The position numbers and the translations under genes were made by a program. Below the pieces are notes generated by a model. The model was not told the DNA's origin. It did no database searches and was given only the letters and a program-made list of their open reading frames with translations. DNA of 64,000 nucleotides from Sphingobium sp. 66-54. Lineage in GTDB: Bacteria > Pseudomonadota > Alphaproteobacteria > Sphingomonadales > Sphingomonadaceae. This document shows positions 1-64,000 of this stretch, in pieces (position 1 is the first letter of the stretch; the number at the start of each line of letters is the position of its first letter). The stretch covers positions 62,001 through 126,000 of the forward strand of contig MKWI01000009.1 in NCBI GenBank assembly GCA_001899715.1. The letters run 5' to 3'.

Positions 1-64
1 GCGCCCCGCCGGAATATCCGCGCAGGTCGAACGAGATGCCTCTCAGCTCAGCGCAGTCAGAAAT

Positions 65-322
65 TCAAGGCAAGTTACTCAACAAGGCAATAAGATCGGC
101 GATGCGACGCGTACTCGTTTTTTCCAGTAGATGCCGGATATGGGTCCGTATGGTAGCCACGCTCGCACCGCGATCTTCCGCTATGTCCTCGGCCGTTTTT
201 CCCGCAAGAAGGCCCTGAGCGACGATAATCTCGGCTTTGGTAAAGGAGAAGCACTCCCGCATCCATTTGGCAGCGGGATGGTCTTCCCGGGGATGTTCCG
301 CCTCGCCATCGAGGACAGGCAC
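65..322 (-). CDS. LuxR-type HTH protein, probably a fragment
   Basis: An 85-residue protein whose residues ~27-80 form a LuxR/FixJ-type helix-turn-helix: a phenylalanine-threonine-rich lead-in (FSFTKAEIIVAQGLLAG), 'TAEDIAEDRGASVATIRTHI' as the recognition unit, then the closing helix ending in LIALL. It should bind DNA and activate or repress transcription. Full-length LuxR regulators carry 100-200 further N-terminal residues for sensing; here there is only a GTG start, and the frame stays open upstream to about 484 without an ATG or a good ribosome site. I therefore read it as the C-terminal remnant of a longer regulator, or a gene with a non-standard start. No target can be inferred. Confidence 0.55.
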   Translation of the reverse strand: MPVLDGEAEHPREDHPAAKWMRECFSFTKAEIIVAQGLLAGKTAEDIAEDRGASVATIRTHIRHLLEKTSTRRIADLIALLSNLP

Positions 323-606
323 GTGCCAGTCCTCGCCGACAGTCTGGGCAGTCCGCTTTTGTCGCGTCGATCCGTTAAACCGCCATTCGTTTATATCAGC
401 GCCCCTTGGCTTCTCAGAGCTTATAGGAACGGCGCTTTTTCTCTGACGGCGGGTCGCTTTCCCAAGTGGATTGGTGTACGCTTACTGTCTCATCGTTATC
501 GACTGGGATGACAGGACAAGTGCCGAGGGCGCTGCGCCTCGCATCGGCCCGCCTATCGGTGTTTCACCCAGCGCGTCGTGACGGCGGGCTCTCCAAAGGG
601 ATGCCG

Positions 607-2442
607 ATGCTCCATGACACCAGTCTCATCACCACAATCGTCATGGGGCTGGTGCTCGCGTTTGTCGGGGGCTTTGTAGCGAGCCGGCTGAAGCTGCCCC
701 CGCTGGTCGGCTACCTGGTGGCCGGTGTCGCGGTCGGGCCCTTTACACCCGGCTTTGTCAGCGACGCGGGAATGGCCGAACAGCTTGCCGAGATCGGCGT
801 GATCCTCCTGATGTTCGGAGTCGGGTTACATTTCTCTGTCAAGGATCTGCTCTCCGTAAAACGGATCGCCATTCCAGGTGCCATCGTTCAGATCACTGTG
901 GCGACGCTGCTCGGGGCGGGACTGGCGCATATGTGGGGATGGACGCCCGGCGCGGGCATCGTCTTCGGCCTCGCGCTCTCGGTGGCCTCGACGGTCGTGC
1001 TGTTGCGCGCGCTCGAACATCGCAATACGCTGGATTCGATCAATGGCCACATTGCCGTGGGATGGTTGATCGTCGAGGACCTCGCCATGGTTCTGGCGCT
1101 GGTCCTGCTTCCGGCGCTTGCGGGCATACTCGGCGGCAACGCCAGCGAAGGCAGTGAGGCCACCGGCGGCACCATCGTGCTGGCCCTCTTGCTTACGCTT
1201 GGGAAGGTCGCGCTCTTCCTGGTGCTGGTTCTCGTGGTGGGTACGCGCGCGGTGCCCTGGGTGCTGGAGCGCGTCGCACGGACGGGATCGCGCGAACTGT
1301 TCACGCTGTCGGTGCTCGCGACGGCGCTGGGCATTGCTTATGGATCGGCTGCACTGTTCGGCGTGTCCTTCGCCCTCGGAGCCTTCTTTGCAGGTGTGGT
1401 GCTGAGCGAAAGCGACTTCAGCCATCAGGCGGCAGCGGATTCGCTGCCACTGCAAGACGCTTTCGCCGTCCTGTTCTTCGTCTCGGTCGGCATGCTGTTC
1501 GATCCGGCCGTGCTCGTCCGCGAGCCGCTGGCGGCGGTCGGGGTTCTCGCGATCATCCTGATCGGCAAGTCCGTTGCCGCCTTCGCTATCGTGCTGGCTT
1601 TTGGCTATCCGGCACGAACGGCACTGACGGTATCGGCAAGCCTCGCCCAGATAGGCGAGTTCTCCTTCATCCTGATCGGCCTCGGCGTGACGCTTGGCCT
1701 GGTTCCGGTGGAAGGCAGGGATCTAATACTGGCCGGTGCGCTTCTCTCGATCACGCTCAACCCCCTCGTCTTCAAGGCCTTCGACGGTATCGAGCGATGG
1801 CTGGGCCGGCGACCGCGCATACTTTCCATTCTGGAGCGCGGGGGCGGACAAGCCCTCTCCACTCTTCCGGAACCATTTGAAAAGGGAGTGCGTAATCACG
1901 CGATCATCGTCGGCTACGGTCGGGTGGGCGGCGTGGTCGGCAAGACGCTCAGCGACCAGGAGCTTCCTGTCATCATCGTTGACAAGGACCGGCGGCGTGT
2001 CGAAGCGCTGCGCGCGAAAGGTATACCGGTGATCTATGGCGACGCGTCGACCCCCGGGATTCTCGATGACGCAGGCATCGCCGATGCGCGCCTTCTGGTG
2101 ATCGCAACGCCAGAAGGGTTTCAGACACGGCGGATCATCGAACTCGCCCGTGAACTCAATGCAGACATTGACGTTGCCGTGCGGACGCAGAACGATGCCG
2201 AGGTAGCCCATCTCGAAAGCCAGGGCGTCGGCCTTGCGATCACCGGCACGCGCGAGTTGTCGTTCGGTCTGGCGGACTATGCGTTGCGCAGCTTGGGAGT
2301 ATCAAGGAAGCGAGCTGCGGCAATCATTCAGGAAGAGCGGATTTCAGGCGAAGGCGGCGCATTCGAGCGGCGGCCGGACCTTCCTGACCGCGAAGCCCCG
2401 GAACTGCGTCTCCGCCGCAAGGACGATGAAGAAGCCGCGTAA
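607..2442 (+). CDS. ybaL: YbaL-type monovalent cation:proton antiporter (CPA2) with RCK domain
   Basis: A 611-residue inner-membrane CPA2 antiporter exchanging K+ (or Na+) for H+. Residues 1 to ~385 are about 12 hydrophobic segments including the family signatures PLVGYLVAGVAVGPFTPGF and EIGVILLMFGVGLHFS. From residue ~430 a TrkA-N/RCK NAD-binding domain begins (IIVGYGRVGGVVG, then VDKDRRRVEAL and IYGDAS). The order Na_H_Exchanger then TrkA-N without TrkA-C matches E. coli YbaL. I chose ATG 607 over ATG 601 because 'aaaggg' lies at proper spacing only for 607, and MLHDTSLITTIV aligns with the YbaL N terminus. It sits in the accessory left region beside small unknown genes, with no linked quinone-reductase subunit as KefB/KefC would have. 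Confidence 0.9.
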   Translation: MLHDTSLITTIVMGLVLAFVGGFVASRLKLPPLVGYLVAGVAVGPFTPGFVSDAGMAEQLAEIGVILLMFGVGLHFSVKDLLSVKRIAIPGAIVQITVATLLGAGLAHMWGWTPGAGIVFGLALSVASTVVLLRALEHRNTLDSINGHIAVGWLIVEDLAMVLALVLLPALAGILGGNASEGSEATGGTIVLALLLTLGKVALFLVLVLVVGTRAVPWVLERVARTGSRELFTLSVLATALGIAYGSAALFGVSFALGAFFAGVVLSESDFSHQAAADSLPLQDAFAVLFFVSVGMLFDPAVLVREPLAAVGVLAIILIGKSVAAFAIVLAFGYPARTALTVSASLAQIGEFSFILIGLGVTLGLVPVEGRDLILAGALLSITLNPLVFKAFDGIERWLGRRPRILSILERGGGQALSTLPEPFEKGVRNHAIIVGYGRVGGVVGKTLSDQELPVIIVDKDRRRVEALRAKGIPVIYGDASTPGILDDAGIADARLLVIATPEGFQTRRIIELARELNADIDVAVRTQNDAEVAHLESQGVGLAITGTRELSFGLADYALRSLGVSRKRAAAIIQEERISGEGGAFERRPDLPDREAPELRLRRKDDEEAA

Positions 2443-2504
2443 GAGGTAGGCCTAAACAGCCTGTGCCGAGATGAACATCGCTTCAAAGCGTTTCCCGGGC
2501 CAAT

Positions 2505-2771
2505 TCAGGCGTTTTTGACCCCCCGGTCCGGATTTTCGCTCAGCAGCTTGTCGTCTTCGCTGGGTGCCTGCTCATTCTGAAGAGCCGCCATGTCGGCAAT
2601 GACGCGTGTTCGCTCGCGGCGAGCTTCGCGCCGTTCGGCAAAGAGCGCCTCAATGCCCCATGCGTTGGCCGCCCGGCCAGCGACAACCCGGATATTTTCC
2701 AGTATCGCATTGGCCGCGCGATCGCGCTGGACGGTCTCCTGCATCCGGCAGAAAGTCGATGAGAGTTCCAT
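2505..2771 (-). CDS. Hypothetical protein, 88 aa
   Basis: Not recognised. The protein (starting MELSSTFCRMQETVQRDRA) is charged and mostly helical, with an arginine/glutamate-rich stretch AERREARRERTRV near the middle and an acidic C terminus; no signal peptide or membrane segment. The start at 2771 is preceded on the minus strand by AAAGGACG at good spacing; a longer upstream reading has no such site. It is the third gene of a minus-strand set (2976-3281, 2812-2973, then this gene), separated by short gaps, suggesting one transcript of small accessory proteins. Confidence 0.6.
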   Translation of the reverse strand: MELSSTFCRMQETVQRDRAANAILENIRVVAGRAANAWGIEALFAERREARRERTRVIADMAALQNEQAPSEDDKLLSENPDRGVKNA

Positions 2772-2811
2772 TGTACGTCCTTTCAAAACTATGATGCCCG
2801 GGTGGCCAGAA

Positions 2812-2973
2812 TCAGGAGGAGCGCTCGTCGCGCTTGGCCTGGGCAATCGCGTCGCTGAGCTTTGAGTACCGATAGTCCTTGTAATGATACTGATCGGCCG
2901 GGACGCGAATGATCCCATAAAGAGCCATCTGCTCAGCTACGGTCGCTTCGTCGCGTTTACGGGGGTCGCTCAC
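2812..2973 (-). CDS. Hypothetical small protein, 53 aa
   Basis: A short reading frame from GTG 2973 to TGA 2812-2814. The product begins MSDPRKRDEATVAEQMALYG and contains a tyrosine-rich middle (DQYHYKDYRYSKL) and a charged helix at the end. The ribosome site CAGGAGCG stands just upstream of the GTG, and the upstream gene's TAA (2976-2978) is only 2 nt away, so the two are likely co-translated. I do not recognise the family; the arrangement and codon pattern (GC-rich third positions) argue that it is real rather than chance. Confidence 0.6.
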   Translation of the reverse strand: MSDPRKRDEATVAEQMALYGIIRVPADQYHYKDYRYSKLSDAIAQAKRDERSS

Positions 2974-2975
2974 GA

Positions 2976-3281
2976 TTATCGCTCCTGTGCCTGAAATCTG
3001 GCGCGCAGGGCATCGAGCTTCGCCTTTTGCTGGCGAAGAACGCGCGAGCGATACGCATAAGTGTTGTAGCGCATCCCGATCCGACCATCGCCAAAGTCGC
3101 TGGCCAAGGTACTTTCCATAAAATGGACCTGTGCCTCGAGCCCCTCGACATCACTGGCTGAAATAACGGGGGATACGATCGCGATCCTCGCGCCAGCCAA
3201 GAGACCGCCCTCATTCTCCCAATTGTCCTCGCGAAGGGATCGCGCGGCATCACGCCGTGCAGCGCTGGAAACCCGGATCAT
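2976..3281 (-). CDS. Hypothetical protein, about 101 aa
   Basis: Unrecognised cytoplasmic protein beginning MIRVSSAARRDAARSL, followed by SLREDNWENEGGLLAG, a short hydrophobic strand (ARIAIVSPVI) and a basic C-terminal helix (YRSRVLRQQKAKLDALRARF). The reading frame stays open further upstream to 3557 (193 aa), but that extension looks non-coding in composition and has no good ribosome site; even the 3281 ATG lacks a strong one, so the start is uncertain. First gene of the small three-gene minus-strand set ending at 2505. Confidence 0.55.
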   Translation of the reverse strand: MIRVSSAARRDAARSLREDNWENEGGLLAGARIAIVSPVISASDVEGLEAQVHFMESTLASDFGDGRIGMRYNTYAYRSRVLRQQKAKLDALRARFQAQER

Positions 3282-3631
3282 TGGAAGATCGGGCGGAAGA
3301 ACCGCTTTGCCTGTGCTTGTAACGCTACGGGATAGAATGACATCGTTCGTCTCCAACCATGAGCGGGAGCGCGAACTATCTCTCAGCCACACTCGTGCCC
3401 GAGGCATGGGGAGTGCGGTAGATTTTATGTGGGGTGTGAAAGGGCGTTTTACTATGGGCGCCGCATCTTTCATCAGCGGCGTCGTGAACACGCGCTCTTT
3501 GGCCAATTGGTCGCCCAAGTCATCCGGCCGTGCACTGAAACTCGCAGCAAAAAGCAACGTCGCGCCCTATGACGTTCAGTGCCTGTTCGCGATCCGCCCG
3601 GAAGGCGGCACTCGCGTGGCGTGGTTACACG
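3282..3631. other. Unassigned stretch between small genes
   Basis: About 350 bases without a supported gene. Both strands have open frames, but none combines a plausible ribosome site with protein-like composition; part of it may be the 5' end of the 2976-3281 gene if that gene starts further upstream. Confidence 0.4.
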
Positions 3632-3760
3632 TTAGCGCTTCATGTTTTCGAGCCCCGGCACCACGCCGCGCTTCTCGGATGGCTTGGACACATTCGTTTT
3701 CGGCTTTTCGGCCTTGGGCTTACGGATTTCGCGATTGGATCTCTTCTGAGACTTGGCCAT
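3632..3760 (-). CDS. Small highly basic protein, 42 aa
   Basis: A 42-residue protein MAKSQKRSNREIRKPKAEKP... ending GLENMKR, with nearly half its residues Lys or Arg. The start ATG (3758-3760) follows AAAGGAAC at ideal spacing. I recall similar very short Lys/Arg-rich proteins beginning MAKSQKR in sphingomonad genomes, without known function; that is family memory, not something the sequence proves. It could bind nucleic acid or ribosomes. It stands alone, with about 350 bp of unassigned DNA downstream of it before the next minus-strand gene. Confidence 0.65.
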   Translation of the reverse strand: MAKSQKRSNREIRKPKAEKPKTNVSKPSEKRGVVPGLENMKR

Positions 3761-3811
3761 GATCTGTTCCTTTCGGGAATGATGTGATGGGAGGTGCCGC
3801 AACGTTACCGT

Positions 3812-4006
3812 TCAGGCGAAGACCACATCCGCTTTTGTGGGATATGACGGCAGCATCGCCGCAGGAGCCTGCCGGGAGTAGTTGTTCGCTGCCGGAGATG
3901 ACAGATAGCGTTCGAGCAACGCGAGAATTCTTGACCCGTTCCCGGCATCAAACTTCCGGGCAAAGAGGTCGGGGTAACGATGGACGAGAAGGAAATAGGC
4001 GATCAT
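3812..4006 (-). CDS. Hypothetical protein, 64 aa, possible glycosyltransferase fragment
   Basis: From ATG 4006 the product begins MIAYFLLVHRYPDLFARKF, which resembles the first strand and helix of the core-2/I-branching (GT14) beta-1,6-N-acetylglucosaminyltransferases (usually IAYLILVHR-P-Q...). The remainder (SSPAANNYSRQAPAAMLPSY) does not continue that family, whose usual length is about 280 residues. It is either a truncated remnant or an unrelated small protein. The frame is open 27 codons further upstream to 4087 without support for an earlier start. Confidence 0.35.
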   Translation of the reverse strand: MIAYFLLVHRYPDLFARKFDAGNGSRILALLERYLSSPAANNYSRQAPAAMLPSYPTKADVVFA

Positions 4007-4528
4007 CGGGCAGATCTCTCCAGATCGCCCCATCCGGCTGTCGAGGCCCGGACGCGGCGATTGCGTTTCCTGCCTCAGGAAAGCCAATCAAACGAATTTT
4101 GATTGTAAAGAGACAACGCCGGACAGAACTCGCTCGAATAAGCAAAGCGGCGTTTTTTATATATGGATATCGCTCTCTGAAATTCAACCAACGGCGTGTT
4201 GAGCCCCTAATACGGTTGACAGCCCCTCCCAATCTCAATCGCTCTTGCTATCCGAAAGACCTATGTACGCCATTAGCCGGCGCTCTCGTGCCTGATACAT
4301 GCTGCCTTCGGTGTCGCTCCAGTGTTGGGCGTCTGAGCAGGAGCAGGCGGCGCGCCGGTCGATCAAATTTGCTGATGCTAAGGCTGCCTCATCCCCGGTT
4401 CAACGAATTGAAGCGACAGAACTATGCTCCTGTGCCATAGGGCCGGCATTGCCGCGAACCCGCTCCGCAAGCTTTCGCCGTGACTGAGAGACCACCCGCG
4501 CTCCCGCTTGCTGATCGGGACAGGTCTG
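4007..4528. other. Intergenic region, no gene supported
   Basis: About 520 bases, locally more AT-rich (for example around 4150-4165), with several overlapping open frames on both strands that lack ribosome sites and protein-like composition. No repeat or RNA gene was recognised. Confidence 0.5.
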
Positions 4529-4738
4529 ATGGGCGATTTCAATAAACTTTTACATGACCAGCAACGCGCGCTCTTATGGGCTCAATTTTCCGATTTTGGT
4601 CAGGGTCGACGGATATTGCGCGAGGCTGCCTGTGCCCTTGGCGAGCGCATCGCCGCGCATCCTTATGGGCTGGTCGGCATCTTCAGGGCGGGCCATGTGC
4701 GTTTGGGATCCACCGTTTCGGGCGTATCCTTCGCATGA
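4529..4738 (+). CDS. Hypothetical protein, 69 aa, coupled to next gene
   Basis: Begins MGDFNKLLHDQQRALLWAQF and ends GSTVSGVSFA; soluble, no motif recognised. An in-frame TTG at 4508 is an alternative start, but ATG 4529 follows a gggacagg sequence. Its TGA stop (4736-4738) overlaps the ATG of the next gene (4735) in the ATGA arrangement typical of translational coupling, so the two products are probably made together and may interact. Confidence 0.55.
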   Translation: MGDFNKLLHDQQRALLWAQFSDFGQGRRILREAACALGERIAAHPYGLVGIFRAGHVRLGSTVSGVSFA

Positions 4739-4968
4739 GCCGCGCGATCGCCATCAATGCATCGGTCGAGCAGGTGACTGACTATTGCACGAAGCAGGGC
4801 TTCGGCATTTCCGTGATTGAGCCGCTGCTATCCGGTGGCACGCGCGTGGTGCTCAACAATATGGAAGATGCGGAGGCCGTTCGACGGGGCATGAAGACAC
4901 GCCTCATAAACACACCGGTCGTTCGCTCTCCATTATACGCCGCCAGAACCACGATACCCTATCGATAA
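4735..4968 (+). CDS. Hypothetical protein, 77 aa
   Basis: Starts MSRAIAINASVEQVTDYC at the ATGA overlap with the preceding gene. It has an alternating pattern ending in RTTIPYR and the motif IEPLLSGGTRVVLNNMEDAE in the middle. I recall sphingomonad small proteins with the same 'SGGTRVVLNN' signature and no assigned function. The segment AISV-IE-LxSGGTRVVLNN looks like a short strand-helix-strand unit (inference). Confidence 0.65.
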   Translation: MSRAIAINASVEQVTDYCTKQGFGISVIEPLLSGGTRVVLNNMEDAEAVRRGMKTRLINTPVVRSPLYAARTTIPYR

Positions 4969-5082
4969 TAGCGCGTATCATGGTGAGGACAGGGGCGGTC
5001 AGGGAATGGCCCCTGTTTCCGCCGTCTGATGGCAGGTGACGATCTGAACCATCATTGCTTTCGGTTACAAGGGCTGACCAGA

Positions 5083-5805
5083 ATGAATAACGTGCTCAAC
5101 AGCCGGACGGATGACTCTGACCAGCCCATCGAATTGATTGGCACAGCCGATATCCCTGGTGGCGGCGAGTTGCTTCTGCGGCAGCGCGGCGATGACTATG
5201 CAATCGAATATGGGGAGATCCAGCTGATGGTGAGCTGGGCCCACAGATCCGAACGCGCACTGGCGTCGCTTGCCTGTCAGCGTATCACCTCCGCTCAGCC
5301 GCATATTCTGATTGGCGGCCTGGGCATGGGGTTCACGCTTGTCGCAGCGCTGGCCGAACTGCCGGCTGCTGCGAAGGTGGTCGTTGCCGAGCTTGTCCCG
5401 ACCGTCGTGGAATGGGCGGAGGGGCCGCTGGCCCATCTATTCGATGGTGCGCTCAGCGATCCCCGCGTCACCGTCCGCGTCGGCGATGTGTTCGACCGGA
5501 TTGCCGAAGCTCATGAGATATTCGATGCGATCCTGCTGGATGTCGACAACGGCCCGGATGGCCTCATCAGTGCGTCCAATGATCGGCTCTATTCGATGGA
5601 GGGGTTGTATACCTCCTGTGCGGCGCTGCGGCCTGGAGGGGTGCTGGCGATCTGGTCGAGCTATCCGGATAGCTGCTTTGGCGATGATCTGGAGGAAGCG
5701 GGGTTCATCGTCGATGAGGTTCGAATGCGGTCAGGTGAAAATGGCCGGGGTGATAAGCATATCGTCTGGCTGGCCACCCGCCCGCATAGAGAGGCACCTC
5801 TCTGA
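5083..5805 (+). CDS. Spermidine synthase-like methyltransferase-fold protein
   Basis: A 240-residue Rossmann-fold protein of the spermidine synthase/SAM-methyltransferase clan. The nucleotide-binding motif is ILIGGLGMGFTL (residues ~80-91), followed by VVVAELVPTVVEWA with the acidic residue that binds the adenosyl ribose, VGDVFD, and a DAILLDVDNGP strand. Bacterial proteins of this type are usually annotated as spermine/spermidine synthase family, but the N-terminal beta domain of true SpeE is short here and the substrate is unknown. Start ATG 5083 follows 'agggctgacc'; an upstream in-frame ATG/GTG at 5029 is less well placed. Its 3' end overlaps the end of the convergent gene at 5705-5968. 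Confidence 0.8.
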   Translation: MNNVLNSRTDDSDQPIELIGTADIPGGGELLLRQRGDDYAIEYGEIQLMVSWAHRSERALASLACQRITSAQPHILIGGLGMGFTLVAALAELPAAAKVVVAELVPTVVEWAEGPLAHLFDGALSDPRVTVRVGDVFDRIAEAHEIFDAILLDVDNGPDGLISASNDRLYSMEGLYTSCAALRPGGVLAIWSSYPDSCFGDDLEEAGFIVDEVRMRSGENGRGDKHIVWLATRPHREAPL

Positions 5806-5968
5806 TCTCCGGGCGGGCGGTCCCAGTTCTGGGGTCGGTGAAATAGCGTTCCAGGTCGCCGGCGACTTCTTCCTCGATGCCGGCGTCGGGTGCCTGCGCC
5901 CAGACGGTAGCGGGCATGACGAGTGGCAGACAGAGCGCATAGGCTGCGCGGTATTTCTTGATGGACAT
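5705..5968 (-). CDS. Small putative secreted protein, 87 aa
   Basis: From ATG 5968 (preceded by GGGGGAAC) the product has an N-terminal signal peptide: MSIKKYRAAYALCLPLVMPA then a VWAQA-type cleavage site. The mature part (APDAGIEEEVAGDLERYFTDP...) is short and unrecognised. Its last ~34 codons overlap the 3' end of the convergent methyltransferase gene on the other strand, which is unusual; the original stop may have been lost or the gene truncated. Function unknown. Confidence 0.5.
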   Translation of the reverse strand: MSIKKYRAAYALCLPLVMPATVWAQAPDAGIEEEVAGDLERYFTDPRTGTARPEIREVPLYAGGWPARRYAYHPGHFHLTAFEPHRR

Positions 5969-6299
5969 GGTTCCCCCAACTCCGGAAGCGATATCGCCCC
6001 GTTCTCCCGGGGGCGCATTAGAAGCGGCAGCGCACAGGCCAAGTTCATTACGGTTCTGTAACGGAGCGAGGGATGTTACATTTTTAATTTTACTATTATT
6101 TTTCATAAAGTTATGAATAATTTTGAAGATCCTGACTCACCTTTGCCCTGTCATTCGGCAACTTGACCCCCTCCTATCTCTCGCGCAGTCTTTCGGACTG
6201 TGCCTTACCGTTTACAGAGATAATGGCAGTCCATATCCCGACGCGGCACCGCCGCGGCATCCATGCGCCTGAAGGCACGACACTGAGGGATAAACAGGT
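5969..6299. other. Intergenic region between divergent genes
   Basis: About 330 bases holding the 5' flanks of the secreted-protein gene and the lipoprotein gene. It includes an AT-rich patch around 6075-6125 likely to contain promoter elements, but no specific -35/-10 pair can be assigned with confidence. No gene seen. Confidence 0.5.
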
Positions 6300-7529
6300 T
6301 TGAAAACGGCGTTGCCTACACTACTACTGGTCTTGCTGTTGGCGGGCTGTGCGCCTTCGACAACCCGCAATACGCCACAGATGCGCGCATATGAACTCAG
6401 TCTGGCCACCGGTGAGGCCGGGCAATATGCGGCATGGCATGGCGGTCCGAATGATGGCTCATCCATCTATATCCAGCGGGTGGACGGCGATGGCCGGTTG
6501 AGCGGCAAGCCTTTCCGCGTCAGCGACGGCAAGCGACTGGCCTATGAGCCGGACCTGATCTTCGGGGAGAACCAGCTCATCACCGCATGGTATGAGAAAA
6601 CGCCTGACACAGGCCGATTGTCCGCGCGCATGGCGGGGTTCGACCTGCACGGTCGACTGCTGTGGACGACGCCCCTGACCGACGAAACCTTGCAGACGAG
6701 GAACCCGGTCGTGCGGCGGATCGGAAAGGACGTGCATGTCGCCTGGATCCAGCAATCGGCAACCAACAGGAAGAGCGAGGCAACCGTGTGGTATCGGCGC
6801 TTTTCGCAAGCAGGAGTGCCGGAAACGCTACCCCGCAGGATCGGCCGCGCCAGTTGGGATACATGGAATCTCAACGCGATGGTCTACGGCAAACGCTTCA
6901 TCGTTACCTATGACGCAGCGGAGACTACAGCCGCTCATGAATTGCACATGATCGACATCACCCCGGATGATGTACGGCATCGTCTGCTCAGCTTGGACGA
7001 TGGGCATCCTTCCCTTTATCCCGACCTTCAGGTCAACGAGGCGGGCCAGGCCGCACTTACCTGGTTCGATCAGAGGGACGGTAATGAAGAAATCTATCTG
7101 ATCGTCGCCCCTTTTGAATTACTTGGCACAGACAACATGCCCGCCGCCAGGAGGATAACGAACGATAGAAGCGCTTCCATCGGCGCCTATGTTGCCTGGA
7201 ACGGGGCGATCCTCGGTCTGGCCTGGAGCGACAGCCCTTATGGATCGCGTGAAATCTTCATCGAAACATTTGACAGGGTGGGGCACTCACTTGGTCCCAT
7301 GCGGGCCATCAGCGCCAGCAAAGGGCAAGCTTCCGTTCCTTCCATTCGACCAAGCGCTGCGGGCTTCCTCGTGGCGTGGAACGACTATACCGCTCAGAAG
7401 GGAGACGCGCACGGAACCGGCGCCTCGTCCGTAGCTCAGTTCAAATGGGTGCCGGCCTCTCATGAGGATCCCGGTTCCCGTCCCGGCGCGCGAGCGGCCC
7501 CATCCCGTTCGGGCAGCCCGGTTCCATGA
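6300..7529 (+). CDS. Putative lipoprotein, beta-propeller-like, 409 aa
   Basis: Begins MKTALPTLLLVLLLAGC: a type II signal peptide with lipobox LAGC at residues 14-17, so the protein is lipidated and outer-membrane or periplasm facing. The mature part repeats a pattern of ~45-55 residues with tryptophan-rich turns (VAWIQQS, LTWFDQRDGNEEIYL, LAWSDSPYGSREIFIE, VAWNDYT), as in sialidase/BNR- or PQQ-like beta-propellers. The start is TTG 6300, with 'gaggg' about 10 nt upstream. The last ~25 residues are Arg/Pro/Ser-rich and may be a read-through into the adjacent degraded region. No enzyme family recognised. Confidence 0.7.
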   Translation: MKTALPTLLLVLLLAGCAPSTTRNTPQMRAYELSLATGEAGQYAAWHGGPNDGSSIYIQRVDGDGRLSGKPFRVSDGKRLAYEPDLIFGENQLITAWYEKTPDTGRLSARMAGFDLHGRLLWTTPLTDETLQTRNPVVRRIGKDVHVAWIQQSATNRKSEATVWYRRFSQAGVPETLPRRIGRASWDTWNLNAMVYGKRFIVTYDAAETTAAHELHMIDITPDDVRHRLLSLDDGHPSLYPDLQVNEAGQAALTWFDQRDGNEEIYLIVAPFELLGTDNMPAARRITNDRSASIGAYVAWNGAILGLAWSDSPYGSREIFIETFDRVGHSLGPMRAISASKGQASVPSIRPSAAGFLVAWNDYTAQKGDAHGTGASSVAQFKWVPASHEDPGSRPGARAAPSRSGSPVP

Positions 7530-7639
7530 AGAAGCGGTGGAGACCGGCGAGATGATGGACATGGGCGCACCCTCGTTTCGAGGGGCAACGAGCGCACCCT
7601 GCGGGCGATCCGGCATTGATCGGCGCCGCGCCGCGGCCA

Positions 7640-8600
7640 TTGCGTGGTCCCGTGGTCCTTGGCGCAAAGAAGATCCATTCGTCATCGCTCTGAGCGATCA
7701 GCCCCAAGGTCCAAGCGCAATGGTATGCGGGAACGAGTTCTTCACGCGAGGACTCGGGATGGTCCATACGCCGTCAATGACCTCTTCGCTTCGCGCACGG
7801 ACGACTTCCGAAATCCGCACTGCGGTGAGCAACCAAAGCAGCATGCCGCGCTGGACCCAGCGTGGCTCGTGGATCAGCGCTTTCAAGAACCATTCAATTT
7901 CCTGCAGGCTCAGCTTTCGTGATTGCGCCGTCTCGGGATAGCGGAGATCGCCGAGGCGCCGCGACGGATCGCTTTCCAGCCCGACCTCCAGCCCCCGCAA
8001 GGAGGCGGTCCAGCCGAAGAATGCCTTCAGCTCGGCCGCCAGGCGGTCGGCGCGCACCTTCGCAATCTTACTCTTCGCCTCGACGCGTTTGATCAGATCA
8101 GTTTCAGTCACATCGTAAATGCTGCGTTTGGCCAGCTTCGGCGCGATATCGCGCTTATAGATGGCGAGCTTGTCCTTGATCGTGCGTGGCTTGTTCGGCC
8201 TTTTGGCCCGCAACGAGCGTCACTCTCGGACTGCAATCATGTAAAGATCATGCGCCTTGGCGACCGTCATGCTGGCGCCTATCTCCTCGGCTCGCTTCGC
8301 CTCACGGGAATCAACGCCGGCCTCGACCTGATCGTTCAGCTTTGTAGCCCAGGCGCGCGCATCCGCCATGGTGTAGGCAGGAAACTGACCCAACGTCAGC
8401 CGTATAAGCGCGCCACTGCCCGCCAGCCGCCGTTCGTATTTCCAGACCTTCTTGCCGCTCGGCAGAAGCTCGCTCATTAGTCCCGGCGTACGGGCATCGC
8501 GAAGCTTGCCATTGCCAGCACGTCGATCGACGCGGGGGTAAAGGAGGCACTCCTGACCATTGCCGACTCCCTGGTCGGCTCCCGGGAGGCATAAAATCAT
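7640..8600 (-). pseudogene. P4-type tyrosine integrase remnant
   Basis: A broken P4/DUF4102-type integrase. The arm-binding domain is at 8600-8223 (LPSGKKVWKYERRLAG, LTLGQFPAYTMADARAWA). An in-frame TGA at 8220-8222 follows 'MIAVRE', and the same frame then continues with the core-binding domain and first catalytic region (KRSIYDVTETDLIK, RGMLLWLLTAVRISEV) to a second stop after GPWG near 7698. Two bases out of frame the sequence resumes as LIAQSDDEWIF and soon departs from the family. The HxxR and Tyr boxes are absent, so it is inactive. It reads away from the attL copy of the tRNA-Gln repeat, the usual place for an island integrase, suggesting the DNA to the left is an older island at the same tRNA. 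Confidence 0.85.
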
Positions 8601-8729
8601 GAGACAAATCGTGAGACAATTGCTGTCCAAGCCGGTCCAACTGGGACTAACCCGGTCTACCTGCACCATACCAGCGATCTCAAAACTTCTCCCCGGATTT
8701 CAGCTTCCTGGAGCCGAAGCACAAGGGTC

Positions 8730-8782
8730 TGCTGGCTGGGGCGGGAGGATTCGAACCTCCGCATGGCGGTACCAAAAACCGC
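8730..8782. repeat. attL of the satellite (tRNA-Gln 3' fragment)
   Basis: A 53-bp sequence identical to 19133-19185. It covers the CCA end, T-arm and anticodon arm of tRNA-Gln, then diverges at 8783 (catggg) from the tRNA (tgcctt). This is the partial copy left at the distal end by site-specific integration into the tRNA 3' end. Confidence 0.92.
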
Positions 8783-9034
8783 CATGGGCTGGCCTCAAAG
8801 GCCGGTTTCGTTGCGGAACGGCACAGTTATCCACAAGCAGAAATCAATAGCTTACGAGGATTTTGCGGAACGGCATCGCCCCCAGTCCAGCCATGAAAAT
8901 GCCCCCGATCCGGCAGCAACCGGAGCGAGGGCTAAGGATTGGTCCGCTTCTAAACTGACCGTGTCGGGGCTTAGCACAGGCGGCCACATTCGCAAACCGA
9001 TCCTATCGTTGCGGTTTTCGCCGGAAGGTGCCGC
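8783..9034. other. Satellite left arm: candidate integrase arm sites and DnaA box
   Basis: Non-coding 252-bp region between attL and the first satellite gene. It holds two direct copies of TGCGGAACG (8812-8820 and 8864-8872) and a perfect DnaA-box consensus TTATCCACA (8827-8835). The same motif set occurs next to attR (19090-19122), which suggests integrase arm-type sites and/or a replication-initiator region brought together around attP in the circular form. A GGCCTCAAAGGCC hairpin lies at ~8791-8803. Confidence 0.5.
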
Positions 9035-10147
9035 ATGAGCCGCCGCAAGAATAAGCCCCTGCGCAACGGCCGTAACCCGACGACACGCTTTGTCCGTCTC
9101 GACCATAGCGTTCTCAAGAGTCCCGCTTATCGCTCGCTCAGCCTTGCCGCGCGGGCGCTGCTGGTCGAGCTGACCATGATGGAGAATGGCGAGAATAACG
9201 GCTCGCTCTATCTGTCTGTTGACGACGCATCGGCTCGGCTGGGCACGTCCGATCCGCGTGTTGCCATGGGGGCCTTTGATGAGTTGGAGGCGCGTGGCTT
9301 CATTGCCATGACCAAGGACGCCTTGTTCGCCGTGAAGGCGTCCCACAAGAGCCGCGCACGCTGCTGGCGGCTCACATGGCAGGCGACCGATGGCAAGGCC
9401 CCGACGAATGACTGGCGAGACGATTGGGAAGCCCGTCAGCCGGTGGCAGGAACCAAGGAACGCAAGCGCATGGAACGGGGCCTCAAGGCGCTGAAGAACT
9501 ATCGTCGCGCCCTGGACGAAAACAGAATGCCGGTTGAGGATTCCACAACGCTGGAACCCCTCCGTGTGGATAGTGGGGGAGTAGCGGTTGAGAAAACCAC
9601 AACCGGTTTAACGGAAAACTGCGCTTCTCCGGCATCTGCGAGCGTTGTGGAATCCTCATACTATACAGCTGTTACCATGGGTACAGGGGCCGACACTGGC
9701 ATTTCCTCATGGGCAAACGCTGGTGCGCCGGCAGCCGCTGGCCCTCCCAACAGCGCAGCGGATGACGGCGCAGGGCACGGCGCTGTCGGCATGCATCGGG
9801 CATGCGAGGATTGCGGTTCGGCCTTCACCATCGACCGACCTGATCGAGCATATCCGCGCCGGTTCTGTTCGGAAACCTGTCGCAAACGGGCCAAACTGCG
9901 GGCACGATCGACGTCCACCGTTGGTGGGCATGCGAGCCCGCCGGAACCGGAAGGCACACCTGATGACTTCTTCAGCCAGCGGCTTGGCACGTTCTGGCGA
10001 TCATCGGATCGAACAGCAAAAGCGGCTCTGGCGTCCCACACAGGCATGACGGAGGCCGAACTGTCCGCAGCGGCAGAAAGGCGCGGCTTCATCCCTCCTA
10101 TCAAGCGGGCGGTTATCCTCTGTGAGCTGAGGGAAGTGGCCGCATGA
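9035..10147 (+). CDS. HTH protein with C-terminal zinc finger (satellite replication/regulatory protein)
   Basis: First satellite gene, 370 aa, ATG 9035. Residues ~15-120 form a winged-HTH-like domain of the kind seen in phage replication-initiator-type proteins (RFVRLDHSVLKSPAYRSLSL, ALLVELTMMENG, VDDASARLGTSD, AFDELEARGFI). A variable linker of ~130 residues follows, then a Cys4-type zinc finger (CEDCGSAF... FCSETCRKRAKLR, residues ~252-285) and a charged C-terminal helical part. It probably binds DNA at the element's origin or promoter. No helicase/primase motif is visible, so replication likely depends on host or helper functions (inference). Confidence 0.65.
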   Translation: MSRRKNKPLRNGRNPTTRFVRLDHSVLKSPAYRSLSLAARALLVELTMMENGENNGSLYLSVDDASARLGTSDPRVAMGAFDELEARGFIAMTKDALFAVKASHKSRARCWRLTWQATDGKAPTNDWRDDWEARQPVAGTKERKRMERGLKALKNYRRALDENRMPVEDSTTLEPLRVDSGGVAVEKTTTGLTENCASPASASVVESSYYTAVTMGTGADTGISSWANAGAPAAAGPPNSAADDGAGHGAVGMHRACEDCGSAFTIDRPDRAYPRRFCSETCRKRAKLRARSTSTVGGHASPPEPEGTPDDFFSQRLGTFWRSSDRTAKAALASHTGMTEAELSAAAERRGFIPPIKRAVILCELREVAA

Positions 10148-10192
10148 TGACCGCGCAACGATCAGACCGAAACCATTCAGCGGAGAACAAGC

Positions 10193-10345
10193 ATGGATGA
10201 CGATGACAAGTTTTGGCGGGCGCCTCCCGGCCACGATTGGAGCGAGGCGAGCAAGATGCTTCGAGCGCTCAGGCCTGAACGCCCATCGCGTAAGCCCATT
10301 GGCTGCAAGCGGGCCTGGCGAGCCTACAGGCCGCGTCATGGCTGA
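10193..10345 (+). CDS. Small satellite protein, 50 aa
   Basis: From ATG 10193, after ggagaac at good spacing, the product starts MDDDDKFWRAPPGHDWSEAS and ends in a strongly basic tail (RPSRKPIGCKRAWRAYRPRHG). Its TGA (10343-10345) overlaps the HNH gene's ATG (10338) in the sequence ATGGCTGA, so it is translationally coupled to it. Too short for a typical small terminase; function unknown. Its position directly before HNH-TerL makes a packaging role conceivable (inference). Confidence 0.6.
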   Translation: MDDDDKFWRAPPGHDWSEASKMLRALRPERPSRKPIGCKRAWRAYRPRHG

Positions 10346-10739
10346 TTGGCCCTACAACACGGCGGCATGGCAGCGGCTGCGCCGTGCGCATCTGGATCAG
10401 TTCCCGATGTGCGAGGACTGTGGGGCGATCGGGCGTATGGTGCTGGCGAACACGGTGGACCATCGCGTGCCAATCAGCGCGGGCGGCGATCCCTTCCCCG
10501 GTCATGACGGGTTGGCGAGCTACTGCCCTGCCTGCCACGGTGCCAAGACGGCGCGAGGCGTGGAGGCGGGAGCGGTGCGCACACGCAAGCCCCGCCGTGG
10601 CTGCGATGCCAGTGGCCAGCCTCTCGACCCCGCCCACCAATGGCACGGAAAATCTCTCAGGGCTGAGCGCACCATATCGTCCTCGAAGTCGAGTTTAGAG
10701 TTAGTTGGGCTTGAGGAAGGGCGATATTTCAATGGGTAA
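10338..10739 (+). CDS. HNH endonuclease of the packaging module
   Basis: A 133-residue HNH nuclease from ATG 10338. Visible motifs are CEDCGAIGRMVLANTVDHRV (first CxxC and the DH of the HNH core), PISAGGDPF and YCPACHGAKTARGV (second CxxC, H/N region). In HK97-type phages an HNH protein next to TerL is needed for cos cleavage and packaging. The gene overlaps the upstream small gene and its stop overlaps the TerL start by 8 nt (ATGGGTAA), giving a tightly coupled cassette. Confidence 0.85.
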   Translation: MADWPYNTAAWQRLRRAHLDQFPMCEDCGAIGRMVLANTVDHRVPISAGGDPFPGHDGLASYCPACHGAKTARGVEAGAVRTRKPRRGCDASGQPLDPAHQWHGKSLRAERTISSSKSSLELVGLEEGRYFNG

Positions 10740-12384
10740 GCGTGGGCCGGGCGCAGGACGGATGATGCGGGTTGCCGAGCAGGGGCAGCGGCCCGTTGCC
10801 GACCTGTTCAACCTCAATCCGCTCTCGTCCGAGCCTCACCCGTGGACGCGGCCGGACATGTCACGGGCGGAACGCGTCATCGCCTTCGTGGAGAGCCTGC
10901 CGATCACGAAGGGCTATGGTGCCGGCGAGCCGGTTGCCCTGCTGCCTTTCCAGCGGGAATGGCTGGAAGCGGTCTATGCAACCGATGCCGAGGGCAATCG
11001 CCGCGTGCGCACCGGCCTGCTCAGCGTGGCGCGTGGTCAGGGAAAGACCGTGCTGGCGGCGATGCTCTGCCTGGCGCACCTGGTCGGCCCGGAGTGCGAG
11101 CAGCGTGGCGAATGCTATTCGGCCGCCGCGACCCGTGACCAGTCGGCGCTTATCTTCGCGGAGATGGAGGCGATCATTGCCGAGACGCCGTGGATCGCCG
11201 CCCGCGTCAATGTCCAGCGGTTCCACAAGGTGATTGAGGACAGCATCACCGGCTCGAAATATCGGGCGCTGGCCAGCGACGGCGCCAGTGTCCACGGCCT
11301 CGCCTCCAGCTTCGTGATCTGCGACGAGTTGGCCCAGTGGAAGGGCCGCGAGCTGTTCGACGTGCTGCGCACCTCCATGGGCAAGCGCCGCGAGCCGCTG
11401 ATGCTCACCATCGGCACGCAATCACCCTATGCCGAGAACATCATGAGCGAGCTGGTGGACTATGCCGGCCGCATCGAGAGCGGCGAGATCGAAGATCCGT
11501 CATTCCACGGCGCGATCTACGCGGCGGATGAGGATGCTGCCCTGGACGATCCCGCCGCCTGGGCGGCCGCTAATCCGGCGCTGGGCGTGTTCGTCAATGA
11601 GCAGACCATTGGCGAGGAAGCGCAACGCGCGATCCGCATGCCGACGTTTGAGCCGGCCTTTCGCAACCTGCACCTCAACCAGCGTGTGGATGCCGAGCCG
11701 AAAGCGATCAATCCGGCCGAGTGGAATGCCTGCGGTGAGTCTGTCGACCCGGCGGCCCTGCGCGGCCGGCCCTGCTATGCCGGTCTTGACCTTTCCAGCG
11801 TGCGCGACCTCTCGGCGCTGGTGCTCTACTTCCCCGAGGATGACGGCGCCGTGCTGCCCTATTTCTGGTGCCCTAAGGCCGGGCTGGCGCTCAAGGAGGA
11901 GCAGGACCGCGTCCCCTATCGCACCTGGGCGTCTCAGGGGTATATCGAGCCGACGCCGGGCGCGGCGATCGACAAGGCGTATATCGCCAGTCGGCTCGCC
12001 ATGGTCTGTCAGTTATTCGATGTGCGGGCGATTGCCTATGACCGTTGGGGCATGGCTGAGTTGCGCGCCATCCTCGATCGCGAAGGCATAAGCGAGCTGC
12101 CGCTGAAAGACTGGGGACAGGGATTCGCCAGCATGGGGCCGGCGGTCAATGCGTTTGAGACGGCGCTGATCGAGCGCCGATTGCGCCACGGTATGCACCC
12201 GGTGCTGCGCTGGAATGCCAGCAACCTGATCTTCGACACCGATCCGGCCGGCGGCCGCAAGCCGAGCAAGTCCCGCTCGATCGACCGGATCGACGGCATG
12301 GCAGCGCTCATCATGGCGTGCGGACTGGCGGCGAAAGATGAGGGGCCGGAAGTCTATCGGGGCGAAGGGCTGATGTGGCTATAG
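10732..12384 (+). CDS. Phage terminase large subunit (TerL)
   Basis: A 550-residue terminase of HK97/Terminase_1 type. The ATPase Walker A is SVARGQGKT (residues ~98-106), Walker B is VICDE (~195-199) followed by LAQWKGRELFDVL, and a motor coupling motif TIGTQSP follows. The C-terminal nuclease starts at YAGLDLSSVRDLSAL and has further acidic residues in IDGMAALIMA. It drives packaging of DNA into the capsid through the portal encoded downstream. Start ATG 10732 lies inside the end of the HNH gene, after ggaagg. Full length for the family; no frameshift. No small terminase (TerS) is recognisable nearby. Confidence 0.93.
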   Translation: MGKRGPGAGRMMRVAEQGQRPVADLFNLNPLSSEPHPWTRPDMSRAERVIAFVESLPITKGYGAGEPVALLPFQREWLEAVYATDAEGNRRVRTGLLSVARGQGKTVLAAMLCLAHLVGPECEQRGECYSAAATRDQSALIFAEMEAIIAETPWIAARVNVQRFHKVIEDSITGSKYRALASDGASVHGLASSFVICDELAQWKGRELFDVLRTSMGKRREPLMLTIGTQSPYAENIMSELVDYAGRIESGEIEDPSFHGAIYAADEDAALDDPAAWAAANPALGVFVNEQTIGEEAQRAIRMPTFEPAFRNLHLNQRVDAEPKAINPAEWNACGESVDPAALRGRPCYAGLDLSSVRDLSALVLYFPEDDGAVLPYFWCPKAGLALKEEQDRVPYRTWASQGYIEPTPGAAIDKAYIASRLAMVCQLFDVRAIAYDRWGMAELRAILDREGISELPLKDWGQGFASMGPAVNAFETALIERRLRHGMHPVLRWNASNLIFDTDPAGGRKPSKSRSIDRIDGMAALIMACGLAAKDEGPEVYRGEGLMWL

Positions 12385-13122
12385 GAGATCTGGAAGGTCG
12401 TATATTTTTGGATATTTACCTGCAAACATATCAACGATGCTTCTAACATGAATGAAATCTGGCAAAGTTGTATCAGATATATTAATCTTATTTCCAACAG
12501 ATGGATATAACTGAAATATACCTATCTTAGATAAGTTAATTAATCTCTTAAACGATAAATTTGGTTGGTATATTGATACCGTAAAAATTCTACCAATTAA
12601 GAAAACAATTATGCATCCGTTCAAAATATTATTATTGTCATATAAATAATCTCTCCGCCACCCTCGATCAATTACGGAATTAGTTCTTCCTAAATATATC
12701 TTCCAATCGCTACCAATATTTTGACTTTCAGAATATTCTTTTCTGACATGGGCTGGAATAAACGATTTCCAATCAGGGATTGCGTCGATGCACATTGATG
12801 TCATTACCGCCCACTGAGAGATTGCCGAAGCTTTTTCATCGGTGATGATGATCCGATCGCCAACGATAAGAGGTTCTAGAAAAGGTTTTGCTTTAGACTG
12901 GAGTTGCGACATCCATATCGAATTGCAGGGTTTACAGACTTCCTTGAGGGTTTCCGTGCCGACCGCACCTCTCATTTTTTTCCCTGTTGCCACGCCACGC
13001 TCTATAATAATTCCTCGCGTGTCGGTTCTAATAGGGATTAATCGACGAGACCACTTAGGATGGAAATGTTCGGGGTAGGACTTTCTATGTTGACCACAAA
13101 AGGCGCACCGAATCATTACCAT
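12379..13122 (-). CDS. AT-rich cargo protein with HNH-like treble clef
   Basis: A 247-residue protein on the strand opposite to the packaging genes. The N terminus has a treble-clef/HNH-like pattern: CAFCG (residues ~6-10), PEHFHPKW with the expected histidines, then VCKPCNSIWMSQLQ and KPFLEPLIVGD. This layout recalls HNH families with CxxC, EHxxPxW and CxxCNxxWMSxLE signatures. The remaining ~160 residues are unrecognised. The gene is strikingly AT-rich (roughly 35-40% GC by eye) against GC-rich neighbours, so it was acquired separately. It shares the palindrome CTATAG as stop with TerL. Start ATG 13122 follows GGGGGC; in-frame ATG 13116 is an alternative. Candidate defence or helper-interference cargo (inference). 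Confidence 0.7.
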   Translation of the reverse strand: MVMIRCAFCGQHRKSYPEHFHPKWSRRLIPIRTDTRGIIIERGVATGKKMRGAVGTETLKEVCKPCNSIWMSQLQSKAKPFLEPLIVGDRIIITDEKASAISQWAVMTSMCIDAIPDWKSFIPAHVRKEYSESQNIGSDWKIYLGRTNSVIDRGWRRDYLYDNNNILNGCIIVFLIGRIFTVSIYQPNLSFKRLINLSKIGIFQLYPSVGNKINISDTTLPDFIHVRSIVDMFAGKYPKIYDLPDLL

Positions 13123-13148
13123 AAAAGCCCCCAATACCTCGCCTAAAA

Positions 13149-13331
13149 CTAAGCAAAACTTCGCTGAATGATTATCCGAATAGCTTCAGGTCGCGAAGGG
13201 CGCGGATCGGGCTGTTTAGCTATCCAGGCATCCAGTGCGTCAAGTTGGTTGGGCTGGAGGCGGACGCCGACAACGATGCCGGATTGTCCGGGTCGTTTTG
13301 GGCTTCTGTTAACAGAACTTGCGGCACTCAT
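13149..13331 (-). CDS. Ribbon-helix-helix repressor-like protein, 60 aa
   Basis: The C-terminal 40 residues fit a CopG/Arc-type ribbon-helix-helix: a beta strand (GIVVGVRLQPNQ), helix one (LDALDAWIAKQ) and helix two (SRPEAIRIIIQRSFA). Such proteins bind palindromic operators as dimers. Two TTCTGTTAAC-type palindromes lie around its start (13304-13317 and 13336-13349), consistent with autoregulation. It is transcribed away from the + strand capsid operon and is a good candidate for the switch protein of the satellite. Confidence 0.75.
   Translation of the reverse strand: MSAASSVNRSPKRPGQSGIVVGVRLQPNQLDALDAWIAKQPDPRPSRPEAIRIIIQRSFA
13304..13317. promoter_or_regulatory. Palindromic operator 1 (TTCTGTTAACAGAA)
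   Basis: A perfect 14-bp palindrome inside the first codons of the ribbon-helix-helix gene. A second near-identical site lies 32 bp away centre to centre, about three helical turns, so dimers would sit on the same DNA face. Confidence 0.55.
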
Positions 13332-13335
13332 TTCG

Positions 13336-13349
13336 TTCTGTTAACAAAA
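13336..13349. promoter_or_regulatory. Operator 2 (TTCTGTTAACAAAA)
   Basis: A copy of operator 1 with two changes in its right arm, immediately upstream of the ribbon-helix-helix start codon and in the divergent region leading to the + strand gene at 13420. Binding here could repress both directions. Confidence 0.55.
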
Positions 13350-13419
13350 TAGCGAGCCGAGGGGAAGTTGGAGCTTCCCACCCGGCTCTAACCTCAACCG
13401 ATCTCGGAAGGATCAGGTC

Positions 13420-13755
13420 ATGGCTACTCACGCCCCTATCACGGGCACGCCTGTGCGCGCATCCATTATCCCACCAATGCCGGCAGTTGCCGCTATCCTT
13501 GCCCGCTATGATCGGGCGAGCCTTGAAGCGTTCCTGTCCGTCGCGATCGACCTGCTCGACGCGATGGACGGCGATCCCGACGTGGAGGATGATGACCCGT
13601 CAGGCGACACACTCGATATCTCTGGCGAGGCTCCCACCGATAACGGCGCGGAAATGTACGCGATCCGGCCCGTCTATAGTGTCGATCAATCACGAGGGCC
13701 GATCAATGAGGCGGAGGCGCATCGGGAACACATGCGGGAGCTGTTGCGACATTGA
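13420..13755 (+). CDS. Hypothetical satellite protein, 111 aa
   Basis: Starts MATHAPITGTPVRASIIPPM after a strong ggaaggatcagg site. The middle has a helix ARYDRASLEAFLSVAIDLLDAMDG, then an acidic stretch (DPDVEDDDPSGD) and a C-terminal charged helix (INEAEAHREHMRELLRH). No family recognised. It is the first + strand gene after the repressor region, so it is probably the head of the capsid-module transcript. Confidence 0.65.
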   Translation: MATHAPITGTPVRASIIPPMPAVAAILARYDRASLEAFLSVAIDLLDAMDGDPDVEDDDPSGDTLDISGEAPTDNGAEMYAIRPVYSVDQSRGPINEAEAHREHMRELLRH

Positions 13756-13842
13756 GGGGGAGGGCAATCACCCTCACCCAAAGTCCTCTTGATATTTTCA
13801 AGAAGTTGGAATACCTCTTGGCAAACGCAAGAGGAAAAGACA

Positions 13843-14310
13843 ATGCCAACACCTAAACTTACCACCAAAGCGGCCTGCCGCATTGCTCGTATCGACCGCG
13901 ATCGCTTCAACGAGCATGTTGCGGCCGGCCACTTCGGCTGCGCGCCCGATACTACACCTGGTCGCGCTCGTCTGTTCGACCCGGATGATATGATCGCGCT
14001 CTATCTGTTCCGCGAGTTGATGGATGATGGCCTCAATGCGCGGAGGGCTGGCAGCATCGCTTGTGCTGTTGCGCTGGCCGCGCGCCTCAATCCGGAGGCC
14101 AAGACTATCACCTATGTGCAGGACTATTTCGGCCCTGATAGTGGCAAGGCATTTCCGACGAGCGCCGTGCCGGCTCCTGACACATGGGACACCACCTATC
14201 TGAGCGGCACGGACATCCGCAAATCTACGACCTTCAATATCCTCAAAATGCGCGCGTTGATCGCGCATTACACCGAGGAAGAGGCCTCCATCATCGGTGA
14301 GGACGACTGA
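13843..14310 (+). CDS. MerR/AlpA-like HTH regulator
   Basis: A 155-residue protein starting MPTPKLTTKAACRIARIDRD after agaggaaaag. The N-terminal ~70 residues look like a MerR-type winged HTH (TKAACRIARIDRDRFNEHV, then RARLFDPDDMIALYLFRELMDDGL), where the tail recalls excisionase/MerR proteins that read RxFxxxDxxxL. The remainder is an unrecognised helical domain (ARRAGSIACAVALAARL). It lies just upstream of the capsid genes on the same strand and could be their activator, the role AlpA plays in other satellites (inference). Confidence 0.65.
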   Translation: MPTPKLTTKAACRIARIDRDRFNEHVAAGHFGCAPDTTPGRARLFDPDDMIALYLFRELMDDGLNARRAGSIACAVALAARLNPEAKTITYVQDYFGPDSGKAFPTSAVPAPDTWDTTYLSGTDIRKSTTFNILKMRALIAHYTEEEASIIGEDD

Positions 14311-14311
14311 T

Positions 14312-14464
14312 TTGAACTCGCCTCTCCCCAAGGCGCCCGCCGCCGCGTTCGGCATTGTGGCGGAAGGGGTGCACCCCATGGGGACGTTTTGCCCACGCTG
14401 TGAAGCGTCGGTTTTCACCGCGCCGGGGGCTTTAGCTCCCGGCCAGATTGAGGATGAAGCATGA
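14312..14464 (+). CDS. Small protein with CxxC, 50 aa
   Basis: Frame from TTG 14312 (ggtgagga upstream) or ATG 14378 to TGA 14462-14464, ending PGQIEDEA. It contains a single CPRC pair (FCPRCEASVF). The stop overlaps the major capsid ATG (14461) as ATGA, matching the coupling between all following head genes, so this short gene is probably translated. Function unknown; the single CxxC could be half of a zinc site formed in a dimer. Confidence 0.45.
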   Translation: MNSPLPKAPAAAFGIVAEGVHPMGTFCPRCEASVFTAPGALAPGQIEDEA

Positions 14465-15687
14465 AAACGAGTGATCTGATCGAACAGCGGGCGGCGATCG
14501 TCGCTCGCATGAGCGCCGCCCATGAGGCGGACGACAACGGCGCATTCGAGGCGGCCGAGACCGAGCTGCGCGCGCTCGACGCCAGGCTGGAGCGCCAGCG
14601 CAAGATCGACGCGGCCGACCGCGCCGAGCTGGGCACGCCGATCAACGGCGATCACAAGCTGACCAGCGAGATCCGTAGCAAGTTCCATATCGGCCGCGCC
14701 ATTGCCGGAGCCGCCGGCCTTTCCGTCGATTGGGGCTTTGAGCGCGAGATGCAGGCCGAATTGGCGAAGCGCGCCGGCCGCGCTGCCGAGGGCGTGTTCA
14801 TCCCGACCGAGTGCTTCGAGACGCGGGCGCTCACTACCACGACCGGCGCCGAGCTGGTCCCGACCGAGCATCGCCCCGACCAGTATATCAATGCGCTGGT
14901 GGCATCGGCCAAGGTGCGGACGCTGGGCGCGACAGTACTGTCGGGCCTGACCGGCAACCTGTCGATCCCCCGCGAGACGGATAGCCCGGCCATTGGCTGG
15001 GTTGCCGAGAACACGGCCCTGACCGCCGACGACGCCGATTTTGACAGCATCACGCTCTCGCCCAAGCATGCGGGCGCGCTCTCGGAATGGTCCCGCAACA
15101 TGCTGCTCCAGGCATCGCCGGACGTGGAGGCACTGCTGCGCCGGATGCTGGCGCGCAATCTGGCGCTGGCGATCGACAAGGCGGCGATCAATGGCAGCGG
15201 CGTTGGCGCCGAGCCGCGCGGTATCCTCAATTTCGCGGGCATTGGCAATGTCGCCGTGGGCATCAATGGCGGGCCGCTGACCGGCGATCTGGCCCGCGAC
15301 CTGATCGCCGCCGTCGATATTCTCGACGCGCCCACGAACAGCCGCGCCTTCCTCTCGACCCCTGCCGTGAAAGCGGCTGCGACAAAGCTCAAGGATGGGC
15401 AAGGCAACTACATGGGTCTGCCCACCGTGTTCGCCGGGGAGCGCGCGGAGTTCTCCAACTCCGTGCCGAGCGGTCTGACCAAGGGCACCGGCACCGGCCT
15501 TTCCGCCGTGCTCTATGGCGACTGGTCCGAATTGCTGATCGGCATCTGGTCCGAGATCGACATTCTCGTGAACCCATTCGAATCGATCGCCTACAGCAAG
15601 GGCAATGTCTCCATCCGCGCGATGGCGACCGTGGACACCGCCCTCCGTCACGTCGCCAGCTTCGCGGCGATCAAGGACGCCAAATGA
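14461..15687 (+). CDS. HK97-fold major capsid protein
   Basis: A 408-residue HK97 gp5-type capsid protein. Residues 1-~65 are an alpha-helical coiled coil rich in Glu/Ala/Arg (AAIVARMSAAHEADDNGAFE), the delta scaffold domain removed by the protease after assembly. The mature part shows family signatures: GAELVPTEHRPDQYINAL, SGNLSIPRETDSPAIGWVAE, TLSPKHAGALSEWSRNML, AAINGSGVGAEPRGILNF and the C-terminal LYGDWSELLIGIWSEIDILV. Length is normal. ATG is coupled to the preceding 50-aa gene, and its TGA overlaps the protease ATG. Confidence 0.95.
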   Translation: MKTSDLIEQRAAIVARMSAAHEADDNGAFEAAETELRALDARLERQRKIDAADRAELGTPINGDHKLTSEIRSKFHIGRAIAGAAGLSVDWGFEREMQAELAKRAGRAAEGVFIPTECFETRALTTTTGAELVPTEHRPDQYINALVASAKVRTLGATVLSGLTGNLSIPRETDSPAIGWVAENTALTADDADFDSITLSPKHAGALSEWSRNMLLQASPDVEALLRRMLARNLALAIDKAAINGSGVGAEPRGILNFAGIGNVAVGINGGPLTGDLARDLIAAVDILDAPTNSRAFLSTPAVKAAATKLKDGQGNYMGLPTVFAGERAEFSNSVPSGLTKGTGTGLSAVLYGDWSELLIGIWSEIDILVNPFESIAYSKGNVSIRAMATVDTALRHVASFAAIKDAK

Positions 15688-16229
15688 GCGGCGGGGGCGA
15701 TATGGAGCGGCGGGCCTTCACCGAGGTCCGCACCGCCGGGCGGCGTATCGAGGGATATGCTGCCATCTTCGGCAGCGAGGCGGCCATGGGCGGCTTCCGC
15801 GAGCGTATCGCCCCCGGTGCCTTCCGGGGCGCGCTGGCGGGCGACGTGCTGGCGCTGCTCGACCATGATCCCGGCAAGGTGCTGGGCCGCACCCGTTCGG
15901 GCACGCTGCGGCTCACCGAGGATCGCCGGGGCCTCGCCTTCTCGCTCGACCTGCCCGACACGGCGGCCGGGCGAGACGTGCTGGCGCTGGCGCAGCGCGA
16001 TGACCTGGGCGGCATGTCGTTCGGCTTCACTGTCCCCAAGGGCGGCGAAAGCTGGAGCGGCGAAACCCGCACGCTCAACACGATCGACCTGAAAGAGATC
16101 AGCGTCGTGTCATCCTGGCCTGCCTATCCCGATACCGAGATCGCGCTGCGCAGCCGCTGCCATGAAGGCACTATCCTGCGCCGGCACCGGTCCCTCATTC
16201 TCGCGGAGGTGGCCCGTGCGATTGGCTGA
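15684..16229 (+). CDS. HK97-family prohead protease
   Basis: A 181-residue protease of the HK97 gp4/herpesvirus assemblin-like type. Signatures are the opening RRAFTEVRTAGRRIEGYAAI, AMGGFRERIAPGAF, the catalytic-histidine loop ALLDHDPGKVLGRTRSGTLRL, GLAFSLDLPDTAAGRDVL, GGMSFGF and the serine-containing strand LKEISVVSSWPAYPDTEI. It cleaves the delta domain of the capsid protein during maturation. The start ATG overlaps the capsid stop (ATGA); its end overlaps the portal start by 14 nt. Confidence 0.93.
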   Translation: MSGGGDMERRAFTEVRTAGRRIEGYAAIFGSEAAMGGFRERIAPGAFRGALAGDVLALLDHDPGKVLGRTRSGTLRLTEDRRGLAFSLDLPDTAAGRDVLALAQRDDLGGMSFGFTVPKGGESWSGETRTLNTIDLKEISVVSSWPAYPDTEIALRSRCHEGTILRRHRSLILAEVARAIG

Positions 16230-17355
16230 CCGCTTCCTGTCCCGCCTTGGCTATGAACGCCGTGCGGCGGATGATCCGAGCTGGGCCGCGCTCGCGCCCG
16301 GCATCGGCTATTATGCGGGCGTTTCGGCTCGCTATGCCGAGAATATGAGCGCGGTGCTGGCCTGCGTGAACGTGATCGCGGACAGCCTCGCGAGCATCCC
16401 GGCGCTGGTCTATCGCCGCGAGGGCGATAACCGCATCGAGGCGCTGGGCCATCCGCTGCGCCGGTTGACCGTCCATGGCGTGCATGAGGGCATGACCTGG
16501 CCCGAGTTCATCGGCCATCTGGTCGCCTCTACCCTGCTGACCGGCAATGGCCTTGCCGAGATCATCCGCGCGGGCAATGGGCAGCTCGCCGGCCTCGCCT
16601 ATATCCCCTGGGGCATGGTGACGGTCGCCGAACTGTCGAGTGGGCGGCTGGCCTATGACGTGGCGGACGGGCGCGGCCATGTGCGCCGCCTGCTGGCCGG
16701 GGAAGTCATCCACCTGCGCGACCGCACCGATGATGGCAGGATTGGCGTCTCGCGCCTCTCACGCGCGTCCAGCGCGGTTGAGGCGGTAGACCTTGCCAAT
16801 CGCCACGCACGGGCCTTCCTCGCCAACGGAGCGGCCCCGAGCGGCGTGATCGAGGTTCCGGGCGCCATGAAGCCGGATCAGCGCACGTCACTGCGCGAAA
16901 GCTTCCAGAATCGCCATGGCGGCGCGGGCAATGCCGGCTCGACACTGGTGCTGGACGGCGGCATGACCTGGAAAGGCGTCTCGCTCTCCCCCGAGGATAG
17001 CGAGCTGCTGGAAACCCGGAAGTTCGGCACGGAAGAAATGTGCCGCATCTATCAGGTGCCGCCGCCGCTGGTGCAGGACTATTCGCACAACACGTTCACC
17101 AACAGCGAGACGGCCGGGCGCTGGTTTGCCATGTTCACGCTGGCGCCCTGGGCGCGCAAGATCGAGGCCGAGTTCGCCCGGTCCGTGTTCCCCAACAACG
17201 GCCCCTATGAGTTGGAACTGGATCTGTCCGGCTTCCTGCGGGGCGACCCACAAACCCGCTGGGCGGCCCATAAAATCGCGATTGAGACGGGCGTGCTCGA
17301 TCCCGACGAGGTGCGCCAGATTGAGGGCTGGAATCCTCGGGAGGTCGCGCAATGA
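16216..17355 (+). CDS. Phage portal protein (HK97 type)
   Basis: A 379-residue portal protein forming the dodecameric DNA channel at one capsid vertex. Family features are the N-terminal VLACVNVIADSLASIPALVY, YIPWGMVTVAELSSGRLAYD, VIHLRDRTDDGRIGVSRL, and the C-terminal MCRIYQVPPPLVQDYSHNTF and QTRWAAHKIAIETGVLDPDE. GTG 16216, nine bases after ggaggt, is preferred over the upstream in-frame ATG 16162. In most HK97-like phages portal comes before protease and capsid; here it comes after both. Confidence 0.95.
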   Translation: MRLADRFLSRLGYERRAADDPSWAALAPGIGYYAGVSARYAENMSAVLACVNVIADSLASIPALVYRREGDNRIEALGHPLRRLTVHGVHEGMTWPEFIGHLVASTLLTGNGLAEIIRAGNGQLAGLAYIPWGMVTVAELSSGRLAYDVADGRGHVRRLLAGEVIHLRDRTDDGRIGVSRLSRASSAVEAVDLANRHARAFLANGAAPSGVIEVPGAMKPDQRTSLRESFQNRHGGAGNAGSTLVLDGGMTWKGVSLSPEDSELLETRKFGTEEMCRIYQVPPPLVQDYSHNTFTNSETAGRWFAMFTLAPWARKIEAEFARSVFPNNGPYELELDLSGFLRGDPQTRWAAHKIAIETGVLDPDEVRQIEGWNPREVAQ

Positions 17356-17768
17356 CGATCGAGGAAATGCGCGCCGCCACCGGCCTGCCACCCGAGGCAA
17401 CTGACGCCGAGGTGGTCGCAGCCTATGCCGCGCTGATGGAGGGGGCCGCTGCCACTGCTGGCGAACCTCTGCCCGCCTTGGTGACTTTGGACGAGGCCAA
17501 GGCTCATCTGCATCTCGACGACGACTTTGAAGATCCGCTTCTCCAGTTGATGATAGTCGCGGCCTCTGATGCTGTGCGCGACGTGGCAACCGCTTACAAT
17601 GGTGCTGGCGATGAGGCAGCCAGTTTTGGCGATACCGGCGAAGTCCCGGCACGCCTCAAACTTGCAGTTCTGACGCGCGTGGCGATCATGTTCGGCAATC
17701 GGAGCAGTCAGGAAGCCGGCGCTGGCGAACTGTCCATGCTCACGCCGCTGCGGGTGCTGGAAGTGTGA
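17352..17768 (+). CDS. Head-tail connector (gp6-like)
   Basis: A 138-residue protein with the gp6/YqbG connector pattern: VTLDEAKAHLHLDDDFEDPL, LQLMIVAASDAVRDVATAY, then a C-terminal ARLKLAVLTRVAIMFGNRS. Connectors close the portal after packaging and present the tail docking surface. For a tail-less element this is the natural interface with helper-phage tails. ATG overlaps the portal stop (ATGA). Confidence 0.85.
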   Translation: MTIEEMRAATGLPPEATDAEVVAAYAALMEGAAATAGEPLPALVTLDEAKAHLHLDDDFEDPLLQLMIVAASDAVRDVATAYNGAGDEAASFGDTGEVPARLKLAVLTRVAIMFGNRSSQEAGAGELSMLTPLRVLEV

Positions 17769-18067
17769 TGGCGGGCGCCGCCTCCTTTTTCCTCCCGATA
17801 GCCCGACTCCAGACGAAGGATGGCATCTGCGCTTATCTCGGTGACATTAGCCATGCGACCTATGATAGCTGGCAGGCAAAGGGGATAGTTCCCGGCCCTA
17901 TTCCGGGGACGACCCGCTATGATCTTCGCGCCCATGATTGCGCGATAGATCGCGTGGGCGGTCTGGCAAATGCAGAAAGGCGGTCACGCTCTGCACTGGA
18001 TGATTGGGAGGCAAGCCATGCGGCTAAGGCTCAAGGGCGTCTACAGCAACAAAAAACGCCTCTCTGA
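17768..18067 (+). CDS. Xis/AlpA-like HTH protein
   Basis: A 99-residue protein containing HATYDSWQAKGIVPGPIPG and TRYDLRAHDCAIDRVGGL, the winged-HTH pattern of small DNA-binding/excisionase-like proteins found upstream of integrases. The C-terminal ~30 residues are charged and helical. Start ATG 17768, with GTG 17765 just before it, overlaps the connector stop; its 3' end overlaps the integrase start by 50 nt. Its likely role is directing excision and/or activating satellite genes (inference). Confidence 0.75.
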   Translation: MAGAASFFLPIARLQTKDGICAYLGDISHATYDSWQAKGIVPGPIPGTTRYDLRAHDCAIDRVGGLANAERRSRSALDDWEASHAAKAQGRLQQQKTPL

Positions 18068-19085
18068 CGGCAGCTATAAAACCTACTACACCCTCCGGGG
18101 CGTTGGCGCTCTTAATCCCCTTCCTGATGACGAGGGAGAAATCTTCGCGCCCGGCACACCCGCATTCATGCGGGCATATCATGCCGCGATTGATGCCCCG
18201 CGCAAAGCCCGCGCCGCTGGCACCCTCCAGTCCATCATAGACGGCTATCAGCGCAGCCATGCTTTCACCTCGCTCGCGCCGCGAACGAAGTCGGATTATC
18301 TCAAGGCAATCATCAAGATCGAAACGGTGAAGCTGACGGAGAATACCCCGGCCTTCGCGACCTACCCCATAGAAGTCGTGGACGATCCAAAGATCAGGCT
18401 CCGCTTGTTGGACTGGCGCGACAGTATGGCCAAATCATCGCCCCGGCAGGCTGACGCGACGCTGGGCGTTCTGCGTATCATCCTTGAATGGGGGCGCGAC
18501 CGTGGGCTGCTGTCTCATAACCACGCTACTCGACCGAAAAAGGTCTACCGCGCCGACCGCTCCGATAAGCTTTGGCTGCCCAACGACCTGGCTGCCTTCC
18601 GTTCATCCGCGTCCGACGAAATGCTACTGGCGCTGGAACTCGCGCTTTGGACAGGACAACGCCAAGCCGACCTACTGAAATTGGGCTGGTCCAGTTACGA
18701 CGGCGCGCGCCTCTCATTCCGGCAGGGCAAGCGGAAACGCAAAGTCGATATGCCGGTGCCGGTAGCTTTGCGGTCCGTATTGGATGCCGCACCTCGCCGT
18801 GCCACGACCATCCTCACGACGCCAACAGGCAAGCCATGGGGACAGGTTCATTTTCAGCATCATTGGCGCAAGGCGACTCTCGCGGCGGAACTGGATGGCC
18901 TCCATTTTCACGACATTCGCGGCACTACCTGCACGATGCTGGCGCAGAAGGGCGCGACCCCTTCGGAGATCGCTGCCGTGCTCGGCTGGACCGTCACTAC
19001 AGTCAATCAGATGCTCGACACCTATCAAGCGATGACGGCGCAACTGTCGAATAATGCGGTCGCAAAACTGGAGGCAAAAGCGTGA
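18018..19085 (+). CDS. int: Tyrosine-family site-specific integrase
   Basis: A 355-residue phage integrase from ATG 18018 (ggaggca upstream). The core-binding domain is at ~70-165 (TLQSIIDGYQRSHAFTSLAP, ADATLGVLRIILEWG). The catalytic domain has all expected residues: R215 (WTGQRQADLL), basic beta-hairpin (FRQGKRKRKVDMPV), H298-x-x-R301 (HFHDIRGT), W324 (VLGWTVTT) and nucleophile Y336 (LDTYQAM). The gene ends 47 bp from attR and lies beside the intact tRNA-Gln, as expected for the integrase that made this insertion. No damage is seen. Confidence 0.95.
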   Translation: MRLRLKGVYSNKKRLSDGSYKTYYTLRGVGALNPLPDDEGEIFAPGTPAFMRAYHAAIDAPRKARAAGTLQSIIDGYQRSHAFTSLAPRTKSDYLKAIIKIETVKLTENTPAFATYPIEVVDDPKIRLRLLDWRDSMAKSSPRQADATLGVLRIILEWGRDRGLLSHNHATRPKKVYRADRSDKLWLPNDLAAFRSSASDEMLLALELALWTGQRQADLLKLGWSSYDGARLSFRQGKRKRKVDMPVPVALRSVLDAAPRRATTILTTPTGKPWGQVHFQHHWRKATLAAELDGLHFHDIRGTTCTMLAQKGATPSEIAAVLGWTVTTVNQMLDTYQAMTAQLSNNAVAKLEAKA

Positions 19086-19132
19086 AAAGTGCGGAACGAA
19101 GTGCGGAATGCCCTGTGGATAAGTCCGCTAAG
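19086..19132. promoter_or_regulatory. Satellite right arm: candidate integrase arm sites and DnaA box
   Basis: Between integrase stop and attR: TGCGGAACG (19090-19098), TGCGGAATG (19102-19110) and TGTGGATAA (19114-19122, the reverse complement of a perfect DnaA box). The same motif types lie just inside attL (8812-8872), so the two arms mirror each other around attP. Confidence 0.5.
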
Positions 19133-19185
19133 TGCTGGCTGGGGCGGGAGGATTCGAACCTCCGCATGGCGGTACCAAAAACCGC
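19133..19185. repeat. attR of the satellite
   Basis: The 53-bp repeat identical to 8730-8782, here continuous with the rest of the tRNA-Gln gene to 19210. Confidence 0.92.
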
Positions 19186-19210
19186 TGCCTTACCACTTGG
19201 CTACGCCCCA
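19136..19210 (-). tRNA. tRNA-Gln (TTG)
   Basis: Minus-strand cloverleaf beginning TGGGGCGTAGCCAAGTGG and ending CGCCCCAG-CCA (CCA encoded). The anticodon stem GCGGT/ACCGC encloses loop TTTTGGT, anticodon TTG. The T-arm is GGAGG-TTCGAAT-CCTCC. Acceptor stem TGGGGCG pairs fully with CGCCCCA. Its 3' half is the satellite attachment site and remains intact after integration. Confidence 0.95.
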
Positions 19211-19383
19211 GCATCGCGGCGCGCGGCGCCGCGAGGCGCGTCATATAGCGCCCTCGCCGCAAAAGCCAAGCGGATGGCTGCTGGCCAATGGAATGGCTGC
19301 ACCGCCGATGTCGTCGCCATCGAGGTGCCGCCACCGCTCCCGGACGGTTCCGCCGCACCTGGAAATGCTCTAGGAGGAACGCC

Positions 19384-19890
19384 ATGGCCAGTTCTCCGCA
19401 ATCGCCCGCCGCGTCGCCGCTCTTTCTGCGTGAAGAAGAGATTCGGCGCGGTATCGAATTGCTGCATTTCGGCCATGCGGCGCTGGCGCGGGCGGCCGAT
19501 GCGGTGCTGGCGCAACATGACCTCGGCCGCGCCCACCAGCGCGCGCTCTATTTCATCGGACGCCAGCCCGACATGAGCGTTTCCGCGCTGCTGCAACTTC
19601 TGGCCGTCACCAAGCAGTCTCTCGGGCGCGTTCTCGACGACCTCACCGCGCGCGGACTGGTTCAGACAAGTCCTGGCACGCGTGACCGTCGGCAGCGGCT
19701 GCTGCGACTGACAGCCGCTGGCGAGGCGATCGAAGCCGCCTTGTTCGTTGCGATGCGCGAGCGCATGGCCGCCGGCTATTCGGCTGCGGGCCAAGGCTCC
19801 GTGACCGGCTTCTGGCGCGTGCTGGAAAATCTGCTGGACGCCGAAGACCAGCGCATGGTCGCTGCGCTCCAGATCTCACAACGGCGGTGA
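19384..19890 (+). CDS. MarR-family transcriptional regulator
   Basis: A 168-residue winged-HTH regulator. ATG 19384 follows aggagga. The MarR core is visible as RRGIELLHFGHAALARAADA, GRAHQRALYFIGRQPDMSVS, LLAVTKQSLGRVLDDLTARG (recognition helix) and the wing TRDRRQRLLRLTAAGEAI. It usually acts as a dimeric repressor released by small ligands. It is the first host gene to the right of the tRNA-Gln site; no obvious target adjoins it. Confidence 0.88.
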   Translation: MASSPQSPAASPLFLREEEIRRGIELLHFGHAALARAADAVLAQHDLGRAHQRALYFIGRQPDMSVSALLQLLAVTKQSLGRVLDDLTARGLVQTSPGTRDRRQRLLRLTAAGEAIEAALFVAMRERMAAGYSAAGQGSVTGFWRVLENLLDAEDQRMVAALQISQRR

Positions 19891-20247
19891 GGCGAGGCGC
19901 CTCCAGGCACTGTGCATTCAGATGATGAGGTGACGGAGACGCAGACGACCGCAGGGCAAAATGCTGGATTTGCGCAACCCGGAGCGCAGTAGACTTTCGG
20001 TCCGTAAGCACCCGAAACGCGCAGAGCCGCCATTTGCAGGCTGTCAGGGATGAAGGCAGAGCGGATTGTGGCCCAATGGACCCGTTCGCCCTGAGCTCTT
20101 CAGAGAGGGGCATCTTCGGTCCGCAAGATACGCAGAGCACCCTTCGACAAGCACCGGGCGAAGAGGTCCGGGCGCTCACCATCCACTGCTCTTGCCTGCA
20201 TGGCGGGACACTGATCGCGCCGGGCATGGTGCCCATATTTCCAGCCG
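19891..20247. other. Intergenic region with diverged 'TTCGCCCTGAGC...' repeat
   Basis: No gene is supported. Around 20084-20165 the sequence (CGTTCGCCCTGAGCTCTTC ... CCCTTCGACAAGC) resembles a diverged copy of the inverted repeat seen at 36376-36513, a dispersed intergenic repeat. Confidence 0.5.
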
Positions 20248-21084
20248 TCAGCCCTTGGACGCCAGCGCCGCCAGCTCGGCGCCACGATCCCGCGCGGCAC
20301 GCAGCGTCTCGGCGAGCAGTGCGGCGAGGCCATCGGGCCGGTCGAGCACGTCCAACCCCTGCCGGGTCATGCCGCCCTTGCTCGCCACCGCATCCGCCAT
20401 GGCCGCCGGGCTCGCCTCGCCAGCCGCGGCGCTGACCGCCGCGCCCTCAACGGTCGCCAACGCCATCCGTGCGGCCTGTGCCGGGTCGAGGCCAAGGTCC
20501 GCGCCTGCCACGCCCAGCGCATCGACGAAGCGATAGAGGAACGCCGGGCCGCAGCCCGCCAGCGCCGTCGCGGCATCGAACAGCCCTTCGTCGTCGAGCC
20601 ATTCGGCCAGCCCCAGCGGTGTGCCCAGAGCGGTTGCCTGTTCCCGAACGGCGTCCGGCGCATCCGCCCCGGCATGAAGAATGACGACGCCCCGGCCGAT
20701 CCGCACCGGCAGATTGGGCATGCAGCGCACGATCGCCCTGGCCTGTCCGAACGCCGCGCGCAATCGCGCCACCGGCACACCCGCGAGGATCGAGAGCAGC
20801 GTCACGTCGCCGCCGAGGAGTCCAGCCAGCTCGCGCGAAACCTCCGGGAGTTGCTGCGGCTTGCAACCCAGTAGCACCATCGTGCCCGCCGCGACCGGCT
20901 CGGACAGGCTGGTCCGCACCGTCACACCCTCCGCCACCGGCTTGCCGCTCGGGCGAACGACGGTCACGCGCGTCGGCGGCAGACCGCAATCGAGCCAGCG
21001 CGCCAGCATCGCGCCGGCCATGTTGCCGCAGCCGATCAGCAGAAGATGCGCCGGCCAGCTTACCGCCGCGTCAGGCTTCGCCAT
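20248..21084 (-). CDS. proC: Pyrroline-5-carboxylate reductase
   Basis: A 278-residue cytoplasmic enzyme reducing pyrroline-5-carboxylate to L-proline with NAD(P)H, the last step of proline synthesis. The Rossmann motif LLLIGCGNMAGAMLARW is at residues ~14-30; LGCKPQQLPEV, SILAGVPVARL, VRCMPNLPVRIGRG follow, and the C-terminal signature region ALAGCGPAFLYRFVDAL, AAAGEASPAAMADAVASKGG is complete. Its start overlaps the end of the upstream YbjN gene by 14 nt, so the two are co-transcribed. The opposing catabolic enzyme PutA is also in the window (41596-45219). Confidence 0.95.
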   Translation of the reverse strand: MAKPDAAVSWPAHLLLIGCGNMAGAMLARWLDCGLPPTRVTVVRPSGKPVAEGVTVRTSLSEPVAAGTMVLLGCKPQQLPEVSRELAGLLGGDVTLLSILAGVPVARLRAAFGQARAIVRCMPNLPVRIGRGVVILHAGADAPDAVREQATALGTPLGLAEWLDDEGLFDAATALAGCGPAFLYRFVDALGVAGADLGLDPAQAARMALATVEGAAVSAAAGEASPAAMADAVASKGGMTRQGLDVLDRPDGLAALLAETLRAARDRGAELAALASKG

Positions 21085-21577
21085 GGGTCTCGATCAGGCT
21101 CGCCGCCATCGCCTCGGCCGGGGTCTTGCCACCCCACAGCACGAACTGGAACACGGGGTAGAAGCGCTCGCACTCGTCGATAGCGCTTTCCACCAGCAGT
21201 TGCGCCTGATCGAGAGTGAGCGACCCGCTCGGCCCAAGCAACGCGCCGTGGCGGAACAGCAACGTGCTGCTCGCCGACCACAGCTCGAAATGACCGAGCC
21301 AGAGCTGCTCGTTGATGAGCGCGATGGTCTCACAGATCGGCAGGCGCTTGTCCTCGGCGGCGCGGATATCCGGCATGACGAGGAGCTGGAGCACCATATC
21401 CTCGTCCCGCCAGATGGCGCGCACCTCATATTCGGTCCAACTGCCCCGATGGCGCGCGACGATCTCGTCCTCGCCGACATGCTCGAACGGCCATTCATGC
21501 GCCTCGAAATAGGCGGCCAGCATGTCGATCGGTTCGGCCTCCTGGTCGCCAATCGTATATCCGTCGCGGTCCATCAT
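21071..21577 (-). CDS. YbjN-domain protein
   Basis: A 168-residue YbjN family protein (type III secretion chaperone-like fold) seen as IDMLAAYFEAHEWPFEHVGE, then WRDEDMVLQLLVMPDIRA, ALINEQLWLGHFELWS, and DECERFYPVFQFVLWGGKTP. In alphaproteobacteria it is commonly linked to proC, as here. E. coli YbjN affects motility and stress responses, but the biochemical role in this setting is unknown. ATG 21577; an in-frame ATG directly follows it. Confidence 0.88.
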   Translation of the reverse strand: MMDRDGYTIGDQEAEPIDMLAAYFEAHEWPFEHVGEDEIVARHRGSWTEYEVRAIWRDEDMVLQLLVMPDIRAAEDKRLPICETIALINEQLWLGHFELWSASSTLLFRHGALLGPSGSLTLDQAQLLVESAIDECERFYPVFQFVLWGGKTPAEAMAASLIETHGEA

Positions 21578-21720
21578 ATCCTGAAAATCGTCTGTCCATC
21601 CTCACGGCGCGGCACGATCCGCCCGGCTTGCGGGACGGTTCGTTTTACCATGGCGGCGCGACGCCGCAAAGCCGGACTGCCCCGCCTATCCCGATTTGGG
21701 CCGTCAAAGTGGGTAGAATC

Positions 21721-21750
21721 GTGAATAAGCTGTGGATAAGCGGTGGATAA
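21721..21750. promoter_or_regulatory. Cluster of three DnaA-box-like 9-mers
   Basis: GTGAATAAG (21721), TGTGGATAA (21731-21739, a perfect consensus on the minus strand) and GGTGGATAA (21742-21750) follow at 10-11 bp spacing, one helical turn each, in the gap between ubiK and the ybjN-like gene. Could titrate or respond to DnaA; not by itself evidence for the chromosome origin. Confidence 0.35.
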
Positions 21751-21757
21751 CTTACCG

Positions 21758-22054
21758 TCATCCCTTCTTGGGCGCGGCCTTCGGCTTCGCACGGGACGCG
21801 GCCGCCGCCGGCTTGCCTTCCAGCGCCGCCAGACGCGCCTCAAGCGCGGCGACCTGCTCGCGCGCCTGCGCGGCCATGGCTTTCACCGCCTCGAACTCCT
21901 CGCGGCTGACGAAATCCAGCCCGCCGATCCATTCACGCGCACGCTCGCGGGCATTGCTCTCGAACTCGCGGCTCACGCCGGCGATGGTCCCCGCCGCGCC
22001 GTTGATGAGGCGGGAAATATCGTCGAAAATGCGGTTCTCGCTCTGCATGGTCAT
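21758..22054 (-). CDS. ubiK: Ubiquinone biosynthesis accessory factor UbiK/BMFP family
   Basis: A 98-residue protein from ATG 22054 (GAAGGAAC upstream). It has the BMFP/UbiK layout: amphipathic N-terminal region (IFDDISRLINGAAGTIAGVS), short middle (EFESNARERAREWI) and a C-terminal coiled coil for trimerisation (VSREEFEAVKAMAAQAREQV, ALEARLAALEG), followed by a Lys/Ala/Pro-rich tail. UbiK helps organise late ubiquinone synthesis enzymes in E. coli; the family name is firm, the role here inferred. Confidence 0.85.
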   Translation of the reverse strand: MTMQSENRIFDDISRLINGAAGTIAGVSREFESNARERAREWIGGLDFVSREEFEAVKAMAAQAREQVAALEARLAALEGKPAAAASRAKPKAAPKKG

Positions 22055-22089
22055 TCGTTCCTTCACCCGCCGGATGCGGCGGCACGGGG

Positions 22090-22638
22090 TCAGATTTGGG
22101 TACGCACGGCCGGCGCGACAAGGGTTTCGGCATCCGGGTTGCGCTGGTCGATAGCGAAAGCGAGCGTGCTCGCAAAGGCCAGCCACAACAGATAGGGCAG
22201 CATCAGCCACGCCGCCACCGCGCGGATGCGGGCAAACAGCACCGTCGTGACCACCGCCAGGGCAAGGATCACGAGGATGAGATAGAATGCCAGCGTCGCC
22301 TCATGCGCACCGAAAAACAGCGGCGACCATGCGAAATTGCACAGAAGCTGGACGAGAAACAGGGTGATTGCCAGCCCTCGTCCCCGCGCCCCGCGTGCAT
22401 GGAGGATGATGGCCAGCGCCAGCGCGATCAGCAGGTAGAGGATTGGCCAGACGATCGCGAATACCGCGCCCGGCGGCGTGATCGCCGGCTTGTCCAGCAT
22501 CGCGAACCAGCGGTTCCCGTAGCCGCTGTTGGCGAGGTAGCCCGATGCCAGGCCGAGAAACTCGATGGCCGGCACGGTGACGAGCGCCCAGCGCAGAAGG
22601 GACGCACGAAGCTGTCCCGCAGAGGCAATTTCGTTCAC
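22090..22638 (-). CDS. tspO: TspO/MBR family membrane protein
   Basis: A 182-residue five-helix membrane protein. Signatures are NRWFAMLDKPAITPPGAVFA, IVWPILYLLIALALAIIL, LFLVQLLCNFAWSPLFFGA (the FAWSPLFF hallmark) and AAWLMLPYLLWLAFASTLAF. TspO proteins bind tetrapyrroles and cholesterol-like ligands and in alphaproteobacteria modulate photosynthesis or stress genes. GTG 22638 after GGGAGG is the preferred start; GTG 22650 is possible. Confidence 0.92.
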   Translation of the reverse strand: MNEIASAGQLRASLLRWALVTVPAIEFLGLASGYLANSGYGNRWFAMLDKPAITPPGAVFAIVWPILYLLIALALAIILHARGARGRGLAITLFLVQLLCNFAWSPLFFGAHEATLAFYLILVILALAVVTTVLFARIRAVAAWLMLPYLLWLAFASTLAFAIDQRNPDAETLVAPAVRTQI

Positions 22639-22734
22639 CCCACCTCCCACATATTCGGCTTCATCGCGAATCCCCCACGATAGACAGTCCGTTTACCGTC
22701 ATGGCTTTGCGGGGAGAATAGGCCGCCCGCAAGG

Positions 22735-23475
22735 TCAAATGCGATGCTGTCCCGCAATGAGAAACTCGATATTGCCTTCCGGCCCGGTAATGGGACTGGG
22801 CGTGATGCCGATCACGCCCCAACCCGGCCGCGCGGCCAACCACCCGCGCACTTCCTCGCAGACCCGCTCATGCACCGTCGGATCGCGCACCACGCCGCCC
22901 TTGCCGACATCGGCGCGCCCGGCTTCGAACTGCGGCTTGATGAGGGCTACCAGCAGCGCACCCGGCGCGGCGAAGGTCAGTGGCCGTTCCAGCACCTTGG
23001 CAAGACCGATGAAGCTGGCATCGCATACGATGATGTCGATCGGCTCGGGGATATGCGCATCGGTCAGGATGCGCGCGCTGGTCTGTTCGTGGACGATGAC
23101 CCGTTCGTCCTGCCGCAGCTTCCAGGCAAGCTGGTTGGTGCCGCTGTCGACCGCATAGACCCGCGCCGCGCCGCTGGCGAGCAGCACATCGGTGAAACCG
23201 CCGGTCGAGCTGCCGACATCCATCGCGACGCGCCCGGTCACATCGAGCGCGAAATGCTCAAGCGCATGCGCCAGCTTGAGACCGCCGCGCGAGACCCACG
23301 GGTGATCCTTGCCCTTGAGGGTGATCGCCGCATCCTCGGCCACCTGCTGTCCCGCCTTGTCGACCGGTCTGTCGCCGACCAGCACATTGCCGGCCATGAT
23401 GAGCGCCTGCGCGCGGGTGCGGCTCTCGGCAAGGCCGCGCTCCACGAGAAGCTGATCGAGTCGTTTCTTGGGCAT
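22735..23475 (-). CDS. tlyA: TlyA-family rRNA 2'-O-methyltransferase
   Basis: A 246-residue protein with an N-terminal S4 RNA-binding domain (KRLDQLLVERGLAESRTRAQ) and a C-terminal FtsJ/RrmJ methyltransferase domain (AMDVGSSTGGFTDVLLA as SAM site, IIVCDASFIGL, ALIKPQFEAG). Family members methylate 16S/23S rRNA cytidines; older annotation calls them hemolysin A. Starts at ATG 23475, 40 bp after the end of dsbD on the same strand. Full length. Confidence 0.93.
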   Translation of the reverse strand: MPKKRLDQLLVERGLAESRTRAQALIMAGNVLVGDRPVDKAGQQVAEDAAITLKGKDHPWVSRGGLKLAHALEHFALDVTGRVAMDVGSSTGGFTDVLLASGAARVYAVDSGTNQLAWKLRQDERVIVHEQTSARILTDAHIPEPIDIIVCDASFIGLAKVLERPLTFAAPGALLVALIKPQFEAGRADVGKGGVVRDPTVHERVCEEVRGWLAARPGWGVIGITPSPITGPEGNIEFLIAGQHRI

Positions 23476-23515
23476 CAGGCGCGCTTCCCCGCCGTCCTTA
23501 CCGCCGCTGCGCCAC

Positions 23516-25642
23516 TCACGCCTTGGCGAGCGCCGTCAGCGTCGCTGGCGTCAGCACCTGCGGCAGCACCCGCGGCGCCGCGGCGCCCGGCGCATAATAA
23601 AGGTAAAGCGGCACGCCTGATCGGCCATTCGCCTCCAGGAAGCGGCTGATCGCCGGGTCGGCGTTGGTCCAGTCGCCCACCATGGTGGCGACACCGCCCT
23701 TCTCGAAGGCGTCGCGCACCGCATCGGTGTCGATGGCGTTCGCCTCGTTGACCTTGCAGGTGAGGCACCAGTCGGCGGTGAAGTAGAGGAACACCGGCTT
23801 GTTGGCGCCCCGCAGCGCCGCCAGCTTCGCCTCGCTGAACGGCTCGCCGGCCAGCCCCTCGCCCGCCGCCACCTTGTCCGCGCGCACCAGCGGCGGCGCG
23901 GCGATGGCGGTGGTGCCGAGCAGCAGCAGCGCGATGCCGCCGACCGCCCAATTCATCCCCTGCCCGTCCCGTTGCCGCCGGCCGAGTTGAGCCAGCGCCG
24001 CGCCCGTCACCAGTGCCAGCACGATGCCGAGCAGGATGCCGTTGGTTCCGAGCTGGCGCGAGAGCAGCCAGACCAGCCCCAACGCGGTCAGCCCCATCGG
24101 CACCGCCATGATCCGGCGGAAGGTCGTCATCCAGCCGCCCGGTCGCGGCAGCATCCGCCGCAGCGCCGGGATCCACGAGATAGCGATGAACGGCGAGGCG
24201 AGGCCGAGGCCGAGGCCGGCGAACACGGTGAGCGCCAGCGGCCAGGGCAGCACCAGCGCCGCGCCCATCGCTGCGCCCATGAACGGCCCGGTGCAGGGCG
24301 TCGCTACGAAGGCCGCGAGCACGCCGGTCCAGAAAGCGCCGTCACGGCCGCCTTGGGCCACCTTGCCCTGCCCCACGCTGATCGTGCCGATCTCGAACAG
24401 GCCGAGCAAGTTGAGCGTAATGGCGACCATCAGGATCACCAGCAGTGCGATCACGCGCGGGTCCTGCAACTGGAACGCCCAGCCGATCTGCGTGCCGCCG
24501 GCGCGGATCGCCAGCATCAGCGCGCCCAGCGCCAGACAGGTGAGCAGGATGCCGCCAGTATAGGCCAGCGCCTCGCCGCGCGCCTGCCGCTCGTCGCCGC
24601 CCGCCTTGGCGAGGCTGATCGCCTTGAGGCTGAGAATCGGAAAGACGCACGGCATGATATTGAGGATCAGACCGCCGAGGAACGCACCGCCCAGCACCAG
24701 CAGCAGCCCGGCGAGACCCATCGCCGCCGGCTGCACGCCCTGTGCCTCGCCGCTGATCGACGTGCCGCCAGCCGGCACCGTGCCCGGCACTGCCTCGATC
24801 CGTAGTGCGATCTCCGGAGAGACGGCGAGCACGCCCGCAATTACCCCATCCGTCGCCGCTCCGTCCGGCACGGCGGTCTCGACGACCAGCATATCGCCGG
24901 TGCGGCGTACCGTCTGCGGCTCGGCATAGCGCACCCGCTGCTTGCTGAGTGCGAAGAACCACGGCTGGCCGACCGGCGCCGCCGCCGGATAGGGCACGGC
25001 GATGGCGATGCGGTCACCGCTCTGCGCATAGCGCGCCTGCTGGTCGAGCGGGCGCGGCAGATGCGCGCGATAGCCGTCGAACCGGGCGCGGTCGGCAGGC
25101 TGGATCGTGCCGTCCCCAATGGTCAGCGTAGTCGCGATCTCGCCCTGTTCGGGCACGCAGATGCTGTCCGTGCAGGCCAGCCATTGCGCCTGCCCCCGGA
25201 TCGGAACTGTCGCCCCTTGTGCCAGACCCGTCGGAATGGTCACATCGAAAAGAACCGCATAATCATGCTCGTAAACATGGTTCATGAGGCCGGAGATCAT
25301 CAGCCGCTCGGGCACCGGATACCGTAACGCACCGGCTGTCACGCCCGGCGGCAGGGCCCATTCGATCCGCATGCCAGTGCCGGCGTCACCGGGATTTTCC
25401 CAATAGCCGTGCCAGCCCTTTTCCGGACGCATCAGGATTGCCAGCGTCACCGTCTCACCCGGCCGGGGCGTTGGCGTCTCCGCGACCAGCGCCGCGCGGA
25501 TATGCGGCTCGCCCGCCGGCAGGAACGCGCCGCCGCTCTGTGCATTGAGCGGCCGAGCCAGTGCCACGACGAGCAGACACAGCATAGTCATCGCCAGCAG
25601 GCCGGAGGACCGACGAAAGGAAGCAAGCAGAGCAAGGATCAT
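23516..25642 (-). CDS. dsbD: Thiol:disulfide interchange protein DsbD
   Basis: A 708-residue cytoplasmic-membrane protein that carries reducing power from cytoplasmic thioredoxin to the periplasm. The order is signal peptide (to ~35), N-terminal DsbD-alpha-like periplasmic domain with CTDSICVPEQG (~155), a CcdA-like eight-helix domain holding the two redox cysteines in NIMPCVFPIL and FVATPCTGPFMGAAMG, and a C-terminal thioredoxin domain with DWCLTCKVNE. ATG 25642 follows AGAAGGG. All redox cysteine pairs are present. Confidence 0.93.
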   Translation of the reverse strand: MILALLASFRRSSGLLAMTMLCLLVVALARPLNAQSGGAFLPAGEPHIRAALVAETPTPRPGETVTLAILMRPEKGWHGYWENPGDAGTGMRIEWALPPGVTAGALRYPVPERLMISGLMNHVYEHDYAVLFDVTIPTGLAQGATVPIRGQAQWLACTDSICVPEQGEIATTLTIGDGTIQPADRARFDGYRAHLPRPLDQQARYAQSGDRIAIAVPYPAAAPVGQPWFFALSKQRVRYAEPQTVRRTGDMLVVETAVPDGAATDGVIAGVLAVSPEIALRIEAVPGTVPAGGTSISGEAQGVQPAAMGLAGLLLVLGGAFLGGLILNIMPCVFPILSLKAISLAKAGGDERQARGEALAYTGGILLTCLALGALMLAIRAGGTQIGWAFQLQDPRVIALLVILMVAITLNLLGLFEIGTISVGQGKVAQGGRDGAFWTGVLAAFVATPCTGPFMGAAMGAALVLPWPLALTVFAGLGLGLASPFIAISWIPALRRMLPRPGGWMTTFRRIMAVPMGLTALGLVWLLSRQLGTNGILLGIVLALVTGAALAQLGRRQRDGQGMNWAVGGIALLLLGTTAIAAPPLVRADKVAAGEGLAGEPFSEAKLAALRGANKPVFLYFTADWCLTCKVNEANAIDTDAVRDAFEKGGVATMVGDWTNADPAISRFLEANGRSGVPLYLYYAPGAAAPRVLPQVLTPATLTALAKA

Positions 25643-25799
25643 GGCCGGCCCTTCTAGGCCCAGCGCACGCGGGCGGCAAGGCAATCGCGGGCTGGGCAGA
25701 TGCCCGCCGGCAGCGAGCGGTTGCCCAGCCGTCCACCCCCGTGTAGCCATCGGCAATCGTCACAAGACAATCGTCACAAGACAGGGGATGAGGAACGCC

Positions 25800-26750
25800 A
25801 TGAGCGAACAGGGCAAGATCGTGATTACCGGCGCGTCCGGGCAATATGGCCGGCAAGCGACCGATATGCTCATCGCCAAGGGCCTTGCCGACAAGCTCAT
25901 CCTCATCACCCGCACACCGGCCAAGCTCGCCGACCGCGCCGCGCAGGGCTGCGACGTGCGCTATGGCGATTACGACAAACCGGAGACGCTGGCCGCCGCC
26001 GTCGCAGGCGCCGAGAAGATGCTGCTCATTTCCGGCACCCGCGTCGGCGCCCGCGTCGTCCAGCACAAGGCGGCCATCGATGCGGCAGCGAAAGCTGGCG
26101 TCCGCCATATCCTCTACACCAGCTTCATCGGCATCGACGACCCGGCCAACCCGGCCGAAGTCCGCCACGACCATATCGAGACCGAAAAGCTCATGCGCGC
26201 CTCCGGCATGGCATGGACCATGCTGCGCGACGCCCATTATGCCGACGCGATGCTGCTCATGGCCGGGCCGGGCATGATGGCAACCGGCAAATGGATCAGC
26301 AACAGCGGTGACGGGCGCGAGGCGATGGTCTGGCGCGAGGATTGTGTCGCCTGCGCAGTCGCCGCACTGACCACGCCGGGACACGAGAACCGCATCTACA
26401 ACATCACCGGCCCGGATTTACAGACATTCGACGAGGTTGCCGCCTTGGTGCGCGAGATCACCGGCTGCCCTCTGGAGCATGTCAAGGTGGACGACGAGGG
26501 CCAGTATGCCATCTTCGACGCCATGGGCATCCCCCGCCGCCCGGTGGATGACCAATATGTCGGCGGCATCCCGTGGAACAGCGATGACATGGTCACGTTC
26601 GGCGCCGCCATCCGCGGCGGTTTTCTCGAAATCCGCACTGACGATGTCGAGGCGCTGACCGGCCGCAAGGCCCGCTCGGTTCGCCGGATGATCGAGGACA
26701 ACAAGGCCATGCTGATCGCCGCCGCCAACGGCGCGCCGCAACCGGCCTGA
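25800..26750 (+). CDS. NmrA-like NAD(P)H-binding reductase (QorB type)
   Basis: A 316-residue atypical short-chain dehydrogenase. The N-terminal nucleotide site is KIVITGASGQYGRQATDMLI; GCDVRYGDYDKPETLAAAV and HILYTSFIGIDDP follow as in NmrA/HSCARG and QorB quinone oxidoreductases. There is no YxxxK catalytic pair, so it may be a redox sensor or NADPH:quinone reductase. ATG 25800 after gatgaggaac. The next gene (NTF2-like) starts 15 bp downstream, so the two are co-transcribed. Confidence 0.82.
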   Translation: MSEQGKIVITGASGQYGRQATDMLIAKGLADKLILITRTPAKLADRAAQGCDVRYGDYDKPETLAAAVAGAEKMLLISGTRVGARVVQHKAAIDAAAKAGVRHILYTSFIGIDDPANPAEVRHDHIETEKLMRASGMAWTMLRDAHYADAMLLMAGPGMMATGKWISNSGDGREAMVWREDCVACAVAALTTPGHENRIYNITGPDLQTFDEVAALVREITGCPLEHVKVDDEGQYAIFDAMGIPRRPVDDQYVGGIPWNSDDMVTFGAAIRGGFLEIRTDDVEALTGRKARSVRRMIEDNKAMLIAAANGAPQPA

Positions 26751-26765
26751 ATGGGAGGGCAGACC

Positions 26766-27173
26766 ATGAACCGGACCGATTATGAGCGCTATCTCACCGC
26801 CTTCAACGCCAAGGATTACGACACCGTCTGCGATTTCTACATGCAACCGATGGCGATGGACTTCTTCGGCGTCTCGCTGCGTTCGCGCGAGGACATGAAG
26901 CGCTTCTACAGCTTCCTGCACGGCTATGTGCGAGAGAGCGTGCGCATCCTCAACTTCGCGTCGAGCGACACACTCACCGCCGTCGACGGCCTCGTCCGCA
27001 TCGAGGGCCTGCGCGATCTCGACCGCGAGACGCTGGAGGCGAACGGCTGTGGCGGTCTGTTCCCGGTGAAGGCCGGCGAGGTGCAGGAGATGCGCCAGTT
27101 CATCTTCTACACGCTGAAGGACGGCAAGATCGTCAATGTCGAATGCGCGCTGATGGCACCGCCGGGCGGGTGA
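26766..27173 (+). CDS. NTF2/SnoaL-like protein
   Basis: A 135-residue protein of the NTF2-like superfamily, seen in MNRTDYERYLTAFNAKDYDT (helix one with the typical 'aFNakDyd' turn), VCDFYMQPMAMDFFG, SREDMKRFYSFLHGYV and the beta-sheet end FIFYTLKDGKIVNVECALMA. Members bind or isomerise small hydrophobic molecules, for example steroid isomerases and polyketide cyclases. It follows the NmrA-like reductase with 15 bp between; together they may act on one aromatic or terpenoid substrate (inference). Confidence 0.8.
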   Translation: MNRTDYERYLTAFNAKDYDTVCDFYMQPMAMDFFGVSLRSREDMKRFYSFLHGYVRESVRILNFASSDTLTAVDGLVRIEGLRDLDRETLEANGCGGLFPVKAGEVQEMRQFIFYTLKDGKIVNVECALMAPPGG

Positions 27174-27230
27174 AGAGTCGGTAAGCCGACCTTCAAATCA
27201 GCGCTTCCGCACTTCAGCCGGGCCAACCCC

Positions 27231-27306
27231 GTGCTCCTGCAAAGGCAGGAGCCCAGGCGGCAAAGCGCAACGGCTGATCTCCGCGCTCCCACCTTAGCAG
27301 GAGCAC
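27231..27306. repeat. Intergenic hairpin repeat copy 1
   Basis: GTGCTCCTGC-AAAG-GCAGGAGCCC hairpin followed by a spacer and a distal AGCAGGAGCAC arm. A member of a dispersed family also seen at 41441, 47380, 47581, 53837 and 60071. It lies between two convergent genes, where it may act as a bidirectional terminator. Confidence 0.7.
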
Positions 27307-27331
27307 CAAACCTCTCGCATTTCGTTTATAA

Positions 27332-27751
27332 TCAGTCTCCTCCCAAAGCGCCCCAATGCTCCGCCGCCCGTGCTTTCTCCATCCGCGCATAAGCCGCATC
27401 GTAGCGAGCCGTGAGGGCAGGACCGGGCATAATCCGGTAGCTGGTCTCCAGCGACACCCCCGCCGCGCAGTCCAGTTGCGCGTCCGTCAACGCCATACCA
27501 TCCGCCACGGCCAGCACCGTCTCGTGCAACGCCTTGTCGTCCTGCATCGTCACCCGTGCCGCATCCACACCACAGGCAACAACCCTGCGCAGGGCTTCCT
27601 CGGGCGGCACGATCACCGGGGCCTCCTCCATCCAGTCCGGCTTGGCGAGATCACCGAGCACGGTCGGCGGCGCTCCATTCGGTGCGGCCAGAGCACCCGG
27701 CGCCAGAGCGAGTACCGTCACGATCCCCATAGCGCCCACAATCCGCCGCAT
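27332..27751 (-). CDS. Small secreted protein, 139 aa
   Basis: Begins MRRIVGAMGIVTVLALAPGA with an ALAAP cleavage site, so it is exported to the periplasm. The mature part has two cysteines (VVACGVDAARV and LDCAAGVSLE) that may form a disulfide, and a basic C-terminal helix. No family recognised. ATG 27751 follows GAGGAGG; its start region overlaps the end of the DUF3237 gene, making it the last gene of the alcohol dehydrogenase operon and perhaps a periplasmic partner of that enzyme (inference). Confidence 0.65.
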   Translation of the reverse strand: MRRIVGAMGIVTVLALAPGALAAPNGAPPTVLGDLAKPDWMEEAPVIVPPEEALRRVVACGVDAARVTMQDDKALHETVLAVADGMALTDAQLDCAAGVSLETSYRIMPGPALTARYDAAYARMEKARAAEHWGALGGD

Positions 27752-27762
27752 CGTCGGCCTCC

Positions 27763-28269
27763 TCATGTCAGCGCGTAGTAGCGCACGAAATTGCCGTCCG
27801 GCTTGCGCTCGCCCACACCGATGAACACATGCCGCGTCATCCAGTCATATTTGCCCTTGCTGGTCTCGAAGGTCGGCTGTGCGCGCAGATAATAATCCTC
27901 ATGCGCCACCGGCGGACCATCCTCGAATGCCCAGGCCCGCAGGCGCTGCATGGAGTCCGGCTTGCGGCCCCAGAGATAACCCTTGTTCTGCATGTAGATG
28001 ATCTCGCCATCGTCGGTTTCGAGCAGATAGCGCGCATCGAACACGGCAGTGTCGTCGTCGCGGAAATGGGCATAGTCGCCGCCCGAATTGGGCACCGCCT
28101 TGCCCCGCAGGCGCGGGCCCTCGAAATGCCCCTGATCGACCAGCACCGCCGAGCGGAAACCGCCATTGTGGACATTGGGGACGGCAAAGACGCGGGTGAA
28201 CTGGAGGCGGCACTCGAAGGCGAAATCGAGCACGGGGTGATCGAGGGTGGAATAGCGAGGATCAGACAT
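27763..28269 (-). CDS. DUF3237 family protein
   Basis: A 168-residue protein with the DUF3237 pattern: LDFAFECRLQFTRVFAVPNV, GDYAHFRDDDTAVFDARYLL, ETDDGEIIYMQNKGYLWG, DYYLRAQPTFETSKGKYDWM and the ending RHVFIGVGERKPDGNFVRYY. The family forms a small beta-barrel of unknown function, common in sphingomonad catabolic clusters. It follows the PQQ alcohol dehydrogenase gene closely on the same strand. Confidence 0.85.
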   Translation of the reverse strand: MSDPRYSTLDHPVLDFAFECRLQFTRVFAVPNVHNGGFRSAVLVDQGHFEGPRLRGKAVPNSGGDYAHFRDDDTAVFDARYLLETDDGEIIYMQNKGYLWGRKPDSMQRLRAWAFEDGPPVAHEDYYLRAQPTFETSKGKYDWMTRHVFIGVGERKPDGNFVRYYALT

Positions 28270-28291
28270 CGGGTGGCGTCCTTTTGGCAGA

Positions 28292-30481
28292 TCAATAATT
28301 CGAAAGGATGGTCAGCCCCGGCGTGTCGAGCGGCAGTCCGCGCCTGCGCTTTTCCAGCTCCTCGGCGCGGGTCTGGCGCTGCAAGTCGATGAGATAGGCG
28401 TGGATCGCATCCACATCCTTCTCGCTCAACCGGTCGTCCCAGCGCGGCATGCCGTTGGGGAGGAGCAGCCCGCCGAGCACAATCTGTTTGAACGCCTTGT
28501 GCGTGCCTTCGCTCATCCGCCGCAGATCAGGCGTGATCGAGCGCGGCTGGTTGGAGTGGCAGAGCGCGCAATTGCCCATGAACAGGGTCATGCCCTGCGC
28601 GATGGTCGCCGGGGTGACGCCGGGTGCTTGCGCCGGCGCTTCCGGCGCGACATCCAGCGGCGGCAGTTCGGCCGGGATCGGCACCGCGCCGCCATCCAGC
28701 TTGAAAACGAGGATGCGGCCCTGATTGCCGCGCTTGTAGGCGGCCGAATAAGGCGGGACGTACGGGTAGCCGCCCCCGCCCCACGCCGCCATCACCGCGA
28801 CATATTGCACGCCGTTCACCTTATAGGTCATCGGCGCGGCGAGGATGGACGTGCCGGTGTCGATCTCCTTGAGCAACTTTCCGCTCGCCTTGTCGAACAC
28901 GCGGAAATGCCCGTCGATGCTGCCCTGAAAGACCAGCCCGCCGGCCGTCGCCAGCGCCCCGCCCCGGTCCTGCCAGCCGCCCATCTTGTAGGCCCACTTC
29001 GTCTGGCCGGTGAGCGGGTCGATGGCGCGCAGCTCCGTGCTGCCGGGGTTCTCCTTCACCCATTTCATCTCCGGCAGCGCGGCGATGGGATCGCGCAGCA
29101 CCGGCGGCAGGCTCGGCAGGATCGCCTCCAGGTCGGAGGAGAACAGCAGCGACGCATCGTTGTTCAGCATCTTGGCCTGAAGCGGTTTCTGCCCGGGCGT
29201 CATGTAGATGGCGTTGCCCATGTCTTGCACGGTGCCGATGTAGAGGCCGGTCTCGGGATCATAAGCGGCCGGATGCCAGTTGCGCGCGCCGGGCGTCGCC
29301 GGAAAGACGATCCTGGGGCCGGTCGTATAGTCGGAGCGCTCGGGAGTCAGGTTCGGGCGGCCGGTTTTCATGTCGACGCCATCGGCCCAGTTCATCCGCA
29401 CCAGCGCATTGGCGCGCAGCAGCTTGCCGTCGCGCCGGTCCAGCACATAAAGGAAGCCGTTCTTGGGCGCGTGCAGCACCACCGGCCGCTCCTCGCCATC
29501 CACGCTCATGCGGGTAAGGATCATCGGCGAGGTGGATGTGTAATCCCAATTATCGCCCGGCGTTTCCTGATAGTGCCATTTGAGCCGCCCGGTTCTGGCA
29601 TCCAGCGCCACGATCGAGCCGAGATAGAGATTGTCGCCGCCCTTGGGCGAACGGCGCGACGTGGCATAAGGCCCGCCATTGCCGGTGCCGACCAGCACCA
29701 GCCCGGTCTCCGGATCATAGTTGATCGCGTCCCACGGCGCGCCGCCGCCGCCCACGTCCCAGCGGCTGTTCGGGTCCCATGTCTTGACCGCTTGTTCGAG
29801 GTCCGGGTGATCCTGCGGGCCCAGCTTGGGGTCGCGCGGCACCACGTAGAAGCGCCAGACGAGCTTGCCGGTCTCCAGATCGAAAGCGCTGACAGAACCG
29901 CGCACGTCATATTCGGCGCCGGCATTGCCGATGACGACCACGTCGCCCGCCACCTCCGGTGCCCCGGTGCTGTTGTCGCCGCGCCGTCGGTCCGCGACCG
30001 CGTCGGCCTTCCACGCCACCGCGCCGGTCTTGGCGTCGAGTGCATACATCCACCCGTCGAGGCTGGTCACATAAACCTTGCCCTTTGCCACTGCGACGCC
30101 GCGGTTGACCATGTCGCAGCAGACCGTGCGGTTGATCTGCATGTCCACCTGCGGCTCGAAGCGCCATAGCTCCTTGCCGCTCGCCGCATCGAAGGCATAG
30201 ACCCGCCCCGCCACGCCGGAGGTATACATGACGCCGTCCACCACCACCGGCGTCGCCTCCAGCCCGCGATTGGTGCCCAGATCGACCGCCCAGGCAAGGC
30301 CGAGCCGGCCAACCGTCTCGCGGTTGATATCCTCAAGCTGCGAATAGTGGGATTTGCCGATGTCGCCGCCCAGCGTCACCCAATTTTCCGCCGCAAGCCC
30401 CTGCGCCGTGTCCCCGCCGCCGCCTTGACCCGAACAGGCGGCCAGTGCCAGCACGCACAACGCACCCAGGAATTTTTTCAT
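28292..30481 (-). CDS. PQQ-dependent quinohemoprotein alcohol dehydrogenase, lipoprotein form
   Basis: A ~729-residue periplasmic alcohol dehydrogenase: an eight-bladed propeller holding PQQ and Ca2+, then a C-terminal cytochrome c domain (type II). Seen: propeller repeats (GKELWRFEPQVDM, GAVAWKADAVADRR), the vicinal disulfide CC in RTVCCDMVNRG, the catalytic Asp region PGDNWDYTSTSP, and the haem site NCALCHSNQ with a distal Met in LLPNGMPRWDD. The N terminus MKKFLGALCVLALAAC is a lipobox, so the enzyme is probably membrane anchored, unlike most soluble homologues. ATG 30481 follows GAGGGG; ATG 30490 is possible. It presumably feeds aldehyde to the dehydrogenase encoded upstream. Confidence 0.93.
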   Translation of the reverse strand: MKKFLGALCVLALAACSGQGGGGDTAQGLAAENWVTLGGDIGKSHYSQLEDINRETVGRLGLAWAVDLGTNRGLEATPVVVDGVMYTSGVAGRVYAFDAASGKELWRFEPQVDMQINRTVCCDMVNRGVAVAKGKVYVTSLDGWMYALDAKTGAVAWKADAVADRRRGDNSTGAPEVAGDVVVIGNAGAEYDVRGSVSAFDLETGKLVWRFYVVPRDPKLGPQDHPDLEQAVKTWDPNSRWDVGGGGAPWDAINYDPETGLVLVGTGNGGPYATSRRSPKGGDNLYLGSIVALDARTGRLKWHYQETPGDNWDYTSTSPMILTRMSVDGEERPVVLHAPKNGFLYVLDRRDGKLLRANALVRMNWADGVDMKTGRPNLTPERSDYTTGPRIVFPATPGARNWHPAAYDPETGLYIGTVQDMGNAIYMTPGQKPLQAKMLNNDASLLFSSDLEAILPSLPPVLRDPIAALPEMKWVKENPGSTELRAIDPLTGQTKWAYKMGGWQDRGGALATAGGLVFQGSIDGHFRVFDKASGKLLKEIDTGTSILAAPMTYKVNGVQYVAVMAAWGGGGYPYVPPYSAAYKRGNQGRILVFKLDGGAVPIPAELPPLDVAPEAPAQAPGVTPATIAQGMTLFMGNCALCHSNQPRSITPDLRRMSEGTHKAFKQIVLGGLLLPNGMPRWDDRLSEKDVDAIHAYLIDLQRQTRAEELEKRRRGLPLDTPGLTILSNY

Positions 30482-30521
30482 GCCCCTCATCGCCCTTTCT
30501 GGACGCCCCACGCCCCTTTTC

Positions 30522-31379
30522 TCATGCCCCATCCCACGGGCTCGGCATGTGATAAGGCACGGTGATGAAATTCGCCTCGATCTGGCGGATCATGCCGTGG
30601 TCGATCTTGAACAGCTCACCGAAATAGTAACTGTGCGGCCGCCGGATGGGTGATTTGATCCTCGTTCCGTCGGTCAGCTCATACTCACCCAGCCGACCGC
30701 AATGGTCGATGAAGCCGAACGCCATGACCAGCCCACGCGCCTCGTCCACCAGCGGGTAGCGCCGCGCCCTCAGCCGGTCGTCGTAGCGATATTGCCCCAT
30801 GCGGAACTGCGCCTCGCAGCCCAGCCCGGCGACCGGCACCAGCTTGGCGAACTCGGCATTGTTGGTGGTCTGCACGCCATTCTCTACCCGATTACAATCG
30901 GGGTGGAACTTGGTGCGGATCGTCCCGTCGTTCCGTTGCAGGGTCGAGAAATAACCATCCGCCAGCGCGATCATATCCGCGCGGGAGACGGGCGCCTCGG
31001 CGGCAGCCTCCAACACGGGCTTGCTGTAGAAGCGCAGGTTCTCGAACTTCGGGCTGCTGTCCACCTGCCGCACGACGACGGTCTCGACCTCGGCGACCCG
31101 CCCGGACTCGTCCAGCCCCAGCCGCACGGTATAGGCACTCTCGTCCAGCGGCTCGACCGCCGTGCCGAAATAGCCAACCTGCCGCGTTGCCTCATCGGCG
31201 AAGCGCAGCCGGTAATCGCCCAGCCGCTCGATCGTGCCCCAGAGGCCGTCGCCAGCTTCAAGGCGAACGTTGTTCTCGGTGATGAACGGGTCCGGTGCCC
31301 AAGCGACGGCGCCGGGGTCTTTCTCCCCCAGTGCCGCCAGATAGTTCTCCAGCGCCCCGTAGAGCGCCTCCCGATTCAC
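30522..31379 (-). CDS. Tandem NTF2/SnoaL-like protein, 285 aa
   Basis: Two consecutive NTF2-like units by eye: residues 1-~115 (MNREALYGALENYLAALGEK ... FITENNVRLEAGDGLWGTIE) and ~150-285 (ADMIALADGYFSTLQRNDGT ... CNRVENGVQTTNN ... FGFIDHCGRLGEYE). Such proteins may bind or isomerise a hydrophobic pathway intermediate. GTG 31379 overlaps the stop of the aldehyde dehydrogenase (GTGA), so it is translated from the same mRNA. No experimentally known homologue comes to mind. Confidence 0.72.
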   Translation of the reverse strand: MNREALYGALENYLAALGEKDPGAVAWAPDPFITENNVRLEAGDGLWGTIERLGDYRLRFADEATRQVGYFGTAVEPLDESAYTVRLGLDESGRVAEVETVVVRQVDSSPKFENLRFYSKPVLEAAAEAPVSRADMIALADGYFSTLQRNDGTIRTKFHPDCNRVENGVQTTNNAEFAKLVPVAGLGCEAQFRMGQYRYDDRLRARRYPLVDEARGLVMAFGFIDHCGRLGEYELTDGTRIKSPIRRPHSYYFGELFKIDHGMIRQIEANFITVPYHMPSPWDGA

Positions 31380-32860
31380 GCCGCGTTGACCGGCGCGTCC
31401 AGATACATGGTCTTGGTCTCGAGATAAGCTTTGAGCCCATCCACGCCGCCCTCGCGGCCGATACCGGATTGCTTGTAGCCGCCGAACGGCAGGCCCCAAT
31501 CGACTTTGAGACCGTTCTGGGCGATACCGCCAGTACGCACCTGACGGGCAATGTCGAACGCCGCCTGCGGGTCCTTAGTCAACACCGCGCCGGAGAGGCC
31601 GTAGTTGGAATCGTTGGCGACGGCGATCGCCTCCGCCTCGTCCGCCACCGGGATGATGCTCAGCACCGGCCCGAAAATCTCCTCCTGGGCGATGCGGCTC
31701 TTGTTGTCGACGTTCTTGAACAGCGTCGGCTCGATGAAATAGCCCTGGTTCAAGTGGCTGGGCCGGTTGCCGCCCGTCACAAGGTCGGCGGTCTTCTTGC
31801 CTTCCTCGATATAGCCTTCGACGCGCTCCAACTGACGCTTCATCGCGAGCGGGCCGAGCTGCGTGGCCGGATCGTCCGAATAGCCGATCTTCACCTTCTG
31901 CATTTCGGTGGCGATGGCATCGGCGATCTCGTCCTGCCGGCTGCGCGGCACGATGAGGCGGCTGAGCATCGCGCAGACCTGGCCGGAGAGCAACGTGATC
32001 GTGCCGGTCATCAGCTTTGCCGTTTCCTCGGCGGTGAAGTCGTCGCGCACGATGGCCGCAGACTTGCCGCCCAGCTCCAGCGTATAGCGGGCGATGCGAG
32101 AGCCGCAGACGCTGGCGATGCGCTTGCCGGCCACGGTCGAGCCGGTGAAGCTCACCTTGTCCACGCCGGCATTGCAGACGAGATGGTCGCTCGCCTCGCG
32201 ATGGCCGCAGACGAGGTTGACGACGCCTGCCGGCACACCCGCCGCCTCGCACGCCTCGGCGATGATGTAAGCCTCCAGCGGCGTCTCCGGCGAGGGCTTC
32301 ATGATGACCGTACAGCCGGTGATGAGCGCGTTGGCGACCTTGGAGGCCATGATGCCATAGGGCCCGTTCCACGGAGCGATGGAGGCGACGACGCCCACCG
32401 GCTCATGAACGAGATAGGCAACCTCGGCCGCATGCGTCTCGCGCTGCTGGATATAGGGGAAGGTGGCGCCGACCTCGCGCGTCTGATCGAACTGCGCGGT
32501 GGCGCCGGCGACCATGCCGGGCGCGAAGCTGGCGAGGCCGCCCATCTGCGCGGTCCACGCCTTGGCCAGTTCACCCTCGCGCGAGCGCAGATGGGCGGTG
32601 ATCTTCTTCATGACCTCGTTGCGCTCGCCCACGCTCATGCGCGGCCACGGGCCATGATCGAACGCCTCGCGCGCGGCGGCGACGGCGGCGTCCATATCCT
32701 GCTCGTCCGCCTCGGCGACGGCGCCGACGACCTGCTCGGTATTGGGCGAAATCAGCTCGATCATCCGGCCGCTATGGGCCGCGCGCCACGTGCCGCCGAT
32801 CCAGACCTTGTCCGGATGCTTCACATTGACGCCTTCGGGGTTCAGTCCTGCCTGGGCCAC
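31376..32860 (-). CDS. NAD(P)-dependent aldehyde dehydrogenase
   Basis: A 494-residue ALDH-superfamily enzyme. Catalytic Glu is in LELGGKSAAIV, the nucleophilic Cys in LLSGQVCAMLSRL, and the cofactor turn in SFTGSTVAGKRIASVCG; EEIFGPVLSIIPVADE, LPFGGYKQSGIGREGG complete the family signature. It oxidises an aldehyde, likely the product of the PQQ alcohol dehydrogenase two genes downstream. GTG 32860 has the best-placed GAGGAG; two other starts lie within 15 bp. First gene of the five-gene minus-strand operon. Confidence 0.92.
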   Translation of the reverse strand: MAQAGLNPEGVNVKHPDKVWIGGTWRAAHSGRMIELISPNTEQVVGAVAEADEQDMDAAVAAAREAFDHGPWPRMSVGERNEVMKKITAHLRSREGELAKAWTAQMGGLASFAPGMVAGATAQFDQTREVGATFPYIQQRETHAAEVAYLVHEPVGVVASIAPWNGPYGIMASKVANALITGCTVIMKPSPETPLEAYIIAEACEAAGVPAGVVNLVCGHREASDHLVCNAGVDKVSFTGSTVAGKRIASVCGSRIARYTLELGGKSAAIVRDDFTAEETAKLMTGTITLLSGQVCAMLSRLIVPRSRQDEIADAIATEMQKVKIGYSDDPATQLGPLAMKRQLERVEGYIEEGKKTADLVTGGNRPSHLNQGYFIEPTLFKNVDNKSRIAQEEIFGPVLSIIPVADEAEAIAVANDSNYGLSGAVLTKDPQAAFDIARQVRTGGIAQNGLKVDWGLPFGGYKQSGIGREGGVDGLKAYLETKTMYLDAPVNAA

Positions 32861-32903
32861 GTTCACTCTCCTCAAACTGCTTCCCGCGGCCGTTGTCCTC
32901 GGC

Positions 32904-32964
32904 GGCCGGCACGGCGGGGCCGGCGGCGATCCGGGCTCGCGGGATCGGGATTCGACGGGGCGAT
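32904..32964 (+). repeat. 61-bp inverted repeat, left copy
   Basis: Matches 36274-36334 in reverse complement at 58 of 61 positions. The pair brackets the marR-dioxygenase-SDR genes. Confidence 0.8.
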
Positions 32965-33054
32965 GCTAAGCGGTGCGGTCGGTGCGGCGCAAGCGCAAAG
33001 CGCGCACCGAGATTGACTTGGTCCGATCCCCGCCGCCCGGCGCGGGCGCGCGTG

Positions 33055-33546
33055 CTACTCCGCCTCGGAGGCCATCAGCGCGTCGATCGCGCGGCGGGTC
33101 AGGCTGATGAGGTGCTGAACTTCCTCAACGGAGAGCGCCTCGCGAATCGGTGCCTCGACCGTGCGGCCGAGATTGTCCAGCTCCAGCATCAGGCCCCGCC
33201 CCTTGGCGGTCAGCATCAGCGCGTTGCGGCGGCGGTCCTCGGTGGAGCGCTGCCGCTCGGCGAGGCCGCGCTTCTCCAGATCGTCCACGATGGCGACGAC
33301 GATCGACTTGTCCATGCCGATGTTGCGCGCGATCTCGGACTGGGAACAGCCCGGATTGGCGGCGATCAGCGCCATGGTGGAATGCGAGCCGGAGCGCAGC
33401 CCATAGGGCTCGTAAGCCGCGATGATGCGCGAGGTCAGCAGGTTGCGCAAATGGCGCACGGCCGGGCCGACGCTGTCGCCCAGCAAGCCCAGGTCCATGC
33501 CGTCGGCCATGCGCTGCCGATGTTTCTCGCCCTCAACTCCCGCCAT
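33055..33546 (-). CDS. MarR-family transcriptional regulator
   Basis: A 163-residue regulator, ATG 33546 after GGGAGG. MarR features are AVRHLRNLLTSRIIAAYEPY, HSTMALIAANPGCSQSEIAR, NIGMDKSIVVAIVDDLEKRG (recognition helix) and the wing STEDRRRNALMLTAKGRGLM. It is divergent from the dioxygenase gene; the shared gap holds a 20-bp palindrome (33603-33622) fit for a MarR dimer. It probably represses the dioxygenase and itself until a catabolic ligand appears. Confidence 0.9.
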   Translation of the reverse strand: MAGVEGEKHRQRMADGMDLGLLGDSVGPAVRHLRNLLTSRIIAAYEPYGLRSGSHSTMALIAANPGCSQSEIARNIGMDKSIVVAIVDDLEKRGLAERQRSTEDRRRNALMLTAKGRGLMLELDNLGRTVEAPIREALSVEEVQHLISLTRRAIDALMASEAE

Positions 33547-33602
33547 AACCTCCCAACCTCGCTTGCGACCCCGATCGGACATCGTCAACTTGACCGGAGC
33601 GT

Positions 33603-33622
33603 TCAACAATTGCAATGGTTGA
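33603..33622. promoter_or_regulatory. Candidate MarR operator
   Basis: TCAACAATTG followed by CAATGGTTGA: a 20-bp palindrome with one mismatched pair, in the divergent gap between marR (start 33546) and the dioxygenase gene (start 33716). Confidence 0.55.
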
Positions 33623-33715
33623 TTTGACCAACGATATTGACTTGATGTCCCGCGGCGGTTCAGACAGGGCGCGGGACAAGTCAAGGGCGAACGCGCCCTG
33701 GCGAGAGGATGAGCC

Positions 33716-34615
33716 ATGATAACCGTCAACCAGCTCCACCCCCTGTTCTTCGGCGAGATCGTCGGTGCGGACCTGACCGCCGAGCCGACCGAGACGCTGC
33801 GCGATGCCGTGGAGGATGCCATGGAGCGCTACGGCGTATGCGTGGTGCGGCAAGGGCCGATCACCGACGCGCAGCACCTCCGCTTCGCCCGCCTGTTCGG
33901 GCCGCTGGAGCTGCCGCCCGGCTACGGCACCCGCCCGAGCCGCATGGCGCCCGAGCTGTTCCCCGCCGGCAATCTCGATGCCGAGGGCAAGATCCGGCCG
34001 CGCGCCCCGGCCAATCGCGACGTGGCGAAGGGCGCCGAGCGCTTCCACGCCGACAGCTCGTTCAACCCGCTGCCGAGCAAATGGTCGATGCTGCGCGGCG
34101 TCGAGTGCCCGCCCCCCGAGGCCGGCGGCGACACGCTGTTCGTGGACCTGCGCTCGGCCTATGACGATCTGCCGGAGGAGACCAGGGCGCGGATCGAGGG
34201 GCTGGTCGGCATCCACGATTTCTGGCGCGGCCGCGCTTATGCCGGGCTGGCGGTGACGGACGAGATGCGCGCCACCATGCCGATGCCGCCGGTCCACCAT
34301 CCGCTGGTGCGCGCCTCCGCGAGCGGCCGCAAGGCGGTGTTCGTCGGCGGCCATTGCGTCGGCGTGGTCGGCATGGACGAGGCGGAGGGGCACGCGCTGG
34401 TGGAGACGCTCTACGACCATGTCACCCAGCCCAAATATGTCCACCGCCACCACTGGACGACGGGCGACATCGTGATCTGGGACAACCGCTTCGCGCTGCA
34501 CGCGGCGACCCCGCTGGAAACGGACGAATATCGCCGCGACATGCGCCGCGCGACCGTCAACGAGAGCGGGGAGGAGATGGACGCATATGAGTATCGCCGC
34601 CGGCTGGACGCCTGA
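33716..34615 (+). CDS. TauD/TfdA-family 2-oxoglutarate dioxygenase
   Basis: A 299-residue Fe(II)/2-oxoglutarate-dependent dioxygenase. Iron ligands are H111 and D113 (RFHADSSF) and H262 (NRFALHAAT); Arg residues ~273-278 in EYRRDMRRAT bind the 2-oxoglutarate carboxylate. The overall pattern is that of TfdA-type enzymes, which hydroxylate taurine, phenoxyacetates or alkyl sulfates. The sequence does not define the substrate; the neighbouring SDR and the upstream oxidation operon suggest an ether or alkyl side chain (inference). ATG 33716 after gagaggatg. Confidence 0.9.
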   Translation: MITVNQLHPLFFGEIVGADLTAEPTETLRDAVEDAMERYGVCVVRQGPITDAQHLRFARLFGPLELPPGYGTRPSRMAPELFPAGNLDAEGKIRPRAPANRDVAKGAERFHADSSFNPLPSKWSMLRGVECPPPEAGGDTLFVDLRSAYDDLPEETRARIEGLVGIHDFWRGRAYAGLAVTDEMRATMPMPPVHHPLVRASASGRKAVFVGGHCVGVVGMDEAEGHALVETLYDHVTQPKYVHRHHWTTGDIVIWDNRFALHAATPLETDEYRRDMRRATVNESGEEMDAYEYRRRLDA

Positions 34616-35279
34616 GGGCGCAGCCGCCATGGCCCGGCCGTGCCCTCCGCCCGGCGCCCCATGGAACGGCTGGCAAACCCGATCAACTTTGTAATATCAT
34701 TACTCATCCGCGATATTTCCGGTCGAAAGTCACGAAAGTCTCGGGGTGAACCCAATTTTTTTACCGCCCGCCAAGGGCACCCCGGAGCGAAGCCCTTAGC
34801 CGCATGCCATGGCAAGGCATGCGTAGGACAGCAGGTTGGTTGACCGGGGGTATCGAGCGGGGCGAGGCAGGCCGCCCCCATCCCGGCGGCGGTCGATCCG
34901 GGCGCGGCCCATGGCACACAGACGCACGGATGGTTCCAGATGCCCGCAACGCGCAAGACGCCCCGGACAGATCGGCATATGGCCCATGCCGGCTGCAAAC
35001 GGTGCTTGCCCGCGCGCCCGGCGCTCGCATAGCCTGCATATGCTGCGCGCCGGCTCACGGAAAACCGCCATTTTGCCCTTCGGCCGCCTGCGACTCCGGT
35101 TCGACCTGAACCGACTGCCGATCCGTGCTGGAGCCCGCATGAGCCTGCGCTCCCCGGCGGGTCGCGCGCCCATTTGGCTACCCAATGGCGGCATCCACCC
35201 TGAAATCGCTCTTTCGCGATCCCTCAAACAGTCTCTAAGAAACGGGCAACGTCATTGAGAGCGACTGGGAGGGCGACGC
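34616..35279. other. Long intergenic region, no gene supported
   Basis: About 660 bases between the dioxygenase and SDR genes. Open frames on both strands lack ribosome sites and continuous codon bias. A short AT-rich patch at ~34685-34760 may hold a promoter. No known repeat recognised. Confidence 0.5.
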
Positions 35280-36026
35280 ATGCGGTTCAGCGACAAAGTG
35301 GTGCTGGTGATCGGCGGGAACAGCGGCATCGGCCGCGCGGCGGCGGCAGGGTTTGGCGCGGAGGGCGCCCATGTGTTCCTCACCGGGCGCGACCGGCGGA
35401 CCATCGACGAGACCGTGGCCGCCATCCCCGGCGCGCGCGGCTTCCGCGCCGACATTGCCGAGATCGGCAGCGGGACGGACGTGCTGGCGGCCATCGAGGC
35501 GGCGCACGGCAAGCTCGATATCCTGTTCGTCAATGCTGGCATCGGTGCCTTTGCGCCCGCAGCCGAGGTGACGCCCGAGCAGTGGGACCATGTCCACAAC
35601 GTCAATTTGCGCGGCTGCTTCTTCGCCATCCAGCAGGCGCTGCCGCTGCTGGCGGACGGCGGCGCGATCGTCATCACCGGCTCGATCGGCGCAGTGGCGG
35701 CGGTGCCGGGCAATGTGATGTACGCGGCGGCGAAGGCCGGGTTGCGCGCCGTGGCCCGCACACTGGCGGCCGAGTTGGTCGGCCGCAAGATCCGGGTCAA
35801 CATGGTGAGCCCCGGCCCGACCGAGACGCCGATCATCAACCGCACCGAAGGCGTGCCGGCGGACGCCGTGCCGGGCCTGCGCAGCATCATGACCGAGGCG
35901 GTGCCGATGAAGCGCATGGGCGCGCCGGAGGAGATCGCGCGGCCGGTGCTGTTCCTCGCCTCCGACGAGGCGAGCTTCATCACCGGGATCGACCTGTATG
36001 TCGATGGAGGATGCGTGGAGTTGTGA
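35280..36026 (+). CDS. Short-chain dehydrogenase/reductase (SDR)
   Basis: A 248-residue classical SDR: cofactor motif GGNSGIG (residues 12-18), NAG (85-87), catalytic S135, Y148 and K152 (VMYAAAKAGLRAV), PGPTETP after the sheet and a C-terminal SFITGIDLYVDGGCVEL typical of FabG-like members. R37 after the second strand (LTGRDRR) suggests NADP preference. It oxidises or reduces an alcohol/ketone in the catabolic cluster. ATG 35280 after tgggagg. Confidence 0.93.
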   Translation: MRFSDKVVLVIGGNSGIGRAAAAGFGAEGAHVFLTGRDRRTIDETVAAIPGARGFRADIAEIGSGTDVLAAIEAAHGKLDILFVNAGIGAFAPAAEVTPEQWDHVHNVNLRGCFFAIQQALPLLADGGAIVITGSIGAVAAVPGNVMYAAAKAGLRAVARTLAAELVGRKIRVNMVSPGPTETPIINRTEGVPADAVPGLRSIMTEAVPMKRMGAPEEIARPVLFLASDEASFITGIDLYVDGGCVEL

Positions 36027-36273
36027 GGAACGAACCCGGTCGGCGCGGGATGGGGCGGCCTGCGCGCCCCGACGATGTTCGATACGGCCGGGCCCGATAC
36101 GGCCGGGCCCGACACGACCGAAGATGTCGCGTCGGCCCCGCGCGGCCCCCATCGAACGGACCCTCGTTTCGGCACCCGTCCTCCTCCGGTGGCTCTGGTT
36201 CATGGGCGGGATGGCCCTGAAACGAGGTCTGGGGTGGGGGTATTGACGGGCAACGGCCCTGCGCTCCCATTGT

Positions 36274-36334
36274 ATCGCCCCGTCGAACCCCGATCCCGCT
36301 AGCCCGGATCGCCGCCGGCCCCACCGTGCCGGCC
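36274..36334 (-). repeat. 61-bp inverted repeat, right copy
   Basis: Reverse-complement partner of 32904-32964 with three mismatches. Confidence 0.8.
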
Positions 36335-36375
36335 GCTTCGCAGGAGCGTTTGCGTAGCGTCGTCGGGCAAGAACG

Positions 36376-36513
36376 CCGTTCGCCCTGAGCTTGTCAAAGC
36401 GGCACCCTGAGCGACCGCCGCAGACACATAGCCGGAGGGGACCGTTCTCCTTCTGGAAAATCTCCGGTTGAGCAGCAGCAAAGGCAGCCCTTCGACACGC
36501 TCGGGGCGAACGG
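36376..36513. repeat. Dispersed 'CGTTCGCCCTGAGC' inverted repeat
   Basis: Arms at 36376-36400 (CCGTTCGCCCTGAGCTTGTC...) and 36486-36513 (CCTTCGACACGCTCGGGGCG...) are imperfect inverted copies ~90 bp apart. A diverged relative is at ~20084-20165. Confidence 0.6.
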
Positions 36514-36539
36514 ATTTGTCGGGTTCCGATCCCCTCCAG

Positions 36540-37217
36540 TCAGACCGATAGCTCGATCTGCGTGCGGACCGGGCCGCCGGTGCTGGCGGGCAGGCCGTCC
36601 TCGCCGGACCGGGAGGCCAGGCCCAGCAGGGTGCGGAGCAGGAACTGGCCGAAGGGCCAGGCGCCGAGCGCCGAGTCCGCGTTGATATGCCCGGCCGCGC
36701 CGGCGTCGGCAAAGCGCGCGCCCCAGAATTGCGCGAGGCGGCGCGCGCGGTGGAGCTGGATATAGGGATCGTCATGGCTCGCCGCGACGATAGCCGGGAA
36801 CGGCAGCGGCCCCTTGGGCGCGGGACCGAAGGATTTGAGCCGCTCGTCCACCGGCGCCACGTCCACCTCCGGCGGGGCGACCAGCAGCGCGCCGATGACG
36901 GGATCGCCATAGGCCGGGCGCTCCATCGCCGCCCACCATGCCACCGCGTGGCAGCCGAGGCTGTGCGCGACCAGCACCACCGGCCTGCCGGCGCGGCGAA
37001 TGGCGAGGTTGAGCTGGTTCACCCATGTGTTGCGATGCGGCCGCGCCCAGCTCCCCAGCTCGACGCGCGCGACATCGTCCCGCTCGCGCTCCCACACGCT
37101 TTGCCAATGGGTGGGGCCGCTATTGTTGAGGCCGGGCACCGTCAGGATGAGGGGGCCGTCGCTGCCGCCGCCCACCGTGAGCGGCGCGAATCGTTCCGGG
37201 TTGCTCGCGAAATCCAT
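36540..37217 (-). CDS. RBBP9/YdeN-type alpha/beta hydrolase
   Basis: A 225-residue serine hydrolase of the RBBP9 fold. The catalytic serine is in VLVAHSLGCHAVAWW (GxSxG variant AHSLG), aspartate in ASHDDPYIQL and histidine in AGHINADSALGAWPFG, all in the expected order. The N-terminal LILTVPGLNNSGPTHWQSVWE is the family signature. Substrate unknown. Monocistronic; ATG 37217. Confidence 0.88.
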   Translation of the reverse strand: MDFASNPERFAPLTVGGGSDGPLILTVPGLNNSGPTHWQSVWERERDDVARVELGSWARPHRNTWVNQLNLAIRRAGRPVVLVAHSLGCHAVAWWAAMERPAYGDPVIGALLVAPPEVDVAPVDERLKSFGPAPKGPLPFPAIVAASHDDPYIQLHRARRLAQFWGARFADAGAAGHINADSALGAWPFGQFLLRTLLGLASRSGEDGLPASTGGPVRTQIELSV

Positions 37218-37486
37218 GGTCAGTCTCCTGTGCAGAGGCAGTGACCAGTCGACTCGGCCTACGTTCCGATCACGATGCGAGGATAATATCTATCGGTTCG
37301 ATTGACAATATCGGGAGGCCGCAGAAACGGCACGTTTGGGGGTATGGCGGCACAGATGCACGGACGGCGGCGGGAACGGAGCCTATGCCGCACGGAGCGT
37401 ATCTGCGCGGTCTCCCGCATGCCCCTCCACCACACCCTGCGGGCACGGCCCCCCGAGCAAGCTCGGGGAGGACCAGCCACCCCGCC

Positions 37487-38500
37487 TCAGAACAGCCGGG
37501 TCAGCGAGTAGAACAGCGCACCCACCGCCGCCGAGGCGGGGATGGTGATGATCCACGCCACCACCACGCTCTGCGCCACGCCCCAGCGCACCGCGGAGGC
37601 GCGGCGGGCGACGCCGGCGCCGATGACGCAGCCGGTGATGGTGTGGGTCGTCGAGACCGGGACGCCGAGCAGCGAGGCGCAGAACACCACCACCGATCCG
37701 CCGGCCGACGCGCTGAAGCCCTGATGCTGCGAGAGCTTGGTGATGCGCGAGCCCATCGTCTCGATGATCCGCCAGCCGCCGGTCATGGTGCCGAGCGCGA
37801 TGGCGAGGTAGCAGGCGATGGCCACCCAGTGCGGCACATGGAACTCGCCGTTGAGATAGCCGGTCGAGTAGAGCAGCACGGTGATGATGCCCATGGTCTT
37901 CTGCGCGTCGTTGAGGCCGTGGCTCACAGAATAGGCGGCCGAGGAGAACAGGTGCAGGAAGCGGAAGCCGCGATCCGCCTCGCGCGCGGGATTGTTGCGG
38001 AACAGCCAACTCGTGGCGAGCATGATCGCCATCGCCAGCAGCATGCCGAGCATCGGCGAGAGCACGATGGCGACGAGCGTCATGTTGAGGCCGGTCCACT
38101 CGATGCCGCCGAAGCCGGCATGCGCCACGCCCGCGCCGACCAGCCCGCCGACCAGCGCGTGGCTGCTCGATGAAGGGATGCCCTTGAGCCAGGTGACGAC
38201 GTTCCAGAACATCGCGCCGATCAGCGCGCCGAAGATGACGGCGGGCGTCACCAGATCCTTGTCGATCAGCCCCGCCCCCACCGTCTCGGCCACCTTGTGC
38301 AGACTGGGGACGGCCAGCATGAGGAAATAAGCGGCGAAGTTGAAGAAGGCCGCGAAGCCGACCGCCGTCACCGGCCCGAGCAGCCGGGTGGCGACCACGG
38401 TGGCAATCGAGTTGGCGGCATCGTGCAGGCCGTTCAGATAATCGAAGGCGAGCGCGATGGCGATCAGCGCGATCAGCAGCGGCAGGGCTAGCTCGTGCAT
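37487..38500 (-). CDS. pit: Low-affinity inorganic phosphate transporter Pit
   Basis: A 337-residue PiT-family membrane transporter that imports phosphate with H+ or as metal-phosphate. The duplicated signature is visible: FDYLNGLHDAANSIATVVAT near the N terminus and HGLNDAQKTMGIITVLLY in the second half, plus GIPSSSSHALVGGLVGAG and VPVSTTHTITGCVIGAG. About nine or ten hydrophobic segments. It starts 11 bp after the Nudix-DUF47 gene, so both come from the Pho-box promoter at 39690-39707. Confidence 0.95.
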   Translation of the reverse strand: MHELALPLLIALIAIALAFDYLNGLHDAANSIATVVATRLLGPVTAVGFAAFFNFAAYFLMLAVPSLHKVAETVGAGLIDKDLVTPAVIFGALIGAMFWNVVTWLKGIPSSSSHALVGGLVGAGVAHAGFGGIEWTGLNMTLVAIVLSPMLGMLLAMAIMLATSWLFRNNPAREADRGFRFLHLFSSAAYSVSHGLNDAQKTMGIITVLLYSTGYLNGEFHVPHWVAIACYLAIALGTMTGGWRIIETMGSRITKLSQHQGFSASAGGSVVVFCASLLGVPVSTTHTITGCVIGAGVARRASAVRWGVAQSVVVAWIITIPASAAVGALFYSLTRLF

Positions 38501-38511
38501 GGGTGCGGCGG

Positions 38512-39663
38512 CTAGCTGTGGTCGATCACGATGCTGTCGATCTCGTTCGCGACATCTTCCAGCGCGTCGGTGATCCGCTCAAGATGGTTGAAGATCTCGC
38601 GGCGCACGACAAAGGCCATGGGGTCGCCCCCGCCATAGGTCCGGTAGGCGGCCTTGAGGCCAGCGGAGTGAATGGTGTCGGCATGGCCCTCCATGCGCAC
38701 CAGCCGCTCGGTCAGCTCGTGCAGGCGCTTGCCGTTCTCGGAGACGTTCCGTAGCAGCGGGATCGCCTCCGCCAGCACGCGGGTGCCGTCGACGATGATC
38801 GCCGCGATGTCGATCATCTCCGGCTCGAAGCTGGTGAGATCGTAGAGGTCGATCGCCTGCGCGGCGGCCTGCATCTCGTCGATCGCGTCGTCCATCGAGC
38901 CGACGAGGCTGCTGATCGCGCTGCGGTCGAAGGGGGTGAGGAAGGTCTGGCGCACCACGCGCAGCACTTCGCGGGTGATCTCGTCCGCGTCATGCTCGCG
39001 CTCGATGATCTCGCGGACGTGATCCGCGCGGTGCTCGCCATCATGCACCAGCCGGCCGAGCGCGTCCGCGCCGGCGACCACGGTGCGGACATGCGCCTCG
39101 AACAGCTCGAAGAAATTGCCCTGCCTGGGCAGCAGGCGCTGAAACCATCCGAACATGCTGTTGATCCCTGATTTCTTGGCGACGGTCTCGAAAATGGTGG
39201 CGCGCCGGACGGCGGCCTTGATCTCCGACGCCGCGAAGGACCGGATGAGATCGCGCAGGTCGCTCTCCTCCACCGCCTCGGCCGCATCGGCCAGGCTGAA
39301 CCAGCGGCGCTGGCGCTCGGCGCGCTCCTTCCAGTCCGGCAGTTCGCGGTTCACCGCCAGCGGGAACACCTCCACGTCGACCATCAGCGAGGCGCCGTTG
39401 CCGCGCCGCTTGCGGTAGCGATAGGTGCCGAGCGGCGTGGGGCAGAGCACGCCGAGCACGCCGGCTTCCTCCTCCGCCTCGTTCGCCGCCGCGCGGTGCC
39501 ACTCGACGCCGGGCGGCACATTGCCCTTGGGGATCACCCAGCGCTTCGTCTCGCGCGAGGTGATGAGCATGACCTTGACCGGCGCGTCGAGCGCGTCGCC
39601 TTCGGTGCGATAGGGCAAGGCGGCAATCTGGCGGATCGGTTGACTCCCGTGATGGGTGGGCAA
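38512..39663 (-). CDS. Nudix hydrolase fused to DUF47 (PhoU-like Pit accessory) protein
   Basis: A ~383-residue two-domain protein. The N-terminal ~150 residues are a Nudix hydrolase of the diphosphoinositol/diadenosine polyphosphate type (QIAALPYR, WVIPKGN) with Nudix box GNVPPGVEWHRAAANEAEEE-AG, in which the usual first Glu and the Arg are replaced by V and N. The C-terminal ~215 residues are DUF47 (MFGWFQRLLPRQGNFFELFE, DDAIDEMQAAAQAIDLYD, FVVRREIFNHLERITDALED). DUF47 proteins partner Pit, encoded next. An internal ATG before MFGWFQ, with AGGGA 8 nt upstream, could also yield DUF47 alone. TTG 39663 is chosen because the frame further upstream runs into the Pho box. Confidence 0.8.
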   Translation of the reverse strand: MPTHHGSQPIRQIAALPYRTEGDALDAPVKVMLITSRETKRWVIPKGNVPPGVEWHRAAANEAEEEAGVLGVLCPTPLGTYRYRKRRGNGASLMVDVEVFPLAVNRELPDWKERAERQRRWFSLADAAEAVEESDLRDLIRSFAASEIKAAVRRATIFETVAKKSGINSMFGWFQRLLPRQGNFFELFEAHVRTVVAGADALGRLVHDGEHRADHVREIIEREHDADEITREVLRVVRQTFLTPFDRSAISSLVGSMDDAIDEMQAAAQAIDLYDLTSFEPEMIDIAAIIVDGTRVLAEAIPLLRNVSENGKRLHELTERLVRMEGHADTIHSAGLKAAYRTYGGGDPMAFVVRREIFNHLERITDALEDVANEIDSIVIDHS

Positions 39664-39689
39664 TGCGCGATGGGGCGCGTGGTGCCAAT

Positions 39690-39707
39690 GTGACAGTTTC
39701 GTGACAG
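39690..39707 (-). promoter_or_regulatory. Pho box for the Nudix-DUF47-pit operon
   Basis: Reading on the minus strand: CTGTCAC-GAAA-CTGTCAC, two identical 7-bp PhoB half-sites with the standard 4-bp spacer, oriented toward the operon. Confidence 0.85.
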
Positions 39708-39831
39708 GATCAACCGTCAATCCCGCCCCGACGCGCGCCGGATCGTGCCATTGCCTTGGAGAAAGGCGGGATCGCGCCTATCTAGAGCATGCTGGCCCCG
39801 CACGGAAGGGACCTGGAAATGGAGCGTCGGC

Positions 39832-41217
39832 ATGCGTGCGATGCGGTCATCCCTTGCCGATCGGCAAGACCCCGTTTCCATTGTTGATCTGTTTACAATC
39901 GGCATCGGCCCATCCAGCTCCCACACGGTCGGCCCGATGCGCGCAGCCGCCCGCTTCGCCGCCCTTGTCACCACCGACCGGCCGCCCGTCGCGCGCGTGC
40001 GCTGCACCTTGCACGGCTCGCTCGCGCTCACCGGGCGCGGCCACGCCACCGACAGCGCGATCCTGCTCGGCCTTGCCGGCTGGAGCCCCGAGACGGTCGA
40101 CCCGGACGCGGCGCCCGCCATCGTCGCGCGGATCGGTAAGAGCGGGCGGCTGCCGCTCGCCGGGCGGGACGAGATCGCCTTCGACACCGGGCGCGACCTG
40201 ATCTTCGACCCGAGCTTCCTGCCCGAGCACCCCAACGCCATGCAGTTCGAAGCAGCATTCGCGGACGGCACGCGGCTGGCGCGGCGCTTCCTCTCGATCG
40301 GTGGCGGCGCGATCATCGAGGCGGGCGCGCAATCGCCCCGCCGCAACATCCGCCTGCCGCACAGCTTCGACTCCGCCGCGGAGCTGCTCGCCATCGGCGA
40401 TGCGACCGGCCTCTCCATCGGCGCCATCGTGCGCGCGAACGAGACCGCGTGGCGCGAGCCGGCCGAGACGGACGCCCGGCTGGACCGCGTGCGCGCCGCC
40501 ATGTTCGCCTGCATCGACCGGGGCCTGCGGCGCGAGGGCGAATTGCCCGGCGGGCTCCACGTCCGCCGCCGCGCCCACAAGATCCACGCGGCGCTGACCG
40601 CGCGGGGCCACGCCGTCCAGCCGTCCGACGTGTTCGAGTGGGTCAGCCTGTGGGCGCTCGCGGTCAATGAGGAGAATGCCGCCGGCGGGCGGGTCGTGAC
40701 ATCGCCCACCAACGGCGCGGCTGGCGTCATCCCGGCGGTGATGCGCTATTATGAGAGCTTCGTGCCCGGCGCGGACCCCGCCGGATCGCGCCTGCTGCTC
40801 GCCACCGCCGCCGCCATCGGCCTGCTCTACAAGAAACGCGCCTCCATCTCCGCCGCCGAAATGGGCTGCCAGGGCGAGGTCGGCGTCGCCTGCTCGATGG
40901 CGGCGGCGGGGCTCGCGGCGGTGCTCGGCGGCAGCAACCGCCAGATCGAGAACGCCGCCGAAATCGGCATGGAGCATAATCTCGGCCTCACCTGCGATCC
41001 GGTCGGCGGGCTGGTGCAAATCCCCTGCATCGAGCGCAACACCATGGGCGCGATCAAGGCGATCAACGCCGCCTATCTCGCCCTGCGCGGCGATGGCGCC
41101 CATGTCGTCAGCCTCGACGCGGTGATCGAGACGATGCGCCAGACCGGCGAGGACATGCGCTCGCAATATAAGGAGACGAGCCTCGGCGGACTGGCGGTCA
41201 ATGTGGTGGAGTGCTGA
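39832..41217 (+). CDS. sdaA: L-serine ammonia-lyase (serine dehydratase)
   Basis: A 461-residue iron-sulfur L-serine dehydratase converting serine to pyruvate and ammonia. The N-terminal beta domain starts [20 protein letters not shown]; the alpha domain carries the 4Fe-4S cysteines in [26 protein letters not shown] and [35 protein letters not shown] is a family hallmark. ATG 39832 after tggagcg. Full length, single-chain form; monocistronic, followed by two hairpin repeats. Confidence 0.95.
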
Positions 41218-41285
41218 GAGGGACCCTTGCCGATGCCCTGATGGACGGTCCGGCGAGCACGCTTCCGCCTCCTGTTCGTTCGCTT

Positions 41286-41353
41286 CCGTTCGTGCCGCGC
41301 GAAGTTGAGATACGCTCCGCACAACATGTCTCAACTTCGCGCGGCACGAACGG
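41286..41353. repeat. Perfect 25-bp inverted repeat with 18-nt loop
   Basis: Arms 41286-41310 and 41329-41353 (CCGTTCGTGCCGCGCGAAGT... and its exact complement) with an 18-nt loop. Forms a very stable hairpin in RNA or DNA; likely a terminator or REP-like element. Confidence 0.8.
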
Positions 41354-41440
41354 AGAGGGTCGATCGGGCGGGCTCCGGCGCACGCCTGGGGTTCGGACTG
41401 CACCGTTGACGGGCAATCCCTTCTCCGGCAGCAACGGCTT

Positions 41441-41517
41441 GTGCTCCTGCGCAGGCAGGGGCCCAGAGCGGCGAAGCACCGCGGTTGGGCTCTGGGTTCC
41501 TGCCTGCGCAGGAACAC
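41441..41517. repeat. Intergenic hairpin repeat copy 2
   Basis: GTGCTCCTGC-GCAGGCAGGG at the left and its complement CCTGCCTGCGCAGGAACAC at the right. Same family as copies at 27231, 47380, 47581 and 60071. Confidence 0.75.
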
Positions 41518-41595
41518 GAGGCTCGCTCTCAAACCGCCAGCCTAAGCCAAAACACGCCGCTTCCCTCCCCCCGGCACACACCCTAGATTGCGCCC

Positions 41596-44500
41596 ATGCC
41601 GGATGCTGCCGACTCCGCCCCCTTCGCGGCCTTTGCGCCGCCCATCCGGCCCCCGACGCCGCTCCGCACTGCGATCACCGCCGCCTATCGCGAGCCAGAG
41701 CCGGCCTGCGTCGCCCGGCTGCTGCCCGCCGCGACCCTGCCCGCCCCCCTTCGCGCCGCCGCGCGGGAGACGGCGCGCATGCTCGTCACAAAGCTGCGCA
41801 CGCGGCAGCGGGGCACGGGCGTGGAGGGGCTGGTGCAGGAATATGCGCTCTCCAGCCAAGAGGGCGTGGCGCTGATGTGCCTCGCCGAAGCGCTGCTGCG
41901 CATCCCCGACGCCGCGACGCGCGACGCGCTGATCCGCGACAAGATCGGCCCCGGCGACTGGGGCGCACATCTCGGCACCAGCCGCTCCTTGTTCGTCAAC
42001 GCGGCGACGTGGGGCCTCATCATCACCGGCAAGCTGGTCGACCCGGTCAACGACCGTGGCCTCGCCGCCGCGCTCAGCCGCCTGCTGACCCGCGCGGGCG
42101 AACCTGTGGTGCGGCGCGCGGTTGACCTCGCCATGCGGATGATGGGCGAGCAGTTCGTCACCGGCGAGACCATCGACGAGGCGCTCCGCCGCGCGCGGAC
42201 CATGGAGGCCAGGGGCTTCACCTACAGCTTCGACATGCTCGGCGAGGCGGCCGCCACCGCGCGCGATGCCGAGCGCTATTACGCGGCCTATGAACGCGCC
42301 ATCCACGCCATTGGCAAGGCGGCGGCCGGGCGCGGGCCGATTGCGGGCAATGGCATCTCGATCAAGCTCTCGGCGCTGCATCCGCGCTACACCCGCGCGC
42401 AGGCCGGCCGGGTGATGGGGGAGCTGCTGCCACGCGTGACGGCACTGGCTGCGCTGGCCCGCTCCTACGACATCGGCCTCAATATCGACGCGGAGGAAGC
42501 CGACCGGCTGGAGCTGTCGCTCGACATATTGGAGAGCCTCGCGCTCGACCCGGCGCTGCGCGGCTGGAACGGCCTCGGCTTCGTCGTGCAGGCTTATGGC
42601 AAGCGCTGCCCCTATGTGATCGACTGGATCGTCGCCCTTGCCCGCCGGGCCGGGCGGCGGATCATGGTGCGGCTGGTCAAGGGTGCCTATTGGGACGCGG
42701 AGATCAAGCGCGCGCAGGTCGACGGGTTGCCCGGCTTCCCGGTCTATACCCGCAAGATCCATACCGATGTGGCCTATATCGCCTGCGCGGCGAAGCTGCT
42801 GGCGGCGAAGGACGCGGTGTTCCCGCAATTCGCCACGCACAACGCCCAATCGCTGGCGACCATCTACCAGATGGCGGGGCCGGATTTCACGCCCGGCGAC
42901 TATGAGTTCCAGTGCCTGCACGGCATGGGCGAGCCGCTCTATCAGGAGGTGGTCGGCAAGGCGAAGCTGGACCGGCCGTGCCGCATCTACGCGCCGGTCG
43001 GCACGCATGAGACGCTGCTCGCCTATCTCGTCCGCCGGCTGCTGGAGAATGGCGCCAATTCGAGCTTCGTCAACCGCATCGGCGACCCGGACGTGCCGAT
43101 CGAGGCCCTCATCGCCGACCCGGCCGGGCAGGTCGCCGCCATGCCGGTGCCCGGCGCACCGCACGAGCAGATCGCGCTGCCGGGCGATCTTTATCCGGAT
43201 CGGCGCAACTCGGCGGGGCTCGATCTGAGCGACGAGACTGTGCTCACGGCGCTGGGCGGCTCGCTGCGGGACAGCGCGGCGATGGCATGGACCGCCGGGG
43301 AGGAAGGCACGGAACGCCCGGTGCGCAACCCCGCCGACCATCGCGATGTCGTCGGCACGGTGCGGGAGATGGCGCCAGAGGCGGCCGCCGCCTGCGTCGC
43401 GCGCGCCGCCGCATCGGGCTGGCCGGCGGTGCCGCTCGCCGCCCGCGCCGCCGCGCTGGAGCGCGCCGCCGATGCGCTCCAGACGCAGATGCCGGTGCTG
43501 ATGGGCCTCATCATGCGCGAGGCGGGGAAGTCCGCCACCAACGCCATCTCGGAAGTGCGCGAGGCCACCGATTTCCTGCGCTATTATGCGGAGCAGGCGC
43601 GCGCAACCTTCCGTGCCGACACGCGGCCGCTCGGGCCGACCGTGTGCATATCCCCGTGGAATTTCCCGCTTGCCATCTTCACCGGGCAGATCGCCGCCGC
43701 GCTGGTTGCCGGTAATCCGGTGCTCGCCAAGCCGGCCGAGGAAACGCCGCTGATCGCCGCGCAGGCCGTGCGGCTGCTGCACGAGGCCGGCGTGCCCGCC
43801 GACGCACTCCAGCTCGTGCCCGGCGACGGCGCCGTGGGCGCGGCGCTGGTCGGCGCGGCGCAGACGGCGGCGGTGATGTTCACCGGATCGACCGAGGTGG
43901 CCCGGCTGATCCAGACCCAGCTCGCCGCGCGGCTCTCCCCCGCCGGCCGCCCCATCCCCTTCATCGCCGAGACGGGCGGGCAGAATGCGATGATCGTCGA
44001 TTCCTCCGCCCTGCCCGAGCAGGTAGTGGCGGACGTGCTCGCCTCCGCCTTCGACAGCGCCGGCCAGCGCTGCTCTGCGCTGCGCGTGCTCTGCTTGCAG
44101 GAGGAGATCGCCGACCGGATGCTGGCGCTGCTGCGCGATGCGCTGGTCGAGCTGCGCGTGGGCCGTACCGACCGGCTGGCGGTGGATATCGGCCCGGTCA
44201 TCACCGCACAGGCGCAGCAGGGAATCGAGACGCATATCGCGGCGATGCGCGCGGCGGGACACGCCGTCCACCAGACGCCGCTGCCGCCCGAGACGATGCA
44301 CGGCACCTTCGTCCCGCCGACGATCATCGCGCTGGACTCCATCGCCGCGCTGGACCGCGAGATTTTCGGCCCGGTGCTGCATGTCGTGCGCTACCGCCGC
44401 GAGCAGATCGACGATCTGATCGGTGCGATCAACGCCACCGGCTACGGCCTCACCTTCGGCCTGCACACGCGGCTGGAGGAGACGATCGGCCATGTCACCG

Positions 44501-45219
44501 GCCGGGTGCGGGCGGGCAATCATTACATCAACCGCAACATGATCGGCGCGGTGGTGGGCGTGCAGCCGTTCGGCGGGCGCGGCCTCTCGGGCACCGGCCC
44601 CAAGGCGGGCGGGCCGCTCTATCTCGGTCGGCTGCTGGACGCCGCGCCCGACGCCTTGCCGCTGCCCCCGGCCGCGCTGCCCGCTCCGGCGCTGGACGCC
44701 TTCATCGACTGGCTGGACCTGCACCGGGAGGAGACCGCCGCCAGCATCGCCCGCACTTATGCCGCCGCCTCCCCGCTGGGCCTGACGCTGGAGCTGCCCG
44801 GCCCGGTCGGCGAGCTCAACCTCTACGCGCTGCATCCGCGCGGCACCATCCTGCTGTGCCCGACCAGCCACGAGGGCCTCTACCAGCAGATCGCCGCCGT
44901 GCTGGCCACCGGCAATGAAGCGCGCATCGAAGGCGAGCCGCTGCCCGGTGACCTGCCGCCCGCCGTGCTGGAGCGCCTGACCGCCCCGACCGACCGCCCG
45001 CTTGCCGGCGCGCTGATCGAAGGCGAGCCGGCCCATATCCGTGCAACGCTGACCGCCATCGCCGCGCGACCGGGGCCGGTGCTGCTCGCCCAGGCCGCCT
45101 CCCGCACCGATTGCGTGGCCGGCCCGGCCTACCGGCTCGACTGGCTTGTCGAGGAAGTCGCAACCTCCATCAACACCACCGCCTCGGGCGGCAATGCGAG
45201 CCTGATGACGATCGGGTGA
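41596..45219 (+). CDS. putA: Bifunctional proline dehydrogenase / glutamate-semialdehyde dehydrogenase PutA
   Basis: A 1207-residue enzyme oxidising proline to glutamate in two steps with substrate channelling. Residues ~60-500 are the flavin-dependent proline dehydrogenase barrel (GNGISIKLSALHPRY, IGLNIDAEEADRLELSLD, VRLVKGAYWDAEIKRAQ, YEFQCLHGMGEPLY). Residues ~560-1050 are the aldehyde dehydrogenase (ISPWNFPLAIFTGQIAAAL, FIAETGGQNAMIVDSS with the catalytic Glu, SAGQRCSALRVLCLQEE with the catalytic Cys). The C-terminal ~130 residues are the extra domain of long PutAs. There is no N-terminal ribbon-helix-helix repressor, so this PutA does not regulate itself by DNA binding. Confidence 0.95.
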   Translation: MPDAADSAPFAAFAPPIRPPTPLRTAITAAYREPEPACVARLLPAATLPAPLRAAARETARMLVTKLRTRQRGTGVEGLVQEYALSSQEGVALMCLAEALLRIPDAATRDALIRDKIGPGDWGAHLGTSRSLFVNAATWGLIITGKLVDPVNDRGLAAALSRLLTRAGEPVVRRAVDLAMRMMGEQFVTGETIDEALRRARTMEARGFTYSFDMLGEAAATARDAERYYAAYERAIHAIGKAAAGRGPIAGNGISIKLSALHPRYTRAQAGRVMGELLPRVTALAALARSYDIGLNIDAEEADRLELSLDILESLALDPALRGWNGLGFVVQAYGKRCPYVIDWIVALARRAGRRIMVRLVKGAYWDAEIKRAQVDGLPGFPVYTRKIHTDVAYIACAAKLLAAKDAVFPQFATHNAQSLATIYQMAGPDFTPGDYEFQCLHGMGEPLYQEVVGKAKLDRPCRIYAPVGTHETLLAYLVRRLLENGANSSFVNRIGDPDVPIEALIADPAGQVAAMPVPGAPHEQIALPGDLYPDRRNSAGLDLSDETVLTALGGSLRDSAAMAWTAGEEGTERPVRNPADHRDVVGTVREMAPEAAAACVARAAASGWPAVPLAARAAALERAADALQTQMPVLMGLIMREAGKSATNAISEVREATDFLRYYAEQARATFRADTRPLGPTVCISPWNFPLAIFTGQIAAALVAGNPVLAKPAEETPLIAAQAVRLLHEAGVPADALQLVPGDGAVGAALVGAAQTAAVMFTGSTEVARLIQTQLAARLSPAGRPIPFIAETGGQNAMIVDSSALPEQVVADVLASAFDSAGQRCSALRVLCLQEEIADRMLALLRDALVELRVGRTDRLAVDIGPVITAQAQQGIETHIAAMRAAGHAVHQTPLPPETMHGTFVPPTIIALDSIAALDREIFGPVLHVVRYRREQIDDLIGAINATGYGLTFGLHTRLEETIGHVTGRVRAGNHYINRNMIGAVVGVQPFGGRGLSGTGPKAGGPLYLGRLLDAAPDALPLPPAALPAPALDAFIDWLDLHREETAASIARTYAAASPLGLTLELPGPVGELNLYALHPRGTILLCPTSHEGLYQQIAAVLATGNEARIEGEPLPGDLPPAVLERLTAPTDRPLAGALIEGEPAHIRATLTAIAARPGPVLLAQAASRTDCVAGPAYRLDWLVEEVATSINTTASGGNASLMTIG

Positions 45220-45243
45220 GCGCTCTGCCTCGTGACGATCGGT

Positions 45244-46410
45244 CTAATACGGCAGCCCCACGTAATTTTCCGCGATGCTGGTCTGGGCGGCGCGGCTGGA
45301 GGCGATGTAGTCCAGCTCGGCGACCTGCATCGCGCGCTCGAAGGGGCCGTCCTCGGGGAAGCGGTGCATCAGCCGGGTGAGCGACCAACTGAACCGCTCG
45401 GCCTTCCAGACGCGGGACAGTGCCTTGTCCGAATAGGCCGCAACGGCATCCGCATCGCCCCGTTTGGCGAAGGCGACCAGCGCCTCGGCCGCATAATATA
45501 CGTCGCTGGCGGCGAGGTTGAGGCCCTTGGCGCCGGTGGGCGGCACGATATGCGCAGAGTCGCCGCAGAGCATCAGGCTGCCGTGGCGCATCGGCGTGAA
45601 CACGTGCGAGCGCAGCGGTGCGATGGATTTCTCGATGGCCGGGCCGCGCGTGATATGCGGCGCAACCGCCGGGCCGAGGCGCAGCGCCAACTCGTCCCAG
45701 ATGCGCTCGTCCGGCCAGTCCTCAAGTTTCTCGGTCAGCGGCACGTCGACATAATAGCGGCTGCGCGTGAGGCTGCGCTGGGAGGCAAGCGCGAAGCCGC
45801 GCTCGTGATTGGCGTAGATCAGCTCATGATTGCAGGGCGGTACATCGGCGAGGATGCCGAGCCAGCCAAACGGATATTCGCGGCCGTAATCGCGCCCGAC
45901 GGAGGCGGGGATCGTCTGCCGGCTGGGGCCGTGGAACCCGTCGCAGCCGACGATGATGCGCGCGTCGACCCGCTGCGCCACGCCGTCCTTCACATAAGTG
46001 ACATAGGGCGCATCGCTCTCGACAGCATGCAGCGTAACGTCCTGCGCCTCGTAGACGACCTCCAGCCCGCGCGCCTCGCGCGCGTCCATCAGGTCGCGGG
46101 TCAACTCGGTCTGGCCGTAGACGACGACATGGCTGCCGACGAGATCGGCGATGTCGATGCGGATCAGCCGCTCGCCATCGGCAAGGTTGAAGCCGTCATG
46201 CACCAGACCCTCGGCCTTGAGCCGGGCATCCAGCCCGAGCCGCTCCATCAGCGCCACGGTGCCGCGCTCCAGCACGCCGGCACGGATGCGGCTCAGCACA
46301 TAGGCTGGCGAGCGCCGCTCCAGCACGATGCAATCCACGCCCTCGGCACGCAGCAGATGGCCGAGCAGCAGACCGGCCGGACCGGCACCGATAATGCAAA
46401 TACGGGTCAT
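45244..46410 (-). CDS. pobA: 4-hydroxybenzoate 3-monooxygenase
   Basis: A 388-residue FAD monooxygenase converting 4-hydroxybenzoate to protocatechuate with NADPH and O2. FAD-binding GAGPAG is at residues 8-13, the DG motif is GCDGFHGPSR (~155-164) and the GD motif is LCGDSAHIVPPTGAKGLNLA. Substrate-site residues occur in LIYANHERGFALASQRS, and the C terminus ENYVGLPY matches the family tail. Length equals the Pseudomonas enzyme. ATG 46410 after GGGAGAGG. Divergent from the AraC-type regulator 88 bp away. Confidence 0.96.
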   Translation of the reverse strand: MTRICIIGAGPAGLLLGHLLRAEGVDCIVLERRSPAYVLSRIRAGVLERGTVALMERLGLDARLKAEGLVHDGFNLADGERLIRIDIADLVGSHVVVYGQTELTRDLMDAREARGLEVVYEAQDVTLHAVESDAPYVTYVKDGVAQRVDARIIVGCDGFHGPSRQTIPASVGRDYGREYPFGWLGILADVPPCNHELIYANHERGFALASQRSLTRSRYYVDVPLTEKLEDWPDERIWDELALRLGPAVAPHITRGPAIEKSIAPLRSHVFTPMRHGSLMLCGDSAHIVPPTGAKGLNLAASDVYYAAEALVAFAKRGDADAVAAYSDKALSRVWKAERFSWSLTRLMHRFPEDGPFERAMQVAELDYIASSRAAQTSIAENYVGLPY

Positions 46411-46498
46411 ATCGCCTCTCCCGATCATGCCGGCTATTTCGCCCGATCCGGCAGGAAAAGGAAGGGACGGTTCGGACAGAGTCTGGTATGATTGAGAC

Positions 46499-47356
46499 AT
46501 GCGCTCCGTCTCACCCGCCATCCCCAGCTATGCGCTCTACGGCGACAGTCAGGACGCACCGCTGGACGAGTTCTTCCATTGCGAGACGATCGCTATCCGC
46601 AGCCGCCGGTATGATTGGGAAATCGCGCCCCATCTCCACCCGGCCCTCTCGCAGATGCTGTTCGTGGCGCGCGGCGCGGTCGACGTGCGGCTGGGCGAGG
46701 CGCAGCACGCGCTGGCGGGGCCGCTGCTGGTGTGCGTGCCGAGCGGGCTCGTCCACGGCTTCCGCTTCTCGCCCAGCGTGGTCGGGTTCGTCGTCACCGC
46801 CTCGCAGGATTTTCTCGATAGCCTGGGGCGGCACGACGCGCTGCGGGCGCAGATGCGCGCGGCGGCGCTGCACATGCCCACGCCGGCGCTCACGCGGAGC
46901 CTGCTCCAGATCGGCCGGCAATTGCTGATCGCCGAGCGCGACCGCTTCGACCCCGACGCGCACCGCCTGCACCGCACGCTGGCCGAAGCCTGGCTGCGCC
47001 TCGCCATCCAGCCCGGCCTCGCCCGCGCCGCGCAGCGCGGCACCGTCGCGCAGCGCTTTCAGGCGCTGGTCGAGACCAGCTATCGCGAGCACCGGCCGCT
47101 GGCCTTCTACGCCGCGCAACTCGGCTGCACCGTGCGCACTCTCTCGCGCCAGACCGACGAGGCGTTCGGCCTCTCGCCGCTCCAGTTCATCAGCCGCCGG
47201 CTCTTGTTCGAAGCGCGCCGGCTGCTGCGCTTCACCACCGCGAGTTGCAGCGAGGTTGCGGCGGAGCTGGGGTTCGACGACCCGGCCTATTTCTCGCGCT
47301 TCTACCGGCGGATGACCGGCCGCAGCCCGAGCGAGGACAAGCGGGCGGCACGGTAG
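46499..47356 (+). CDS. pobR: AraC-family activator of pobA (PobR-like)
   Basis: A 285-residue AraC/XylS regulator: N-terminal cupin-like ligand domain (HLHPALSQMLFVARGAVDVR, LVCVPSGLVHGFRFS) and two C-terminal HTH motifs (LAFYAAQLGCTVRTLSRQ and CSEVAAELGFDDPAYFSRFY followed by the family ending RRMTGRSPSE). The divergent position to pobA and the domain layout match AraC-type PobR/PobC, which activate pobA when 4-hydroxybenzoate binds. ATG 46499. Confidence 0.88.
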   Translation: MRSVSPAIPSYALYGDSQDAPLDEFFHCETIAIRSRRYDWEIAPHLHPALSQMLFVARGAVDVRLGEAQHALAGPLLVCVPSGLVHGFRFSPSVVGFVVTASQDFLDSLGRHDALRAQMRAAALHMPTPALTRSLLQIGRQLLIAERDRFDPDAHRLHRTLAEAWLRLAIQPGLARAAQRGTVAQRFQALVETSYREHRPLAFYAAQLGCTVRTLSRQTDEAFGLSPLQFISRRLLFEARRLLRFTTASCSEVAAELGFDDPAYFSRFYRRMTGRSPSEDKRAAR

Positions 47357-47379
47357 GGGACTCTCGTTCAGAGAGGGGC

Positions 47380-47455
47380 GTGCTCCTGCGAAAGCAGGAG
47401 TCCAGGGCGGCAGGGCGGCGCGATTGAGCCATGGGCTCCTGCCTGCGCAGGAGAA
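47380..47455. repeat. Intergenic hairpin repeat copy 3
   Basis: TGCTCCTGCG-AAAG-CAGGAG with a distal GGCTCCTGCCTGCGCAGGAG arm; same family as 27231, 41441, 47581 and 60071. Confidence 0.72.
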
Positions 47456-47580
47456 CATGCTGCCGCACACCCGCCGATTGGAGGACTACCCCCACGATAG
47501 CGAACAGCCCTCCCCGCGCCCTCCTTTACGAAAGGGCGAGAAGGGTCGTTCTCAGATGGGAACTCGCGTTCGGAAGGGGT

Positions 47581-47646
47581 GTGCTCCTGCGCAGGCAGGA
47601 GCCCATGGCGGCAGAGCGGCGCGGTTAGGGCCTGCGCAGGAGTACG
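47581..47646. repeat. Intergenic hairpin repeat copy 4
   Basis: GTGCTCCTGCGCAGGCAGGA followed by a distal CCTGCGCAGGAGTAC arm. Confidence 0.7.
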
Positions 47647-47750
47647 TACATGCCTTGCCCCCGTCCGACCCGATTGGAGGACTGCCATCCGGCGAGAGCG
47701 CAGCGCCCTCCCCGCGCCCTCTTTCACGAAGACGCGGGGTTGGTTCGATC

Positions 47751-49151
47751 TCAGATCGGGTAGTGTCCCGGCAAGGTATCAACCGTGATCCAGCGTAGCT
47801 CGGTGAAGCTGTCGATGCCGGCCTTGCCGCCGAACCGGCCATAGCCCGAGCCCTTGACGCCGCCGAACGGCATCTGCGCCTCGTCATGCACGGTCGGGCC
47901 GTTGACGTGGCAGATGCCCGATTCGATCCGCCGGGCGATCCCGAGACCCTTGGCGATATCGCGCGTGAACACCGAGGCCGAGAGGCCGTATTCGGTGTCG
48001 TTGGCCAACTCCACCGCATGCTCGGCATCGCGCGCGCGGATGATGCCGACCACCGGGCCGAAGCTCTCGTCGCGGAACAGCTTCATGCCCGGCGTCACCT
48101 TGTCGATGACATGGGCAGGCATGAGGACGTTGCTGGTCGTCTCGCCGCCCACCAACTGCGTCGCGCCCTGCGCCAGCGCATCGGCGATCAGGCTCTGGCA
48201 GTGCGCCACCGTTTTGGCGTCGACCACCGCGCCCAGCGGCGTGGTGCCCTCGCGCGGATCGCCCACCGCCATGGAGGCGACCTTCGCCTTGAACTTCGCG
48301 GCAAACTCATCGGCCACCGCCTCGACCACGATGATCCGCTCGGTCGACATGCAGATCTGGCCCTGGTTCATGAACGCGCCGAACGCGGCCGCCTTCACCG
48401 CCTCGTCGAGATCGGCATCCTCCAGCACGACCAGCGGCGCCTTGCCGCCCAGTTCCAGCAGCACGGGCTTGAGATGCTCGGCTGCCCTCCTGGCGATGAT
48501 CTTGCCCACCGCGGTTGAGCCGGTGAAGTTGATGCGCTTCACCTCACGCGCGTCGATCAGCGCGCCAACCACCTCGCCCGCGTCCTGCGGCGCGTTGGTG
48601 ACGACATTGACCACGCCTTCCGGGAAGCCACCCTCGGCAAACGCCTCGATGATGAGCGCATGGGTGCGCGGGCAGGTCTCGCTGGCCTTGAGGATCACCG
48701 CGTTGCCGCAGGCGAGCGGCACGGCGATGGCGCGCACGCCCAGAATGATCGGCGCGTTCCACGGCGCGATGCCAAGGATGACGCCGACCGGCTCGCGCAG
48801 CGCCATGGAGAGGCAGCCCGGCTTGTCGGACGGGATCACCTCGCCGTTGATCTGCGTGGTCAGCGCGGCGGCTTCACGCACCATGGACGCGGCGAGGCCG
48901 AGGTTGAACATCGCCCAGCCGGCGGTCGCGCCGATCTCGCCCATCATCGCTTCGATGAACGCGTCCTTGCGCGCCTCCAGCGCATCGGCGGCCTTCATCA
49001 GCACCGCGCGGCGCGCGTTCGGCCCCATCTGCGACCAGGCCGCGAACCCCTGCGCCGCCTTCGCCGCGACAGCGGGTATATCCGCCGCCTTCATCGCGGC
49101 CGCCGATGACGCAACCGCGCCCGTCAGCGGGTTCAATCGGGTGAAATCCAT
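47751..49151 (-). CDS. Aromatic aldehyde dehydrogenase (vanillin/salicylaldehyde type)
   Basis: A 466-residue NAD-dependent ALDH. Catalytic Glu is in LLELGGKAPLVVLEDADL, nucleophilic Cys in MNQGQICMSTERIIV, with NFTGSTAVGKIIARRAAE and DESFGPVVGIIRARDAEH. The variant motif MNQGQICMSTER and the ending GGVKGSGYGRFGG, ELRWITVDTLPGHYPI are characteristic of salicylaldehyde and vanillin dehydrogenases. With pobA nearby it fits lignin-derived aromatic aldehyde oxidation to benzoates that PobA then hydroxylates (inference). ATG 49151 after CAGGAGAGAGG. Confidence 0.9.
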   Translation of the reverse strand: MDFTRLNPLTGAVASSAAAMKAADIPAVAAKAAQGFAAWSQMGPNARRAVLMKAADALEARKDAFIEAMMGEIGATAGWAMFNLGLAASMVREAAALTTQINGEVIPSDKPGCLSMALREPVGVILGIAPWNAPIILGVRAIAVPLACGNAVILKASETCPRTHALIIEAFAEGGFPEGVVNVVTNAPQDAGEVVGALIDAREVKRINFTGSTAVGKIIARRAAEHLKPVLLELGGKAPLVVLEDADLDEAVKAAAFGAFMNQGQICMSTERIIVVEAVADEFAAKFKAKVASMAVGDPREGTTPLGAVVDAKTVAHCQSLIADALAQGATQLVGGETTSNVLMPAHVIDKVTPGMKLFRDESFGPVVGIIRARDAEHAVELANDTEYGLSASVFTRDIAKGLGIARRIESGICHVNGPTVHDEAQMPFGGVKGSGYGRFGGKAGIDSFTELRWITVDTLPGHYPI

Positions 49152-49293
49152 CTTCCTCTCTCCTGAATCGGGCCGCCGCGCGGCTGAACGAGAGGGCATC
49201 TTTCCCGAGTTCCGGCAAGCCGCGCAAGCCCAGGCCGCGCTTTTTTGCCGGTCCACGGGACTCGCGCACCGGACGATATGCCCGCGCCGCCGT

Positions 49294-50085
49294 TCAGAAG
49301 CCCGTAAAGGCCGGCGCCAGATCGAACATCAGCGCCAGGAAGCCGTAGCTGCTCGCGAGGACCAGCAGCGCGCCCGCCGCGGTCACGATCCACTCGGCCG
49401 GCAGGCGGCGGACCAGCCAGGCGCCGATCGGCGCGCCGATGATGCCGCCGATCAGCAGGCCCGCCACGATCGCGCTGAAGCTCTGCCAGCCCAGCGTGCC
49501 GATGAAGCCGGCGGCAATCGTGACCGTCACGAAAAATTCCGAGGCATTGACCGTGCCGACGATCCGGCGCGGCTCGCCGCCTTGTGCCAGAAGGTTGGCG
49601 GTGACGACCGGCCCCCAGCCGCCTCCGCCCGAACCGTCGAGGATGCCGCCGACCAGCCCGAGGCTGCCGACGAACTTGAGGTCGCGATAGGTCTGCGGTC
49701 GGCGCACGCCGCGCCACAGCAGATAGATGCCGACCGCGCCGAGATAGGTCAGCACCACCGGCCGCGCGACGGCGACGGGGAGATTGGCGAGGATGAAGAC
49801 GCCGATCAGCCCGCCGACGATGCCGGGGACGACGAGGCGCCGGAACAGCCGCCAGTCGACATTGCGGTGCAAGGCGTGACTGAGCCCCGATATGCCGCTG
49901 GTGAAGCTCTCCGCCGCGTGGATCGCCGCCGAGGCCGAGGCCGGCGGCAAGCCGAGCAGGAGGAGGAACGCGGTTCCCACCACGCCGAAGGCCATGCCGA
50001 GCGCGCTGTCGATAAGCTGGGCGGTGAAGCCGATGACGATGAAGGGCAGCAGCGCCCAGAGCGACAGGTCCGCGCCAAGGCTCAT
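49294..50085 (-). CDS. TauE/SafE-family sulfite/anion exporter
   Basis: A 263-residue, ~8-helix membrane protein. Family motifs are LPFIVIGFTAQLIDSALGMA, SAAIHAAESFTSGISGLSHA, GSLGLVGGILDGSGGGGWGP and IGGIIGAPIGAWLVRRLP, in two repeated halves. TauE/SafE proteins export sulfite, sulfolactate or related anions. A close paralogue is at 62972-63745. ATG 50085. In the sequence as given, the reading frame of the upstream ATP-grasp gene runs right through this gene in another frame. Confidence 0.88.
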   Translation of the reverse strand: MSLGADLSLWALLPFIVIGFTAQLIDSALGMAFGVVGTAFLLLLGLPPASASAAIHAAESFTSGISGLSHALHRNVDWRLFRRLVVPGIVGGLIGVFILANLPVAVARPVVLTYLGAVGIYLLWRGVRRPQTYRDLKFVGSLGLVGGILDGSGGGGWGPVVTANLLAQGGEPRRIVGTVNASEFFVTVTIAAGFIGTLGWQSFSAIVAGLLIGGIIGAPIGAWLVRRLPAEWIVTAAGALLVLASSYGFLALMFDLAPAFTGF

Positions 50086-51460
50086 CGCGCCGCCGTCCGA
50101 TCCCTGGGGGGAGCCTGCGCCTGCCGGTGAGGAGAAAGGCGGCCGGAAAGCACAAGGCGATCAGCGACAGGGCACCGGCGAACACGGGGCCGGCGCCGGC
50201 CAGCCACGGCAGGATCCCCGCCCAGATCGAGACCGCGAGCAGGGTCAGCAGGATCTGCTCCTGCTCGATGTCGCGGCTGATGGATAGCGGAACGCCCTGG
50301 GCATCGGCCCGCAGATGCTCCAGCCGGCTGGCGACGAGACTATGCTCCTTGACCCGGTCGAACGGCGCCAGCGAGGCGAGGAGCGCGGCCATGCCGGCGC
50401 CGAGCAGCCGCACGCCCACGGCGCGCGCGAAGATCCGCCGGCCGCCGAGGCGGTCGCTGATCGCGCGCAGGCGGAGCCGGCCGCCAAAGACCAGGTCGAT
50501 CAGCGCCTCGCCCGACACCGCCGCGATCGGGCGCGCCCGCGTCTCCTGACTGGCCTCGATCCAGTCGAACACCGCGTTCGGCACGTCCACGCCGCACGCC
50601 CGCTCCAGACCCTGGAAGCCGGGCGCCGAATTGGCCTCACAGATCCGATAGCCGTCCGCGTCGAACAATATGTCGATCCCCGCGACCTCCAGGCCCAGCA
50701 CATCGGCCGCGCGGGCCGCCATTTCCGCCATTTCGCCGGTCGGCGTGTAGGCGACGCCCACCCCGCCCAGCGAGACGTTGGACTTGAAATGCCCCGGCGG
50801 CGCGCGGCGTTCCATCGCCGCCACGACCCGCCCGCCGATCACCAGCACCCGCACGTCGCGGCCGTGGCTGGAGCGGACATAATGCTGGAACAGGAAATCG
50901 GCCTTGGCCTCCGCGCTCGCCAGCAGCCCGGCGAGGTCCTCGAACTGGCGGCGATCCTCGCATTTCAGCACGCCGGTGCCGCGCGTCCCGCGCAGCGTCT
51001 TGACGATGACGGGGAAGCCGAGCTCGCCCTCGATCACGTCCGCGTCGATCGGGAATTTGCCGAGCATCGTCGCGGGAATGGGCAGGCCAGCCCGCGCCAG
51101 CCGCTGCATCGTGTGCAGCTTGTCGGCGACAAGGTCGATCGCCTCGGGGCCGTTGATGAGCCGCACGCCGCGCCGCTCGAAATGGCGCAGCACGGCGAGC
51201 GTGAAATAGTCCGTCTCGGCCCCGGTCCGGCACAGGATGAAATCCGGCCGGTCGAGCGATCGCCCCTCATAATGGGCCGACCAATCCTCCAGCGGCGCCG
51301 CGACGATATCGAAATGGTCCGGCCTCAAGATATGCAGATCGAGCCCGCGTGCGGCGGCGGCTTCCTGAAAGCGCAGGATTTCCGGCACCTCCGGCAGCGC
51401 CGGATCGAGATCCCGGTGAAAGAATATCCAGCCGCGCAACAGCCTTTCCTCAGCCCGCAT
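50083..51460 (-). CDS. RimK-like ATP-grasp ligase with C-terminal membrane region, probably frameshifted near its end
   Basis: Residues ~1-300 are an ATP-grasp ligase: DKLHTMQRLARAGLPIPATM, FPVIVKTLRGTRGTGVLKCE (ATP site), VRVLVIGGRVVAAMERRA, GIDILFDADGYRICEANSAP (metal site). This layout is that of RimK-type alpha-L-glutamate or tetrahydromethanopterin-type ligases. A following ~160 residues end in two hydrophobic segments (LLTLLAVSIWAGILPWL, LSLIALCFPAAFLL). As sequenced the frame does not stop but continues through the whole TauE gene to 49133. One extra G in the run 50106-50111 would place a TGA overlapping the TauE ATG, so I give that end. ATG 51460. Confidence 0.7.
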
Positions 51461-51745
51461 CCATCGCCGGCATCATGCTGGCGAAACGAAAGGGCGCGGG
51501 GATTATGGAGGATTTGGCCGGGCCATGCCAGCCGGGCCGGATCGGGACCGCGCCGGGCTCGGCGGAGAGGCTGTTCCGGCATCGGCAAGCCGCGCGTCCC
51601 ACGAGCCGGATCGGGGGATATGGAACCCACGCCGGGTCGGCCTTTCTCGCTTGCACCCTCAACAGATCCTGAACCGGGGCAAAGGAACGCTTGTTTGGTC
51701 CTGATCGGCCAAAGGCGCACAGTGCGGCCGCAAGGAGATGTAAAA

Positions 51746-52384
<639 letters not shown>

Positions 52385-52393
52385 TCCCGCTTG

Positions 52394-52422
52394 CCGGACG
52401 GGCGGAAACCCCGCCCGTCCGG
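52394..52422 (+). terminator. Hairpin terminator after the peroxiredoxin gene
   Basis: Perfect 12-bp stem CCGGACGGGCGG / CCGCCCGTCCGG with a 5-nt loop, ten bases after the stop codon. No U-tract follows, as often in GC-rich alphaproteobacteria. Confidence 0.6.
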
Positions 52423-52584
52423 CGCGCATGGCGCAGCCGCCACGCCAGCATCCGTTATTCGGAACAACGGCGGCCCCTCCTCCTCCCGGCGCCAGCCCCA
52501 ACCAGTGCTTCTCTCCCGGCGGTACAATCGCTAGGGTCCACCCCACCATGCCCTCGCGGTTTTGAAGGACCCCAGGAACAGCCC

Positions 52585-53808
52585 ATGGCGCGCGCGGATC
52601 GGTCGATCACAATCCTGCTCCTGTCCGGGCTGTTCGCGGCCGTCGCGGTCTTTTTCCTCACGCGCAGTTGGGAGGCGACCGCGATCAGCGCGCTCGCCGG
52701 GCTGTTCGCCGCCGCATTGCTCTACGATGCGATCGAGCGGCGCATCGCGCTTGCCATCACCCGGCCACCGCCCCCGGCGGCCGGCGGCGCCAGCAGCGAT
52801 GAGCTGACGACCCTGCTGGAGGCGCTGCTTCACCCCTGCCTCATCGTCCATCGCGGCCGGGTCGAGCGCTGCAACCGCGCCGCGCTCGACCTGCTCGGCA
52901 ATCACATCACCGGGCAGGACGTGCGGCTGGCGCTGCGCCAGCCCGCCGCCATCGACCTGCTCGCCCAGCCCGGCGGCGCGCGCGAGCCGGCGCGCATCGC
53001 CATCGCCGGGCTCGGCATGGCGGAGCAGAGTTGGGATCTCGACATCCAGCCGCTGGAGGGGGGGCGCAACCTTGTCCTGCTCATCGACCAGAGCGGACGG
53101 CAGGCGACCGAGCAGATGCGCGTCGATTTCGTCGCCAACGCCAGCCATGAGCTGCGCACGCCGCTGGCCGGCATATTGGGCTTCGTCGAGACGCTGCGCG
53201 ATCCGCTCGCCGGCGGCGACCAGGCGACGCGCGAGCGCTTCCTCGCGATCATGGAGGGCGAGGCGAAGCGGATGCAGCGGCTGGTCGACGACCTCATGTC
53301 GCTCTCGCGCATCGAGGCGGACCGCTACCGCGCACCCGACCAGCCCGTCGCGGTAGCGGCGCTGGCCGAGGAGGTGGTCAGCGTGTTCCGCCAGAGCCAG
53401 AATGCGCAGGGGCGCGCCATCGTCATCCAGATCGAGCCGGACGTGTCGACCGTGCGCGGCGACCGGGCGCAACTCAGCCAACTCCTGCACAATCTCGTCA
53501 GCAACGCGCTCAAATATGGCGCGCCGGGCACCGAGATCACCGTCGCGGCCCGGCGAATCGACGACGGCATGACCGAGCTGTCCGTCACCGACCGGGGTGA
53601 CGGCATCGCCCCCCAGCACCTCCCGCGCCTTACCGAGCGCTTCTATCGCGTCGATTCGAGCCGCAGCCGGGCGATGGGCGGCACCGGCCTCGGCCTCGCC
53701 ATCGTCAAGCACATCGTCCAGCGCCACGGCGGCACGCTGCATCTGGAGAGCAAGGTCGGCGAGGGTACGACGGTGCGCGTGGCGCTGCCGAATTTCGACG
53801 GCCGCTAA
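52585..53808 (+). CDS. phoR: Phosphate-regulon sensor histidine kinase PhoR
   Basis: A 407-residue membrane kinase: two N-terminal hydrophobic segments (~8-26, 32-47), a PAS-like linker (~75-170), then DHp with H188 (VANASHELRTPLAGILGF) and the HATPase core (LLHNLVSNALKYGAPG N-box, VTDRGDGIAPQHLPRLTERF G1, GGTGLGLAIVKHIVQRHGG G2). With PhoB (59317-60012) and PhoU it controls phosphate uptake. First gene of the phoR-pst-phoU-phoB cluster. Confidence 0.94.
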   Translation: MARADRSITILLLSGLFAAVAVFFLTRSWEATAISALAGLFAAALLYDAIERRIALAITRPPPPAAGGASSDELTTLLEALLHPCLIVHRGRVERCNRAALDLLGNHITGQDVRLALRQPAAIDLLAQPGGAREPARIAIAGLGMAEQSWDLDIQPLEGGRNLVLLIDQSGRQATEQMRVDFVANASHELRTPLAGILGFVETLRDPLAGGDQATRERFLAIMEGEAKRMQRLVDDLMSLSRIEADRYRAPDQPVAVAALAEEVVSVFRQSQNAQGRAIVIQIEPDVSTVRGDRAQLSQLLHNLVSNALKYGAPGTEITVAARRIDDGMTELSVTDRGDGIAPQHLPRLTERFYRVDSSRSRAMGGTGLGLAIVKHIVQRHGGTLHLESKVGEGTTVRVALPNFDGR

Positions 53809-53836
53809 GGCGCGTCCGCTTCGGATTGAACCATGT

Positions 53837-53860
53837 TGTGCTTCTGCGAAAGCAGGAGCA
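53837..53860. repeat. Partial hairpin repeat copy 5
   Basis: TTGTGCTTCTGCGAAAGCAGG: one arm-pair of the repeat family, lacking the distal arm. Lies between phoR and pstS. Confidence 0.5.
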
Positions 53861-53931
53861 CTCCCATTTCATGCGGCGAACGCGTTCACGCGACCGAGCG
53901 CGAACGCCCTTTTCGGCATCGACCGGAGGCA

Positions 53932-53960
53932 TTGTCACAAAAGCGAAACAGAAACGTCAC
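53932..53960 (+). promoter_or_regulatory. Pho box upstream of pstS
   Basis: Three PhoB-like 7-mers at 11-bp steps: TTGTCAC (53932), GCGAAAC (53943, weak) and ACGTCAC (53954), separated by 4-bp AAAA and AGAA spacers, 68 bp before the pstS ATG and reading toward it. Confidence 0.7.
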
Positions 53961-54027
53961 ATTGGGGCGATGCACCGGCCCTACGGACGAGCCGGATCAG
54001 ACGCATATCGCCTCAGGAGACATTTGC

Positions 54028-55074
54028 ATGCGTTACGCATTTTTCGCGGCGGCATCCCTGCTCGCCCTCGCCGGCTGCCAGAATCAGGCGGGCGGCGGCG
54101 CAGGCGCGGCGCGCGACCAGATCCGCGCGGTGGGCTCGTCCACCGTCTATCCCTTCGCGCAGGCCGCAGTGGAACTGTTCACCCAGGCCAACCCCGGCAT
54201 GAAGGCGCCGATCATCGAATCGACAGGCACCGGCGCGGGCATGAAGCTGTTCTGCGACGGTGTCGGCGCGCAGTATCCGGATATCGCCAACGCCTCGCGC
54301 CGCATCAAGAAGAGCGAATTCGAAGCGTGCCAGAAGAACGGCGTCAAGGAGGTGATGGAGGTCCAGATCGGCGTGGACGGGCTCGCCTTCGCCGAATCGA
54401 TCAAGGGCCCCGGCCTCCAGCTCACCACCAGACAGGTCTATGAGGCGCTCGCCGCCAACCCCTATGGCAAGGGGCCGAACAAGGCCAAAAGCTGGGCCGA
54501 CGTCGACCCCTCGCTGCCCCGGATCGCCATCTCCGTCTTCGGTCCGCCGTCCACCTCCGGCACGCGCGATTCGCTCGCCGAGCTGGTGCTGACCAAGGGC
54601 TGCGAGAGCGATCCCGCGATGCAGGCACTCAAGGACAGCGACGAGGCGAAGCACAAGCAGCTCTGCACCCAGATCCGCGAGGATGGCGCCTATGTCGACG
54701 CGGGCGAGAACGACAATCTCATCGTCCAGAAGCTGACCACCAACCCCGATGCGATCGGCGTGTTCGGCTTCTCCTATCTCGATGCCAACCGCGACAAGCT
54801 GAAGGACGTACCGCTCAACGGTGTCGAGGCGACCTACCAGACCGTGGCCGGCGGCACCTATCCCGGCGCGCGGCCGCTCTATATCTACGTCAAGAAGGCG
54901 CATCTCGCCGCCGTCCCCGGCCTCAAAGCCTATGTCGAGGCGTTCGCCGCCAACTGGGGGCCGGACGGGGCCCTCGCCCGGCGCGGCATGGTCACGGCGC
55001 CCGAGGACGTGCGCAAAACCAATGCCGATGCCGTCACCAACCTCACCGCGCTGACCGGCGACGGCCTCAAGTGA
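54028..55074 (+). CDS. pstS: Phosphate ABC transporter substrate-binding lipoprotein PstS
   Basis: A 348-residue phosphate-binding protein. The leader MRYAFFAAASLLALAGC has a lipobox with C17. Phosphate-binding loops are visible in RAVGSSTVYPFAQAAVELF, STGTGAGMKLFCDGVG and FGPPSTSGTRDSLAELVL. ATG 54028 after aggag. It delivers phosphate to PstCA in the periplasm and is preceded by a Pho box. Confidence 0.95.
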   Translation: MRYAFFAAASLLALAGCQNQAGGGAGAARDQIRAVGSSTVYPFAQAAVELFTQANPGMKAPIIESTGTGAGMKLFCDGVGAQYPDIANASRRIKKSEFEACQKNGVKEVMEVQIGVDGLAFAESIKGPGLQLTTRQVYEALAANPYGKGPNKAKSWADVDPSLPRIAISVFGPPSTSGTRDSLAELVLTKGCESDPAMQALKDSDEAKHKQLCTQIREDGAYVDAGENDNLIVQKLTTNPDAIGVFGFSYLDANRDKLKDVPLNGVEATYQTVAGGTYPGARPLYIYVKKAHLAAVPGLKAYVEAFAANWGPDGALARRGMVTAPEDVRKTNADAVTNLTALTGDGLK

Positions 55075-55108
55075 GCGACGCGGCGATGCCACAGCGGGAG
55101 CGCGGGCG

Positions 55109-56491
55109 ATGAGCGGCACGATGACCCTGTTCGTCGTCGTCGCGCTCGGGGCGATCGGCTGGATCGTCGCCCGCGCCCGCGCCACGCGGATGCAGGCCGA
55201 GGCGGGCCGGCTCGCGACCAACAGCCTGCCCTCGCAGCACGGCTGGTATGTCGCGCTGTGGACGGCGCTGCCGGCGCTGGTCTTCCTCGCCGTGTGGGCG
55301 AACGTGACGCCCGCGCTGGTGCTCGATTCTGTGCTGCAAGCCCCCGCCGCGCAGGCGCTACCGGCGGATGGCTTCACCCGCAGCGCCATTCTCGGCGAGG
55401 CGCGCGCCATCGCCAGCGGCGCACAAGCCGCCGCGTTCAACCCGCAGTCCATGACGCTGGTCGAGCCGTTCCGCGACGCCGCCCGGCATTATGGCGGCAT
55501 GGGCGCGCTGCTCGCGGTGATCCTCGCCTTCGCCGGCGGCGCCTATGCGCTCTCGCGCGTGCGCCCCGCCTTCACCGCGCGCCGCCGCATCGAAAAGCTG
55601 GTGATGTGGCTGCTGCTCGGCGCCTCGCTGATCGCCATCGTCACCACGGCGGGCATCGTCGGCTCGCTGCTGTTCGAATCCATGCGTTTCTTCTCGATGG
55701 TCAACCCGCTCGATTTCCTGACCGGCCTCAAATGGAGCCCGCAATCGGCCGCGATGGGCTACGGCAATGAGGATGCGTTCGGGGCCGTGCCGCTGTTCTG
55801 GGGCACCATCTTCATCGGCGCGATCATCGCCATGGTCGTCGCCATCCCGCTCGGGCTGATGAGCGCGGTCTATCTCACCCAATATGCCCGGCCGCAGGTC
55901 CGCAAATGGATGAAACCCACGCTGGAGGTGCTCGCCGGCGTGCCGACCGTGGTCTACGGCTATTTCGCCGCGCTCACCGTCGCGCCCGCCCTGCGCTCCT
56001 TCGCGGCGGCCGTGGGCATCCCCGGCGCCTCGTCGGAAAGCGCGCTGGCCGCCGGCCTCGTCATGGGCGTGATGATTATCCCCTTCGTCTCCTCCATGGC
56101 GGATGACAGCATCGCCGCGGTGCCGCAGGCCATGCGGGACGGCAGCCTCGCCATGGGCGCCACCACCAGCGAGACGATCCGGCGCGTGCTGATCCCCGCC
56201 GCATTGCCCGGCGTCGTCGGTGGCGTGCTGCTTGCCGTCAGCCGCGCCATCGGCGAGACGATGATCGTGGTGATGGCGGCAGGCCTCGCCGCCAACCTCA
56301 CCCTCAACCCCTTCGCCAGCGTGACCACCGTCACCACCCAGATGGTCCAGCTTTTGACCGGCGATCAGGAGTTCGACAGCGCCAAGACGCTCGCCGCCTT
56401 CGCGCTCGGCCTCGTGCTGTTCGTGGTGACGCTGCTGCTCAACATCGTCGCCCTGCGCGTCGTGAAGAAATATCGGGAGGCCTACGAATGA
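55109..56491 (+). CDS. pstC: Phosphate ABC transporter permease PstC
   Basis: A 460-residue permease, longer than E. coli PstC (319) because of an N-terminal extension with extra hydrophobic segments (MTLFVVVALGAIGWIV, YVALWTALPALVFLA). The core has LFWGTIFIGAIIAMVVAIPL and the EAA loop MRDGSLAMGATTSETIRRVL, ending LNIVALRVVKKYREAYE. Its stop overlaps pstA (ATGA). Confidence 0.94.
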   Translation: MSGTMTLFVVVALGAIGWIVARARATRMQAEAGRLATNSLPSQHGWYVALWTALPALVFLAVWANVTPALVLDSVLQAPAAQALPADGFTRSAILGEARAIASGAQAAAFNPQSMTLVEPFRDAARHYGGMGALLAVILAFAGGAYALSRVRPAFTARRRIEKLVMWLLLGASLIAIVTTAGIVGSLLFESMRFFSMVNPLDFLTGLKWSPQSAAMGYGNEDAFGAVPLFWGTIFIGAIIAMVVAIPLGLMSAVYLTQYARPQVRKWMKPTLEVLAGVPTVVYGYFAALTVAPALRSFAAAVGIPGASSESALAAGLVMGVMIIPFVSSMADDSIAAVPQAMRDGSLAMGATTSETIRRVLIPAALPGVVGGVLLAVSRAIGETMIVVMAAGLAANLTLNPFASVTTVTTQMVQLLTGDQEFDSAKTLAAFALGLVLFVVTLLLNIVALRVVKKYREAYE

Positions 56492-57798
56492 CCGGCCAAG
56501 CCGCCCTCACCCCGCACGGGGCCACGCCCGGCGCCGCGCCCGCGCCGCGTATCGCCGCGCCGACCGACTGGCGCGGGGAGGCCATGCGCCGCCGCATCGC
56601 CCGCCGTTACGCCGCCGAGCGCCGCTTCAGGCTGATGGGGCTGGCCGCCGTGCTGCTCTCCGCCGGTTTCCTCGCCTTCCTGCTCGTTACCATGGTCGGC
56701 AACGGCGCGCGCGGCTTCACGCGGACGCAGATCGCCCTGCCGATCGACTTCCAGCGCAGCGCGATCCTGATCGACCCGGCGCTGCTCACCGGCGGCAATG
56801 CCGAGCAGGCGCTGGCGGGCGCCAACCTCCCCGCCGTCATCGACAAGGCAGCGGAGACCGCCTTCGGAGAGAACGGCGCCCGCATGATCTCGCCGGCCGC
56901 GCAGACGGCGGTGCGCAAGGCGATCATCGCCGATCCCGCGATCCTGACCGGCACCGCGACCATCACCGTCCCGGCGTCGGAGGGCATCGACGTCGCCGCC
57001 AAGGGCCAGGGCAGCGCGGCAAACGAGGCGGCGGTCGCGCGGCTCCAGCAGGCCGGCGCGCTCTCTACCGGCCTCAACCTGCGCTTCCTCACCGCCAGCG
57101 ACGGCACGGACCCGACGCTGGTCGGCATCTGGGGTGCGCTCAAGGGCTCGCTGCTCACCATGGCGGTGACGCTGGCGCTGAGCTTCCCGGTGGGCGTGTT
57201 CGCCGCGCTCTATCTGGAGGAATATGCCCCGCGCAACCGCTGGACGGACCTGATCGAGGTGTCGATCAACAACCTCGCCGCCGTGCCGTCGATCATCTTC
57301 GGCCTGCTCGGCCTCGCCATCTTCCTCAACCTCATGCACCTGCCGCGCTCGGCGCCGCTGGTCGGCGGCATGACGCTGGCGCTGATGACCATGCCGGTCA
57401 TCGTCATCGCCGGGCGCAACGCCATCAAGGCGGTGCCGCCCTCGATCCGCGACGCCGCGCTCGGCATCGGCGCCTCGCCCGTGCAGGTGGTGTTCCACCA
57501 TGTCCTGCCGCTCGCCCTGCCCGGCATCCTCACCGGCACGATCATCGGCATGGCCCGCGCGCTCGGCGAGACGGCGCCGCTGCTGATGATCGGCATGCGC
57601 GCCTTCGTCGCCTCGCCGCCGCACGGCGTCATGGACCCGGCGAGCGTGCTGCCGGTGCAGATCTTCCTCTGGTCGGACGAGGTCGGGCACGGCTTCATCG
57701 AAAAGACCTCCGCGGCGATCATCGTGCTGCTGGCCTTCCTGCTGACGATGAACAGCATCGCCATCTACCTGCGCAACAAGTTCGAAAAGAAGTGGTGA
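56488..57798 (+). CDS. pstA: Phosphate ABC transporter permease PstA
   Basis: A 436-residue permease with a long N-terminal extension and periplasmic insert (~85-200) relative to E. coli PstA (296 aa), a form common in alphaproteobacteria. Core features: LLTMAVTLALSFPVGVFAAL, VPSIIFGLLGLAIFLNLM and the EAA motif IRDAALGIGASPVQVVFHHV. Pairs with PstC to form the channel. Confidence 0.94.
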   Translation: MTGQAALTPHGATPGAAPAPRIAAPTDWRGEAMRRRIARRYAAERRFRLMGLAAVLLSAGFLAFLLVTMVGNGARGFTRTQIALPIDFQRSAILIDPALLTGGNAEQALAGANLPAVIDKAAETAFGENGARMISPAAQTAVRKAIIADPAILTGTATITVPASEGIDVAAKGQGSAANEAAVARLQQAGALSTGLNLRFLTASDGTDPTLVGIWGALKGSLLTMAVTLALSFPVGVFAALYLEEYAPRNRWTDLIEVSINNLAAVPSIIFGLLGLAIFLNLMHLPRSAPLVGGMTLALMTMPVIVIAGRNAIKAVPPSIRDAALGIGASPVQVVFHHVLPLALPGILTGTIIGMARALGETAPLLMIGMRAFVASPPHGVMDPASVLPVQIFLWSDEVGHGFIEKTSAAIIVLLAFLLTMNSIAIYLRNKFEKKW

Positions 57799-57807
57799 CG
57801 ACACCCC

Positions 57808-58587
<780 letters not shown>

Positions 58588-58610
58588 GGCAGGACGACAG
58601 GAACCCGATC

Positions 58611-59312
58611 ATGCAGGAACATACCGTCAAGGCGTTCGACGACGAACTCAACGCCCTGCGCGCGACCATCGCCGAGATGGGCGGCCTGACCGAGACCGCC
58701 ATCGACAACGCCATCAAGGCGCTCAGCACGCACAATCTGGCGCTGGCCCGCGAGGTGGTCGCCGGCGACGAGCGGATCGACGAGCTGGATGCGCAGATCG
58801 AACGGCTGGTGGTGCAGACCATCGCGCTGCGCGCGCCGATGGCGCACGACCTGCGTGAGATCATCGCCGTGCTCAAGATTTCCGGCACGGTCGAGCGCAT
58901 GGCCGATTACGCCAAGAACATCGCCAAGCGTGTGGAGACCGTCACCTCCTCGCCGATCCACCTGGAGCCCATCTCGCTGCTACCCGCCATGGCGCAGATC
59001 GTGCGCGAGATGGTCAAGGCCGCGCTCGACGCCTTCGCCGCGCGCGACGCCAAGGCAGCCCTCGCCGTGATCGAGCGCGACCGGGCAGTGGATGATTTCT
59101 ACAACAGCATCTTCCGCACCATGGTCACCTTCATGATGGAAAATCAGAAGATGATCTCGGAGAGCGCGCATATCCTGTTCATCGCCAAGAATCTGGAGCG
59201 CATCGGCGACCATGCGACCAACATGGCCGAGATGATCCATTATGTCGTCACCGGCGCCAAGCCGCCCGAGCGGGAGAAGGGCACGATGATCGAAACCGGA
59301 CTGGAGGACTGA
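58611..59312 (+). CDS. phoU: Phosphate-signalling protein PhoU
   Basis: A 233-residue all-helical protein with two PhoU repeats; each carries the metal-binding ExxxD-type motif (VERMADYAKNIAKRVE and LERIGDHATNMAEMIHY). It connects the Pst transporter to PhoR and keeps the kinase inactive in phosphate excess. ATG 58611 after acaggaac. Confidence 0.95.
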   Translation: MQEHTVKAFDDELNALRATIAEMGGLTETAIDNAIKALSTHNLALAREVVAGDERIDELDAQIERLVVQTIALRAPMAHDLREIIAVLKISGTVERMADYAKNIAKRVETVTSSPIHLEPISLLPAMAQIVREMVKAALDAFAARDAKAALAVIERDRAVDDFYNSIFRTMVTFMMENQKMISESAHILFIAKNLERIGDHATNMAEMIHYVVTGAKPPEREKGTMIETGLED

Positions 59313-59316
59313 CCGT

Positions 59317-60012
59317 ATGGCTCGGGCACGCATGCTGCTGGTCGAGGACGATGCGGCGCTGGCCGAATTGCTGACCTGGCATTTCCAGCGCGAGGATTTC
59401 GAGGTCGTCCCCACGCCGGACGGCGAGGAGGCCCTGATCCTCGCGCAGGAGCAGACGCCGGACATCGTGCTGCTCGACTGGATGGTGGAGAATCTCTCCG
59501 GCATCGAGGTCTGCCGCCGCCTGCGCCGCATGAACGAGACGGCCAACGTGCCGATCATCATGCTCACCGCGCGCGGCGAGGAGGAGGACCGGGTGCGGGG
59601 GCTGGAGACCGGCGCGGACGATTACGTGACCAAGCCCTTCTCCCCCCGCGAGCTGATCGCGCGCGTCAACGCCGTGCTGCGCCGCGTCCGGCCGGCGCTG
59701 GCCGGCGAGGTGCTGACCTTCGGCGATCTGGAGATGGACACGGTCGCCCACAAGGTGCGGCGCGGCGGCGAACTGATCGCGCTCGGCCCCACCGAGTTCC
59801 GCCTGCTCCGCCACCTGCTGGAGCATCCCGGCTGGGTCTTCTCGCGCGAGCGGCTGCTGGACAGCGTCTGGGGGCAGGATAGCGACATCGAGCTACGCAC
59901 GGTGGACGTCCACATCCGCCGGCTGCGCAAGGCGATCAACGCCGGCGGCCGCCCGGACATCATCCGCACCGTCCGCTCGGCCGGTTACTCGCTGGACGCC
60001 GACGCGGGGTAG
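59317..60012 (+). CDS. phoB: Phosphate-regulon response regulator PhoB
   Basis: A 231-residue OmpR/PhoB-type regulator. Receiver domain with acidic pocket VEDD (~9-12), phospho-acceptor D54 (IVLLDWMVENL), T/S and K switch residues (IIMLTARGEE, YVTKPFSPRE); DNA-binding winged helix with LGPTEFRLLRHLLEHPG and ELRTVDVHIRRLRKAINAGG. It binds the Pho boxes found at 39690, 53932 and 61583. Starts 4 bp after phoU. Confidence 0.96.
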   Translation: MARARMLLVEDDAALAELLTWHFQREDFEVVPTPDGEEALILAQEQTPDIVLLDWMVENLSGIEVCRRLRRMNETANVPIIMLTARGEEEDRVRGLETGADDYVTKPFSPRELIARVNAVLRRVRPALAGEVLTFGDLEMDTVAHKVRRGGELIALGPTEFRLLRHLLEHPGWVFSRERLLDSVWGQDSDIELRTVDVHIRRLRKAINAGGRPDIIRTVRSAGYSLDADAG

Positions 60013-60070
60013 AAGGCGGAAGTCCCGCCAGCCCGGAGCGCTCCAGAACCTGCTCCCATTAGCACCACCT

Positions 60071-60149
60071 TGTGCTCCTGCGCAGGCAGGAGCCCAGGGC
60101 GGCGAGGAGCTGCGGCTGGGCCCTGGGCCCCTGCCTGCGCAGGAGCACA
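60071..60149. repeat. Intergenic hairpin repeat copy 6
   Basis: TGTGCTCCTGCGCAGGCAGG and the distal CCTGCCTGCGCAGGAGCACA arm. Between convergent phoB and porin genes, where it probably ends both transcripts. Confidence 0.78.
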
Positions 60150-60194
60150 TACGGTCCTAATCATCCGCGCCCCGCGCCTCTTCCCCCCGCCCGC

Positions 60195-61544
60195 TCAGAA
60201 ATCATATTGCGCGCGTAGGCCGAACACGTCCGTCGCATAATCGCTGCGCCCTCCCGCCAGCACCGGCGTATCGCGCACCTGCACCCGCAGGTAATTGGCG
60301 AGGAACTTCACATGCTCCACCGGCACCCACACCAGCGAGGCGCCGAGCATGCGCTGGGTGCCGCCGACGATGCCGCTATCGGTGAGGTCCAGCCAGTCGT
60401 GGCGCAGGTTGATCTGCCACGCGCCCGCGCCGCCCTTGTCCAGCCCGCGCGTCGGCTTGATGCTGCCGAGCACGCCTTTCTTATAGGCTCGCCCGCTGCC
60501 GCCGGCAAAGACGTAGCCGATCTCGCCATAACCGCCGAAAAAGGTCGGCGCGGGCAGGCCGGGCCGCGCCACGCGCTGCCGGAAACCTTCCGCCGCTACG
60601 TGAACCGGCCCATGAATGGCGGCGAATTCCAGCCCGTAGCCGGTCTCCGCCGTCGCACTGAACGCGCCGGTATCGACGAAGCGCACCTCGGTCGTCCGCG
60701 CGCCAGGCCGCGCCCGGTAGCGCAGCGTCGGGGTGAGGTCGTTCAGCTCGCGATGGTGTAGCGATCCGCCAATGTGGAGCTGCGTTCCGCCAAGCTTCGG
60801 CATATAGACCAGCCGCCCGTCGAGCGAGTAGCTGTTGGCGGAGCCGCCGTTGCCCAGCGTATCGAGATCGTCGGCGAACACGCCGGCGGTGACGAGCAGA
60901 TCGCCCGCGCCATAGCTGGCTGAGAGGCCGAGGCGCCGCTCCATGCCGAACGCCTGCGTGAAGGTAGCGCGCTCCAGCAGGCTGGTATCGAGATCGCTGG
61001 TCACATCCTCCAGCGAGGTGATGCGGTGATGGCCGAGCGTCAGGGTGAGCGGGCCGCTGTCATAGGTCAGCCAGGCGTCGGTGAACTGCACGCTGCCGCT
61101 CGCCACATCGGCCTCCAGCCGGTAGCCGAACCCGCCGCCGAGCTTGCCTTCCACGCCCAGATAAGCGCGCCGCACATCGGTCGACCGGCCCAGCGTGGGC
61201 GCGGTCATCCCATCCGGGCGGGAGACGACGTTGGTGTCGATCTGCAAGCGCCCGCGCGGCTTGATCGTGACGCCGGACGCAGCCGGCTCCCGCGCAGGCA
61301 TGGTGGGCGCCGCATCGGCGAGCCGGGGCGCAGCGGCGGCGCCGGACGCGGCCGCTCCCCCGGCCGCACCGGGCTCCTCCGCCGCCTCGACCGCGCCCAG
61401 CCGCGTCTCCAGCCGATCGAGATCCGCACGCATGCGCGCAATCTCGGCACGCAGCGCGGCGGCGTCCTCACCGGGCGCGGCGGAAACCTGCCCCGGCGCG
61501 AGCAGCACGGCGGCAAACAGCGGGAACACGATGGGGGATCGCAA
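60195..61544 (-). CDS. Phosphate-selective-type porin (OprP/OprO family)
   Basis: A 449-residue outer-membrane porin. N-terminal signal peptide (FPLFAAVLLAPGQVSAA), then a coiled-coil segment (LRAEIARMRADLDRLETRLG), an Ala/Gly/Pro linker and a 16-strand barrel. Barrel signatures are RAYLGVEGKLGGGFGYRLEA, FTDAWLTYDSGPLTLTLGHH, ITSLEDVTSDLDTSLLERAT and the C-terminal strand DVFGLRAQYDF ending in Phe. A Pho box lies just upstream, so it should open phosphate entry during starvation. Confidence 0.92.
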   Translation of the reverse strand: MRSPIVFPLFAAVLLAPGQVSAAPGEDAAALRAEIARMRADLDRLETRLGAVEAAEEPGAAGGAAASGAAAAPRLADAAPTMPAREPAASGVTIKPRGRLQIDTNVVSRPDGMTAPTLGRSTDVRRAYLGVEGKLGGGFGYRLEADVASGSVQFTDAWLTYDSGPLTLTLGHHRITSLEDVTSDLDTSLLERATFTQAFGMERRLGLSASYGAGDLLVTAGVFADDLDTLGNGGSANSYSLDGRLVYMPKLGGTQLHIGGSLHHRELNDLTPTLRYRARPGARTTEVRFVDTGAFSATAETGYGLEFAAIHGPVHVAAEGFRQRVARPGLPAPTFFGGYGEIGYVFAGGSGRAYKKGVLGSIKPTRGLDKGGAGAWQINLRHDWLDLTDSGIVGGTQRMLGASLVWVPVEHVKFLANYLRVQVRDTPVLAGGRSDYATDVFGLRAQYDF

Positions 61545-61582
61545 GCAGAAGGCTCCAGTCGTCCGGTGGCGAGGCCGCGCCT

Positions 61583-61600
61583 ATGACAATCATGTTACAG
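61583..61600 (-). promoter_or_regulatory. Pho box upstream of the porin gene
   Basis: Minus strand: CTGTAAC-ATGA-TTGTCAT, two PhoB half-sites with one or two deviations from the consensus CTGTCAT and the standard 4-bp spacer, ~40 bp before the porin start and oriented toward it. Confidence 0.7.
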
Positions 61601-61769
61601 ATTTGAGACACTATTTGTTGCGGATTCATGACATGCGCCGCGCCGGACCGCATGCCGGCGGCTGCCGGCACGATGCGACCGTTTCATGGCGATATCCGGC
61701 CCCGCCCGTCCCGATGCGACCGGCGGCCCCATGGCGCGGCCCAGGCATCGGCCGCGGCCCGCCGCCGCC

Positions 61770-62123
61770 TCACTCGCGCCCGTCGATCAGCTTCAGCAGC
61801 CGTCGCTCGACCGGCGCCAGCACGCCGGCCAGCTCCTGCCCGCGCCGCAGCACCGCGCCGGTCTCGCCGATCAGCGCCCACATGCCCTGACGGTGGCGCA
61901 GCAGCGGCCGTTTCTCGATGCGCACCTCCGGCCGCTCGGCCGAGCGGCGGAAGGCGGAGAAGATCGCCACGTCGCGCGTGAGGTCGATCGCATAATCCCG
62001 CCAGTGGCCGGCGGACACCATGCGGCCGTAAAGGTCCATGATGCGCGAGAGTTCGCCCCGGTCGAAGGCGGTCTGCGTGGGTGCCGCCGCGCCGGGCCGT
62101 GGGAACGGCGTGACGTTGCTCAT
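61770..62123 (-). CDS. DUF2794 family protein
   Basis: A 117-residue protein with the DUF2794 pattern (TAFDRGELSRIMDLYGRMVS, AGHWRDYAIDLTRDVAIFSA, FRRSAERPEVRIEKRPLL, RQGMWALIGETGAVLRRGQE). The family is common in alphaproteobacteria and of unknown function. Its ATG (62121-62123) overlaps the cysE stop (TGATG), so it is coupled to cysE. Confidence 0.88.
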   Translation of the reverse strand: MSNVTPFPRPGAAAPTQTAFDRGELSRIMDLYGRMVSAGHWRDYAIDLTRDVAIFSAFRRSAERPEVRIEKRPLLRHRQGMWALIGETGAVLRRGQELAGVLAPVERRLLKLIDGRE

Positions 62124-62812
62124 CAGGCGCTGGTGCGCGATTGGCCTTCCGGTTCGCCATCCCGCTCGGCGGCCAGCTCGGCCAGCCGCTTGCGCAGATT
62201 CTCCACCTCGCACTGGAGGATTTCGAGCTTCTGCGTCGCCGGGTCATAGGTCTCCGAACAAGGCGTGCCGTAGGGCGTAAAGCTTTTCTGATATTCCCTG
62301 GCGTCGACCAGCGTGGCGCGCGCCGGAATGCCGATCATCACCGCGCCGGCCGGCACGTCGCGCGTGACGACCGCATTGGCGCCGATCCGCGCCCGCTCGC
62401 CCACCGTGATCGGCCCCAGCACCTGCGAGCCCGAGCCGATGATCGCGCCGTCGCACAAGGTCGGGTGGCGCTTGCCGGCAATGCCGTTGGCCGGGTCCGT
62501 CCCGCCCAGCGTCACGCACTGGTAGATGGTCACGTCGTCGCCGATATCCGCCGTCTCGCCGATCACGGTGAAGCCATGGTCGATGAAGAAGTTCTTGCCG
62601 ATCTTCGCGCCCGGATGGATGTCGATCGCGGTCAGGAAGCGCGAGAAATGGTTGATGAGCCGCGCCAGGAAATAGAGTCGCCAGCGGAACAGCCGGTGCG
62701 CCACGCGGTGCAGGCCCAGCGCCCACACGCCCGGATAGATGAGGATCTCCATGCGGGATCGCGGCGCGGGATCGCGCGCCTTGACGGAATCGAGATAGGA
62801 CAAAAGCCCCAT
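62123..62812 (-). CDS. cysE: Serine O-acetyltransferase (EpsC/CysE)
   Basis: A 229-residue acetyltransferase making O-acetylserine from serine and acetyl-CoA, the first step of cysteine synthesis. The left-handed beta-helix is visible (IDIHPGAKIGKNFFIDHGF, VIGETADIGDDVTIYQCVTL, GGTD... KRHPTLCDGAIIGSGSQVLG, PITVGERARIGANAVVTRDV) with the catalytic His in FIDHG. A C-terminal coiled coil (KLEILQCEVENLRKRLAELA) is an extension. ATG 62812. Confidence 0.93.
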   Translation of the reverse strand: MGLLSYLDSVKARDPAPRSRMEILIYPGVWALGLHRVAHRLFRWRLYFLARLINHFSRFLTAIDIHPGAKIGKNFFIDHGFTVIGETADIGDDVTIYQCVTLGGTDPANGIAGKRHPTLCDGAIIGSGSQVLGPITVGERARIGANAVVTRDVPAGAVMIGIPARATLVDAREYQKSFTPYGTPCSETYDPATQKLEILQCEVENLRKRLAELAAERDGEPEGQSRTSA

Positions 62813-62971
62813 TGGCCAAAACGCCCCTTCTGGAATGACAAGCCTCCTATCTAAAGGTTGCGCACGCGCATTTCCAGAGAGATAAGCCCCCGCTCGCCAA
62901 GCGGATAAAGCGCTTGCATTATGGGCCCGCCCATTTATTTGTCGATCAAATGAATTGAGAAAGGGGTTCGT

Positions 62972-63745
62972 GTGCAGGAAAGCTGGCTCCAGTTCCTCGA
63001 ATTATTATTGCCTTTCATACTGGTCGGCTTCGGGGCACAGATTATCGACGGGGCGTTGGGCATGGCCTATGGCGTGATCTCCAGCAGCCTGCTGCTGACC
63101 CTCGGCGTGCCTCCGCGCGCCGCCTCGGCCAGCGTCCACGCGGCGGAAACCTGCACCACCGCCGTCTCCGCGGTGAGCCACGTCCTCCATCGCAATGTCG
63201 ATTGGAAGCTGTTCTGGAAGCTCATCATCCCCGGCGTGATCGGCGGCGTATCCGGCGCCTATTTCCTCTCCAACGTCTCCGGCGACCTCATCAAACCCTA
63301 CATCCAGGCCTATCTCGTCGCCATCGGCCTGTGGCTGCTCTGGCGCGGCCTCATGTATCCGCCCAAGGCGCGCGACCCGCGCTTCGTGGCGCCGCTGGGC
63401 CTTGTCGGCGGCTTCCTCGATGCGTCGGGCGGCGGCGGCTGGGGGCCGGTCGTCACCTCCAACCTGCTCATCCAGGGAGCGAGCCCGCGCCACACCATCG
63501 GCACGGTCAACACCGTTGAATTCTTCCTCACCCTGTCGATCAGCGCCACCTTCCTGCTGCACCTCGGCTGGGAGACGTTCACCACCGCGACCATCGGCCT
63601 GCTGATCGGCGGCGTCATCGCGGCCCCGTTCGGCGCATGGATCGCCCGCCATGTCCCGGCCAAGCCGCTGCTCATCATGGTCGGCGCCATCCTCACCCTC
63701 ACCGCCACCTACGGCATTGCCCGCTCCCTTGCACTGATCGGCTGA
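62972..63745 (+). CDS. TauE/SafE-family sulfite/anion exporter (second copy)
   Basis: A 257-residue membrane protein and paralogue of 49294-50085: LPFILVGFGAQIIDGALGMA, ASASVHAAETCTTAVSAVSH, PLGLVGGFLDASGGGGWGP, IGGVIAAPFGAWIARHVP. GTG 62972 after aaagggg. Divergent from cysE, pointing to a sulfur-related role such as sulfite export (inference). Confidence 0.88.
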   Translation: MQESWLQFLELLLPFILVGFGAQIIDGALGMAYGVISSSLLLTLGVPPRAASASVHAAETCTTAVSAVSHVLHRNVDWKLFWKLIIPGVIGGVSGAYFLSNVSGDLIKPYIQAYLVAIGLWLLWRGLMYPPKARDPRFVAPLGLVGGFLDASGGGGWGPVVTSNLLIQGASPRHTIGTVNTVEFFLTLSISATFLLHLGWETFTTATIGLLIGGVIAAPFGAWIARHVPAKPLLIMVGAILTLTATYGIARSLALIG

Positions 63746-63785
63746 ACCGCTTAAATTCCCAATCGGCCATCGAGAGGGACGATCA

Positions 63786-64000
63786 ATGTCGAGCTACATG
63801 CCGACGCTCAAGCAGCTCCAATATCTGGTAGCGCTCAAGGAGCACGGCCATTTCGGCCGGGCGGCGGAGGCCACCTTCGTCACCCAGTCCACCCTGTCCG
63901 CCGGCATCCGCGAGCTGGAATCGCTGATCGGCGTCACCCTGGTCGAGCGCACCCGGCGGATCGTCCGCTTCACCGCGCTCGGCAACCGCATCGTCGAGAA
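63786..64000 (+). CDS. oxyR: OxyR-like LysR regulator, cut by window end
   Basis: The first ~72 residues of a LysR-type regulator: LKQLQYLVALKEHGHFGRAA, EATFVTQSTLSAGIRELESL and VTLVERTRRIVRF. The motif HFGRAAEATFVTQSTLS with VERTRR is that of OxyR-type hydrogen-peroxide regulators. The ligand domain with redox cysteines lies outside the window, so this rests on the HTH alone. ATG 63786. Confidence 0.8.
   Translation, partial: MSSYMPTLKQLQYLVALKEHGHFGRAAEATFVTQSTLSAGIRELESLIGVTLVERTRRIVRFTALGNRIVE

Follow-up and report, generated by a model that had tools for sequence, protein, structure and literature searches.

Is the DNA inserted at the tRNA-Gln gene of this Sphingobium contig a satellite that builds its own heads, or the remainder of a prophage? 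The window, by which we mean the whole 64,000-nt stretch analysed, holds an element of 10,403 bp (repeat start to repeat start) between exact 53-bp repeats (Table 1). This pair is the sole direct repeat family of at least 20 nt found across 8000-20000 (seed 14), and the tRNA-Gln(ttg) is the single tRNA detected in the whole window. The att repeats at tRNA-Gln and the length of about 10.4 kb proposed by a first-pass annotation are borne out by these repeat and tRNA searches.

Genome G003 carries the site without the element. A 5-kb stretch of that genome matches the repeat region once (55 bp, 94.5%). To the left of this match lies a homologue of the P4-type integrase found left of the element in the window; the tRNA and a MarR gene follow on the right. 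Because there is one match between the same neighbours, the site is unoccupied there. The distance from the integrase DNA match to the repeat is 462 bp in G003 versus 472 in the window. The left neighbour in the window is an older remnant in two frames, of which 8220-8669 matches PF13356 (4.6e-12) and 7698-8213 gives only sub-threshold integrase matches.

Table 1. Features of the element and its left flank (positions of the window).
Feature	Position	Strand	Evidence
Older P4-type integrase remnant, two frames (8220-8669 and 7698-8213); left neighbour, outside element	7698..8669	-	Pfam
attL, direct repeat, 53 bp	8730..8782	.	repeat search
Putative replication-initiator-like protein, 370 aa	9035..10147	+	weak PHROG matches, including DnaD-like loader, E 0.024
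HNH endonuclease (packaging)	10338..10739	+	PF01844 1.1e-5; phrog_2323 3.7e-24
Terminase large subunit (TerL)	10705..12384	+	PF20441 1.9e-40; PF03354 5.2e-23; phrog_9 7.2e-139
Low-GC cargo gene, 251 aa	12379..13134	-	sole match phrog_38451 3.4e-5; local GC 0.45-0.47
Ribbon-helix-helix-like protein, 60 aa, candidate repressor	13149..13331	-	PF01402 E 0.11, below cut-off
Family ORF, 111 aa	13420..13755	+	profile retrieves 34 ORFs
MerR-type regulator, 155 aa, CvkR-like fold	13843..14310	+	17-row alignment; model pLDDT 92.8
ORF directly 5' of capsid gene, 55 aa	14297..14464	+	profile retrieves 34 ORFs
HK97-type major capsid protein	14461..15687	+	PF05065 2.8e-39; TIGR01554 7.2e-40
Prohead protease S78	15684..16229	+	PF04586 4.9e-42
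Portal protein	16216..17355	+	PF04860 1.8e-92 (longer frame from 16162); TIGR01537 8e-69
Head-tail connector, Ad1/gp6 type	17352..17768	+	PF05135 5.5e-9; phrog_40 2e-15; TIGR01560 1.5e-12
ORF overlapping integrase gene, 100 aa	17765..18067	+	homologue, 62% identical, same position in L046
Tyrosine integrase	17970..19085	+	PF00589 4.8e-13
attR, copy identical to attL, overlaps 3' part of tRNA-Gln	19133..19185	.	repeat and tRNA search
tRNA-Gln(ttg), integration target	19136..19210	-	tRNA search

Pfam, PHROGs and NCBIfam identify open frames throughout for the HNH endonuclease, TerL, HK97 capsid, S78 protease, portal, connector and tyrosine integrase, confirming the intact set claimed at first pass. 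The claimed chain of short overlaps is likewise present from the capsid to the ORF after the connector (adjacent genes share 14 nt at protease/portal, and 4 nt each at capsid/protease, portal/connector and connector/next ORF). The HNH reading frame is open from 10197, although its homologues begin at 10338 and this start was therefore adopted. The TerL start codon is uncertain (10705-10765), and the ATPase and nuclease domains are both matched. Sequence comparison indicates purifying selection on the capsid, protease, portal and TerL genes, with dN/dS of 0.08-0.40 in 26/26 comparisons against the window. As the first-pass annotation had stated, no tail, lysis or DNA polymerase gene was matched among the element ORFs covered by profile scans.

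This gene set is described in passages of PMC10690885 as that of the capsid-forming PICIs (cf-PICIs), which need a helper for tails only. The window contains the capsid, maturation protease, portal and connector by which cf-PICIs are recognised, along with TerL and HNH; like a cf-PICI as described there, the element has all six as its own. It further carries an integrase, and neither tail nor lysis genes were recognised in it. We consider it likely (probability roughly 0.8) that it is a capsid-encoding phage satellite that would work like a cf-PICI, with its own heads and helper tails. The head genes without recognisable tail genes, and the large family of such elements, suggest that it probably spreads via tails borrowed from other viruses.

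Differences from cf-PICIs also exist. The family's median att-bounded size is 10.4 kb versus the cf-PICI average of 14 kb given in the cf-PICI literature, HNH and TerL lie upstream of the capsid with regulators between, and the window yielded no recognisable AlpA, primase or TerS; for this reason the element is not certified as a cf-PICI member. For AlpA, the scanned window ORFs gave no PF05930 match and the MerR-type protein matched HTH_17 below threshold only (E 0.066); relatives L093 and L115 carry AlpA. No primase was matched in the window, which has the replication-initiator-like ORF instead, and relative L038 has a Prim-Pol/D5 primase. By eye, the N-terminal part of that 370-aa protein resembles winged-helix and replication-initiator proteins and its C-terminal part a zinc finger; the protein's profile retrieves 12 ORFs, itself included, and its predicted model is poor (pLDDT 58).

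TerS sequences are divergent. Profiles recognised none among the window ORFs; the sole hit, a weak one, linked the HNH protein with phrog_4581. In L094 a TerS candidate lies between HNH and TerL, and the same ORF weakly matches unrelated families too. The 155-aa helix-turn-helix protein was first read as a gpNu1-like TerS because it co-occurred with a close TerL subtype in the first loci compared. This reading was rejected, as its model matches MerR regulators (best PDB match 7xn2, CvkR, E 1e-5, TM 0.57/0.59, full length) and no terminase is among the best 50 of 418 PDB matches; a search of the viral library yielded no match at E <=0.001. A cos site was not identified in the 320 bp upstream of HNH when the window was compared with 66 other loci. 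Exact shared stretches of at least 14 bases occur there only at the HNH start itself (3 loci), and a GC-rich inverted repeat in seven other rows of an 11-row alignment is absent from the window.

The MerR-type protein is a candidate switch for the head operon. The claim that the element has its own regulators is supported in part, by this protein with its CvkR-like model and by the ribbon-helix-helix protein, whose profile retrieves 32 ORFs and which is weakly matched (E 0.11). The 100-aa ORF resembles an excisionase-like helix-turn-helix protein by eye only, and a Pfam scan found no match up to E 5.

The low-GC cargo gene has no assigned function, which leaves room for an anti-phage island whose heads would soak up helper tails, with host defence as the benefit and spread secondary. 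Passages of PMC11389934 describe certain satellites as costly to their helpers, yet report no significant effect of the cf-PICI EcClEDL933 on helper particles. A PADLOC search with the cargo gene gave no match, and an intact integrase, an HNH endonuclease and a TerL under purifying selection would be needless for a decoy. We regard a primarily defensive role as distinctly unlikely.

Among 111 loci mapped, the head module recurs in at least 99 with the family portal (>450 bits); these 99 all lie in Sphingomonadales genomes or IMG/VR contigs. The mapped loci were mostly picked via portal or capsid similarity, and the family list covers 80 of 144 confirmed viral contigs, so the family counts are lower bounds. 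They include apparent duplicates (L035 and L038 as one element, L094 and L158 likewise); L031 and L032, which share contigs with L039 and L038, were left unmapped. L047, found by its capsid and lacking the family portal, was excluded without a profile scan. The order HNH-TerL-capsid-protease-portal is seen in 66/99 family loci and partially in 31/99, mostly on cut contigs and including L103 and L161; two of the 99 differ. Capsids and portals are 50-91% identical to those of the window across 10 aligned relatives, and the att-bounded elements (n=19) have a median of 10,422 bp.

An integrase domain was seen downstream in 77/99 loci, starting 217-3229 bp past the portal (median 529). Its start falls no more than 1.5 kb from the portal in 75 of these 77, which upholds the earlier reading of a head-only satellite rather than a decayed prophage. 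The target tRNAs of the family include Gln, Glu, Arg, Ser, Tyr, Cys and Met. Integrases of 13 family loci were compared with the window's; eight are 21-28% identical and five gave no match.

These observations bear on the rival view of a prophage in deletion or decay, stripped of its genes for tails, lysis and replication. In its favour, the head genes belong to the ordinary HK97 type, and a degraded prophage in genome G027 (L046) has a related integrase at the same tRNA, the element's integrase being 69% identical to it. L046 itself has protease-capsid and tape-measure genes and was set aside. Two family loci (L103 and L161) also carry a tape-measure gene. Against this view, at least 99 loci share the head module at many tRNA genes with mostly unrelated integrases. 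Uniform element size and purifying selection argue in the same direction, as does a gene order unlike that of the tailed phages examined, in which the family's capsid-protease-portal order is reversed. Prophage decay is therefore largely refuted and very improbable.

The family portals form one clade (SH-aLRT 100) apart from tailed-phage portals in a tree of 115, obtained from 133 portals >300 aa by removing near-copies (>95%, equal length) and containing 82 family rows including L173. Five of the 26 tailed-phage-type rows (L178, L187, L190, L191 and L192) show TerL-portal-connector only, so the order of portal, protease and capsid is unseen in them. In seven other capsid-first rows, tails were checked in L193 only, by annotation. 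No phage records with a portal at least 60% identical were found. The HK97-type prophage loci of Sphingomonadales (L163-L172) share HNH, TerL, HK97 portal and protease and a connector-type protein with the element; they differ in having HNH-TerL-portal-protease in 10/10 and portals of 180-239 bits versus >450 in the family.

In the relatives the head genes are mostly not joined to tails, as the first-pass reading would predict. The tape-measure genes of L103 and L161 (2/99) count against a tail-less family. L161 has neither TerL nor HNH within its att bounds, the tape-measure gene lying in TerL's place; both are likewise missing from the contig of L103, where the sequence breaks off 1.6 kb upstream of the capsid. 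The non-core ORFs that follow the portal number 98 and form 45 clusters, from which 10 representatives (the three largest clusters included) were scanned with PHROGs and one with Pfam; 14 singletons (L039, L044, L156) are host DNA past the tRNA. In 18 att-bounded elements, 67 non-core ORFs form 39 clusters. Thirty representatives were scanned jointly (best 25 of 45 families), 10 of these singly again, and seven more were covered by separate scans; L037:318-2402 and L162:7435-7902 fell outside the scan. True tail-less particles spreading by lysis and uptake or by vesicles would fit a window with no recognised tail gene, but are hardly credible because the retained head-tail connector and a downstream cluster of 23 family ORFs, whose representative is a head-closure protein, suggest tail attachment (no such Hc1 protein was recognised in the window itself).

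The capsid-encoding satellite that we favour would reside in tRNA-Gln under a repressor that it encodes. Growth of a tailed helper phage in the same cell would lead it to excise via its own integrase and replicate. The satellite would also express its capsid, protease, portal and connector genes together with an HNH and a TerL of its own, and package the 10.4-kb genome in its own, probably small, heads. These would be fitted with helper tails, and the helper would also lyse the cell. The resident tailed prophage on G000 contig 19 is P2-like in appearance and is a candidate helper only.

The element is not alone in its architecture. A stretch of 19 kb on the Acinetobacter schindleri plasmid NZ_CP044475.1 has the capsid-protease-portal order, HNH, TerL and connector without an annotated tail gene in an incomplete PLSDB gene table; it differs in having HNH and TerL after the portal, in lying on a 132-kb plasmid and in its capsid (35% identical). 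The cf-PISP satellite-plasmids of Vibrio, in passages of PMC13230959, also have head genes and lack tail genes, but are episomal with parA/repA, and the authors found none beyond Vibrio. The MulchRoom/MiniFlayer satellites of Streptomyces encode capsid and packaging genes; they are set apart by their description in parts of PMC10690885 (virulent helpers, terminal repeats), whose authors report no significant homology to cf-PICIs. Three clades of cf-PICI capsids are mentioned in passages of PMC11389934, and the capsid tree of PMC13230959 comprises 1,375 capsids. Our searches found no literature joining cf-PICI with Sphingomonadales, or phage-inducible chromosomal islands with Sphingomonas, the host lists and gene orders of Alqurainy 2023 and de Sousa 2023 being outside this comparison.

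The claim of a new family was overstated. The element belongs to a large family, and capsid-first modules also occur in other proteobacteria, which makes this a new branch within an already known kind of element. This branch of head-encoding satellites is large, distinct and widespread. A tentative extension is that it represents head-only viruses of a lineage centred on Sphingomonadales and long apart from tailed phages, in which a very small (T=3-like) HK97 capsid of their own might fix the genome at about 10.4 kb and tails might come from unrelated helpers. If so, the tape-measure gene of L161 hints that some members may also set the length of the borrowed tail.

Head-encoding satellites are thereby extended to common soil and water bacteria. 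The compact, uniform set of elements offers a direct testing ground for tail borrowing and small-capsid packaging. Should satellites whose heads are 70-90% identical turn out to use different tails, the connector, together with whether Hc1 is present, would provide a natural experiment on head-tail compatibility.

The element inserted in the tRNA-Gln gene of Sphingobium sp. 66-54 most likely works like a capsid-forming phage-inducible chromosomal island (cf-PICI), which makes its own heads and uses helper tails. It has defined boundaries, a counterpart site without an occupant, intact head and packaging genes, and a head module that is conserved and under selection. The element lies on contig 9 of a 3.99-Mb genome. 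The exact 53-bp att repeats proposed in the first-pass annotation were confirmed; they span 10,403 bp, and the right-hand copy includes 50 nt at the 3' end of the tRNA, the sole one detected within the window. In a 5-kb stretch of another genome (G003), the repeat region is matched once (55 bp, 94.5%). On its left flank is a homologue of the P4-type integrase found left of the element, with 462 bp between the DNA match and the repeat versus 472 bp in the window, and the right flank holds the tRNA and a MarR gene. This stretch is a site without the satellite, adjoining the same older integrase.

The P4-type integrase of the window adjoins tRNA-Gln and is broken, being split into two frames. Since a homologue of it flanks the unoccupied site, tRNA-Gln serves two kinds of element. 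A degraded prophage in the same tRNA site of genome G027 (L046) has an integrase 69% and a 100-aa ORF 62% identical to those of the window element, and does not share its head module. By these comparisons, the relationship is an exchange of integrase modules.

Read 5' to 3', the element begins with a replication-initiator-like protein, HNH and TerL. A minus-strand pair follows, a low-GC cargo gene and then a ribbon-helix-helix-like protein, and after it come ORF111, a MerR-type regulator, a 55-aa ORF, capsid, protease, portal, connector, a 100-aa ORF and the integrase. The four genes from capsid to connector are each intact, with overlaps of 4 to 14 nt, and the scanned ORFs of the element gave zero matches to tail or lysis families, in agreement with the gene content first proposed. 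No cos site was identified for the element. A GC-rich inverted repeat upstream of HNH, a candidate terminator or packaging site, occurs in seven of 11 aligned family loci (L041, L042, L065, L069, L071, L073, L079) and is absent from the window. The predicted model of the MerR-type protein (pLDDT 92.8) has as its best full-length structural match CvkR, a MerR-type regulator. The protein is therefore a regulator candidate, and its identification as a small terminase was dropped.

Coordinates of features in the window and in compared loci
Feature	Sequence	Position	Strand	Size
P4-type integrase, broken	window	7698-8669		
Left 53-bp repeat	window	starts 8730		53 bp
MerR-type protein	window	13843-14310		
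Right 53-bp repeat	window	starts 19133		53 bp
tRNA-Gln(ttg)	window	19136-19210	minus	
Tape measure, in place of TerL	L161	4897-6675	reverse complement	592 aa
Tape measure, begins at last base of portal gene	L103	4508-6931		807 aa
IS21-type insertion	L162	11267-13547		
Capsid-first head module	L193 (NZ_CP044475.1)	45348-51228		
Prophage (L214, L215)	G000 contig 19	~29,700-63,700, by eye		

A capsid search found seven of 150 relatives (eight places) with at least 53% identity besides the window. Among 396 Sphingomonadales genomes, 15 matched the portal profile with at least 458 bits, at 16 places in all, the next match scoring 239 bits. At 450 bits or more it matched two of 385 genomes in the class sample (the own genome and G809) and, of the 398 sampled across the phylum, the own genome alone. 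IMG/VR yielded 144 confirmed contigs, of which the best 80 (portal identity 52-89%) were retained. With profiles built for this analysis we mapped 111 loci: the window, these 80 contigs, 18 stretches from other Sphingomonadales genomes that carry a portal of this kind, and 12 others. The family comprises the 99 loci with a portal above 450 bits; the 12 others lack one. One genome, G060, carries two family copies ~46 kb apart on contig 4 (L039, L040), and no integrase was detected in the copy adjoining tRNA-Gln(ctg).

The order HNH-TerL-capsid-protease-portal is found in 66 of the 99 family loci and in part in 31 (TerL-capsid-protease-portal in 10, capsid-protease-portal in 19, protease-portal in two). 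Two deviate, with HNH-TerL after the portal of a capsid-protease-portal module (L093) and HNH after TerL-capsid-protease-portal (L119). Enterobacterial cf-PICIs are also capsid-first in order. An integrase domain lies downstream in 77/99, starting 217-3229 bp past the portal (median 529). The gap exceeds 1500 bp in only two of these, L088, where ORFs of no known family fill it, and L162, where an IS21-type insertion separates portal from integrase. Several other loci (e.g. L044, L084, L087) have an integrase at the opposite end.

Judged from sequence, the element is not a deleted prophage, in line with the initial argument against a decayed one. In all 10 HK97-type prophage loci of Sphingomonadales the order is HNH-TerL-portal-protease, and in four phage records portal and protease precede the capsid or its unnamed neighbour. 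In a quick portal tree of 115 rows (SH-aLRT support, no bootstrap), the 82 family rows are set apart by one branch (100) and the 26 tailed-phage-type rows by another (97). The portal matched 1,567 phage records, each at less than 60% identity, the highest among 25 listed being 34.4%. The 19 elements with att bounds, of which two are probably the same one, measure 8,672-13,292 bp (median 10,422; 13 within 10,191-10,887), the largest being the IS21-bearing L162. The dN/dS is 0.08-0.40 in 26/26 comparisons with the window's capsid, portal, protease and TerL. Heads are conserved across the family, in contrast to integrases, which are 21-28% identical to the window's in eight of 13 loci and give no match in five; the tRNA genes used as targets are those for Gln, Glu, Arg, Ser, Tyr, Cys and Met. 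The evidence on the other side is a tape-measure gene in two of 99 family loci. L161 is an att-bounded element of 9,540 bp with neither TerL nor HNH inside. The L103 contig extends only 1.6 kb beyond the capsid on the upstream side, and a TerL may lie past its end; since L103 is placed inside the family portal tree, its tape-measure gene seems to have been acquired later. The two loci may be working variants or remnants, and the genes could possibly serve tail-length manipulation.

The cf-PICIs are described as carrying the same gene set and depending on a helper for tails only (PMC10690885). They average 14 kb and are reported mainly from Enterobacteriaceae, Pasteurella, Morganellaceae and several Firmicutes groups (PMC10803314), with capsids of three clades (PMC11389934). 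The window element shares their capsid, protease, portal, connector, TerL and HNH; AlpA, primase and TerS were not recognised in the window. Because no AlpA or primase was recognised, it is not filed as a cf-PICI, although it works like one. A literature search, with the main cf-PICI papers outside its reach, returned no paper joining cf-PICI and Sphingomonadales, or phage-inducible chromosomal islands and Sphingomonas. By head genes, capsid-first or protease-before-portal modules extend to further alphaproteobacteria and to additional classes (L175, L180, L181, L183, L184, L189). A separate capsid-first module, from capsid to head closure, lies on a mobilizable Acinetobacter plasmid (L193), adjoining plasmid replication genes and with no annotated tail genes.

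In the mechanism we propose, a helper phage would induce excision of the satellite, which would then replicate; its own HNH-TerL would package the genome into its own heads, and helper tails would complete them. A T=3 head is modelled to hold a mean of 11.78 kbp (range 8.1-17.1; PMC7762592), and by that model the 10.4-kb genome fits such a head; alternatively, several satellite genomes may share a larger one. The only match to the element's TerL family in its own genome is its own TerL. A prophage on contig 19 of that genome encodes sheath, baseplate, head, scaffold and endolysin; we read it as P2-like and as a possible helper. Of the connector and head-closure proteins, the window has only Ad1 (gp6 type). 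Downstream of family portals, a cluster of 23 ORFs is represented by a head-closure (Hc1) protein, and in two relatives (L037, L038) the interval between connector and integrase is too small for Hc1. Satellites without Hc1 would need that of the helper, and helper-supplied Hc1 may decide which tails fit.
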